From an uncultured Anaerobiospirillum sp. (GTDB lineage: Bacteria; Pseudomonadota; Gammaproteobacteria; Enterobacterales; Succinivibrionaceae): a DNA stretch of 37,081 nucleotides. Of this stretch, positions 1 through 37,081 are shown piece by piece. The DNA is taken from the NCBI GenBank assembly GCA_944390115.1, contig CALXOW010000029.1:1-37081 (forward strand). The letters are read 5' to 3'. Each line of letters begins with the position of its first letter. Position 1 is the stretch's first letter. The notes beneath the pieces are model-generated. The model made no database searches. It was not told the DNA's origin and saw nothing but the letters and a program-made list of their open reading frames with translations. The position numbers were made by a program, and so were the translations under genes.

Positions 1-60
1 GAAGTTAATTTCATTTCGTCAGAAAGCCGTTTTCTGGTCCAGGAGAATCCCCCGTCGTAA
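1..60 (+). CDS. C-terminal end of a TnpB-like protein of an IS200/IS605 element (partial)
   Basis: Frame 1 is open from the window edge and reads 19 codons ending SSESRFLVQENPPS before a TAA at 58-60. TnpB/IS1341-type genes typically end in a Gln-Glu-Pro-rich tail that runs into the right-end hairpin of the element. Here the stop codon sits in the loop of such a hairpin (48-70). The rest of the gene lies outside the window, so neither the RuvC residues nor the zinc finger can be checked. The family call rests on the tail and the hairpin only. An unrelated ORF end is possible. Confidence 0.45.
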   Translation, partial: EVNFISSESRFLVQENPPS

Positions 61-121
61 GACGGTGGGAGCTTCAAAGACCTCAAATGAAAGCTCACAC
101 CGGAGCTTGCCCCTATGTGAG
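48..121 (+). mobile_element. Probable right end of the IS200/IS605-type element, with terminal hairpins
   Basis: A stem of TCCCCCGTC (48-56) pairs with GACGGTGGGA (61-70), with one mismatch, around a GTAA loop. It is followed by two overlapping weaker pairings: GAGCTT 69-74 with AAGCTC 91-96, and CTCACA 94-99 with TGTGAG 116-121. In IS200/IS605 elements the right end is a subterminal hairpin, and the same stretch forms the 3' part of the omega RNA used by TnpB. The exact cleavage site cannot be placed without the left end. Confidence 0.4.
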
Positions 122-399
122 ATAAGAAACGCGCGGCCTATCCCGTAGCTCGTGGCAACCTAAGCGGACGACTTCACGCAGATCGGCTTGAGAACGCGCG
201 CCTGGGTTGAGGACCGGGCGGCGCGGCCGCTGAGATCGCGCGGTACCTGATGGCCGCGCCCATGAGGGTGGGTGGGCGGGCTTCCAAATTGAAGCGCACG
301 AGGGAATGAAGTGAGCCGCAATGCTTCAGCTGGCCTCAGTCCCTGTAGCGGCGAACTGGTTTGCTGCGGCCGTCCTGGCCGTTGGAGCTCACTTAGGGC
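122..399. other. Gene-free interval with a perfect G-quadruplex motif
   Basis: I see no credible gene here; the open frame at 160-420 on the minus strand is low-complexity and runs into the pgk terminator. Positions 266-280 read GGGTGGGTGGGCGGG: four G3 runs with three 1-nt loops, the most stable class of parallel G-quadruplex sequence. GC-rich palindromic patches (for example GCGGCCGC near 220-230) lie upstream of it. Confidence 0.6.
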
Positions 400-450
400 A
401 AACAAAAACCGCCATCCCAAGCCGCCTTACGGCGGCTCAGAATGACGGTT
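400..450 (-). terminator. Intrinsic terminator of pgk
   Basis: Read on the minus strand, a 20-bp stem allowing G-U pairs (AACCGTCATTCTGAGCCGCC with its partner at 407-426) closes on a GTAA loop and is followed by a TTTTTG tract at 404-408. It lies about 50 nt after the pgk stop. Confidence 0.85.
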
Positions 451-497
451 GTTAGCGCGTGAGCTTACGCTCAGCGTGGGCTTAGTTCAGCTTGCTC

Positions 498-1664
498 TTA
501 TTCAGCAGCGCGCTTCTCTAAGATCTCAACTGCTGGTAACTTCTTGCCCTCTAAGAACTCTAAGAAAGCACCACCACCAGTGGAGATGTAGGAAATCTTG
601 TCCTCGATGCCAAACTTCTGGATGGCAGCAATGGTGTCACCACCGCCAGCAACCGAGAAAGCACCCGACTCAGCGATAGCGTGAGCCATAGCCTCGGTGC
701 CCTTGGCAAAAGCGTCGAACTCGAAGACGCCGACTGGGCCGTTCCAGATAATGGTCTTAGCAGCCTTAATAGCAGCGCAGACGTTCTCGATCGACTTAGG
801 ACCCATGTCCATAATCATGTCGTCGTCAGCCAGCTCGGTCTTGGACTTGATAGTAGCTGGGGTATTGGCGTCGAACTCCTTACCGACAACTACGTCAACG
901 AACTCTGGGATCGAGGTCTTGGAAGCTAAGTCCTTAGCGGTGTCAACTAAGTCAGCCTCGTACAGGGACTTACCAACCTTGTTACCTTCAGCTGCGATGA
1001 AGGTGTTAGCAATACCACCACCAACAACTAAGTGATCAGCAACCTTTAATAAGCTCTGTAAAACTGGGAGCTTGGTGGAAACCTTGGAGCCGCCAACAAT
1101 AGCTAACATTGGGCGAACTGGGTTCTCAAAGGCCTTACCTAAAGCGGTCAGCTCCTTGTCTAATAACAGACCAGCGCAGGCCTCTGGAGCGAACTGAGCA
1201 ACACCGTAGGTGGTGCCCTGAGCGCGGTGAGCAGTACCGAAAGCGTCCATTACGAAGACGTCGCATAAAGCAGCGTACTTCTTAGCTAAGGCTTCGTCGT
1301 TCTTCTTCTCGCCCTTGTTGAAACGGCAGTTCTCTAAAACAACTACCTCACCCTCGTTGACCTCAACACCGTCTAAGTAATCCTTGACTAAGCGTACTGG
1401 GCAATCTAACAGGGTCTTCATGTGCTCAACAACTGGCTTTAAGGAGAAAGCCTCGTCGTATTCACCCTCAGTTGGACGGCCTAAGTGCGAGGTAACCATA
1501 ACCTTAGCACCCTTTTCCAAGGCGAGCTTGATGGTTGGTAAAGAGCTTACGATACGTACGTCAGAGGTAACCTTGCCATCCTTGACTGGTACATTTAAAT
1601 CAGCACGGATGAAAACACGCTTGCCCTTCAGGTCGAGGTCGGCCATCTTCTTGACTGCTGCCAT
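498..1664 (-). CDS. pgk: Phosphoglycerate kinase
   Basis: Cytosolic glycolytic enzyme that transfers the acyl phosphate of 1,3-bisphosphoglycerate to ADP. The 388-aa product is the usual bacterial length and has the family landmarks in order: [13 protein letters not shown] near residue 20 (substrate loop), [11 protein letters not shown] near 60, [12 protein letters not shown] around 190, NGPVGVFE around 310 and GGGDTIAA near 345 (nucleotide site). The ATG is preceded by GAGGAAG at proper spacing. It appears monocistronic, with its own sigma70-like promoter at 1765-1792 and a strong terminator at 400-450. In many proteobacteria pgk is grouped with fba, gap or epd; here tkt is close by (4.4-6.3 kb) but separated by another gene. 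Confidence 0.98.
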
Positions 1665-1764
1665 AACGATACTTCCTCAATAAATCTGTCTTGGTTAGAC
1701 GGTGTTAGCACAAGGCAAGTAAGCGCTTGCCTCAGGCTTAGCCGTCAGTTCTCGAACTCAAATC

Positions 1765-1792
1765 AGTATATGCAGCAAAAGTTAAAAATCAA
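1765..1792 (-). promoter_or_regulatory. Predicted sigma70 promoter of pgk
   Basis: On the minus strand: TTGATT (1792-1787), a 16-bp spacer, then TATACT (1770-1765). This places the transcript start near 1758, a leader of about 95 nt before the pgk ATG. The leader contains an inverted repeat (AGGCAAG...CTTGCCT, about 1710-1732). Confidence 0.6.
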
Positions 1793-1926
1793 CTAAGCCC
1801 ATGCGATTTTGTGGACTATAGCGCCCCTTGGCAAAATTGTGCCCCAAATTAGGCCTGATCGATGGTCCTTTTGCTGCGTTGCCCGCGCCCCACAGCGCAA
1901 GCTTTAGTCCCGTAGGCTGTCAGGCT

Positions 1927-1948
1927 GCGCCCAAGTTAGCTTGGGCGC
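1927..1948. other. Perfect stem-loop downstream of the CYTH gene
   Basis: GCGCCCAAG and CTTGGGCGC pair perfectly around a 4-nt TTAG loop, 45-66 nt beyond the stop of the CYTH gene on the minus strand. No T tract follows, so it is either a poor terminator or an RNA 3'-end stabiliser. The rest of the 1665-1992 gap holds only the pgk promoter and leader. Confidence 0.4.
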
Positions 1949-1992
1949 CTGAAGCTGCCGCACGCTTACGCGGTTTCTTAAGCTCAGTGGTG

Positions 1993-3933
1993 CTAATTGC
2001 ACACGCATAGGCTGATAGTGGACCAGGCCTGGCGAATGTGGTACTGGGTCGCTAAGGCCTTGAGCTTGTAATTGGAGTCATGAGGCGCGGTGAGGATGTC
2101 AGCCTTGCGCTCTAACTGGTAGATTAAGCGCTCCACAAATTGCGAGGACATAATGGCATAGCTATTGTCCACGCAGCTGCGGCACAGCTCCTTAAAGCGC
2201 TCTAAGGTCAAAGGCTGATCTTTGTTCTCAAGTGCGGCCGCTAGGCGCCCGTAGAACGGCGCGATCCACATATTGACGTTAAACTCGATGTACAGGCTGG
2301 CACACTCGCCCACAATCAGCATGCTCAGATCTTTTAAATCCGGATCCTCGCACAGGTGGCGGTGAATATCCTTATCGGCTTGGCTCACCCAGAAGCGCTT
2401 GTGGTTAAAGGCAAAGTTCAGCGAACACTTTAACAGGTCACGCAAGTCCTCAAAGTGCGCTCTGGTGCCCAAGAGCAAGGCTAAGCCCAAGGCATTGGTG
2501 TAGCCTGAAATCACGGCCTTGCAGGTACTGGTAAATTGCTCGACGGTCGGATCACTTAACTTATCGTACTCGTGCATCACCTTGAGATAGTACTCAAGAT
2601 CAATACGGGTGCCCTCGGCCACGCTCAGCTGCGCCTCTTTTGGTGAATCTGGCTGCCACTTTTGGTTCATGCGATAGAAGGTGGCGAGCACCACGGCACG
2701 CTTGAGCTTGGAGAAAGGCTCGAGGCCAATCACGCCGCCGCTTTTAGCCGGATAGGCGGCCCGTAAGGCTTCTTCTTGCTTGATCAGCTCTGCGATCTTG
2801 GCGCTTAAGGCATGATCATCGTCGTAGGCATCAAGCTTGGTCTTGAGGATATCCTCACTGCTAAGGCCCTCACCTAAACCGTCATTGTCGCTATCAAAGG
2901 CGGTCAAGGGCTCCATATGGCCAAAATAGCCCTCTTGCTTTGCTGGTTTGTGCGGGGCTTGGGCCATGGAAACATAGGAACCAACATCAGTTAAGCCCGA
3001 GACAATCGGCACAATGCCCTGCTCTAACGCGCCGATCGCCCCTACATTTGCACTTTCAGGACTGGTAGCCACATTACATGTTGGTTGATGTTCGGCCCCT
3101 AAAGGATCGATTGTGGCAAAGGTGATGCCGTTGGTGGTAATGCGCTGCGCACCCCCTTGCTGCATCAACAGCGAGGTATCTTTGAACACCGTAGGTGCGC
3201 CCGAGACCTTGAGTAACAAGTCGGAGATGAGAGCACTGAACTCAAAGCGCACATCTTCGAGATCGTAAATGCGCGAGCCTAAATGGGCATCTAAGAAGTC
3301 GTGATTAATTGACTTAAGCTCACACTCGACCTCGCAGATTGGGCTACGGCAAGTTCCGGCAATAATCTCGCCTTGGTCTAAGGCCACCTCAAAGGTGACA
3401 AAGGCTGGCACCTCGAGCAACAGCTTAGTGCGGGTAAAGTTTGTCTGGTACTTGCTAATCAGCTCATGCTCTTGGGTTAAAGCGACCAACCCCGGCGGCA
3501 GGACGCCGGGGGCAAAGAGCGTTAAATCAGGCGTGTTGAGCTGATGGTCGACGCGCAAATTGTGCTCGACGTGAGTGTGGGCGGCACCAATACCGCCATC
3601 TTCTGACTTGTACTTGATCGTTTGCTCGACGCCGGGGAAGAGGCTGGAGCCACGCAGGCGCAAACCGGCCTTAAAGCGGGCAAAGATCAAATCGTCAGCG
3701 GTATCAAAGTAGCTATTGGTCAGGGTCTCAACTTCAACCTTGCTCTCATCGGCTAAATAACGCGTAAGGTCGTGCGTTTGCTTGAAAGCATCCGGTAACT
3801 TGCCATAGTGCTCGTGAAGCCAATCGTTATAGGCTGAACAAAAATCGTGGATAAACGTCGCGGCATAGGCTTGATTGACCGCGAACTTGTACTCACATTC
3901 GATATTATCGAGCAGACTGGCATGGACGCTCAT
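1993..3933 (-). CDS. CYTH-domain (triphosphate tunnel metalloenzyme) protein with long C-terminal extension
   Basis: The N-terminus carries the CYTH signature ExExK as ECEYK at residues 12-16, followed by the basic and acidic strands expected of the tunnel fold (YFDTADD near 60, RLRGSS, KYKSEDGG, and FEVALD-type acidic strands). Enzymes of this family hydrolyse inorganic triphosphate or act on adenylate or thiamine triphosphate. In the related YgiF type the CYTH domain precedes a helical CHAD domain. Here about 400 residues follow. The last 250 are helical, but I do not see a clear CHAD His pattern, so the partner domain is unassigned. I chose ATG 3933 over the in-frame GTG at 3945 because GGAG lies about 11 nt before it and only 2 nt from the GTG. 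A 16-bp palindromic operator sits 44-59 nt upstream, suggesting repressor control. Confidence 0.75.
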   Translation of the reverse strand: MSVHASLLDNIECEYKFAVNQAYAATFIHDFCSAYNDWLHEHYGKLPDAFKQTHDLTRYLADESKVEVETLTNSYFDTADDLIFARFKAGLRLRGSSLFPGVEQTIKYKSEDGGIGAAHTHVEHNLRVDHQLNTPDLTLFAPGVLPPGLVALTQEHELISKYQTNFTRTKLLLEVPAFVTFEVALDQGEIIAGTCRSPICEVECELKSINHDFLDAHLGSRIYDLEDVRFEFSALISDLLLKVSGAPTVFKDTSLLMQQGGAQRITTNGITFATIDPLGAEHQPTCNVATSPESANVGAIGALEQGIVPIVSGLTDVGSYVSMAQAPHKPAKQEGYFGHMEPLTAFDSDNDGLGEGLSSEDILKTKLDAYDDDHALSAKIAELIKQEEALRAAYPAKSGGVIGLEPFSKLKRAVVLATFYRMNQKWQPDSPKEAQLSVAEGTRIDLEYYLKVMHEYDKLSDPTVEQFTSTCKAVISGYTNALGLALLLGTRAHFEDLRDLLKCSLNFAFNHKRFWVSQADKDIHRHLCEDPDLKDLSMLIVGECASLYIEFNVNMWIAPFYGRLAAALENKDQPLTLERFKELCRSCVDNSYAIMSSQFVERLIYQLERKADILTAPHDSNYKLKALATQYHIRQAWSTISLCVCN

Positions 3934-3976
3934 CTCTGACCACACTCCACTGGTACGCAGCTCCTAGGGCACTGCT

Positions 3977-3992
3977 CCGTAAACGTTTACGG
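3977..3992. promoter_or_regulatory. 16-bp palindromic operator, copy 1 (LacI/GalR-like)
   Basis: CCGTAAACGTTTACGG is a perfect palindrome with a central CG, the hallmark of LacI/GalR-family operators such as those of PurR and RbsR. An identical site, sharing also one flanking T, is at 9479-9494. Copy 1 lies just upstream of the CYTH gene start and downstream of the tkt terminator. The rest of the 3946-4272 gap holds another perfect palindrome (CTGAGTTAACTCAG, 4039-4052) and a short tandem repeat, but no gene. Confidence 0.55.
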
Positions 3993-4191
3993 GCACGGTG
4001 ACAGTACGCTGGAACTGCCTCAAAATTCTGGAAAGCAACTGAGTTAACTCAGGCTGATCACGGGCACAAAAGCCCAATCATTGCACACAGTCTACTCCAC
4101 CTTGCCAGTTCGCACTGATGGTTAGATCACCAAATGACGAAATTGCGCCGTCCTAGTTCACAAAATTGCCAATTTCTCACCCCGCCGCCCG

Positions 4192-4225
4192 ATCGAGCCG
4201 TCCCTTCCCTATCGAGCCGTCCCTT
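4192..4225. repeat. Short direct repeat, two copies
   Basis: ATCGAGCCGTCCCTT occurs at 4192-4206 and 4211-4225, a 19-bp period. No function is evident. Confidence 0.6.
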
Positions 4226-4272
4226 TTAGGATGAGGGCCCGGATCTTGGGGCTTGTTCCTTTTGGTCTGCTC

Positions 4273-4315
4273 TAAAAACGACAAACGGCCATGCCCCCTA
4301 TGGGGACATGACCGC
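4273..4315 (-). terminator. Intrinsic terminator of tkt
   Basis: On the minus strand a stem of CGGTCATGTCCCC with GGGGCATGGCCG closes on ATAG and is followed by TTTGTCGTTTTT. It starts about 36 nt beyond the tkt stop. Confidence 0.85.
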
Positions 4316-4350
4316 TTGCTGCTAAGCTGGGCTTAGCTGTTGTTGATCTC

Positions 4351-6345
4351 TTACTTGAGTAAGGACTTGCCTACAGCAACGGCATTAGCAACGGTGAAGC
4401 CGTAACGCTCGAAGAGCTTGTCGGCTGGAGCCGAAGCACCGTAGTGGTCTAAGCCTAAGACCTTGCCGTCTAAGCCGACGTACTTGTACCAAGTGGTGGT
4501 GGTACCAGCCTCAATGGCAACACGGGCACGAACGGCAGCAGGTAAGACTTGCTCCTTGTACTCGGCGCTCTGACGATCGAACTCCTCGCAGCAAGGCATC
4601 GAGACGACACGGACCTTCTTGCCTTCCTTCTCTAACTCTTCAGCAGCGTGGAAAGCTAAAGCGACTTCCGAGCCGGTGGCGATGTAGATGAGGTCAGGAG
4701 TGCCATCACAATCCTTGAGGATGTAGCCGCCCTTAGCAATAGCAGCAATCTGCTCTGGGGTACGTGGCATCTGCTCTAAGCCCTGACGGGTTAAAACGAT
4801 GTCCGATGGGCCATCCTTGCGCTCGATCATCTGAGTCCAAGCCATAGCGGTCTCGACCTGGTCGCATGGACGCCAAGTGTCTAAGTTTGGAACCAGACGT
4901 AAGGTGGCGGTCTGCTCGATTGGCTCGTGGGTTGGGCCGTCCTCGCCCACACCGATCGAGTCGTGAGTGAAGACGAACAGGGTTGGGATCTTCATTAGAG
5001 CAGCCATGCGGATCGCGTTGCGAGCGTACTCCGAGAAGATTAAGAAGGTGCCGCCGTATGGACGGAAGCCACCGTGGAGCACGATACCATTCATGGCAGC
5101 GCACATGACGAACTCACGAACACCCCAGTGGATGTAGTTGCCCTTGAGCTCGTGTGGCAGCACCGAGTGCGAAGCCTTGTTCATGGTGAGGTTCGATGGA
5201 GCTAAGTCCGCCGAACCACCTAATAACTCAGGTAACAGGGCACCGAAGAAGTCTAAGGCGTTTTGACCAGCCTTGCGGGTAGCAAGCTTAGCTGGGTTGT
5301 TTTGTAAGTCCTGAGCCCAAGCTAAAGCCTTCTGAGCTAAGTCAACTGGGAGCTCGCCCTTCATGCGGCGCTCAAACTCGGAGGCCAGCTCTGGGTACTG
5401 AGCCTTGTACTTAGCAAAGAGCTCATTCCACTCGCCCTCGGCCTTAGCACCAGCCTCAACAGCCGACCACTGAGCGTAGATATCCTCTGGGATAACAAAT
5501 GGAGGGTAATCCCAGCCTAACTCCTTACGGGTTAAAGCGATTTCCTCATCGCCTAAAGGAGCACCGTGGCACGACTCCTTGCCTTGCTTGTTTGGCGAGC
5601 CCTTGCCGATAGTGGTGTGGCAGATAATGATCGAAGGCTTGTCCTTCTCGGCTTGAGCAGCAGCAATTGCCTTACGCAGAGCCTCACCATCGTGGCCGTT
5701 TACCTCTTGAACGTGCCAGTGGTACGACTCAAAGCGCTTGACTGGATCATCGCCGAACCAGTTCTTGATCTCGCCGTCAATCGAGATACCGTTGGAGTCA
5801 TATAAAGCGATTAACTTGCCTAAGCCTAAGGTACCAGCAAGCGAGCAGGCCTCGTGGGAGATACCTTCCATTAAGCAGCCATCACCCATGAAGACATAGG
5901 TGTAGTGGTCAACGATATCAAAGCCTGGACGGTTGAACTCGTGAGCTAAAAGCTCTTCGGCTAAAGCAAAACCAACCGAGTTGGCTAAGCCCTGGCCTAA
6001 AGGACCAGTGGTGGTCTCAACACCTGGAACCTCACCGTACTCTGGGTGACCAGGGGTCTTGGAATCTAACTGACGGAACTGCTTTAAGTCCTCGATCGAG
6101 AGATCGTAGCCGGTTAAATGCAGCAGCGAGTAGATAAGCATGGAGGCGTGGCCGTTCGAGAGGATAAAGCGGTCACGGTTAGCCCAGTGTGGGTTCTTTG
6201 GATTGTGACGTAAGAAGCCACGCCACAAAGCTTCGGCCATATCAGCCATACCAAGAGGTGCACCTGGGTGGCCCGACTTGGCCTTTTGCACACCGTCCAT
6301 ACTTAAAGCACGGATTGCATTAGCTAATTGCTGATACTCTGACAT
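4351..6345 (-). CDS. tkt: Transketolase
   Basis: Thiamine-diphosphate enzyme of the non-oxidative pentose phosphate pathway, moving two-carbon units between ketose and aldose phosphates. The 664-aa product matches E. coli TktA/TktB in length. Visible landmarks are [15 protein letters not shown] near residue 24, [13 protein letters not shown] near 55, the ThDP/Mg motif beginning GDGCLMEG near 155 and ending at an Asn about 30 residues later, GPTHEPIEQ with the cofactor-activating Glu region, and [19 protein letters not shown]. The start is ATG 6345, with AGGAG 7 nt upstream; an in-frame ATG 63 nt further out lacks this site. It has its own terminator. With transaldolase at 8.2 kb it gives the cell a complete non-oxidative branch. 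Confidence 0.98.
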
Positions 6346-6461
6346 GTTTTCTCCTAGATTCACCACAACTGCCAGGCGCCCCAAGCAGCTGCAAGCTTCT
6401 TGTTCCAAATAGGGTTATGCTAACCAAGGCCTGTGTTGAGGCCTAGCAGCGCAAATTAGGT

Positions 6462-6490
6462 TGGACCAAAGCCCCAGCAAGCTGGGGCTT
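6462..6490 (-). terminator. Probable terminator or hairpin cluster after the DUF945-like gene
   Basis: On the minus strand AGCCCCAGC-TT-GCTGGGGCT is followed by TTGG, a strong stem with a weak T tract. Between it and the gene stop are more hairpins, including the perfect 22-bp palindrome CCTAAGGGGC/GCCCCTTAGG at 6521-6542 and a GCCCGC/GCGGGC pair near 6504-6520. Confidence 0.5.
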
Positions 6491-6570
6491 GCCCCGTGGG
6501 GCCGCGCCCGCACGGGCGGGCCTAAGGGGCTTGCCCCTTAGGGGGCGTGCCCGTGGGCTCGGGCTAGTCC

Positions 6571-7941
6571 TTAAATCTTGTTGCCGTTAACGGTGATAAC
6601 TGTTGGTTCGTCTGGGCGGCCGGAGCGATACTCGATCGTGCCCTGCGAGACGCCATCCTTGACCTTGAACTGCGCAAAGAGCGGAGCTAAGGACATTAAG
6701 GAGCGACCGGTGATTAAGTTGACGTCAGCGCCGACCTTAACCTCGCCTGTTGCCGTCATATCTAAGTACTGACCGTACTCGATATCCTTAACCTCTAAGG
6801 TCTCAGAGCCTGCGATCTCAACTGGGACCTGCTTTTGCTCGGCCTTGCTGTACTGATCTGGGCGCACCATCGTGACGTAATCAAAGCGCGAGCCTTGATC
6901 GACCTTGATCGTGACCGGATGTGGTAAGAACTCGCCTAAGCTTTCTAAAGCCTGCTCTGGGGAATTAAAGGTCTTAAGACTTAAACCCTCGAGCGTGCCG
7001 GTAAAGTGTAGGTTCTTAAGCAGACGAGCCGAGCCCACCTTGAGCTCGTATGGCAGGTTGAAAATACCTTGCTTGGAAGGACGAGTGCCCGCACTCTTAA
7101 AGACAATATCCTCAACAATCATCGGGGACATGCCGAGCATCGAGAAGCGGCTGATCGCTAAATCATTGCGACCAATGTCCGTGAGCTCAAAGAAGCCTTG
7201 CGTTTCACTGTGATAGGACAGATCCGAAACGGCGGCATAGTTGGACAGGATATGGTCTAAGGTGAAATCAAGCGTGAAATTCTCTTCCTGGTCAAAGCCC
7301 AGATTGAGACTTATCGTGCCCACTGGCTTGTAGCCAATGCGCTCCTTGATTTGGTTGACCGCGCCGACCATACCCTCATCAAAGCTTGGGAAGTCAGGCT
7401 CGTAGCTCGTCTCCTCGGAAACATGCTCGCGCAAGTACTTTTGGTACTCAGCTAAAGCATAGAGCGAGACATCGTCGTTGAGATAGGAGGCACTAAATTG
7501 CGCCAGGCCTTGATCGTTCCACAGACTGTAGGAACCCGTGAGGTTCAACGCCGTTAGCGTGGTTAAGTCAAAAGACTTAATGGCGTTGGCGTCATTGATC
7601 GTGGCCTGCACTAAATCAATGGCAAAATCATAGCCGCCATAGTTGATGCTGACGGTGAAAGGAATCTTGAGTTTGACATCTCCGTCTGTGGCGACGAAGG
7701 TCACGTCATGCGAGAACAGTCCGATATCATCCTCGTACAAAGCCACCGAAACTGGGTTTTCACCCTCGGCGATCATATTTTGGTTGATAAAGTTCTCAAC
7801 AAAGCTGCGTGACTGCTCCATCATCGTGCCATAGGAGCACATCGGAACCACGTAACCACCGCCGACCACAGCTACGACTGCCACGGCGGCAATCGCCTGA
7901 GCTAAGGTCTTCTTCTTGAGTGCACAAGCACAAACTGCCAC
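6571..7941 (-). CDS. DUF945 (YdgA-like) anchored envelope protein
   Basis: A 456-aa protein that begins with Lys/Cys-rich residues and one hydrophobic helix (about residues 12-33, AQAIAAVAVVAVVGGG). A mostly beta-strand exported domain follows, with the repetitive sheet pattern of the DUF945/YdgA family: early GxxxE-type strands, a long middle with alternating hydrophobic residues, and a C-terminal part close to TVNGNKI. E. coli YdgA is an inner-membrane protein of unclear role facing the periplasm. I selected GTG 7941 because AGGAG sits 6 nt upstream of it; the TTG at 7947 directly abuts the site. Family membership is from fold-like pattern and layout, so the call is moderate. Confidence 0.65.
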   Translation of the reverse strand: MAVCACALKKKTLAQAIAAVAVVAVVGGGYVVPMCSYGTMMEQSRSFVENFINQNMIAEGENPVSVALYEDDIGLFSHDVTFVATDGDVKLKIPFTVSINYGGYDFAIDLVQATINDANAIKSFDLTTLTALNLTGSYSLWNDQGLAQFSASYLNDDVSLYALAEYQKYLREHVSEETSYEPDFPSFDEGMVGAVNQIKERIGYKPVGTISLNLGFDQEENFTLDFTLDHILSNYAAVSDLSYHSETQGFFELTDIGRNDLAISRFSMLGMSPMIVEDIVFKSAGTRPSKQGIFNLPYELKVGSARLLKNLHFTGTLEGLSLKTFNSPEQALESLGEFLPHPVTIKVDQGSRFDYVTMVRPDQYSKAEQKQVPVEIAGSETLEVKDIEYGQYLDMTATGEVKVGADVNLITGRSLMSLAPLFAQFKVKDGVSQGTIEYRSGRPDEPTVITVNGNKI

Positions 7942-7978
7942 TGTCAACTCCTCTCACCGACAACCAATAGATTCTTAA

Positions 7979-7996
7979 GCAGCTAAGCTTAGCTGC
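7979..7996. other. 18-bp perfect palindrome in the 5' region of the DUF945-like gene
   Basis: GCAGCTAAGCTTAGCTGC is fully self-complementary and lies about 40 nt upstream of the start codon. It could be an operator or an RNA hairpin without loop; nothing distinguishes these. Confidence 0.35.
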
Positions 7997-8035
7997 TGCC
8001 CCCACGGGGCGCTCTCTTGATTGTAGCTTAGTTCC

Positions 8036-8065
8036 AAAAAAGCCGATCAAACGATCGGCTTTTTT
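8036..8065. terminator. Bidirectional intrinsic terminator after tal
   Basis: AAAAAAGCCGATC and GATCGGCTTTTTT form a perfect 13-bp stem around AAAC. Both strands end in a T tract. On the minus strand it lies 130 nt after the tal stop and shields the DUF945-like gene from read-through. Confidence 0.9.
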
Positions 8066-8194
8066 GTGGACAGACGCACTTAATATCAATTAACGGTTAG
8101 TACATCTGGCATGAAGCATCGCCCTCAGACTCCCTTGCACCACCAAGGCTCACTTGAAGCCGGGTGCTCACAAGACCTTAAGGCTCAGATGCTA

Positions 8195-8845
8195 TTAACC
8201 GAAGACCTTGCGATAGTCGTCCTGGAACTTAGCAATGCCTTGGTCGGTTAATGGGTGGTGAGTCATCTGCTCGATTACCTTGTAAGGAACGGTAGCGATG
8301 TCAGCACCAGCTAAAGCGCAATCCATAATGTGGATTGGGTTGCGAACCGAAGCGGCGATGATTTGAGCGTCGATATCACCGATCGAGAAGATATCGGAGA
8401 TCTGACGGATTAAGTCGATGCCTGGCATCGAGATATCGTCTAAGCGGCCTAAGAATGGGGATACGTAGGTAGCACCGGCACGAGCAGCTAATAAAGCTTG
8501 GTTAGCTGAGAAGATTAAGGTTAAGTTGGTCTTGATGCCCTCAGCCTTGCACATACGGCAAGCCTTTAAACCTTCAACGGTCATTGGGATCTTAACAACC
8601 ATGTTAGGGTGGATAGCAGCGATCTCGCGAGCTTCCTTCATCATGGTTGGAGCATCGAGGGTAGTTGGCTTAACTTCACCGCTGATTGGGCCATCAACAA
8701 TCGAAGCGATCTCTTGGATGACTTCCTTGAAGTCACGGCCTTCCTTGGCAATCAGGGTTGGATTAGTGGTAACACCGCAGATAACGCCCATATCATTGGC
8801 TTTACGGATATCTTCAACGTTAGCGGTATCGATAAAGAAACGCAT
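8195..8845 (-). CDS. tal: Small (FSA/TalC-type) transaldolase
   Basis: The 216-aa length and sequence fit the short transaldolase/fructose-6-phosphate aldolase subfamily (decameric TIM barrels). Schiff-base Lys is K85 in VVKIPMT, with D6 in [18 protein letters not shown] near 26-36 and [12 protein letters not shown] near 106. Residue 131 is Phe (SPFLGRLD), where E. coli fructose-6-phosphate aldolase FsaA has Tyr131 and true transaldolases have Phe. This favours transaldolase activity, i.e. sedoheptulose-7-P plus glyceraldehyde-3-P exchange, with tkt nearby completing the pathway. The ATG has GGGAG 6 nt upstream. A bidirectional terminator follows. Its upstream region is unusually long and repeat-bearing. 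Confidence 0.93.
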
Positions 8846-8952
8846 TGCAACTCCCTATTAAATCGTTTGGGACTGAAGCCTAAGCCGTCCCTTCTACACC
8901 AGAGCTAAGGCACAAAGCCTCAAGCGGTTACGACTAAAGCGCCTTCACAGGA

Positions 8953-8980
8953 AGATTAAAGCAACGACCTGCTTTAATCT
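8953..8980. promoter_or_regulatory. AT-rich perfect hairpin in the tal leader
   Basis: AGATTAAAGCA and TGCTTTAATCT form an 11-bp perfect stem around a 6-nt loop, about 108 nt before the tal ATG. No T tract follows. It may be an operator palindrome or a structured leader element. Confidence 0.4.
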
Positions 8981-9478
8981 CTAACCTTGAGAGCATCTTA
9001 AACCAAAGCTTGCGCAAAGCTCTCAAATTACTGTGCGTAACGTGACGTAGATCCAAATTTTTCTTTCTTGTGCACGGGCACGTCAGTACGTGCGCAACAC
9101 CAATTTTTCCCTAAAACAGCAAATCGTAACCGTTTGTGGAAAAGCACTGCTCAGCCCCAAAAAACCTCATCTCAATTCAAGGCACCCGCTCACTAAAAGG
9201 AGCAACTAACTAGGTAGCGTCACGCGCTGCACACAAAGCGCAGAGCAAGGCCTACGAGCAAGTAACCACCTTGCCTGCGCAGGTTAAACTTTAACTCAAC
9301 GCGTCCGCGTGGCTATCATAATAGACGCATTTTTGTCATGAAACGCGCCTTATCATCCCCCAAAAGCTCACTGTGGTCACAACTTTGTGCACAGCCCCTA
9401 AAAACCGCATGCTCAAGCCATTTTTAGCCCCTTTCTCGCCCCCAGCCCCCGCATTGGCTCCAGGCCCTGTTTTTACCT

Positions 9479-9494
9479 CCGTAAACGTTTACGG
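9479..9494. promoter_or_regulatory. 16-bp palindromic operator, copy 2
   Basis: Identical to the palindrome at 3977-3992 (CCGTAAACGTTTACGG). The nearest downstream gene is tal, 634 nt away on the minus strand; no plus-strand gene follows within 7 kb. Confidence 0.5.
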
Positions 9495-9887
9495 AAACAT
9501 GCGATAACATCTGCTAATTTAGGGCACAAACAAACTGCTCAAGCCAAAACTGCACTGCACTATTTTGGCGTGCACGTGACTCATTTTTGCAGCAAAAAAG
9601 GGTTCTTGAGAGAGTCTTGGGGAGTGAAGCTGGTTTCGTAGCAGCAAAAAAAACTCTAAAAATGGATTGAAATCGACCTTTTGCCCACAGGATACCCCTG
9701 TTGAACGCGAGGCTCTCTCCCAGACTATCTCAAGGACCCAAAAAAGCCCCTACTTACACGCCTGTGAGAGCACTAGAGCGATTAAGTGTGCCTGAGCGTA
9801 CCAACTGTGCTCTGCGGGCTCACAGCACAATGCCTCAAAAAACGCCCGCACCCGCTCAGTTCACCGATAGCGCGGCCCAATTGCAGC

Positions 9888-9933
9888 CCACACCAGGGCA
9901 CGATTGAAGCCCACGCCAGGGCACGATTGAAGC
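9888..9933. repeat. Tandem duplication of a 23-bp unit
   Basis: Two adjacent 23-bp units (9888-9910 and 9911-9933) differ at a single base (CCACACC against CCACGCC) and share AGGGCACGATTGAAGC. Confidence 0.75.
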
Positions 9934-9996
9934 CCTCACGGCGCTGGCGGGGGTGGTGGGTGGGCTCTGATAAATTAGAGCGATCACCATTGGGGC
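9918..9996. repeat. G-rich intergenic repeat, copy 1
   Basis: Begins AGGGCACGATTGAAG, passes through GGCGGGGGTGGTGGGTGGG and ends near ACCATTGGGGC. Copy 2 is at 10164-10243. The G-rich core resembles the middle of the 80-bp elements between queF and ppnN. Confidence 0.65.
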
Positions 9997-10163
9997 CCGC
10001 GCACTCAGCCCTGTTCTGCTCACTTGAGGCCTGCGCGCCCTACTTGTCCCAGAGCAACCTTATTCCTTTGAGACCTTTCCTACGCGGCCTCACACCACAG
10101 AGTGGTCCCAGCATGGGCAGAGTACGTGGCATCAGCTCTTAGCGCAGTACCTCACTCTCCACT

Positions 10164-10243
10164 AGGGCACGATTGAAGCTCTCACGGCGGTGGCGGGGGT
10201 TGGTGGGTGGGCTCTGATCAATTAAAGCTATAACCATTGGGGC
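10164..10243. repeat. G-rich intergenic repeat, copy 2
   Basis: Same layout as the copy at 9918-9996 with about a dozen substitutions and one inserted T in the G-rich core (GGGGGTTGGTGGGTGGG). The AT-rich part after it also matches (CTGATCAATTAAAGCTATAACC against the CTGATAAATTAG form). Confidence 0.65.
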
Positions 10244-10396
10244 TATGCGCGCAGTTATGACCCTGCTTGCCTCAGCGCGCTCTGTGCCGTCCTAGGGAGC
10301 CCTACTCTATGCCTTGGTCCTCAGCTCAACGTGGCCCTACGCATCATGGGCTAACTGCGCTGAGAGGACTGGCTTGCTGTGCGTGGCTTGCTACCA

Positions 10397-10436
10397 AACA
10401 AAAGGCCAAGCTTGAGTGGTGCTCAGGCTTGGCCTT
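10397..10436 (-). terminator. Intrinsic terminator of the hydroxyacid dehydrogenase gene
   Basis: On the minus strand AAGGCCAAGCCTGAG pairs with CTCAAGCTTGGCCTT around a short loop and is followed by TTGTTT. It lies about 32 nt beyond the stop codon. Confidence 0.85.
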
Positions 10437-10467
10437 GTAGTCTTGGGACGCTGCTGTGCTGTTGTTA

Positions 10468-11373
10468 TTAGCGGGCGTCGTTTTCGATGAAATCTGGGAT
10501 TAAGCTCGAGGAGTAGAAGAGATAGAGCGCTTGGGTGCCCTTATCGCCGTGGCCCATCTGCTTTAACATCGAGTAGGCCTTGTAGGCTAAATCGAGGCCG
10601 GGCAGGCTGACGCCTCGGTTTTGGCAAACCTTTAAGGCAATCTCCATGTCCTTTAAGAAGTGGTTGATCTTAAAGCCAGGAGCAAAGTCGCCCTTTAAGA
10701 TACGTGGACCATAGCTTTGCAGCGAGAAGGAACCGGCGGCACCACCACATAAGGTCTCAATCGCCAGCGCTGGATCTAAGCCCATGTGCTTGGCAAAGAC
10801 AATGGCCTCACAGGCCGAGAACATCGAGGAGGCAATCGCGACCTGATTGCAGGCCTTGGCCATCTGGCCCATACCGGCCTCACCAAAATAAACCCACTTC
10901 TTGCCTACAACCTTGAAGACCGGCTCTAAGGCGTCGATGGCGGCCTTGTCACCACCGCATAAAATGGTTAAGGCAGCATTGCGTGCGCCGATATCACCAC
11001 CGGTGACTGGGCAATCCACCACCGAAAAGCCCTTGTCGGCAGCACTCTTGGCGAGCTCTTGGGCCAGCTCTGGGGCAGAGGTGGTCATGTCAACACCAAT
11101 TGAGCCTGGCTTCATCGTGTTAAAGGCGCCGTGACGGCCCATCCAGACCTCGCGCACATCTTGGGGATAGCCCACAATGCTAATGACTACATCGCAATCC
11201 TGGGCGCAGTCAGCCGGGGTCTCACACCAAGTGGCACCACGCGCAATAAGCTCTGCGGCACGCGCTTTCGTGCGCGTGTAAAGCTTGAGCTCAAAACCGG
11301 CATCTAACAAGTGACCGGCCATCGGGGCGCCCATTACACCAAGACCAATAAAACCAATCTTCTTAATGTCCAT
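10468..11373 (-). CDS. Beta-hydroxyacid dehydrogenase family oxidoreductase (3-hydroxyisobutyrate/tartronate-semialdehyde reductase type)
   Basis: A 301-aa NAD(P)-dependent enzyme with the Rossmann motif GFIGLGVMGAPMA at residues 6-18 and a substrate loop DCPVTGGDIGARN near 120. The catalytic-Lys helix is GQMAKACNQ near 170; the Lys and Asn of this helix are the family's catalytic pair. The GARN-containing substrate loop and the GGAAGSFS stretch are shared with the less-characterised branch close to GarR/GlxR. The substrate (tartronate semialdehyde, succinic semialdehyde, hydroxyisobutyrate) therefore cannot be decided. ATG 11373 follows AGGAAA at good spacing; the longer in-frame ATG would overlap the predicted promoter. 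The gene is monocistronic, with promoter at 11493-11521 and terminator at 10397-10436. Confidence 0.88.
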   Translation of the reverse strand: MDIKKIGFIGLGVMGAPMAGHLLDAGFELKLYTRTKARAAELIARGATWCETPADCAQDCDVVISIVGYPQDVREVWMGRHGAFNTMKPGSIGVDMTTSAPELAQELAKSAADKGFSVVDCPVTGGDIGARNAALTILCGGDKAAIDALEPVFKVVGKKWVYFGEAGMGQMAKACNQVAIASSMFSACEAIVFAKHMGLDPALAIETLCGGAAGSFSLQSYGPRILKGDFAPGFKINHFLKDMEIALKVCQNRGVSLPGLDLAYKAYSMLKQMGHGDKGTQALYLFYSSSLIPDFIENDAR

Positions 11374-11492
11374 GATGATTTCCTGACTGACACTCCCTGC
11401 CGCACCAAGCTGCACGCACTCAAACCATAATGCCGCTGCGGGAGCGTTACTCTCATTGGTTATGGCCCCAGCCATAACTTACGTTGATGGTT

Positions 11493-11521
11493 ATTTTAGC
11501 CCCCATCTCAGCTCAGCCCAA
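11493..11521 (-). promoter_or_regulatory. Predicted promoter of the hydroxyacid dehydrogenase gene
   Basis: On the minus strand TTGGGC (11521-11516), 17-bp spacer, TAAAAT (11498-11493). The transcript would start near 11486, giving a 113-nt leader. Between this site and metK (11522-11778) I see no gene and only a weak CCGCT/AGCGG hairpin near 11714-11727 that might follow metK. Confidence 0.5.
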
Positions 11522-11778
11522 ATAACTCACAAAAAAGTCTTAAGACCGGCAATAGATATGACCAAGTGCCGTCTTGCACGATGTGCGGTAGACGCTGCGC
11601 CGATGTGCCATTTGCGGCCAGCTAAAACCTAGCTTGCACCTAAGGGAGGTTAAAGGCGGGAAAAGGTGAGGGAAATGGAAGCGACCCTGACCCTAGAGGT
11701 GAGGGGATGGTCAGAGCCGCTTGCAGCGGTTAAGCCCTAAATCTGAGGGGAGAGCTCAGCGCGCTGTTTGTCTTGTTT

Positions 11779-12927
11779 TTAGCTTAAGGCAGCCTTGAGG
11801 GCGTCGACCTTATCTAAACATTCCCAAGGGAACTCGTCACGACCAAAGTGACCGTAGGTGGCGGTTGGCTGGTAGATTGGACGCTCGAGATCTAACATCT
11901 TGATAATGCCATATGGGCGTAAGTCAAAGATCTCGTTGATCACCGAGGCGATCTTCTTGTCATCGTACTTGCCGGTGCCAAAGGTGTTAACCGAAATCGA
12001 AACTGGCTTGGCCACACCAATGGCGTAGGAGACTTGCAGCTCGCACTTGTGCGCCAGCTTGGCCGCAACGATATTCTTGGCCACGTAACGGGCGGCATAG
12101 GCAGCCGAGCGATCGACCTTGGACGGATCCTTACCCGAGAAGGCACCACCACCGTGACGGGCGGCACCACCGTAGGTATCTACAATGATCTTACGGCCGG
12201 TTAAACCGCAGTCACCAACTGGACCACCGATGACGAAACGACCGGTTGGGTTGATGAAGTACTTGGTCTTATCGGTTAAGTACTTAATTGGGATGACACG
12301 CTTGATAATTTCCTCTTGTACGCCCTCTTCGACGTCACGTAAGGAGATATCAGGCGAGTGCTGGGTCGACAGCACGACGGTGTCCACGTGCGAAATCGAG
12401 CCATCATCATTGTAGGCAAAGGTGATCTGGCTCTTGGCATCAGGACGCAGCCATGGCAGGATGCCTAAACGACGGACCTCAGCCTGACGGCGTACTAATA
12501 AGTGAGCATAGGTGATCGCAGCTGGCATCAAAACTGGCGTGTCATCGCAGGCATAGCCGAACATTAAACCTTGGTCACCGGCACCTTGATCTTCTGGATT
12601 TTGGCGATCGACGCCTTGATTGATATCAGGCGATTGCTTGCCTAAGGCATTTAAGAAAGCGCAATAATTGCCATCAAAGCCGACTTCAGTGGAGTTGTAG
12701 CCGATAGAGCAGACGGTCTTGCGTACGACCGCCTCGAGATCGACATTGGCGGTGCTCTTCACCTCACCGGCGATTACCACCATACCCGTCTTAACTAAGG
12801 TCTCGCAGGCAACGCGGGCCTTAGGATCTTGGGCTAAGTAGGCATCTAATACGGCATCGGAAATTTGGTCGGCGACCTTGTCTGGGTGTCCCTCAGAAAC
12901 AGACTCAGACGTAAACAATTGAAACAT
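11779..12927 (-). CDS. metK: S-adenosylmethionine synthetase
   Basis: Makes S-adenosylmethionine from methionine and ATP in the cytosol. The 382-aa product has the complete set of signatures: [15 protein letters not shown] at 10-24, the [12 protein letters not shown] signature near 118, the P-loop-like [20 protein letters not shown] near 260 (only part of it needed for the call), and the C-terminal [12 protein letters not shown]. The ATG is preceded by GGAGGG. No MetJ-box arrays (AGACGTCT-type) are visible upstream. The gap before the upstream gene is 545 nt and may be a long leader. Confidence 0.98.
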
Positions 12928-13409
12928 GTGCTCCCTCCAACATGGGGTGGAAAACTTACAAAGTTAAGTTTGCTCATACTCCCAAACCTCCTCACAAGGT
13001 GGTCGCTGCAAGTGCTACGGGCGTACCCCTGCTCTGCGGGGCTACCCCAGCTTTACTTGGGCTCACGCAGCTCTTGCGGTGAAAATAGTTCAGCCTCCTA
13101 GCTCCTAGGCACAAGTGCCCGCCCCTAAGCGCAAGCGCTTAAGGTCCATCCGGCGCCATTTTTTTTAAATGGTGGTACGGGGAAAAGCGATAGGAGTGCG
13201 CCTTAAACCTGAGCTTAAAGCCCGGTAAGAAAGAGCTTTAAGGTGCCAAGGCAGGGTTCAAGACGGAAACTGGACTAAGCGAGTATCAACAAGGAAAAAA
13301 GTGGAAACGGCAGAGCCGCTCCCGATGTCACTGCGCTACAACACGCCCTTGGGGCGGGCACAACACTAAGGCCTTAGCCTTACTGAGCGCAGATTAACCC
13401 TTGATTATA
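12928..13409 (-). promoter_or_regulatory. Long upstream region or leader of metK with a TATAAT box
   Basis: A perfect TATAAT on the minus strand (13409-13404) without a good -35 is the best promoter box in the 12928-13473 gap. It would give a leader of about 470 nt. The proximal part is hairpin-rich, for example GTAGCCCC...GGGGTAC around 13021-13045 and a TAAGCGC/GCGCTTA pair near 13133-13141. I could not match any known SAM riboswitch core. No gene is seen in this gap. Confidence 0.35.
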
Positions 13410-13473
13410 CGCGACTTGGATGGTCTTTATGGGCAGCTGCATAAATTTTTTCAGCAACGGTTCCGAGGGCGCG

Positions 13474-14529
13474 CTAATAAAGCGTGGCAAAGGGGAAATG
13501 TACCTGCACCTCATCCCAACTCAGCTGTAAGTGCGGCCCCAAGAACAAGATGACGTCCTTCACCCCACGCTGGCACAGGTAAGAAATCATACGCTCATCG
13601 ATGGCGTGTTGCAGTGCCTGGGGATAAAACTCCAAGCTCTCGCTCAAATGCAGGAAAAACTCGTAGCTCTGGGGCGGATACTGCGTGGCCAGCTCATCGT
13701 ACACCGCCCGCTCCTCAGGGCTTAACACCATCGCTCGCCCGGCAGTGTAAGGGCGATAGAGCTCGATGAGCTCACAGTCACCTGAAGCGGTAATGCCACA
13801 GGTCAAATAGAGCGCATTGGCCGTCAAGTACGCCTCACGCATGAAGGCTTGACGATAGGACAGCTCGTCTTTGTGCGCAGTGGTTAAGATATCACACGCC
13901 GGGCTTGAGGCTTGAAGCCACGGCGTAAGCTGGCCTGACTCCGGGCTAGGGTCAAAGCGCGCGCTGACTACCACCGGATAGCGCGGGGAGAGCGCACCCC
14001 AATGCTGCCAACACAGGGACCCGCCTACGGCCTGCATCAGATAATTTAAGTCGTCGCTTGTCAGGTCGGGATAGCGCGGGGCAAAGACAGACAAAAAGAG
14101 CTGCTGAAATTCGTACGGATCAGCCTGTAAGCCCTGCATGATGTCGTAGGAGCACAAATGCAGCACTTGCACCTCAAGCGACTTTGACCAATTAGCCTCA
14201 GCACTGGTAGCTTGAGGGCGCGCTGTAGTGCGGCGCTGATACTGAGGAAGCAGGCGCGACTCAAACTTGCCTGAGCGCAAGCGCGGGACTTTGATGGTGA
14301 TCGGCCCCAAGGAGCTAGCAATAGTCTTGCGGCTGTAGCCGTTACGCGCGCTCTTAGCGGTAGAGCTTGACTCGGCCTGATGGCACTGCAAGTCAAGTTC
14401 GCATTTGAGCAGCTCCTCATAGCAATGCGCCAGGGCCTGCCCCATCAGGCCCTGTAAATAGCCTGCGGGGTCTAGTTTGAACTGAGCTAATTGGTTTAGT
14501 GCGACCTCTTGCTCGTGCGGCGTGCGCAT
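13474..14529 (-). CDS. IS256-transposase-derived protein lacking the catalytic residues
   Basis: A 351-aa protein. Residues 60-100 (SARNGYSRKT, then IKVPRLRSGKFESRLLPQYQRR) match the conserved N-terminal block of IS256-family (Mutator-like) transposases. The preceding helix ELLKCELDLQ also fits. Further on, YPVVV at 184-188 aligns with the strand that carries the first catalytic Asp, and RGVKDVILF at 321-329 with the strand carrying the second. The Asp positions read Ala/Ser and Gly/Pro instead, and the protein stops there, so the Glu region is absent. The ORF is undisturbed, with codon use like its neighbours. It starts 2 nt after the stop of the formyltransferase gene, so it is probably translated from that operon. 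I read it as a domesticated, non-catalytic transposase; a decaying relic is the alternative. Confidence 0.7.
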   Translation of the reverse strand: MRTPHEQEVALNQLAQFKLDPAGYLQGLMGQALAHCYEELLKCELDLQCHQAESSSTAKSARNGYSRKTIASSLGPITIKVPRLRSGKFESRLLPQYQRRTTARPQATSAEANWSKSLEVQVLHLCSYDIMQGLQADPYEFQQLFLSVFAPRYPDLTSDDLNYLMQAVGGSLCWQHWGALSPRYPVVVSARFDPSPESGQLTPWLQASSPACDILTTAHKDELSYRQAFMREAYLTANALYLTCGITASGDCELIELYRPYTAGRAMVLSPEERAVYDELATQYPPQSYEFFLHLSESLEFYPQALQHAIDERMISYLCQRGVKDVILFLGPHLQLSWDEVQVHFPFATLY

Positions 14530-14531
14530 GA

Positions 14532-15458
14532 CTACAGCTCCTCAATCTGAGTTCCCTGCGGCCCAAAACTCAACTGCAGCTTGCACTTAGGGCGGCAGCT
14601 TAAGGTCAGGCTGTGCTGAGCTTGGTCACAGCTATAGCGCATGATGGTGTAGCGCTGCCCATGGAAATCAAGCTGCGGCTTGGCAATAAAGGAGAAAACG
14701 CCGCCATCTAACGCGCGTAAAAAGCGATAGCAGGTGGCAAAGTCCCAGCTTAAGTCCATCAGGCCCGCATGGGGCAAATCCCGCTTGCGGTGGATTTGGG
14801 TCCAAGGAACACCCCAGCCCCATTGATGAATCTCAGATGGGGTGTGCACCAGCTGGCAGCTGGGCTCTAAGGACTTAAGCTGCGCCTCGACCTCAGCTGC
14901 CGCAAGCTTTGGCTCCAGCTCAAACTCAGGCAGGGCTTGCAGCGCCAGCGGCAAGAGTAGCTGTGCCATCTCATGCTGCACCATCAGCAAATCAAGTGCG
15001 GTGACCGGAGCTGCAAACTGCGCTAATTGACACGCACCCTGGACCAAGATCGCCCCATGGTCGATATCTTGATCGACCCGATGCCAGGTAATGCCCGCTG
15101 CCTCATCACCCTCCCAAATCGACCACAAATGCGCATTGGTACCGCGATGGTACGGCAAGAGCGCATTGTGGTAATTGATGATGGTGTTGGCGTTAACCTC
15201 GGCCTCTGAGAAGAGATAGGTGTTGTTGGCGCTGATGATGAGCGCCCCGGAAAGCTCGGCAAGCCACTGCTTGAGCGGGCGCACCTCATCTGAGAGCGGC
15301 GCGCCGCCTTGGGTGCACGGCACCGCCTCAGTGAGCTCCGGATAGACGATCACGTAGGGCTTAATCTGCCACAGCTCCTCGATGCGCTGCGCGCACAGCT
15401 GGGCAAAGCTGGATTGAGCCGAGAAACCTTGCCCTACGAGGTAAATGGGAGGAGTCAT
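14532..15458 (-). CDS. Formyltransferase-fold protein (methionyl-tRNA formyltransferase-like)
   Basis: A 308-aa protein with the glycinamide/methionyl-tRNA formyltransferase fold. The catalytic triad is visible: N95 and H97 in NYHNALLPYHRG and D133 in DQDIDHGAI, which equals the DxGxDTG motif. GITWHRVD between them is typical of the family. The C-terminal 130 residues (with PWTQIHRKRDL, an Fmt-C-like strand set) differ enough from Fmt that I would not call it fmt. Such enzymes use 10-formyl-tetrahydrofolate to formylate an amine on sugars, siderophores or cofactors; the acceptor is unknown. Its ATG directly follows the TAA of the upstream DUF5718 gene (TAAATG), and the IS256-derived gene begins 2 nt after its stop. 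This indicates one translationally coupled operon. Confidence 0.8.
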   Translation of the reverse strand: MTPPIYLVGQGFSAQSSFAQLCAQRIEELWQIKPYVIVYPELTEAVPCTQGGAPLSDEVRPLKQWLAELSGALIISANNTYLFSEAEVNANTIINYHNALLPYHRGTNAHLWSIWEGDEAAGITWHRVDQDIDHGAILVQGACQLAQFAAPVTALDLLMVQHEMAQLLLPLALQALPEFELEPKLAAAEVEAQLKSLEPSCQLVHTPSEIHQWGWGVPWTQIHRKRDLPHAGLMDLSWDFATCYRFLRALDGGVFSFIAKPQLDFHGQRYTIMRYSCDQAQHSLTLSCRPKCKLQLSFGPQGTQIEEL

Positions 15459-16322
15459 TTAGACCACTTCACCCTTGACGATGATCTCTTGGCGCAAGAC
15501 CGAAATATCGTCCTCTTCTAAGTTATCGCGGACCGCGCGATGGATGATCTCACTTGGGCTGTAAACATCGCCTGGGTAGAGCACCACTAAGGCGTAATCA
15601 CCGACCTTGAGGAAATTGGTCTTACCAAAGTCAGTGTAACGGGTTGCGCCGACCGAGACCATAAAGCGAGTTGGACGCTCAGACTCGTTTAAGTAGGCAT
15701 TGATGTCCTCAGCTGGGCCCTCATCCTTTTGCTCGTTGAAACGATTGATGAGCCAAGCGTTGAGCTTGTCGTAGAAGTAGGAGTAGTCCTTGATCGCGCT
15801 GTCTTCACCGTATGGGAATACTTGGTCGCCGCGCACTAAAAACGAGGCGATACGGTAGCGATCTAAGATGCCGCCTGGACCAAAGTGGTCGATCTTGATG
15901 TGATTAGCGGCAAAGCCCTTGCTCGATGGGCCCCAATTCTTCTTCTGGCTAATCTTGGTGGCGCCTTGCTTGCGAATCGAGCAGTCATTGCTGGCGCTAA
16001 AGACCAATGGAGTCAGGCTTAACACCTTATCGCCTTGCCAATCGACATCAAAGACAATGGCACACTCCGGCTCAATTTGCAGCTTGTCCTCGCCCTCAGG
16101 GAAGATAATGGAGTACTCATCAAAAGGATAGACATGCAAAAAGTCTGGGGTCTGTGCGCTGGAGCTACCCCGTGGCAGATAGGTTGGGAACACGGCCTTC
16201 GGGGCATTGGCCTCAGCCGTCTTGACCTTGGTAAAGTCCTTGTCCTCACCTGCTTGCTCTAAATGTCCGGTAAAGTTGCCTGCTACGCCAAAGCACGCAA
16301 TTTTTTCTAATTCAATCTGCAT
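15459..16322 (-). CDS. DUF5718 family protein
   Basis: A 287-aa protein of a conserved but uncharacterised family. Marks I recognise are GVAGNFTGHLEQAGE at residues 11-25, the segment ending FPTYLPRG, LQIEPECAIVFD, SNDCSIRKQGATKISQKKNWG near 110-130, GGILDRYRIASFL, YGEDSAIKDYSYFY and NEQKDEGPAEDI. The acidic EPE strand and the conserved Lys/Asp set recall fumarylacetoacetate-hydrolase-type folds, but that is inference. I chose ATG 16322 because GGAG lies 8 nt upstream; the 12-codon extension is Arg/Gly-rich and not conserved-looking. It is the first gene of the operon with the formyltransferase and the IS256-derived gene, so the three may share a pathway. Confidence 0.75.
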   Translation of the reverse strand: MQIELEKIACFGVAGNFTGHLEQAGEDKDFTKVKTAEANAPKAVFPTYLPRGSSSAQTPDFLHVYPFDEYSIIFPEGEDKLQIEPECAIVFDVDWQGDKVLSLTPLVFSASNDCSIRKQGATKISQKKNWGPSSKGFAANHIKIDHFGPGGILDRYRIASFLVRGDQVFPYGEDSAIKDYSYFYDKLNAWLINRFNEQKDEGPAEDINAYLNESERPTRFMVSVGATRYTDFGKTNFLKVGDYALVVLYPGDVYSPSEIIHRAVRDNLEEDDISVLRQEIIVKGEVV

Positions 16323-16375
16323 GGTTTTCACTCCGCCCAGGCCCATGACACGGCGCACGCGCGCCCCTCAGCCCC

Positions 16376-16384
16376 ATCTTAGCA
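16376..16384 (-). promoter_or_regulatory. Possible extended -10 element of the DUF5718 operon
   Basis: On the minus strand TGCTAAGAT reads as an extended -10 (TGn plus TAAGAT), about 55 nt before the DUF5718 ATG. No good -35 is visible. The remaining 16385-16600 interval is otherwise featureless apart from a weak plus-strand TACAAT box near 16475 that might serve endA. Confidence 0.3.
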
Positions 16385-16600
16385 TAGCCCTAAGCGCCCC
16401 TTGTGCCCCTGATGGCAAAAGCTTGAACCAAAGCGTACCGCCCTAATGCTGCCCTCAGGGCTGATTTGCCCTTACAATAGGAAATGCTCGCTCCAGTGCC
16501 AGTTGCCTGAAAATTGGTAGCACGGGTAGTCCTGACTTGGTGCGCGCGTTACTTTGCCTTAGCTTATAAGAGCGCAGATGTCTTTGCGGGAGGAATGGTC

Positions 16601-17335
16601 TTGCACAAATTGATTAAAACGGCCCTGGCCGTCGGCTTAATGCTGAGTATTGGTTCCAGCGCTCAGGCGATGAGCTCATTTTCCGCCGCCAAGCGCGTCC
16701 TGCCCCAAATCTACTGGCAATTAGAAGAGGAGTTTGGTCAACAGAGCACCGTGTACTGCGGCTGCCCCATTGAGTTATCAGGCAGCGCCAAAAAGCCCAA
16801 GTGGACCGTGGACTTAAAGCCATGTGGCTATGAGGCCCGCAAAAATAAGAGTCGCGCGCGCCGCATTGAGGTCGAGCACATCATGCCCGCCTGGGAATTT
16901 GGCCACCAAATGAAGTGCTGGCGCGATGGTGGCCGCGAGCAATGCGGTAAGGATAAAAAGTTCAAAGAAATGGAAGGCGACCTCCATAACCTCTTCCCAA
17001 GCGTGGGCGAGGTCAATGGCGACCGGGGTAATTTCCAATTTACCGATATGGGTGCTAAGCCAACTAAATATGGCAAGTGCCAGATGGTAGTAGACTTCAA
17101 GTTAAAGCTTGCCCAACCACCTAAGGAGGCTCGTGGCCTCATCGCCCGCGCCTATCTCTATATGGCCCAAGAATACGGCATCCGCTTAGCTGCCCAGCAG
17201 CGTCGGCTCTATGAGGCTTGGGATCGCCAATATCCGGTTACCGCCTGGGAGTGCCGCCGTAACGAACTTATCAAGGCTGAGCAAGGCAACGATAACCCAT
17301 TTGTCACCAAGCACTGCCCACTCAAGTCTAAATAA
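16601..17335 (+). CDS. endA: Endonuclease I, periplasmic (catalytically intact copy)
   Basis: Secreted non-specific DNA endonuclease of the beta-beta-alpha-metal fold. Residues 1-23 form a signal peptide (KTALAVGLML, cut after SSAQA). In the mature part VEHIMPAWEFGHQ at 91-103 contains the Mg-ligand Glu92 and general-base His93, DLHNLFPSVGEVNGDRGN contains the metal-binding Asn, and WECRRNE is near the end. The Cys set (YCGC, KPC, KCW, QCGKD, TKHC) is that of EndA. I chose TTG 16601 because GGAGG is 7 nt upstream. ATG 16595 is in frame but only 1 nt from it. The gene is followed by a second endA copy and by rsmE, matching the endA-rsmE order of E. coli. Confidence 0.92.
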   Translation: MHKLIKTALAVGLMLSIGSSAQAMSSFSAAKRVLPQIYWQLEEEFGQQSTVYCGCPIELSGSAKKPKWTVDLKPCGYEARKNKSRARRIEVEHIMPAWEFGHQMKCWRDGGREQCGKDKKFKEMEGDLHNLFPSVGEVNGDRGNFQFTDMGAKPTKYGKCQMVVDFKLKLAQPPKEARGLIARAYLYMAQEYGIRLAAQQRRLYEAWDRQYPVTAWECRRNELIKAEQGNDNPFVTKHCPLKSK

Positions 17336-17365
17336 CCCTGCAATCACTTGGCTATAAATTGCGTT

Positions 17366-18097
17366 ATGAAAAAATTAATGCAAACGACCCTGGCTGTCAC
17401 ATTAATGTTAGGCCTTACTTCCAGCGCTCAGGCGATGAGCTCATTTTCCTCCGCCAAGCGCGTCCTGCCCCAAATCTACTGGCAATTAGAAGAGGAGTTC
17501 GGTCAACAAAGCACCGTGTACTGCGGCTGCCCCATTGAGTTATCAGGCAGCGCCAAAAAGCCTAAGTGGAGCGTGAACTTAGGTCCGTGCGGTTATCAAG
17601 TACGCGCCGATAAGCGTCGCGCTCAGCGCATTGAGACCGAGCTCATCATGCCCGCCTGGGAATTTGGTCATCAAATGAAGTGCTGGCGTGACGGTGGTCG
17701 CGAGCTCTGCGGTAAGGATAAGAATTTCAAAAAGATGGAAGGCGACCTCCATAACCTCTTCCCAAGTGTAGGTGAAATTAACAAAGACCGTCTTAACTAC
17801 CAATTCACTGATATGGGTGCTAAGCCAACTAAATATGGCAAGTGCCCGATGGTGGTCGATTTTGAGTTAAAGCTTGCCCAACCGCCTAAGGAAGCTCGTG
17901 GCCTCATCGCCCGCGCCTATCTCTATATGGCACAAGAATACGGCATCCGCTTAGCAATCCAGCAGCGTCGCCTCTATGAGGCTTGGGATCGCCAATATCC
18001 GGTTACCGCCTGGGAGTGCCGCCGTAACGAACTTATTGCAGCGGCGCAAGGCAACGATAACCCATTTGTCACCAAGCACTGTCCGCTATCGCGCTAA
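17366..18097 (+). CDS. Second endonuclease I copy with the catalytic His replaced by Leu
   Basis: A tandem paralogue of the preceding endA, same length and alignable without gaps from the signal peptide (MKKLMQTTLAV, cut after SSAQA) to TKHCPL. The general-base position 93 is Leu: ETELIMPAW instead of VEHIMPAW, codon CTC at 17642-17644 against CAC. The metal loop reads EINKDRLN instead of EVNGDRGN. All the structural Cys and most surface regions are kept, and the ORF is intact. It is therefore predicted to be an inactive, still secreted DNA-binding pseudoenzyme. No Shine-Dalgarno is visible before ATG 17366, only 30 nt after the first copy's stop, so coupling to the upstream gene is likely. 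A newly arisen loss-of-function duplicate is the alternative. Confidence 0.88.
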   Translation: MKKLMQTTLAVTLMLGLTSSAQAMSSFSSAKRVLPQIYWQLEEEFGQQSTVYCGCPIELSGSAKKPKWSVNLGPCGYQVRADKRRAQRIETELIMPAWEFGHQMKCWRDGGRELCGKDKNFKKMEGDLHNLFPSVGEINKDRLNYQFTDMGAKPTKYGKCPMVVDFELKLAQPPKEARGLIARAYLYMAQEYGIRLAIQQRRLYEAWDRQYPVTAWECRRNELIAAAQGNDNPFVTKHCPLSR

Positions 18098-18128
18098 CTC
18101 TTTTTTCTTTTCTGTGTGAGAACCGACC

Positions 18129-18866
18129 ATGCGTATCCCTCGCATTTATGACCCCAAACTGGTACCTGAGCTGGGCTCGAGCCTGACCTTAGATGACTTT
18201 GGCGCTAACCATGTCGCTAAGGTCTTGCGCTTAAAGCCGGGGGCGCTCATCCGAGTCTTTGATGGGCACGGCCATGAGTTTGAGGCGACCTTAACGGCGG
18301 TGGGCAAAAAGACCACGGTTGAGCTGACCCGAGAGCTCACGCGCAGCGTTGAAAGCCCACTTAAACTGGAGCTGTTACAGGTCGTAAGTCGTGGCGATCG
18401 CATGGACTTCACTATCCAAAAGGCGGTCGAGCTGGGTATCAGCCGCATTGTGCCGCTCACCTCCGAGCGCTGTGGGGTCAAGCTCGACCCTGAGCGTGCT
18501 GCTAAGAAAATCGAGAGTTTCCAAAAGATCGCGATCGCTGCTTGTGAACAATGCGGACGTAATGTCGTGCCTGAGGTTACGCCTTTACAGACGCTAGACG
18601 CTTTTTTAGCGGCGCACCAGGGCAACGCTGACGGTTTTATCAATCTCACCTTAGATCCGCGCGCCCAATCCAAACTCACCGACCTGCCCAATAGCGGCCA
18701 CTACCGCATCTTAATTGGCCCAGAAGGCGGTTTTAGCGCGCAGGAAGTGGCGGCCACCGAGCAGGCCGGTTTTGTCGGAGTGAGCTTAGGCCCGCGCATC
18801 TTGCGCACTGAGACCGCCGCCTTAGTGACTCTGTCGATCTTAGGGGCGCACTTTGGCGATCTATAG
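18129..18866 (+). CDS. rsmE: 16S rRNA (uracil-1498-N3)-methyltransferase
   Basis: SPOUT-class methyltransferase that makes m3U1498 in helix 44 of 16S rRNA. The 245-aa product has the N-terminal PUA-like part (GANHVAKVLRLKPG at 25-38). The trefoil-knot SAM site comprises SRGDRMDFTIQKAVELGIS near 88-106, LIGPEGGFSAQEV near 195-208, and LGPRILRTETAAL near 219-231. It follows endA as in E. coli and lies 31 nt after the second endA copy, so it is probably co-transcribed. No terminator is seen between them. Confidence 0.95.
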   Translation: MRIPRIYDPKLVPELGSSLTLDDFGANHVAKVLRLKPGALIRVFDGHGHEFEATLTAVGKKTTVELTRELTRSVESPLKLELLQVVSRGDRMDFTIQKAVELGISRIVPLTSERCGVKLDPERAAKKIESFQKIAIAACEQCGRNVVPEVTPLQTLDAFLAAHQGNADGFINLTLDPRAQSKLTDLPNSGHYRILIGPEGGFSAQEVAATEQAGFVGVSLGPRILRTETAALVTLSILGAHFGDL

Positions 18867-18950
18867 CCTTAAGTGCTTAGCTCTATAGCACGCGGCCCCG
18901 CTTGTGTCCCAAATAACCAGATGTTGTAGCAAGGACTCAGTGAGGGCCGC

Positions 18951-18999
18951 TATAATTAAGCAATTCTTTTGTGTTGTGGCCCCCTGGGCAAAATTGCTT
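18951..18999 (+). promoter_or_regulatory. queF promoter -10 and leader inverted repeat
   Basis: A perfect TATAAT lies at 18951-18956, without a good -35. It is followed by AAGCAATT (18958-18965) and AATTGCTT (18992-18999), which can pair over a 26-nt loop just before the start codon at 19011. I looked for a preQ1 riboswitch and could not match its core. Confidence 0.45.
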
Positions 19000-19010
19000 C
19001 GTGTGAGAAA

Positions 19011-19850
19011 ATGTCAAATCACCAATTACTGCTAGGCAAATCCACCAGCTATTACGAAGAGTACAATCCGTCGGTTCTATTCCCGATCGCGCGCAACCAA
19101 GGGCGCAGCTCCTTAATGCTGCCTCCTTTCACCGGTTATGACCTGTGGCGCATCTACGAGCTGACCTTCTTATTGCCTAACGGTTTGCCGCAAGCCTATA
19201 TGGCCACCATTAAAGTGCCGTGCACCTCGCCCTACATCGTAGAGTCAAAGAGTCTCAAGCTCTATTTAGGCTCTCTGTGCCAAACCATGTTCGGCAGTCC
19301 AGAGGAAGTCGCTGCGCTCATCACCCACGACTTAGTGGATATCTTAGATGCCGAGATCGAGGTCAAACTCTACCCAATTGGCGCTAAGACTATGCCGCTT
19401 TTAGACTTTGACAGCCCCTTATTAGAGGGTATGTTGGAGCTACAAGACCTCAAGTTCAAGACCTATGAGGTCGACCCAAGCCTCTTGAAGCTGGCCGAAA
19501 AGGACAAAAAGGATAAGAAGAGCAACTTAGCCTGTGAGGCCTTCCACACCAACCTCTTCCGCTCGCTGTGCCCAGTCACCGGCCAGCCAGACTACGCCAG
19601 CATCGAGATTAGCTATACCGGCGATCGCTTTGATAAGGCCGCGCTGTTAGCCTACCTCGTATCCTACCGCCGTCACCAAGGTTTCCACGAGCAATGTGTC
19701 GAGCGCATCTTCACTGATATCAAGAGCAAGCTCAAGCCTGACGAGCTCACGGTCACCGCCTGCTTTACCCGCCGGGGTGGTATCGACATTTCGCCGGTGC
19801 GCTCTAACGCTAAGAGCTTCAGCACGCCGCTGCGCACTCCTCGCCAGTAG
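19011..19850 (+). CDS. queF: 7-cyano-7-deazaguanine reductase (long QueF)
   Basis: Reduces preQ0 to preQ1 with NADPH in queuosine biosynthesis, the only nitrile reductase family. At 279 aa it is the two-domain (E. coli-like) type. The thioimide-forming Cys is C187 in NLFRSLCPVTGQPD, with D194 following, and substrate-binding H226-E227 lie in GFHEQCVERI. VESKSLKLYL near 77-86 marks the preceding half, and FTRRGGIDISPVRS the C-terminal strand. I chose ATG 19011; the upstream in-frame extension has no ribosome site. Its last 36 codons are repeated twice in the following intergenic region. ppnN follows, as in E. coli. Confidence 0.97.
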   Translation: MSNHQLLLGKSTSYYEEYNPSVLFPIARNQGRSSLMLPPFTGYDLWRIYELTFLLPNGLPQAYMATIKVPCTSPYIVESKSLKLYLGSLCQTMFGSPEEVAALITHDLVDILDAEIEVKLYPIGAKTMPLLDFDSPLLEGMLELQDLKFKTYEVDPSLLKLAEKDKKDKKSNLACEAFHTNLFRSLCPVTGQPDYASIEISYTGDRFDKAALLAYLVSYRRHQGFHEQCVERIFTDIKSKLKPDELTVTACFTRRGGIDISPVRSNAKSFSTPLRTPRQ

Positions 19851-19927
19851 CAGCGCTCCTATCCCTACGCTCAGAGCTTCAGCGCACTGCGCGTCAGCAG
19901 CGCCCTATATTGCGCACTTGCACTGCA

Positions 19928-20007
19928 GCGGCCCCGTCCCCACCCTCGGGCGGCGGTGGGGGCTGGTGGGTGGGACTTCTGGTACTGGGAAGTGGGGACG
20001 GGGCCGC
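19928..20007 (+). repeat. 80-bp GC-rich inverted-repeat element, copy 1
   Basis: Arms GCGGCCCCGTCCCCA (19928-19942) and TGGGGACGGGGCCGC (19993-20007) pair perfectly. The interior is G-rich with four G3+ runs separated by 7, 5 and 1 nt (GGG 19948-19950 to GGG 19972-19974), a G-quadruplex pattern. Confidence 0.85.
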
Positions 20008-20118
20008 TATTTCATTGTGCTGACCAACCAGCGCATCACTACCGCGCCCGCGCCCTAAGGCCGTTCCTACCTGGGCTCGTACCCCGGCCTTGACCGCACC
20101 AACCAGCCCCAACCGGGC

Positions 20119-20226
20119 GCGCTTACCTCCAGCGCCAGCTGTACCCGACGGAGCGGCAGCGCTATTACGCCAGTGCGCGCTCATGCGCAGAGCTGTAGCC
20201 CGCTGCTGCGCAATCTACGCTCGTAG
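20119..20226 (+). pseudogene. Degenerate copy of the last 36 queF codons, copy B
   Basis: Exactly 108 nt, same length as queF 19743-19850 and ending in a TAG at the same place. Translated in the matching frame it keeps LT, TRR, PVR, SA-type spacing and the final R-S-stop; I count 17 of 35 residues identical to QueF. It has no start codon or ribosome site of its own. Confidence 0.75.
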
Positions 20227-20318
20227 CAGTACGCCGCTACGTACCGAGCATCAGTAGCAGCGCGCCGCTGCACACCACACGTTCGTAGCAGAGCCCCCTA
20301 CCCTGCGCTCTCACCACA

Positions 20319-20398
20319 GCGGCCCCGTCCCCACCATCGGGCGGCGGCGGGGGCTGGCGGGAGGGCTTTACGTTACTGGGAAGTGGGGACGGGGCTGC
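20319..20398 (+). repeat. 80-bp GC-rich inverted-repeat element, copy 2
   Basis: Arms GCGGCCCCGTCCCCA (20319-20333) and TGGGGACGGGGCTGC (20384-20398) pair with one G-U. It has the same length and interior layout as copy 1, and lies 391 bp downstream of it. Confidence 0.85.
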
Positions 20399-20508
20399 GA
20401 GCTTATTGCGCCGATGCACCGCACGTCGCTACTGCGTTCACGCCCGAAGGCCACTCCTATCTTGGCTCGTACCCCGGCCTTGACTGCACCAACCAGCCCC
20501 AGCGCGGC

Positions 20509-20616
20509 GCGCTTACCTCCAGCACCTGCTTTTCCCGCCGAAGCGGCAGCGCTATTGCGCCAGTGCGCGCTCACGCTCAGAGCTTCAGCCCGCCGCTGCG
20601 CACCGCGCGTTCGTAG
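20509..20616 (+). pseudogene. Degenerate copy of the last 36 queF codons, copy C
   Basis: Another 108-nt copy ending in TAG. Its translation keeps CF-RR, APVR, AQSFS and PLRTAR; I count 20 of 35 residues identical to QueF. Copies B and C share substitutions against queF (for example SGSAI and VRAHAQS), so they descend from one another. Confidence 0.78.
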
Positions 20617-20646
20617 CAGTGCCCCCTATTGCGTGTTAGCGCCGCA

Positions 20647-20726
20647 GCGGCTGCGTCCCCACTTCCCAGTAACGTAAAGCCCTCCCACCAGCCCCCACCG
20701 CCGCCTGCGGGTGGGGACGCGGCCGA
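20647..20726 (-). repeat. 80-bp GC-rich inverted-repeat element, copy 3 (inverted, compensated)
   Basis: The same element in opposite orientation: arms GCGGCTGCGTCCCCA (20647-20661) and TGGGGACGCGGCCGA (20712-20726). At one stem position both partners differ from copies 1 and 2 (C-G replaced by G-C), so pairing is kept. The interior CTTCCCAGTAACGTAAAGCC is the reverse complement of the copy 2 interior. Confidence 0.85.
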
Positions 20727-20922
20727 TGCTGGTTGCGTTTTTTAGTCCCCATCAGATCAATGCTAAGCGTCAGTAAGCCGGACAGTTGCGGCGGCTTTGT
20801 CGGGAGCAGGCGCTCGAAAATGCGATCTCCTGAGAGCTTTTACTTGTGCTTTACTCAAAATTCACTTGGTTCAGCTAAGATGGGAGATAGCCTTTGGGCT
20901 CTTGATTGTGTTTTTGATTAAT

Positions 20923-20936
20923 ACCGCTTCAGCGGT
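20923..20936 (+). promoter_or_regulatory. Small hairpin just before the ppnN ribosome site
   Basis: ACCGC-TTCA-GCGGT lies immediately upstream of TAAGGAG. An upstream TTGGGC (about 20894) and TTAATA (20918-20923) could be the promoter, which would put the hairpin at the very 5' end of the mRNA. Confidence 0.35.
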
Positions 20937-20948
20937 TAAGGAGAAGTT

Positions 20949-22370
20949 ATGAGCGTTCAAGTGGTTTGGCCCTCGGGCTCCATGGCATTGCTCACGCAGA
21001 TGGAGGCCGACCGCATTTCGCTTAAATCTCAAGGCGAGCTGTACGATCTCTACCGTAACTGCTCTTTGGCGGTATTAAATAGTGGTAATCTCACCGATAA
21101 CTCCAAGGAACTCTTGGATAATTATCAAAACTTCGAGATTGACGTGGTGCGCAATGAGCGTGGCCTCAAGCTCGAGCTCATCAATCCCCCCGAGTCGGCG
21201 ATCGTCGACGGTCAGGTCATCAAGACCTTGCAGCGCCATTTATACGCCGTGCTGCGCGATATCGTCCTGGTGCAATCGGTCAAGGACGCCCTCTCAGGCT
21301 TAGGCCCGGCCTTAGAAGGCATCGACCATAGCGCCCTGATTACCAACTCTATCTTCCAGATTCTGCGTACTGCTGAGGCCGTGCGCGCTGACGTCAAGCC
21401 TAATATCGCGGTGTGCTGGGGCGGCCACTCCATCACTAAGCCTGAGTACGACTACGCCTATAAGGTCGGACGCGCCTTGGGCCTGCGCGGCATCGATATC
21501 TGCACCGGCTGCGGCCCTGGCATTATGGAAGCCCCAATGCGTGGCTCGTTAGAGGGCCATGCCCTGCAAAACAATGCCGCCTGCTCTGAGCGCTTTGGTT
21601 TGACCGAGCCGTCGATTATCGCCGCTGAGCCGCCTAATCCTTTTGTCTCCAACCTCGTGATCATGCCGGATATCGAAAAGCGCCTCGAGGCCTTCGTGCG
21701 CTTTGGTCACGTACTGATCGTATTCCCTGGTGGCCCAGGTACCGCCGAGGAACTGCTCTATATCTTGGGTATTAAGCTGTGCCATGAGAATCGCCATAAC
21801 CCAATTCCGCTCATTTTGACCGGCAATAAGGACAGCGCTCCTTATTGGGAGGCGATCAACGACTTCTTAGTCCACTGCTTTGGCCCTGAGATCACGCGCC
21901 ACTACCAAATCATCTTGGATGCTCCGAACGAAGTCGCGCGCCAAGTCTCCGATGGCTTAAAGACGATCTACGAGCATCGCACCTTAATTCACGAGTCGTA
22001 CTGCTACAATTGGTCGCTCTTTATTCCACCGGAGCTGCAATTCCCATTTGAGGTCAACCACCAGAATATGGCGGGGCTCAATCTGTGCCAAGGCCAAGCT
22101 CCGTATAAGCTTGCCGCGAACTTACGCCGCGCCTTCTCGGGCATCGTGGCCGGTAACGTTAAAGAATACGGTATCCAAATGGTGGCGCAAAAGGGTCCAT
22201 TTAAGCTCCATGGTGACCAGGCGATTATCAACTTCATGGGCAAGCTCATGACCGACTTCATTGAGCAAGGCCGTATCCTGCTCTCGCAGCGTGAGTACGT
22301 CCCATGCTACGAGCTCGATAGCACCGCCAGCTGTGCAAGCGAGCCGCCTAAAGTAGACGGCGCGCCATAA
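20949..22370 (+). CDS. ppnN: Pyrimidine/purine nucleotide 5'-monophosphate nucleosidase
   Basis: Cleaves nucleoside monophosphates to base and ribose-5-phosphate. The E. coli enzyme (YgdH) is a (p)ppGpp-stimulated tetramer that balances nucleotide pools. The 473-aa product has the LOG-family core: CWGGHSI near 155, GCGPGIMEAPMRG near 188-200, and the PGGPGTAEELL nucleotide motif near 260. It also has the flanking N- and C-terminal PpnN domains. It is about 20 residues longer than E. coli PpnN because of a C-terminal Ala/Ser/Pro tail. ATG 20949 has AGGAG 5 nt upstream. A strong bidirectional terminator follows. The queF-ppnN adjacency is conserved with E. coli. Confidence 0.94.
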   Translation: MSVQVVWPSGSMALLTQMEADRISLKSQGELYDLYRNCSLAVLNSGNLTDNSKELLDNYQNFEIDVVRNERGLKLELINPPESAIVDGQVIKTLQRHLYAVLRDIVLVQSVKDALSGLGPALEGIDHSALITNSIFQILRTAEAVRADVKPNIAVCWGGHSITKPEYDYAYKVGRALGLRGIDICTGCGPGIMEAPMRGSLEGHALQNNAACSERFGLTEPSIIAAEPPNPFVSNLVIMPDIEKRLEAFVRFGHVLIVFPGGPGTAEELLYILGIKLCHENRHNPIPLILTGNKDSAPYWEAINDFLVHCFGPEITRHYQIILDAPNEVARQVSDGLKTIYEHRTLIHESYCYNWSLFIPPELQFPFEVNHQNMAGLNLCQGQAPYKLAANLRRAFSGIVAGNVKEYGIQMVAQKGPFKLHGDQAIINFMGKLMTDFIEQGRILLSQREYVPCYELDSTASCASEPPKVDGAP

Positions 22371-22426
22371 CGGCGAACGGCTCACGGCAGCGCTGAGCTC
22401 CCGTAACTAGGAAGCGGCGCGTGCTC

Positions 22427-22480
22427 GCCCCAAAAAAGAACAGAGGACACCATTAGGTGTCTTTTGTTCTTTTTTGGGGC
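22427..22480. terminator. Strong bidirectional terminator after ppnN
   Basis: GCCCCAAAAAAGAAC...AGGACACC and GGTGTC...GTTCTTTTTTGGGGC pair over about 24 bp around ATTA, with A/T tracts inside the stem so that it can work on both strands. Confidence 0.92.
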
Positions 22481-22879
22481 AATGATGGAATGTGCTCTGA
22501 AGTGTGCACCATAGGGGTGCTTTCTGGGTGAGGTGCGAGTGTGATCAAAGTCATACGCCGGGCTTAAATCTCATTGTTGGCCCCTTGGCTCCGTTGAAGC
22601 TTGGGTTTGAGCTGAGCTGCGCCTTAAATGTGCGCGCTAGGGCGCTTGCTTGCATGTGCCTTAAAGCCCGCCTAAGATGAGAAACAGAGCTTTTACCCCA
22701 AGTTAGGAAACGTAGTAAGCCTTGCGCTCAAGCCCCTGAGCTTTAGTGCTCCTTGATGTCTAAATGGGTTTACAATTGCAAGTTTAAGCCGCCACGCAGA
22801 AGCAAGCTCTGGACTTTATTTTTTTTTTACTTTTGCGGTGAGGACGCGCTACGCTTGTTCCTTGGAATGATCAATTAAC
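22481..22879 (+). promoter_or_regulatory. lysC upstream region with attenuator-like hairpin and T10 run
   Basis: No gene is seen here. A TACAAT box (22771-22776) is the best -10. Just beyond, CAGA-A-GC / GCTCTG (22797-22811) forms a short hairpin followed by GACTTTA and ten T (22819-22828), 51 nt before the lysC start. This could terminate transcription in the leader. I could not find a lysine riboswitch (L box) core. Confidence 0.35.
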
Positions 22880-24244
22880 ATGCAAAATCTTGATATCGCA
22901 AAATTCGGTGGTACTTCAGTCGCAAACTACGAGGCTATGAGCAACTGTGTTAAGGTCGTTACGATGAACCCTAACACTAAGCTCGTCGTCGTCTCGGCCT
23001 GCGCTGGTGTCACTAACCTCTTAGTTGAATTAGCCTCGGGCGCGTGCGATAGCACTAAGCGCGAGGAAATTATTGCCCAAGTTTTTGCTATCCACCAAAA
23101 GATCATCGCGCAAATTGGTGACGAAGCTAAGCACGAAGCCGTCATTAAGGAATACTTAAGTGTGGTCCGTGACTTAGCCGTGCAAGCCACTATGACCCGC
23201 ACGGACATGATTACCGATCGCCTGGTATCCCACGGCGAGCTCATGTCCTCGTACCTCATCACCGAGATCTTTAAGCAGCAAGGCTATAAGGCTCAATGGT
23301 TTGATGTCCGTAAGGTCATGCGCACTGACTCCAACTTCGGTAAGGCTACCGCCTTAGTTGAAGTGATCGCCGCTTTATCCAAGGAGCATCTGCTGCCATT
23401 ATTAGACGGTGACTCCATCATCGTGACCCAGGGCTTTATCGGTGCTGACTCGAGCGGTCAGACCACGACCTTAGGCCGTGGTGGTTCTGACTACTCGGCT
23501 GCCTTATTAGGTGAGTCCTGCCACGCGGCTACGATCTCCATTTGGACTGACGTGCCAGGCGTGTACACCACCGACCCACGCTTAGTCCCTAATGCCAAGC
23601 CAATTCCAGAGCTGACCTACTTAGAGGCGGCCGAAATGGCGACCTTTGGTGCCAAGATCTTGCACCCATCGACCTTAGTACCTGCCGTACGCTGCAATAT
23701 TCCGGTCTATGTCGGCTCGAGCAAGGAGCCAGAGAAGGGCGGTACTTGGGTGCGTCCAACCACCGACTATGCCCCAGCTTTCCGCGCGGTCGCCTTACGT
23801 AAGAATCAGACCTTAATCGTCTTATCCTCGCCTAAGATGGTCGGCGCCACTGGCTTCTTAGCTCAGGTCTTTGGCATCTTTGCTAAGTACAATTTATCGG
23901 TCGACTTGGTTTCCACCTCTGAGGTTTCCATTGCGGTCACCTTAGATGCCGGTACTCAGACTTCGGGTCTATCCAATATCCCTGAGAGCCTCTTCCACGA
24001 GCTGCGCGAGTTCTGCCACGTCAAGGTCGAGCATGACTTATCCTTGGTCGCCGTCATCGGCAACAATATGGCCCGCACCTCGCACATCACCGCTGAGGTC
24101 TTCTCCTCGATCGATGAGTACGCCGTACGCATGATCTGCTACGGTGCTTCAAGCCACAACTTATGCTTCTTAGTCGAGCAAAACGAAGCCGAAGCCGTTT
24201 TACGCAAGCTGCACGAGAGCTTATTAGAAAGCGAATCTAAGTAA
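22880..24244 (+). CDS. lysC: Aspartate kinase (lysine-sensitive type)
   Basis: First step of the aspartate family pathway (lysine, threonine, methionine, diaminopimelate). A 454-aa monofunctional enzyme: KFGGTSVAN at 8-16, VVSACAGVTNLL near 38-49, the SHGELMSS motif near 117, TTTLGRGGSDYSAALLG near 198-214, and TDVPGVYTTDPR near 226-237. Two ACT-type regulatory stretches follow in the C-terminal third (VGATGFLAQVFGIFAKYNLSVDLV at 318-341, and VAVIGNNMART near 393). Length and arrangement match E. coli LysC rather than the fused ThrA/MetL enzymes, so feedback by lysine is expected. The ribosome site is weak (GGAA 13 nt upstream). It is followed by a terminator. Confidence 0.95.
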   Translation: MQNLDIAKFGGTSVANYEAMSNCVKVVTMNPNTKLVVVSACAGVTNLLVELASGACDSTKREEIIAQVFAIHQKIIAQIGDEAKHEAVIKEYLSVVRDLAVQATMTRTDMITDRLVSHGELMSSYLITEIFKQQGYKAQWFDVRKVMRTDSNFGKATALVEVIAALSKEHLLPLLDGDSIIVTQGFIGADSSGQTTTLGRGGSDYSAALLGESCHAATISIWTDVPGVYTTDPRLVPNAKPIPELTYLEAAEMATFGAKILHPSTLVPAVRCNIPVYVGSSKEPEKGGTWVRPTTDYAPAFRAVALRKNQTLIVLSSPKMVGATGFLAQVFGIFAKYNLSVDLVSTSEVSIAVTLDAGTQTSGLSNIPESLFHELREFCHVKVEHDLSLVAVIGNNMARTSHITAEVFSSIDEYAVRMICYGASSHNLCFLVEQNEAEAVLRKLHESLLESESK

Positions 24245-24267
24245 CTCTTGCTCTCATCAGCTCAAGG

Positions 24268-24313
24268 GCGCCGCCTCCAGCTAAGTTCACTTAGCTGGGG
24301 GCGGTGTCGTTTT
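24268..24313 (+). terminator. Intrinsic terminator of lysC
   Basis: GCCGCCTCCAGCTAAG and CTTAGCTGGGGGCGGT pair around TTCA and are followed by GTCGTTTT, 24 nt after the lysC stop. Confidence 0.88.
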
Positions 24314-24362
24314 CATGCGCCCCCAACTTGCGGGGCTCAGCCCGTGCTCGGAGCTGCGCCCC

Positions 24363-24400
24363 GTACCGTGAGCTGAGTCCAGTACCGTGAGCTAAGTCCA
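24363..24400. repeat. 19-bp tandem repeat, two copies
   Basis: GTACCGTGAGCTGAGTCCA (24363-24381) and GTACCGTGAGCTAAGTCCA (24382-24400) are adjacent, with a partial third copy (GTACCGTG) following. Confidence 0.75.
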
Positions 24401-24483
24401 GTACCGTGCGGCAGCGCCCCGTGCCGAGAGGTTGCATCCCTGGCTTGGTTACGGCCCCTATCCCCGCGCTGGTGGCGCTGGCG

Positions 24484-27400
24484 CTAAAAGTCGCCCCAAG
24501 AATCATCCCCGAGGCCTGAGAGGATGTCACTGAGATCATCGTAGTCATCATCAAAGCCCTCGTCGAAGTCAGCCATAAACTCATCGGGGTCGACCTCCTC
24601 ATCCCACTCATCGTCTGGTGGTTCCACGCGCCGCTGATCTTTTTTCTGGAGCTTTTCCTGCGGGGCCTGAGCAGCTGACGCCGGGCGCTCAGCGCTCTGA
24701 GGCAGCTCGTCTGGAAGCGGCTCATCTGAGGTTGCTTGCTCAGCCTCATCATTGGTAGAACTCTCAGGTGGTACGGGCAGGTCTTGAGGCGCCAGGTCCG
24801 CTGGTGCTGGGTTTTGAGACGGCGTGGTTTGAGACGGCGTGGCTTGTGGTGCTGGGTCTTGCTTAGGTTTGCCCTTAAACTCGTTGAACTTGTGCACCGT
24901 AAAGTAATCAGGGCGCTCCTTGGGGTCAATCAGGCCCAAGAGCACCAAAATGCGGGTGCGCGCTTCAGCAATGGAGATGACCTTCTGCTCGGTGGGGACC
25001 TTGCGCCGAAATGGGTCTGCCATCAGCGCCAGGAGATCAAAGGTCTCGCCCCAATATGAAGAAAGCCCGACTTGATCGCGCACGTATTGGTCTGTGCGCG
25101 CCTTTGCTTGGCGCTGTTGGAGCGCGTCAATGAGCTGCGCGATAAGCTCGGTTAACAGCTCCTCTCCCTCCTCAGTGACATCTTGGCTTAAGGCCAGCCT
25201 TTGCGCGAGCAGCTGGGCCTGACTTAGGGTGCGGCCCTGGCGATAGCAGGCGATGAGCTCGGCGCTACTTAAATTAAGCTGATTGGTCACCACCACTGCA
25301 CAGGCGTGGCGATAGGCCTGTAGTAACAAGTTGGCGCGGTCAAGATAGTAGTTGGGCTTACGCTCGCGTTGATCGGTAAAGACAATGTGGGCCCGCTCTA
25401 GGGCCTGACGCAGCGCGGCGGGTACCAGCTTGCCCTCCTTTCTAGTAACGCGCTCACGGCGTAAGCGCCGGTAGAGCAGGAGATACCATAACACCAAGGT
25501 GTGCTTGAGCTTAAAGTCACAGAGCACATAGACTCCCAGCTTACGCTTGGGGCGGCTGGGGGTAGTGATTTGATAGCAGTAATAGCCCTGAATGGCATCA
25601 GGTCCCAGCACTGAGCCTAAGGCGGTCGTGCGCCCAGTGGTGACGCTGATGTGCTGGTTTTGCCAGAGATCCAAGGACCGCGCGTCATATGGGGTTCTGA
25701 TACGAGGAGACTTTTTGCTTCGTGAGTTCTTTTTGCCCAACCGGGACTTGTTGCGCGGCCTGGACTTGCGGTTCATGAGCTCTGGGTCTAACAGCACCAT
25801 GCCGTTTTTGAGCGCGTTTTTTACTGCTTTTAAGTGCAAGCTGCACTCTGGGGGTAGTTGCACTGCTAAATGGGTATCAGCGGCTAGGCTGTGATAGAGC
25901 CAGCTTGAATAGTGCTGCTGTGCAAAGCGCGCTTCACTATCCACTGAGGCGGCGCTTCCGATAGGGCAAGGCAGATACCACAGGCACTTAAGCTTTTGCT
26001 TCAGCTTGTCTTGTACTTTTTTTGCCAATTGCCGCCGTTTAAGCAGATTCGGGCCATCGGGTAAGGATAATGATGCGGTGATCTGCTCTTGGTGGCTCAG
26101 CACAATCTTAACGCGCTGGGGCTTTGGGCCCAGCGCGCGGCCGGTGGTCGGCAGCACCAAGGCCCAAGTGGGCAAGGTGATTTCGTTGCTGCGGCGCACT
26201 GTGTGGAGGGCCTGCGCCCAGGGACGACGTAACAAGGCACTGAGCTCAGGTAAACCATATTGGTGATGGGTTAGGCGCGCAAAAAAGGGATGGGCGCGGC
26301 CCTCTTGCTCAAACCAGCGTGCTTTGGCGGCAAAGGGGCTAATCATCGCCTCTAAGACTAGCTCGAGCCAGCTCAGAGTGTCCTGACGCGAGGTGGCAGC
26401 CTCCAGGCGCGGCCAAATGCCCTCTTGCTTACCTAGATAGGTCAGCAGCGCGACCGCGTCATCGTGTTTAATTTCGATCGTGTCTTCATAGCTGGGCTCT
26501 TTAGGGGGCGGGGCGATCACCACGGTCGCCGCTGTAAAAAGACCCTGGTCATCGCGCCCCGGCAACCAGGTGTAAACCTGGGGCCTGCCATCAGGTTCCA
26601 GATAGACCTCGTGTTGGTATTTGGGATCGAAATAGTCCTCATGCAGCCAAGGTGGAACCTGATTCCTTATATCGTCAAGCTCGTGCTGGCGACAGGCCAT
26701 GTTGATAAAACGCCACATCGGGACGACCAATAGCTTCTTAAACAGCCAGGCATCGTAGCGAATTTGCCCCTCTTCAATGTCTAAGTTGGAGTAGAGCAGA
26801 TTGCCCAGCTCCATCTCAGGCGTGCTGCCCTGCATCGTGTAATGGATGGCATAGGCAAGACCCCAGGATTTAGGGTAGTAAGTAAAGTGCGGCTTAGGCC
26901 ACGGCGTCCGCTCTGCTTTACTGAGCGCGCGCTCCTCTTCATAGGAGTTGCCCTTAAGGGGCAAATGGGCATAGAGATACCCCTGGTGCAGATGCACGAC
27001 CGTGAGCTCTTTGAGCTGCGGATAGAGCGCTAAAAACTGCTCGGAAAACAAGATACGTCCGGTGGCTTGCCCACCCTCGACTAGGCCGATGGTGCGGGGC
27101 ATCTGCGGCAGAACGTGCGCTGCTTTATCTTTAAGGCGCAGTGCCTGTTTACGCCAGCGCTCAGACTGCACCATCTGCTGAACCACTTCCTCTTCTAATT
27201 TGTACGCAAAGCTGAGGAGATATTGTTCCTGCTCGACAAAGCGCGACACCCAGGCATTGAAGCGATATTTAAAGGCTAAATCACGGTTGGGCATCGTCGC
27301 AATCAAGAGCTCTTGCGAGCGCGTTTTTGCTTGCCGTGCTTGCGCGTTAATGCTTTTTACTTGCTGCTCAGCTTCTTGTTTCTTACTCTGCTCAAGGGCC

Positions 27401-27876
27401 GCCCGCATTTGGGCGGTGGCTTCCTTAGCCGCCGCTGCACTAATGGTAATGGCGTAATAATCGGACCCACCCTGATGACAGCGGTGCTCACAGGTAAGCT
27501 GGGGCAAATGCAGGCTGTGGTAATCGTACCAATAGGCTTGTTGCAGCTGAGCCTTAAGCTCACTAAACGGGAGCTTGAAATGGCAGGTAACAGGCAAGCG
27601 CTGGCGATAAGGTCTTTGGGGGCGTTGCTCGCGCCAGTGATAGTCGTACTGACCGTCCTGAGTATGGACGATCTCAACCTCAGTTAAGATTGGGTATTGC
27701 TGAACAAAGCTCGGCTTAAACTCAATCGGCCCGTACTTAGCGGCGGCGATCTTGCCCACTACCGGGCCACCACGCTGACGCACCAAGTAATAAGGCTGAC
27801 CATACCTATCAACCATGCGCTGTAAGCTCAAACGGGGCAAGCCTAGCTCCTCGAGCTTGGAATTAGCTACTCTCAT
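24484..27876 (-). CDS. Large transposase-derived protein with duplicated N-terminal module and acidic tail
   Basis: A 1130-aa protein. Residues 10-80 (LEELGLPRL, VGKI, IEFKPSFVQQYPILTEVEIV) and again 265-318 (GRILFSEQFLALYPQLKELTV, then NSYEEERA) resemble the N-terminal module of IS1634-like transposases and of the 221-aa protein upstream. Residues 150-260 are Lys/Glu/Gln-rich helix, probably coiled coil. VVVTNQLNLSSAELIACYRQ near 860-880 fits the strand-helix before the catalytic Glu of DDE enzymes, but GRTLSQ replaces the usual WxIE. From about 1007 the chain is Pro/Gln-rich, then strongly acidic (DDEWDEEVDPDEF, and more Asp to the end). I chose ATG 27876, with GGGAG 6 nt upstream. I know no described protein with this architecture. 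Host use as a DNA- or protein-binding factor is inference. Confidence 0.6.
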   Translation of the reverse strand: MRVANSKLEELGLPRLSLQRMVDRYGQPYYLVRQRGGPVVGKIAAAKYGPIEFKPSFVQQYPILTEVEIVHTQDGQYDYHWREQRPQRPYRQRLPVTCHFKLPFSELKAQLQQAYWYDYHSLHLPQLTCEHRCHQGGSDYYAITISAAAAKEATAQMRAALEQSKKQEAEQQVKSINAQARQAKTRSQELLIATMPNRDLAFKYRFNAWVSRFVEQEQYLLSFAYKLEEEVVQQMVQSERWRKQALRLKDKAAHVLPQMPRTIGLVEGGQATGRILFSEQFLALYPQLKELTVVHLHQGYLYAHLPLKGNSYEEERALSKAERTPWPKPHFTYYPKSWGLAYAIHYTMQGSTPEMELGNLLYSNLDIEEGQIRYDAWLFKKLLVVPMWRFINMACRQHELDDIRNQVPPWLHEDYFDPKYQHEVYLEPDGRPQVYTWLPGRDDQGLFTAATVVIAPPPKEPSYEDTIEIKHDDAVALLTYLGKQEGIWPRLEAATSRQDTLSWLELVLEAMISPFAAKARWFEQEGRAHPFFARLTHHQYGLPELSALLRRPWAQALHTVRRSNEITLPTWALVLPTTGRALGPKPQRVKIVLSHQEQITASLSLPDGPNLLKRRQLAKKVQDKLKQKLKCLWYLPCPIGSAASVDSEARFAQQHYSSWLYHSLAADTHLAVQLPPECSLHLKAVKNALKNGMVLLDPELMNRKSRPRNKSRLGKKNSRSKKSPRIRTPYDARSLDLWQNQHISVTTGRTTALGSVLGPDAIQGYYCYQITTPSRPKRKLGVYVLCDFKLKHTLVLWYLLLYRRLRRERVTRKEGKLVPAALRQALERAHIVFTDQRERKPNYYLDRANLLLQAYRHACAVVVTNQLNLSSAELIACYRQGRTLSQAQLLAQRLALSQDVTEEGEELLTELIAQLIDALQQRQAKARTDQYVRDQVGLSSYWGETFDLLALMADPFRRKVPTEQKVISIAEARTRILVLLGLIDPKERPDYFTVHKFNEFKGKPKQDPAPQATPSQTTPSQNPAPADLAPQDLPVPPESSTNDEAEQATSDEPLPDELPQSAERPASAAQAPQEKLQKKDQRRVEPPDDEWDEEVDPDEFMADFDEGFDDDYDDLSDILSGLGDDSWGDF

Positions 27877-27895
27877 GCTTGCTCCCTGAGACTGA

Positions 27896-27968
27896 GCCCA
27901 CGTAAGTGGAGCTAAGCCCACTTCAAGGCTCAACCCATCTTCTGGGCTGGGCCCACGTAAGTGGAGCT
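27896..27968. repeat. 18-bp direct repeats between two transposase-derived genes
   Basis: GCCCACGTAAGTGGAGCT occurs at 27896-27913 and 27951-27968. Each contains a CCAC-GTAA-GTGG mini-hairpin. They fill the gap between the 614-aa and 1130-aa ORFs. Confidence 0.8.
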
Positions 27969-27977
27969 GAGTCCTCC

Positions 27978-29822
27978 TTAGTCTGGTTTGAGCTGCTGCC
28001 AAGCGCTCACGCCGAGCAGTTGATACAGCCGTCGCTGCTGCGCATTAAGGCGCGCCTGTTCCCGGCGCAGCTGTCCTTTACTAATGCTCTCATTATGCGC
28101 TTGGGCCAAGAACTTGAGCATGCGTGGCACATCTTGCAGATAAGCCTTAAGTGCGGCGCTCTCCTTATCAGCGGTCCCCTGCTTTAAGTCAGCATTCAGC
28201 TTAATATAGGCTTCCTCACAACGATACTGGAGTGTTTGGTGTAAAGCCGTGACCACAGTCGCAATAAAGACGAAAGGTGCTAGGGCACTGAGCTCAAGTG
28301 CCGTAAGTTGGGAGCGCGGCGCTCCGGCCTCAAGACAGATACGCGCTAAGTTCTGGACCTGCAAGCTATGCTGATAAGTGCGATAGACCGCATCGGCATC
28401 GAGGTCTAGGCAGCTACTTAACAGGAGGAGCTGGGACTTGCTGCGGGCTAATTGGGTGAGGCGTAATTTACTGATGCCATAGGAGCTATTGGGATCAGGA
28501 GTGAGTAAGGAAGTCTTAGGGTTCCACTCGATGCGGCGCGTCAGATGCGCACCGTAATGTAAGCGTCGCTCTAACGCCGTCAGATTAGCTTTCGCTTGGC
28601 TTAGCTTGGTAACCAGCTTAGCCCCGCGCTCTTGGTAATAGCGCGTCCAGTAACGCTCAAGCTGGTCATTATGAAAGGAATGAAGCAGCACCGTGCTGAC
28701 GGGATGGTGCAGCCATAACTCGAGTGACCAACTTACGGCCTTGATCTGATTTGTGGTAATGAGGTTACTGAGCTTTAAGCCACGCTCTAGACGTACTTTC
28801 TCCGAGGCTGCAATCTTGTGGCTCAAACGCATCCCCCAAGGTACGCCCAAGATGAAGAAGGGGGGCCTCTGCAGCCTGTTTTGCGCTGTGCGTAAGGCTT
28901 GCGGCTGGTTTTGCACTTTGAGCGCTGCCACCACCTGCTCTCTACTGACCTCGGTGCGCTCTAAGACTTCACAGACTTGCTTAAGCTCAGGCCAGTCAGA
29001 ATCAATAACTTGATCCTGTTTTAAGGCTGCGTTCAAATTGCGCTGGCGCTGCGCGGCTAAAGTTAGGCTGAGAGGATAAGTGGCGGTGAGGTACTGATAG
29101 CACGGCGCGCCACCGGGGTCTAAGGCCAAGGACATCAGATACAGCGGCTTTAATCCGTCCTTGCCCTCAAGCTGCAGCGGCAGCTTAATCCCATAAAAGC
29201 ACGGCACCGGTATGCCGGTAGCGATGGCAGGTGAGATTAAGCGCGCCGCCTTCTCATAATCAGGCTGCATTGGATCGGAGCCGGAGGCAAACACCTTGCC
29301 TGGAGGAAAGCGGTGCTGCCTCTTCATGCGCTGCAGCACGCTGCGCCCATGCTTAGTGAGCACGCGATAGACCGCATGCTGACTTGCTGGGCTAATTGCC
29401 TCCAACAAGGCCTTAAGCTCAGCTAAATCATAGCGTTGGCCGGTCAAATACGAGCAAAAGTCACCTGAAAACTCCGTCCCCTGCCCCAGCGCTCGCAACA
29501 GTGCCGCAAAGCGCTCTGGGTCAAGCAGGCACAGGCACGCAAGATCAAAGAGCGCCCGCGCCGTCGCACTGCCGCAATGCTCCTTAAGGCTAGGATAGAG
29601 CTTACTTTGCGTGACCAGTTGCCACAGCATCCCGACGACGCGGATACGCGCCCGCGCCGCGCCATCAAGCGGCGCGTGGCCTGTTTTAGGGGCCGGAACC
29701 TGCTCTTTAGGATCGGGGACGAGCGACCGTCTCAGCTGCGCCCTCGGCCGCTGCCGCCTTTTTGGCCGCGCGCGTTGCGGCAGCCTTGGCTTTTTGTGCC
29801 GCCTTGCGGATCGCTTCTTCAC
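27978..29822 (-). CDS. IS1634-like transposase-derived ORF, +1 frame to the upstream gene, catalytic residues not intact
   Basis: Open for 614 codons. The part from about residue 65 looks like the DDE region of IS1634/IS4-like transposases. LKPLYLMSLALDPGGAPCYQ near 225-245 and PFFILGVPWG near 325 match conserved strands. Residues from AVYRTYQHSLQVQNLAR near 470-485 match the YR-W-IE-F helix, but with Gln where the catalytic Glu belongs. No clear DDE set remains. The first 64 residues are Arg/Lys-rich and read the 221-aa gene's 3' end in the +1 frame over 116 nt, so they are probably not coding. The GTG at 29822 has no ribosome site and the first ATG is at 29630. Either a frameshift, programmed or mutational, joins it to the upstream gene, or it starts internally. 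Confidence 0.5.
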   Translation of the reverse strand: MKKRSARRHKKPRLPQRARPKRRQRPRAQLRRSLVPDPKEQVPAPKTGHAPLDGAARARIRVVGMLWQLVTQSKLYPSLKEHCGSATARALFDLACLCLLDPERFAALLRALGQGTEFSGDFCSYLTGQRYDLAELKALLEAISPASQHAVYRVLTKHGRSVLQRMKRQHRFPPGKVFASGSDPMQPDYEKAARLISPAIATGIPVPCFYGIKLPLQLEGKDGLKPLYLMSLALDPGGAPCYQYLTATYPLSLTLAAQRQRNLNAALKQDQVIDSDWPELKQVCEVLERTEVSREQVVAALKVQNQPQALRTAQNRLQRPPFFILGVPWGMRLSHKIAASEKVRLERGLKLSNLITTNQIKAVSWSLELWLHHPVSTVLLHSFHNDQLERYWTRYYQERGAKLVTKLSQAKANLTALERRLHYGAHLTRRIEWNPKTSLLTPDPNSSYGISKLRLTQLARSKSQLLLLSSCLDLDADAVYRTYQHSLQVQNLARICLEAGAPRSQLTALELSALAPFVFIATVVTALHQTLQYRCEEAYIKLNADLKQGTADKESAALKAYLQDVPRMLKFLAQAHNESISKGQLRREQARLNAQQRRLYQLLGVSAWQQLKPD

Positions 29823-30372
29823 GCTCGTAACAATTGTTGGTGAGCGGCGCCTCGACGTAGCGGATAAACTGCGGGGCTAAACGATAGACTGTAACCTTTT
29901 TGAGCTGCGGATACTCCTCGATGAACTCCTGCTTAAACAAGATGCGCCCGACCGGATCATCGTTTTCGATTTTACCGACCGCCCGGACATTGCTCACGGG
30001 AGCGGCGCCCGTGCTGAAATTGTCGTAGGTGTTAACGGAGTAATGACCGGTGCCATCCGAGCGATAGCGCGTGCGAATGAGCAAGGAAGGAATCCCCAGC
30101 TGCTCTAAGGTATTGTCTCTAATGTCTTGGTCAAACTCCCAGCCATCACCATGCTCGTCCTTGACGCGATATGGGTCAATGGGGCGCCCGTCAGCATCCA
30201 ATTGCTCAGGCGGTATCGGATAGAGCTCGTCAATCGATAAAGCAGGTTTCTTAGCCGCTGCCTTCTTGGTCGCAGTTGCCTTAGCTTTTTTAGCCGGGGC
30301 TTTCTGAGGTGCTGCTGCCTCAGCACGTTTTGACACCGACACCTGAGCTTTTTTGATAATAACTGGGGCCAT
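29707..30372 (-). CDS. N-terminal transposase-like module protein with Lys/Ala-rich arm
   Basis: A 221-aa protein. Residues 1-45 are Lys/Ala/Pro-rich like histone H1 tails (AKKAKATATKKAAAKK). Residues 88-185 carry the module shared with the 1130-aa protein: LEQLGIPSLLIRTRYRSDG, VGKIENDDPVGRILF, FIEEYPQLKKVTVYRL and NNCYEREEAIRKA. The end is again an Ala/Lys helix (AATRAAKKAAAAEG). In intact IS1634-like transposases such a module continues into the DDE domain. Here the frame stops at 29707 while the 614-aa ORF carries the continuation in +1. ATG 30372 starts 2 nt after the Nudix stop and has GAGGA upstream, so it is coupled to the Nudix gene. Confidence 0.6.
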   Translation of the reverse strand: MAPVIIKKAQVSVSKRAEAAAPQKAPAKKAKATATKKAAAKKPALSIDELYPIPPEQLDADGRPIDPYRVKDEHGDGWEFDQDIRDNTLEQLGIPSLLIRTRYRSDGTGHYSVNTYDNFSTGAAPVSNVRAVGKIENDDPVGRILFKQEFIEEYPQLKKVTVYRLAPQFIRYVEAPLTNNCYEREEAIRKAAQKAKAAATRAAKKAAAAEGAAETVARPRS

Positions 30373-30374
30373 GA

Positions 30375-30911
30375 TTATTCCTCACTATTGAGATAGCCTT
30401 GTTCGGTCGCACGCTTGAGAGCTTCTTCAAACGCAATCACGCTGTCATAGGTGTAGCTTGCCTTGAGGGAGCGCAGTTCTGATGGGGTCAGATACATAAT
30501 GCCGCTGACCTCGCTTTTTTGGCGCACGCTAATGAAGTCGCCTTGAGCGATAAACAGATAAGCCATGACAAAGCTTTCGCTACGCTTTTGGTAAGGAATG
30601 ATCTGCTTGCCCAAGTACTGTAAATGTACTTGCTCGGGCTTAACTCCGATTTCCTCAAAGAGCTCACGCCCAGCGCTGACCACCGGATCCTCGCCTGACT
30701 GCATCACGCCCCCAACGCATGCGTCAAACAGGCCTGGGGCATAGTCCTTACTTAAGGTGCGCACTTCCACTAACACCCGGCCGCGCGCGTCGAGCACCAC
30801 AATGTACGATGCCCGATGCGGCAAATGCTCAGCCCGCATCACCTGACGCGGCACAGTCTTAATCACCTCATCGTCACGCGTAACGATATCTACCAGCTCC
30901 TGCGCACTCAT
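30375..30911 (-). CDS. Nudix hydrolase, YfcD-like
   Basis: A 178-aa protein with a complete Nudix box at residues 68-90 (GVMQSGE, seven residues, then GRELFEEIGV), including the metal-binding REL-EE set. The N-terminal stretch VDIVTRDDEVI, RAEHLPHRASYIVVLD and YAPGLFDACVGG matches the E. coli YfcD branch, close to isopentenyl-diphosphate-isomerase-like Nudix proteins; the substrate is unknown. The ATG has GGGAG 6 nt upstream. The transposase-derived 221-aa gene begins 2 nt after its stop, an unusual partner for this otherwise ordinary gene. Confidence 0.88.
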   Translation of the reverse strand: MSAQELVDIVTRDDEVIKTVPRQVMRAEHLPHRASYIVVLDARGRVLVEVRTLSKDYAPGLFDACVGGVMQSGEDPVVSAGRELFEEIGVKPEQVHLQYLGKQIIPYQKRSESFVMAYLFIAQGDFISVRQKSEVSGIMYLTPSELRSLKASYTYDSVIAFEEALKRATEQGYLNSEE

Positions 30912-30969
30912 GATTTACTCCCTCACTCCGCACAAAACTGCTATCTCACTTTAGCGCGAAATAGCGCCT

Positions 30970-30995
30970 TTGCCTATAGTCCACTGTGATACGAT
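30970..30995 (+). promoter_or_regulatory. Predicted extended -10 promoter of slyX
   Basis: TG-A-TACGAT at 30987-30995 forms an extended -10, with a weak TTTGCC (about 30969-30974) upstream. The transcript would start near 31002, 26 nt before the slyX ATG. Confidence 0.4.
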
Positions 30996-31027
30996 GAGCG
31001 CCGGATCTAACAACCAAGGACATTACT

Positions 31028-31240
31028 ATGGCCCCGAATGATTTGGACTCTACCCTGATCAAGATGCAAGAGCGCATTGCTTGGCTGGAGGGCGCCCTGC
31101 AAGAAAATAATCACCTGCTTGAAGATATGGCGCAGCGTTTAGATAAGGCTGAGCGCCAAATCAAGGTCTTAGCCCAGCTGATGGACACCCAAGAGCATGT
31201 ACGCCCGCTCTCTGAGGACACGCTGCCCCCACATTACTAA
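31028..31240 (+). CDS. slyX: SlyX family protein
   Basis: A 70-aa coiled-coil protein of unknown function, common in gammaproteobacteria. It shows the heptad pattern (ERIAWLEGALQENN, then LDKAERQIKVLAQL) and the diagnostic C-terminal PPHY. Usual length is about 72. The ATG is preceded by AAGGA. The GNAT-like gene starts 15 nt after its stop with its own AAGGAG, so the two are likely co-transcribed. Confidence 0.9.
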   Translation: MAPNDLDSTLIKMQERIAWLEGALQENNHLLEDMAQRLDKAERQIKVLAQLMDTQEHVRPLSEDTLPPHY

Positions 31241-31255
31241 AAAAGGAGCCGCACC

Positions 31256-32062
31256 ATGCAGTCACTGAGCAACAGCCCGCTCTTTCTTAAGCCAGAACGC
31301 TGCTCGACCATATACCAAGACCGCGCTCATCACTTATTTCTGCTCACTGCTCCTGAACTTGCCACCCCTTTAGCGCGGCTGATGTTCACGATCAAAGCAT
31401 TGCCTCAAGACGCAGCCGCCCCCGCCTGGCTTAAGCCTGGGAGCGACCACTATCAGCGCTTAGCGCAGCTCTTAGCTTATTGCGCTGAGCATGAGCTGTG
31501 GCAGCCTGAGCACTCCTATTGCGTCTTACTCAATCGGCCTCATTATGACTACGCGCGCCTCCATGACATCTTCAGCCGCTTCTATCCTGAGCAAGAGGCG
31601 TTCACCTACCGCAGCATCTTGCCGACCACGCTCGGCTCCGAGTTGGACTACGTACGCCCCGAGGAACTGGATCTAGTCGAGGCTGCTTTGCATCAGCAAT
31701 TGCCTGACGTGACGCGCCATCAATTGCCGACGCGCGAGGCTTTGCGGGCGCACATCAATGCAGGTCAGCTCTTAGCGCTGCGAGCCAGCGATGGTAGCTT
31801 AGCGGGGGTGGTGCACTTTGAGCTCAATGGTCTTGATCTCTATGTGGCCCATCTGTTCAAGATTCCGGGCACCACCGTGCGTTCAGTACTCCCGCAATTG
31901 ATCGCCTTAACCCAACGTGAATGCGCTCAAAGAAAGCTCAAAAAAGTCTATCTCTACCACCTAAAGCACAATGCCAAGCTAGCCGCGCTCTATGAAGCCG
32001 CAGGCCTGACCCCGAACCCACAGTTTGACCTAACCTATTACCTGCCTCAGGCTCAATCGTAA
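31256..32062 (+). CDS. GNAT-like acetyltransferase-fold protein
   Basis: A 268-aa protein I do not recognise by name. The C-terminal half has the shape of a GNAT domain: LLALRASDGSLAGVVHFELNG (beta strands 3-4 with the turn), PGTTVRSVLPQLI (acetyl-CoA helix position), KKVYLYHLKHNAKLAALYEAAG (the strand plus NxxAxxLYexxGF-like helix), then PNPQFDLTYYL. The usual Q/RxxGxG/A loop is not obvious, so activity is uncertain. The N-terminal 130 residues are unassigned. Its last 10 nt overlap the convergent CbrC-like gene. Confidence 0.6.
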   Translation: MQSLSNSPLFLKPERCSTIYQDRAHHLFLLTAPELATPLARLMFTIKALPQDAAAPAWLKPGSDHYQRLAQLLAYCAEHELWQPEHSYCVLLNRPHYDYARLHDIFSRFYPEQEAFTYRSILPTTLGSELDYVRPEELDLVEAALHQQLPDVTRHQLPTREALRAHINAGQLLALRASDGSLAGVVHFELNGLDLYVAHLFKIPGTTVRSVLPQLIALTQRECAQRKLKKVYLYHLKHNAKLAALYEAAGLTPNPQFDLTYYLPQAQS

Positions 32063-32580
32063 TCAAACCAGACCAAGTGCTTGCCGCAATGCAGGCAGCG
32101 AAATAAGTAGCACTGGGCGCTGCCGCCGTTGACGCAGGTGGCGATCACCTCTTTTTCGTAATCATCCCACCGAGGATCGTCCAGTACCTCGTCCAAAATA
32201 CCGCGTTCCTTAAGTTCATCGGCGCCGACATAACCTAAGAAGGCGCAAAAGTCGTGGCAGTGGCTGCGCCAGAACTCCTGTTGCCAGCCACTATAGCCAG
32301 GGGTACGGTGAATGAGCTCATCGAGCTTATCAAGGTCCTCGACCCCAGCCTCAACATTGGTCTCATCCTGAAAGCAGCCATCGAACTTCTGAGCCGCCGC
32401 GCCACTGGCAATGCAATTAGGACACAGCACGGGTTGTGACCCTACGCAGTAAAAGGGGCCGCGATAAATCACCGAGGTTGGCTGACCGCAACAGGCACAG
32501 AGCACTGGCTTCTTGAGCTTGACCATGCTCTCGGTCGCCACGGGATCAGGATGGTAACGAAAGGTCGGCAGCTTACTCAT
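32053..32580 (-). CDS. CbrC family protein (UPF0167)
   Basis: A 175-aa protein with the family start LPTFRYHPDPVATES. It has two Cys pairs around CACCGQ at 28-33 and VLCPNCIA at 50-57, then GSAAQKFDG-type and FCAFLGYVG segments, and a second Cys pair at the end (FRCLHCGKHLVWFD). These suggest two zinc ribbons. E. coli CbrC is linked to colicin E2 tolerance under CreBC control. ATG 32580 has AAGGAG 5 nt upstream and begins 9 nt after the stop of the third SUFU gene. It is therefore the last gene of that operon, which supports a shared toxin-tolerance role. Confidence 0.88.
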   Translation of the reverse strand: MSKLPTFRYHPDPVATESMVKLKKPVLCACCGQPTSVIYRGPFYCVGSQPVLCPNCIASGAAAQKFDGCFQDETNVEAGVEDLDKLDELIHRTPGYSGWQQEFWRSHCHDFCAFLGYVGADELKERGILDEVLDDPRWDDYEKEVIATCVNGGSAQCYLFRCLHCGKHLVWFDYD

Positions 32581-32589
32581 CACAACTCC

Positions 32590-34284
32590 TTATTGGTTCC
32601 GCTGCTTGCGCGTAAAGGTCGGTTTGGCCCCAGCTTTACGCTGTGGCCCATCACTCTTACGTGATGTGTTCCCACTCTTATGCGCAGCGTTCCCACTCTT
32701 ACGTGGTGTACCTTCACCCTTACGCGGTGCGTTCCCACTCTTACGTGGTGTACCTTCACTCTTACGCGGTGCGCCCTTCTTATGCCGTGCGCCGCCATGC
32801 TTGCGCTGGGCACCATCGCACATACGTTGCATTAAGTGCTTGGGGTTAAAGAACAAGTCTGATTGCATTCTCTGATCGTAGTAAGCAGCAGGACTCATTT
32901 CTGAAGCACATTGCAGCTCGCGCTTGCTCAGTGGAACCACCGCAAGGAAGTTAACTCGCTCGGCATTAGCAAAGAAGCAAGAATCAGCTCCTGCCTCAAT
33001 GTAATTAGGCTCAGAATCGGCCGAAAAAAGCATAACCGTGCTGTAATCAGGAACATCGAGCAACTCAGATGTGTCAACTAATGCTCCAATCATAAATGGA
33101 AAGGCAGCATCTTGCGCTCCAGATACCAACGCAAAGAGCAAACGCACCGGCCACCCCCAATACTGATCGTTAAGGTGCTCGTAATCCAGCTTCCAATCAG
33201 GGGGTAGGAATAACACCAGCTCAATACGCTCTAGGTCTAACTGTTCAAAGCGGGTAGGAACATATTGGCGTCGTACCCCCAACCCAATTGTGACCAAGGT
33301 ATAGAAAGGACGCTGCGTAGTTGGCGCAATTAGGTCGATAGAGACCGGAGACACATCAAGCGCCTTGTGCACATCAAGGGTATTAAAAGCACTACCAAAA
33401 TAATGCTTAATGTGCCCTTTAACTGCTAAGTACTGGTCCAAGGTGTAGCAATTAGCGAACTTAGCATGAAGCGCACCAAAGTCAACGTAAGACGTATTGA
33501 CTAAGATCTTAATATCAGCAGGTTTTTGATTAAGAGCATTTAGCTCTTCCAAAGTTAAGAGCCAAGGTCGGTGAATTTTCGTCTTAAAGCTAAACTTGAG
33601 TTTGCTCCGCCACAGCTCAATAAGCTTAAGCCAGCCAAACAGCAGACCATAAGTCAGTTCCACGCCATACAGCGGTAGCAGGCGGTAAAAGTTCACCTGT
33701 TCACCCCCAGACAACGCGCACACATGTGATTCCAGTACCGTAGCATCAGGAGGTAAGGCCACCACACTTTTAAGTTCGGTGTTCCGCGCAAGCGGATGAT
33801 TGTAGTCAATATAAGGCGTCGGACCCCACCAGCGTTTCTCAAGAGTAGGCCTAAAGGCAAAATCAATCAAAACCTTGATCGGCCAATACCAATCAGGATT
33901 GGCCTCCCAATCCTTGTTGGCTATCTTCCAATTAGAAGGCAGGTACAACACCAACTCCGCTCGTTCATATTGCTTGGCCGCATACCTAGCAGGCACTTGC
34001 ATGCGACAAGCACCCAGTCCAAGGGTCACCAGAGTAAGATAAGGGCGCTTTTTGCTCGGAGCAATAAAAAGCACCTCTATCTGCCCCAATACCGCAGGGT
34101 GGCAGATGCCCTCTTGCTTTATGGCCTTACCAAAATAGCGCTTGATATGCTCACGCACGAGCACATCATCGTCCTGTGAGTAGAAGGCAAGCGCTGTCCT
34201 CATACCCTCAGGATAAGGATCTTCGGTGCGCTTGGTCATAATGTCGAGCAAACTACGTGGCTTAGCACTATAGCTCTCACTCAT
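32590..34284 (-). CDS. Two SUFU-domain protein with basic heptapeptide-repeat tail
   Basis: A 564-aa protein. Two suppressor-of-fused domains can be followed. The first has RPYLTLVTLGLGACRMQVP near 80, ERAELVLYLPSNWKI near 105 and VNFYRLLPLY near 195. The second has RPFYTLVTIGLG near 325, RIELVLFLPPDWKL near 350 and VNFLAVVPL near 460. The last 60 residues are tandem 7-residue repeats of the PRKSGNA/PRKSEGT type, very basic. Bacterial SUFU proteins are known as immunity proteins against polymorphic toxins. ATG 34284 has AAGGGGG upstream. The gene lies 90 nt after the second SUFU gene and 9 nt before the CbrC-like gene. Confidence 0.85.
   Translation of the reverse strand: MSESYSAKPRSLLDIMTKRTEDPYPEGMRTALAFYSQDDDVLVREHIKRYFGKAIKQEGICHPAVLGQIEVLFIAPSKKRPYLTLVTLGLGACRMQVPARYAAKQYERAELVLYLPSNWKIANKDWEANPDWYWPIKVLIDFAFRPTLEKRWWGPTPYIDYNHPLARNTELKSVVALPPDATVLESHVCALSGGEQVNFYRLLPLYGVELTYGLLFGWLKLIELWRSKLKFSFKTKIHRPWLLTLEELNALNQKPADIKILVNTSYVDFGALHAKFANCYTLDQYLAVKGHIKHYFGSAFNTLDVHKALDVSPVSIDLIAPTTQRPFYTLVTIGLGVRRQYVPTRFEQLDLERIELVLFLPPDWKLDYEHLNDQYWGWPVRLLFALVSGAQDAAFPFMIGALVDTSELLDVPDYSTVMLFSADSEPNYIEAGADSCFFANAERVNFLAVVPLSKRELQCASEMSPAAYYDQRMQSDLFFNPKHLMQRMCDGAQRKHGGARHKKGAPRKSEGTPRKSGNAPRKGEGTPRKSGNAAHKSGNTSRKSDGPQRKAGAKPTFTRKQRNQ
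32623..32769 (-). repeat. 21-bp coding tandem repeat, seven units
   Basis: Encodes PRKSEGT, PRKSGNA, PRKGEGT, PRKSGNA, AHKSGNT, SRKSDGP and QRKAGAK in order. The central units are almost identical at DNA level (CACGTAAGAGTGG), so slippage can change the tail length. Confidence 0.85.
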
Positions 34285-34374
34285 AGGACCCCCTTAAAAA
34301 ACGAAACGGGCAAAGTCAGAAATGAATTAGGGCGGTAGCAGCGCCAAGCCTTGAGAGACGCCACCACCAAGCTC

Positions 34375-35991
34375 TTAATAACGCTTAGGGCGGGCATGAC
34401 CTTTGTGCCCGCCTTGCTTCTTACCGCGCTTAGAAGGATGGCGCTTGATCTTATTGGTGTTTGGATGATGCGAGATTGGATGATGCGAGACTTGATGCAA
34501 CAAATGCGGACGGTGCAAATCAACCACCAAACCGTGCTCGACGACCTCCCTTAGCAGTTGAGCCGGACCATACTTCTTCACAAAATCGATTTCATCGCGA
34601 TAGAGCGGAGCCAAGAAGTAGAAATTGACCTTCTTACCCTGAGGCAGCTGACACACCCCAGCATCCAACGTGGCAATTACCGGGTCACAATCGGCCGGAA
34701 CGAGCATACAGCCACAAAACTGGGTGTTATCCGCCAAGTTGTGACCAAGCGATACCACCTTTCCCATCATCATGAACTCATGCTGTTCCAGCGTGATTGC
34801 GACCAACGCATGCATTAAGAAAAAAGGCCAAGACCAACGCTCATCTGCGCGGTACTCGTCGCTCACCATCCAATCAGGTGGTAAGACCATCACGAACTCA
34901 GTGCGCTCCCACTCCAGATCTGCTAAGACCTCGGGCAGATCCATACAATAAGCGCCAAAACCTGATGACACTAAAAGGTAATAAGGATTGAACTCGGTCG
35001 GTTCAATTACATGGATTTTGAGCTCGATCTCACTGACCAAACTACATTCGTCCACAAAGGAGGTCACACCAAAGTTACGCCTGATGTGCTGCTCAATCGC
35101 GGCCTGCTCACGTGGCGCGTATGAAAGAAGCTTGTGCTCTAATGCGGGCTCAATTTCCCCTGGCTCATTGCGGTGCTGGGCACGCATCTTTTGCTGAGCA
35201 AGCGCGAGCAGCTCAACTTGACTCAACTCAGGTTCATCAAAGTCGGCAGCGCTGAGCTCAGGCTCAGCTAACGCGCCTTCATCTGCGCTTAAGTCGGGAT
35301 AAATGCAGCGCCGGTGCGGATCGATCTCTAACGACAGCGCGGCCTCACTCATCAAGTCGGCCAGATTATCGATCCCGCAGTCCTGCGCATAATCGTACTC
35401 TGTTTGGTACAGCGGGACGACCTGGTAAAAATGGACGATTTTACCCCCAGGCAAAGGGCAAGATTTCAGCCTGTAATCGATATCTTCGGCCGCATACAGT
35501 AAGAGAGCACACTGCTCGGTATCAGGTGCAAAGCGCTGTGGCCAGGCGCGGAGATGAGCCGTGTCTTGAGCTAGACTATTGACATCAGGAGTGGAAGAAA
35601 GGAAGTTCAACACCGTAAACGGCCAAGCCCAACGCTCTTCCAGCAAAGCCTGAGGGCTAAGCTGCCATTCCTCTGGCAGCATCAACATGAACTCAACACG
35701 CTCCGACTCAGGACTATCACCTGCGCCTACACCAACCGTCAGCACAGTGTAATAAGGCCGCTCTGCGGTTGGCTCGAGCACCCAAAACTCCCATGCGCGG
35801 TCGGGACAGTTATCAGAAGTACCAATAGGCATGCCGCTAGGATAGACCTGAGGTGAGACATGGTACGTGTGCTTGATATGGTGCTTTAGAGCCTTATACT
35901 CAACGCGCGCATAGAGTGCTGTTACCTTAGCCCCCTCGTGCAAGGCGCGCTCTTCAGGCGCAGTATCCTGACCATATTGCAAAGCAGCCAT
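34375..35991 (-). CDS. Two SUFU-domain protein with His/Lys-rich tail
   Basis: A 538-aa protein with two SUFU domains. The first has RPYYTVLTVGVGAG near 80, RVEFMLMLPEEWQL near 100 and IVHFYQVVPLY near 190. The second has NPYYLLVSSGFGAY near 335, RTEFVMVLPPDWMV near 365 and VNFYFLAPLY near 455. An acidic linker (EPELSAADFDEPELSQ) near 245-265 separates them. The end is rich in His, Lys and Arg (HHPISHHP, RHPSKRGKK), resembling the basic tail of the next gene though different in sequence. ATG 35991 has AGGAGG upstream and starts 4 nt after the stop of the first SUFU gene. Confidence 0.85.
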   Translation of the reverse strand: MAALQYGQDTAPEERALHEGAKVTALYARVEYKALKHHIKHTYHVSPQVYPSGMPIGTSDNCPDRAWEFWVLEPTAERPYYTVLTVGVGAGDSPESERVEFMLMLPEEWQLSPQALLEERWAWPFTVLNFLSSTPDVNSLAQDTAHLRAWPQRFAPDTEQCALLLYAAEDIDYRLKSCPLPGGKIVHFYQVVPLYQTEYDYAQDCGIDNLADLMSEAALSLEIDPHRRCIYPDLSADEGALAEPELSAADFDEPELSQVELLALAQQKMRAQHRNEPGEIEPALEHKLLSYAPREQAAIEQHIRRNFGVTSFVDECSLVSEIELKIHVIEPTEFNPYYLLVSSGFGAYCMDLPEVLADLEWERTEFVMVLPPDWMVSDEYRADERWSWPFFLMHALVAITLEQHEFMMMGKVVSLGHNLADNTQFCGCMLVPADCDPVIATLDAGVCQLPQGKKVNFYFLAPLYRDEIDFVKKYGPAQLLREVVEHGLVVDLHRPHLLHQVSHHPISHHPNTNKIKRHPSKRGKKQGGHKGHARPKRY

Positions 35992-35995
35992 AGAC

Positions 35996-36829
35996 TTACT
36001 CCTCCTTAGGCTCAAGTGCATTAGGACGAGTAAGGTCCACTACCCGGCTAACCTCAGTCAGCTTGGCAATGAGCTCCTCGCCGGTGTGCTCGATGCCGTA
36101 CTCGACCTCATTTTGGTACAAAGGCAAGAGCTGGTAGAAGTTGACCTTATCACCATTAGGTAAAGAGCAGACCGGAGCAGCTATATTCATCGCATCAGGC
36201 CCCAGTACCACCCAGCCTGAGAGTCTGGTGTTATGGGCTAATGGTCCGTTGTAGTTGATGATAAAGCCCGGATCGACAATCCAATCGGAGCTCAAACCCA
36301 TGCGTGCGGTGACTTTGAGCACTAACAGCGGCCACGACCAGCGCTGAAACTGCTGAAACTTGGGGCTCAGCTTCCAGTCTGACGGCAGCGTGATAATGAG
36401 CTCGGCGCGCTGCAAATGCTGCGCGGCCTGCTCCTGATTCACCGCCATCTGATGCGCGCCCATACCGCAGGTAATCAAGGTATAGAAAGGATGCTCGGCA
36501 CTAGGCTCAATCACCCAGATATCAACCTTGATGTCTTGCGGCTTGTCATAGCTGATCACTGTAGCAATAGGGCCGTAATGCTGAGTGATGTGCTGCTCTA
36601 AGGCCGCACGCTCCTCAGCGCGGTACTCCTCAAGCGGCGGCTTAATAGCTTCCATCACCGCCGTCATTTGCTCGTACAAGGACGCTAGCACCCGCTTTTG
36701 GGATAGTTGCAGCAAATGCGTCAACGTCGCACTCTGCAATTCAAGGGGCAGTATCTCAACGGTATCGATTACGGCCTCATAATTACCGACTTGGTACCAG
36801 TCTTGGCATAACTGCTCAATTTCTTCCAT
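35996..36829 (-). CDS. Single SUFU-domain protein with helical N-terminal region
   Basis: A 277-aa protein, first gene of the SUFU operon. Residues 1-75 are helical (MEEIEQLCQDWYQ, then LLQLSQKRVLASLYEQM). The SUFU domain follows, with HPFYTLITCGMGAHQM near 112-127, RAELIITLPSDWKL near 140, RWSWPLLVLK near 162 and DKVNFYQLLPLYQNEVEYG near 230-248. The same set recurs in the four other SUFU domains downstream. ATG 36829 has AGGA 5 nt upstream; the 17-codon in-frame extension is Leu/Arg-rich and lacks a ribosome site. It lies about 214 nt from the end of 5S rRNA and just past the rRNA terminator. Confidence 0.85.
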   Translation of the reverse strand: MEEIEQLCQDWYQVGNYEAVIDTVEILPLELQSATLTHLLQLSQKRVLASLYEQMTAVMEAIKPPLEEYRAEERAALEQHITQHYGPIATVISYDKPQDIKVDIWVIEPSAEHPFYTLITCGMGAHQMAVNQEQAAQHLQRAELIITLPSDWKLSPKFQQFQRWSWPLLVLKVTARMGLSSDWIVDPGFIINYNGPLAHNTRLSGWVVLGPDAMNIAAPVCSLPNGDKVNFYQLLPLYQNEVEYGIEHTGEELIAKLTEVSRVVDLTRPNALEPKEE

Positions 36830-36985
36830 AGTGTTCCTACTCCCAAAAGGCTTAAGCCGCCTCAAAAGCTCTAACAGCATGGTACAACGAAAAGTAGAAC
36901 AACGCTGAAAAAGGCCGTTTCACCCCCAAATTTTTATTTAAAAATCTCCCCAACTTTCGGGACAAAATGAACTTTTTAGGAACGA

Positions 36986-37033
36986 AAAAACGACCAAGGC
37001 CCGGAGCTTGAGCTCCGGGCCTTGGTCGTTTTT
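36986..37033. terminator. Terminator of the rRNA operon
   Basis: AAAAACGACCAAGGCCCGGAGCT and its complement form a perfect 23-bp stem around TG. T tracts on both strands make it bidirectional. It begins about 10 nt after the 5S rRNA end. The 36834-36985 interval beyond it holds the AT-rich presumed promoter region of the SUFU operon and no gene. Confidence 0.93.
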
Positions 37034-37042
37034 CTAAATTTA

Positions 37043-37081
37043 AGCTTGGCGATGACCTACTTTCGCACAATCGTACGTTGC
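37043..37081 (-). rRNA. rrf: 5S ribosomal RNA, 3' end (partial)
   Basis: Read on the minus strand, GTGCGAAAGTAGGTCATCGCC matches the conserved 3' arm of bacterial 5S rRNA (loop E and helix I return strand). A strong terminator follows directly. The rest of the rRNA operon lies beyond the window. The exact 3' nucleotide is uncertain by a few bases. Confidence 0.88.

Follow-up and report, generated by a model that had tools for sequence, protein, structure and literature searches.

The stretch of DNA analysed here (the window, 37,081 nucleotides of contig CALXOW010000029.1 from an uncultured Anaerobiospirillum sp., family Succinivibrionaceae) carries near its end three successive genes encoding SUFU domains, together with a gene of the CbrC/UPF0167 family, and the question that this locus raises is whether these genes serve as a store of immunity proteins against toxins of other bacteria. 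The gene content, with one, two and two SUFU domains, had been proposed in a first-pass annotation, which also set a check with the SUFU and CbrC profiles, and the Pfam profile search bore it out: all five SUFU domains were above the PF05076 gathering score in the search of the genome, all of them on the minus strand, and CbrC was matched as well.

The first gene, S1 (35996-36829, minus strand; PF05076, E-value 7.7e-33), encodes an N-terminal region of about 95 aa followed by one SUFU domain (36023-36535). Besides S1 itself and its orthologue in the sister species genome G006, the best phmmer matches of these 95 aa were Clostridial giant immunity proteins, with full-sequence E-values of 5e-4 to 1e-3 and single domains that were not significant. 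On the same strand, S2 (34375-35991; PF05076, E-value 4.9e-53) encodes two SUFU domains (35308-35775 and 34507-35028) and a basic C-terminal tail of pI 12, and S3 (32590-34284; PF05076, E-value 2.9e-44) two further ones (33604-34080 and 32866-33345) and a repetitive, K/R-rich C-terminal tail of pI 12 with a net charge of about +19. The CbrC/UPF0167 protein of 175 aa (32053-32580, minus strand) was matched by PF03691 with an E-value of 1e-56 over profile positions 1-173 of 174. When internal ATG codons at 36829, 35991 and 32580 are taken as starts, the four genes are separated by 4, 90 and 9 nt. The longest open reading frames begin upstream of these ATGs, and that of S2 would overlap S1. A convergent gene (31256-32062, plus strand), whose product is GNAT-like by eye and has no Pfam match, overlaps the end of CbrC by 10 nt; it is the synteny anchor of the site and was matched in six of 11 genomes of the genus, its own genome included.

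The motifs described earlier as common to all SUFU domains hold loosely: LP-(S/P/E)-(D/E/N)-W is present in all five, but the VNFY-LLPLY strand varies, reading VHFYQVVPLY in domain S2a and VNFLAVVPLS in domain S3b. The identity between the S1 domain and the other four of the window is 27-40%, which indicates ancient paralogy rather than recent duplication. Immunity-family genes stand in tandem on one strand, the five diverged SUFU domains being spread over S1-S3, with CbrC after them. Pfam detected no toxin domain in any of the nine larger ORFs that were scanned from 24484 to 36829 (the 70-aa ORF at 31028 being excluded); the far side of S1 is the contig end.

The position beside an rRNA operon, claimed in the first-pass annotation, is probable only. 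The last 38 nt of the window (37044-37081, minus strand) were recognised by eye as a probable 5S rRNA 3' end, but no 5S rRNA was called there by Rfam at either threshold. Between this sequence and S1 is a strong intrinsic terminator with a 20 bp stem (36988-37031, minus strand). The region has 13 terminator-like sites (5.1 expected), and the stem of this one is by far the longest. The contig of G006 starts inside the same 5S-like sequence, as is expected for an rRNA repeat.

The CbrC protein of the window has the Cys motifs CxCC, CPxC and CLHC and is acidic (pI 5.0), without membrane-like or hydrophobic segment. Its AF2 model, based on an alignment of 57 rows with the window protein included, showed a mean pLDDT of 93.4, and no match to the CbrC/UPF0167 fold was found in the PDB. 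E. coli CbrC (YieJ) belongs to the same Pfam family and is 53% identical to the window protein over 172 aligned positions (47% by tblastn). The score of the latter on NF040891 (colicin E2 tolerance protein CbrC) was 178.5 bits, the equivalog cut-off being 300; by sequence comparison, it is a member of the family of E. coli CbrC but not the E. coli equivalog. Unlike in the window, the neighbours of cbrC in an E. coli plasmid record are yieH and a small hypothetical gene, and SUFU is absent from the locus.

The pairing of CbrC with SUFU, previously supposed to be undescribed, was indeed not found in the literature searched; in nature, however, it is common in gut Clostridia and is not a local oddity. 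In a genome scan, the best 80 of 222 CbrC loci, one of them the copy of the sister species, were analysed with neighbour families identified by profiles built for this analysis. SUFU was found within two genes of CbrC in 40 of these 80 loci, in most cases as part of giant immunity proteins whose genes end immediately upstream; within the same distance, DUF4253 was found in 46 of the loci, DUF7832 in 45, DUF4261 in 42, Imm68 in 34 and SUKH in 23. Among these best 80 loci, SUFU was carried by 41 of 308 near genes, and any such family by 1 of 650 genes located at least four genes away. The 40 SUFU-linked CbrC genes formed only two clusters at 80% identity. Across 47 genomes, SUFU lies within 3 kb of 26 of 47 CbrC genes, most of these 26 being from one clade; with 79 SUFU matches in 159 Mb, 0.19 would be expected. 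In 42 loci, a DUF4253-bearing gene is the immediate upstream neighbour of CbrC, with a gap of 9 nt in 23 and of 6 nt in nine; the gap between S3 and CbrC is likewise 9 nt. Roughly even sampling of one Clostridial class gave 12 genomes with CbrC, of which three have SUFU next to it, and the two are neighbours in three separated lineages of CbrC (tree of 51 hand-chosen rows).

Elsewhere, CbrC can adjoin SUFU, SUKH, Imm68 and nuclease toxins; a Vibrio plasmid has SUKH_5 30 nt before CbrC and, within the family of the window, G012 has CbrC between a DUF7832-DUF4253 gene and Imm68. Many CbrC genes are without immunity neighbours: none was recognised among the scanned neighbours in G003, G004 and G010 (three of six in the same family), and an immunity or toxin gene adjoins CbrC in two (Vibrio nigripulchritudo and Anoxybacillus) of 11 annotated plasmid records. 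The family was found on plasmids, viral contigs and chromosomes of several phyla.

Outside the window, a gene whose product terminates in an LHH (HNH/EndoVII) nuclease is located directly upstream of CbrC in all four members found of a deep CbrC clade, one of these genes encoding an RHS protein; such an arrangement, with CbrC directly behind a toxin gene and diverging with its toxin domain, was not seen in the window. The LHH domain and CbrC diverge together, but the toxin N-termini do not. In G639, LHH, CbrC, SUFU, an RHS protein and, further on, an EndoU nuclease are encoded in this order on one strand. LHH was upstream of CbrC in one of the nine genomes opened of the Clostridial-class sample of 12 (minus G646, G765 and G548) and in three of 10 within one order. 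The CbrC of the window shares only 20-25% identity with the LHH-linked ones. On the basis of these gene pairs and their linked divergence, CbrC looks like an undescribed immunity family, and a role in nuclease immunity might explain the tolerance of E. coli CbrC to colicin E2, which is an HNH DNase. The LHH nuclease tip of these loci is also that of Tox-LHH toxins, such as B. subtilis YobL and a Neisseria cinerea T6SS effector, as described in the excerpts consulted; the slot right behind the nuclease is held by CbrC in all four loci, whereas Imm-SUKH alone is listed as partner in the 2012 table (PMC3482391). CbrC as a partner of Tox-LHH was not found in the excerpts of the literature searched.

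The number and order of the array genes differ between sister species: G006 keeps just both ends of S2, G005 has a broken SUFU remnant, and G009, with a genome 86% complete, has one three-SUFU gene and no CbrC. The dN/dS values against G006 were 0.18 for S1, 0.38 for S3 and 0.04 for CbrC. Throughout those genomes of the family that have SUFU, a core reading frame of about 340-410 aa with a single SUFU domain is found repeatedly; comparison of G000 with G006 gave it a dN/dS of 0.02, and ilvI/ilvH- or FAD-oxidase-like genes (named by eye) are near eight of the 10 core SUFU loci opened. By analogy with this core gene, S1-S3 could be housekeeping or regulatory genes, with CbrC as a chance neighbour, but this is improbable, as six core domains group in a separate clade that excludes S1-S3 (support 97/99, tree of 35 hand-chosen rows), the window genes vary among species as indicated above, and CbrC and SUFU are adjacent in separated lineages. 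For the window operon, no link to an unrelated pathway was found; such a link does apply to some relatives, namely these eight core SUFU loci and the Deinococcus CbrC, which is placed within an acyl-CoA dehydrogenase operon. The core SUFU gene and T6SS genes (C94) were also considered as parts of the same system, and this was rejected, T6SS being beside core SUFU only in G000 and G006 among the 10 loci opened.

It was also considered that CbrC is an envelope or stress protein that lowers toxin uptake instead of binding the toxin, its company with SUFU reflecting a shared stress or competition regulon. According to the part of PMC3224125 consulted, colicin E2 tolerance follows from changes to the envelope that over-expression of CreBC brings about, and cbrC in the E. 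coli record has no adjoining toxin gene. We nevertheless regard this explanation as unlikely, given the acidic character of the window protein and its lack of a hydrophobic segment, and the location of CbrC directly behind nuclease toxins in one clade and behind immunity genes in others. Furthermore, by record title 77 of the best 80 of 222 CbrC loci are from Bacillota, which largely have no outer membrane, and Streptomyces plasmids also carry CbrC. The presence of CbrC on nine viral contigs, five of which have a tail-fibre-like gene (by eye) immediately before it, would agree with an anti-phage or other mobile-element defence cassette; this is very improbable, since S1, S2, S3 and CbrC had neither a PADLOC family match nor a PHROG match and many of the nameable neighbours in the linked loci are immunity or toxin genes.

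We consider it probable that the four genes constitute a poly-immunity locus of toxin-blocking cytosolic proteins, in which CbrC would be a further immunity family. The earlier proposal is partly supported: its poly-immunity reading has good support by comparison, through the listing of SUFU, the neighbours found elsewhere and the turnover, but the lack of a detected toxin domain nearby, the many CbrC genes without immunity neighbours and the low identity of the window CbrC to the LHH-linked ones speak against it. Zhang et al. 2012 (PMC3482391), in the text consulted, count SUFU among the immunity superfamilies and describe both loci and proteins of poly-immunity type; those with Imm-SuFu have tandem, diverged immunity genes or domains as in the window, and Firmicute proteins combine SUFU, SUKH, Imm33, Imm66-69 and TPR, with up to 10 immunity domains. 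The window differs in being Gammaproteobacterial and in having its SUFU domains distributed among three genes. The searched text of that article makes no mention of CbrC/UPF0167.

Under the poly-immunity reading, S1-S3 and CbrC would act in the cytosol, binding and blocking toxin domains delivered by competing bacteria, most likely HNH/EndoVII-type and other nucleases, an identity that we infer. The SUFU domains would act as several versatile, diverged binders and CbrC as an additional immunity family, a distant branch of which would partner LHH-nuclease polymorphic toxins. The locus looks like a Gammaproteobacterial version, divided into separate genes, of a module that in gut Clostridia consists of one giant immunity protein and then CbrC; both protection and the direction of transfer are what we infer here. 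A broader proposal, to which we would give an even chance, is that CbrC/UPF0167 is a widespread and so far unrecognised immunity family that can neutralise nucleases of the HNH/EndoVII superfamily, that E. coli CbrC confers colicin E2 tolerance because it binds the colicin DNase domain in the cytosol, and that the operon of the window is a split-up remnant of the Clostridial giant module, which moved between phyla and had its domains reshuffled one by one.

If CbrC is an immunity family, the CreBC/CbrC-dependent tolerance to colicin E2 would become a direct test of binding and neutralisation, and a ‘UPF’ family present on plasmids, viral contigs and chromosomes would gain a function. If true, the giant immunity proteins of Clostridia, together with their split relatives in gut Succinivibrionaceae, would show how stockpiles of antidotes spread and recombine among gut bacteria.

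The four-gene run S1-S2-S3-CbrC, delimited by reading frames and Pfam matches, lies at positions 36829–32053 (− strand) and encodes proteins of 277 aa (S1, one SUFU domain), 538 aa (S2, two SUFU domains), 564 aa (S3, two SUFU domains) and 175 aa (CbrC, matched by PF03691 over nearly its full length). The gene and domain content proposed in the first-pass annotation was confirmed, as Pfam profiles matched CbrC and all five SUFU domains, the latter all over the cut-off; the intergenic gaps it listed (4, 90 and 9 nt) hold with internal ATG starts. The four remaining SUFU domains share 27–40% identity with that of S1. S1, S2 and CbrC are acidic (pI 4.8–5.2), and S3 is basic because of its K/R-rich tail. 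This tail is C-terminal and repetitive, with a net charge of about +19 (32590–32814, −); S2 also ends in a short basic tail (34375–34506, −). No membrane-like segment was detected in the four proteins by sequence analysis. A terminator with a 20-bp stem was located upstream of S1 by terminator search. The rRNA operon claimed alongside is probable: the final 38 nt of the window resemble the 3′ end of 5S rRNA, and the sister contig starts within the same 5S-like sequence, but Rfam made no 5S rRNA call at the window end.

Six CbrC proteins of the host family, used as queries in a genome scan, yielded 222 relatives. The best 80 were retained: by record title, 77 from Bacillota (mostly gut Clostridia) and three from Anaerobiospirillum, one being the sister locus. 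Within two genes of CbrC, in these best 80 of 222 loci, neighbour profiles built in this analysis (some from one sequence only) detected SUFU in 40/80, in a set where similarity ranking favoured one clade and SUFU-linked CbrC represented 2 of 29 clusters at 80% identity, together with DUF4253 (46/80), DUF7832 (45/80), DUF4261 (42/80), Imm68 (34/80) and SUKH (23/80). The same immunity domains occurred in 1 of 650 genes lying at least four genes from CbrC. The commonest linked layout was one giant immunity protein followed by CbrC; that of locus L077 (2071 aa) was resolved by Pfam as Imm68-Imm33-(weak TPR)-SUKH-DUF4261-SUFU-DUF7832-DUF4253. Where a DUF4253-gene directly preceded CbrC (42 loci), the gap was 9 nt in 23, 6 nt in 9, 15 nt in 5 and other values in 5; the S3-CbrC gap in the window is 9 nt. 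Across 47 genomes from 48 CbrC loci (two loci share one genome), with 79 SUFU matches in 159 Mb, SUFU lay less than 3 kb from CbrC in 26/47, against 0.19 expected. Ten representatives of further frequent neighbours were scanned: six had above-threshold matches (to SUKH, DUF4261, DUF4304, DUF3885, SF0329 or WYL), two gave sub-threshold matches only and two gave none. Similar settings were found in G012, of the host family, with CbrC between a DUF7832-DUF4253 gene and Imm68 and a TPR-SUKH-DUF4261 protein alongside, and in a Vibrio nigripulchritudo plasmid, where CbrC follows SUKH_5 after 30 nt.

CbrC was also found directly behind genes for LHH nucleases. The Clostridial genome G639 (locus L168) encodes a 278-aa protein with an LHH end (PF14411, E 8.6e-15), with CbrC 17 nt after it. 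The same strand continues with SUFU at a distance of 600 nt, then a protein with RHS repeats (E 1.2e-49), an ORF of 140 aa and an EndoU nuclease. A plasmid search with this CbrC gave one match, in Anoxybacillus amylolyticus, in the order SUKH, LHH nuclease (E 2.1e-7) and, 92 nt after, CbrC. Ten of 225 sampled genomes of the order of G639 carry CbrC; all ten were opened, and in three (G639, G883 and G961) LHH is directly upstream, forming in G961 the C-terminal end of an RHS-repeat protein. LHH was confirmed by Pfam in all four loci, which were all reached through CbrC rather than toxin queries; the LHH profile was derived from two of them, its independent finds being L209 (G883) and L210 (G961) only. 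The four CbrC proteins form one clade (100/100 branch support). Pairwise identities were 82/60/51/60/51/49% for LHH and, for the same pairs, 86/58/49/58/48/51% for CbrC, while the toxin outside LHH stayed at 26–33%, about forced-alignment level; this joint movement (n = 4 loci) is the signature of a putative cassette of toxin tip and antidote.

Linkage is uneven across the spread of CbrC. Sampling one Clostridial class roughly evenly gave 391 genomes, 12 of them with CbrC; SUFU was present anywhere in 4/12 and adjoined CbrC in 3/12 (G432, the sample centre, G441 and G639), and was found in none of the 20 CbrC-less genomes tested. Several settings speak against an immunity role. The profiles built in this analysis detected no immunity gene near CbrC in six class-sample loci (L163–L167, L169) or in the seven order-sample loci lacking LHH, except a weak DUF7832 match 6.6 kb off (L208), and no recognised immunity gene was present among the scanned neighbours in G003, G004 and G010 of the host family. 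Annotated plasmid records (11 opened) showed an immunity or toxin neighbour next to CbrC in two, Vibrio and Anoxybacillus; the Deinococcus gene lies within an acyl-CoA dehydrogenase operon and E. coli cbrC near yieH. On the Pseudomonas sp. Leaf58 plasmid (L172), CbrC is followed by an annotated elongation factor Tu gene. Five viral contigs (L185–L189) have CbrC immediately behind what looks by eye like a tail-fibre gene, and in L190 it lies among phage structural genes; on these contigs CbrC is a phage-carried cargo gene. CbrC is present in 3/369 genomes of the window's own class (own included). In the CbrC tree the window pair groups with Clostridia in a clade of 22 rows (97/98), while the G012 protein falls inside the giant-linked group (99/92); these positions fit a transfer between phyla, whose direction we infer. 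Transfer of CbrC from Clostridiales was likewise inferred in a study of Lysinibacillus (accessible part of PMC7284689). SUFU adjoins CbrC in three CbrC lineages that are separated from one another: giant-linked Clostridia, window/sister and G639.

Within the host family, SUFU is present in 41/57 genomes and CbrC in 6/57 (own included). A large share of the SUFU count is a single core protein (about 340–410 aa frame), six domains of which, from different genomes, form a separate clade (97/99) and which is nearly frozen between host and sister (dN/dS 0.02). The array of the window shows a different behaviour. At the corresponding site the sister, G006, of the same genus, has S1, S3 and CbrC; between S1 and S3 the start and last 66 codons of S2 remain, a pattern as after an internal deletion. 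In G005, a broken SUFU remnant adjoins the same GNAT-like gene. In G009, three SUFU domains share a single reading frame of 903 aa; CbrC was not found in this genome (86% complete). Its domain 1, on a long branch, groups with S2a (99/98) and domain 2 with S3a (97/93); domain 3 is the nearest tree row to S2b (41% identity) in a weaker group (81/87). These groupings suggest that SUFU domains have been reshuffled. Host–sister dN/dS was 0.18 for S1, 0.38 for S3 and 0.04 for CbrC, compared with lysC 0.03, ppnN 0.05, Nudix 0.07, GNAT-like 0.16 and a 614-aa ORF 0.22 (apart from Nudix, these names were assigned by eye). All three window genes open to this test show constraint, S3 changing fastest.

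Elsewhere in the window, three ORFs (1172, 614 and 221 aa; 24484–30372, −) gave no Pfam match over the cut-off; their positions are kept in G006, and relatives of the 1172- and 221-aa ORFs occupy the same site in G005. Tandem Endonuclease I genes (16514–17335 and 17348–18097, +; PF04231, E 2.4e-39 and 3e-34) possibly encode secreted DNases. In a 351-aa protein (13474–14529, −), the Mutator-family transposase (PF00872) is represented by its N-terminal part alone, joined to a C-terminal region that gave no match; a formyltransferase-like gene and DUF5718 belong to the same gene run. The G010 SUFU protein (L051, 9332–10558) has a type ISP restriction-modification enzyme nearby, with one short ORF between.

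SUFU poly-immunity is already known. Searches of open-access literature gave no earlier account of CbrC as an immunity family on the grounds of toxin pairing, of its connection with LHH toxins, or of its regular position after giant poly-immunity proteins; subscription papers may differ. E. coli CbrC already bears the GO tag bacteriocin immunity, by electronic annotation, in the plasmid table. Colicin E2 is a DNase of the colicin-DNase family. That family and LHH belong to the same His-Me finger clan (accessible text of PMC9990079), and the available part of PMC3482391 gives Imm-SUKH as the only immunity partner of Tox-LHH. In the accessible parts of PMC3599342, PMC7284689, PMC10327504, PMC10454217 and PMC3224125, CbrC is described as a gene for colicin (E2) tolerance or for the envelope, and the main rival reading, that it acts via an envelope effect, is suggested in the first and last of these; such an effect does not sit well with the numerous CbrC genes of Gram-positives or with the toxin-adjacent copies.

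Contact weapons, as predicted from profile matches, exist in the genus: a T6SS sheath gene is present in 6/11 genomes (host included), Hcp was also matched, and a two-partner-secretion domain exceeded the cut-off in 9/11, the host match being sub-threshold only. No toxin cargo tied to the window locus was found. The sheath gene tssC (L042, G000:C94; L067, G006:C7) shows 99.7% DNA identity and dS 0.009 between host and sister, against 0.21–0.73 in nine other gene pairs, so a T6SS piece was likely exchanged recently between them. Domain content, linkage, turnover and the toxin-CbrC pairs of other genomes were observed. In the proposed mechanism, each SUFU domain and CbrC would bind the tip of a toxin inside the cytosol, and the array may be retained as cover against the variety of toxins encountered in the gut.
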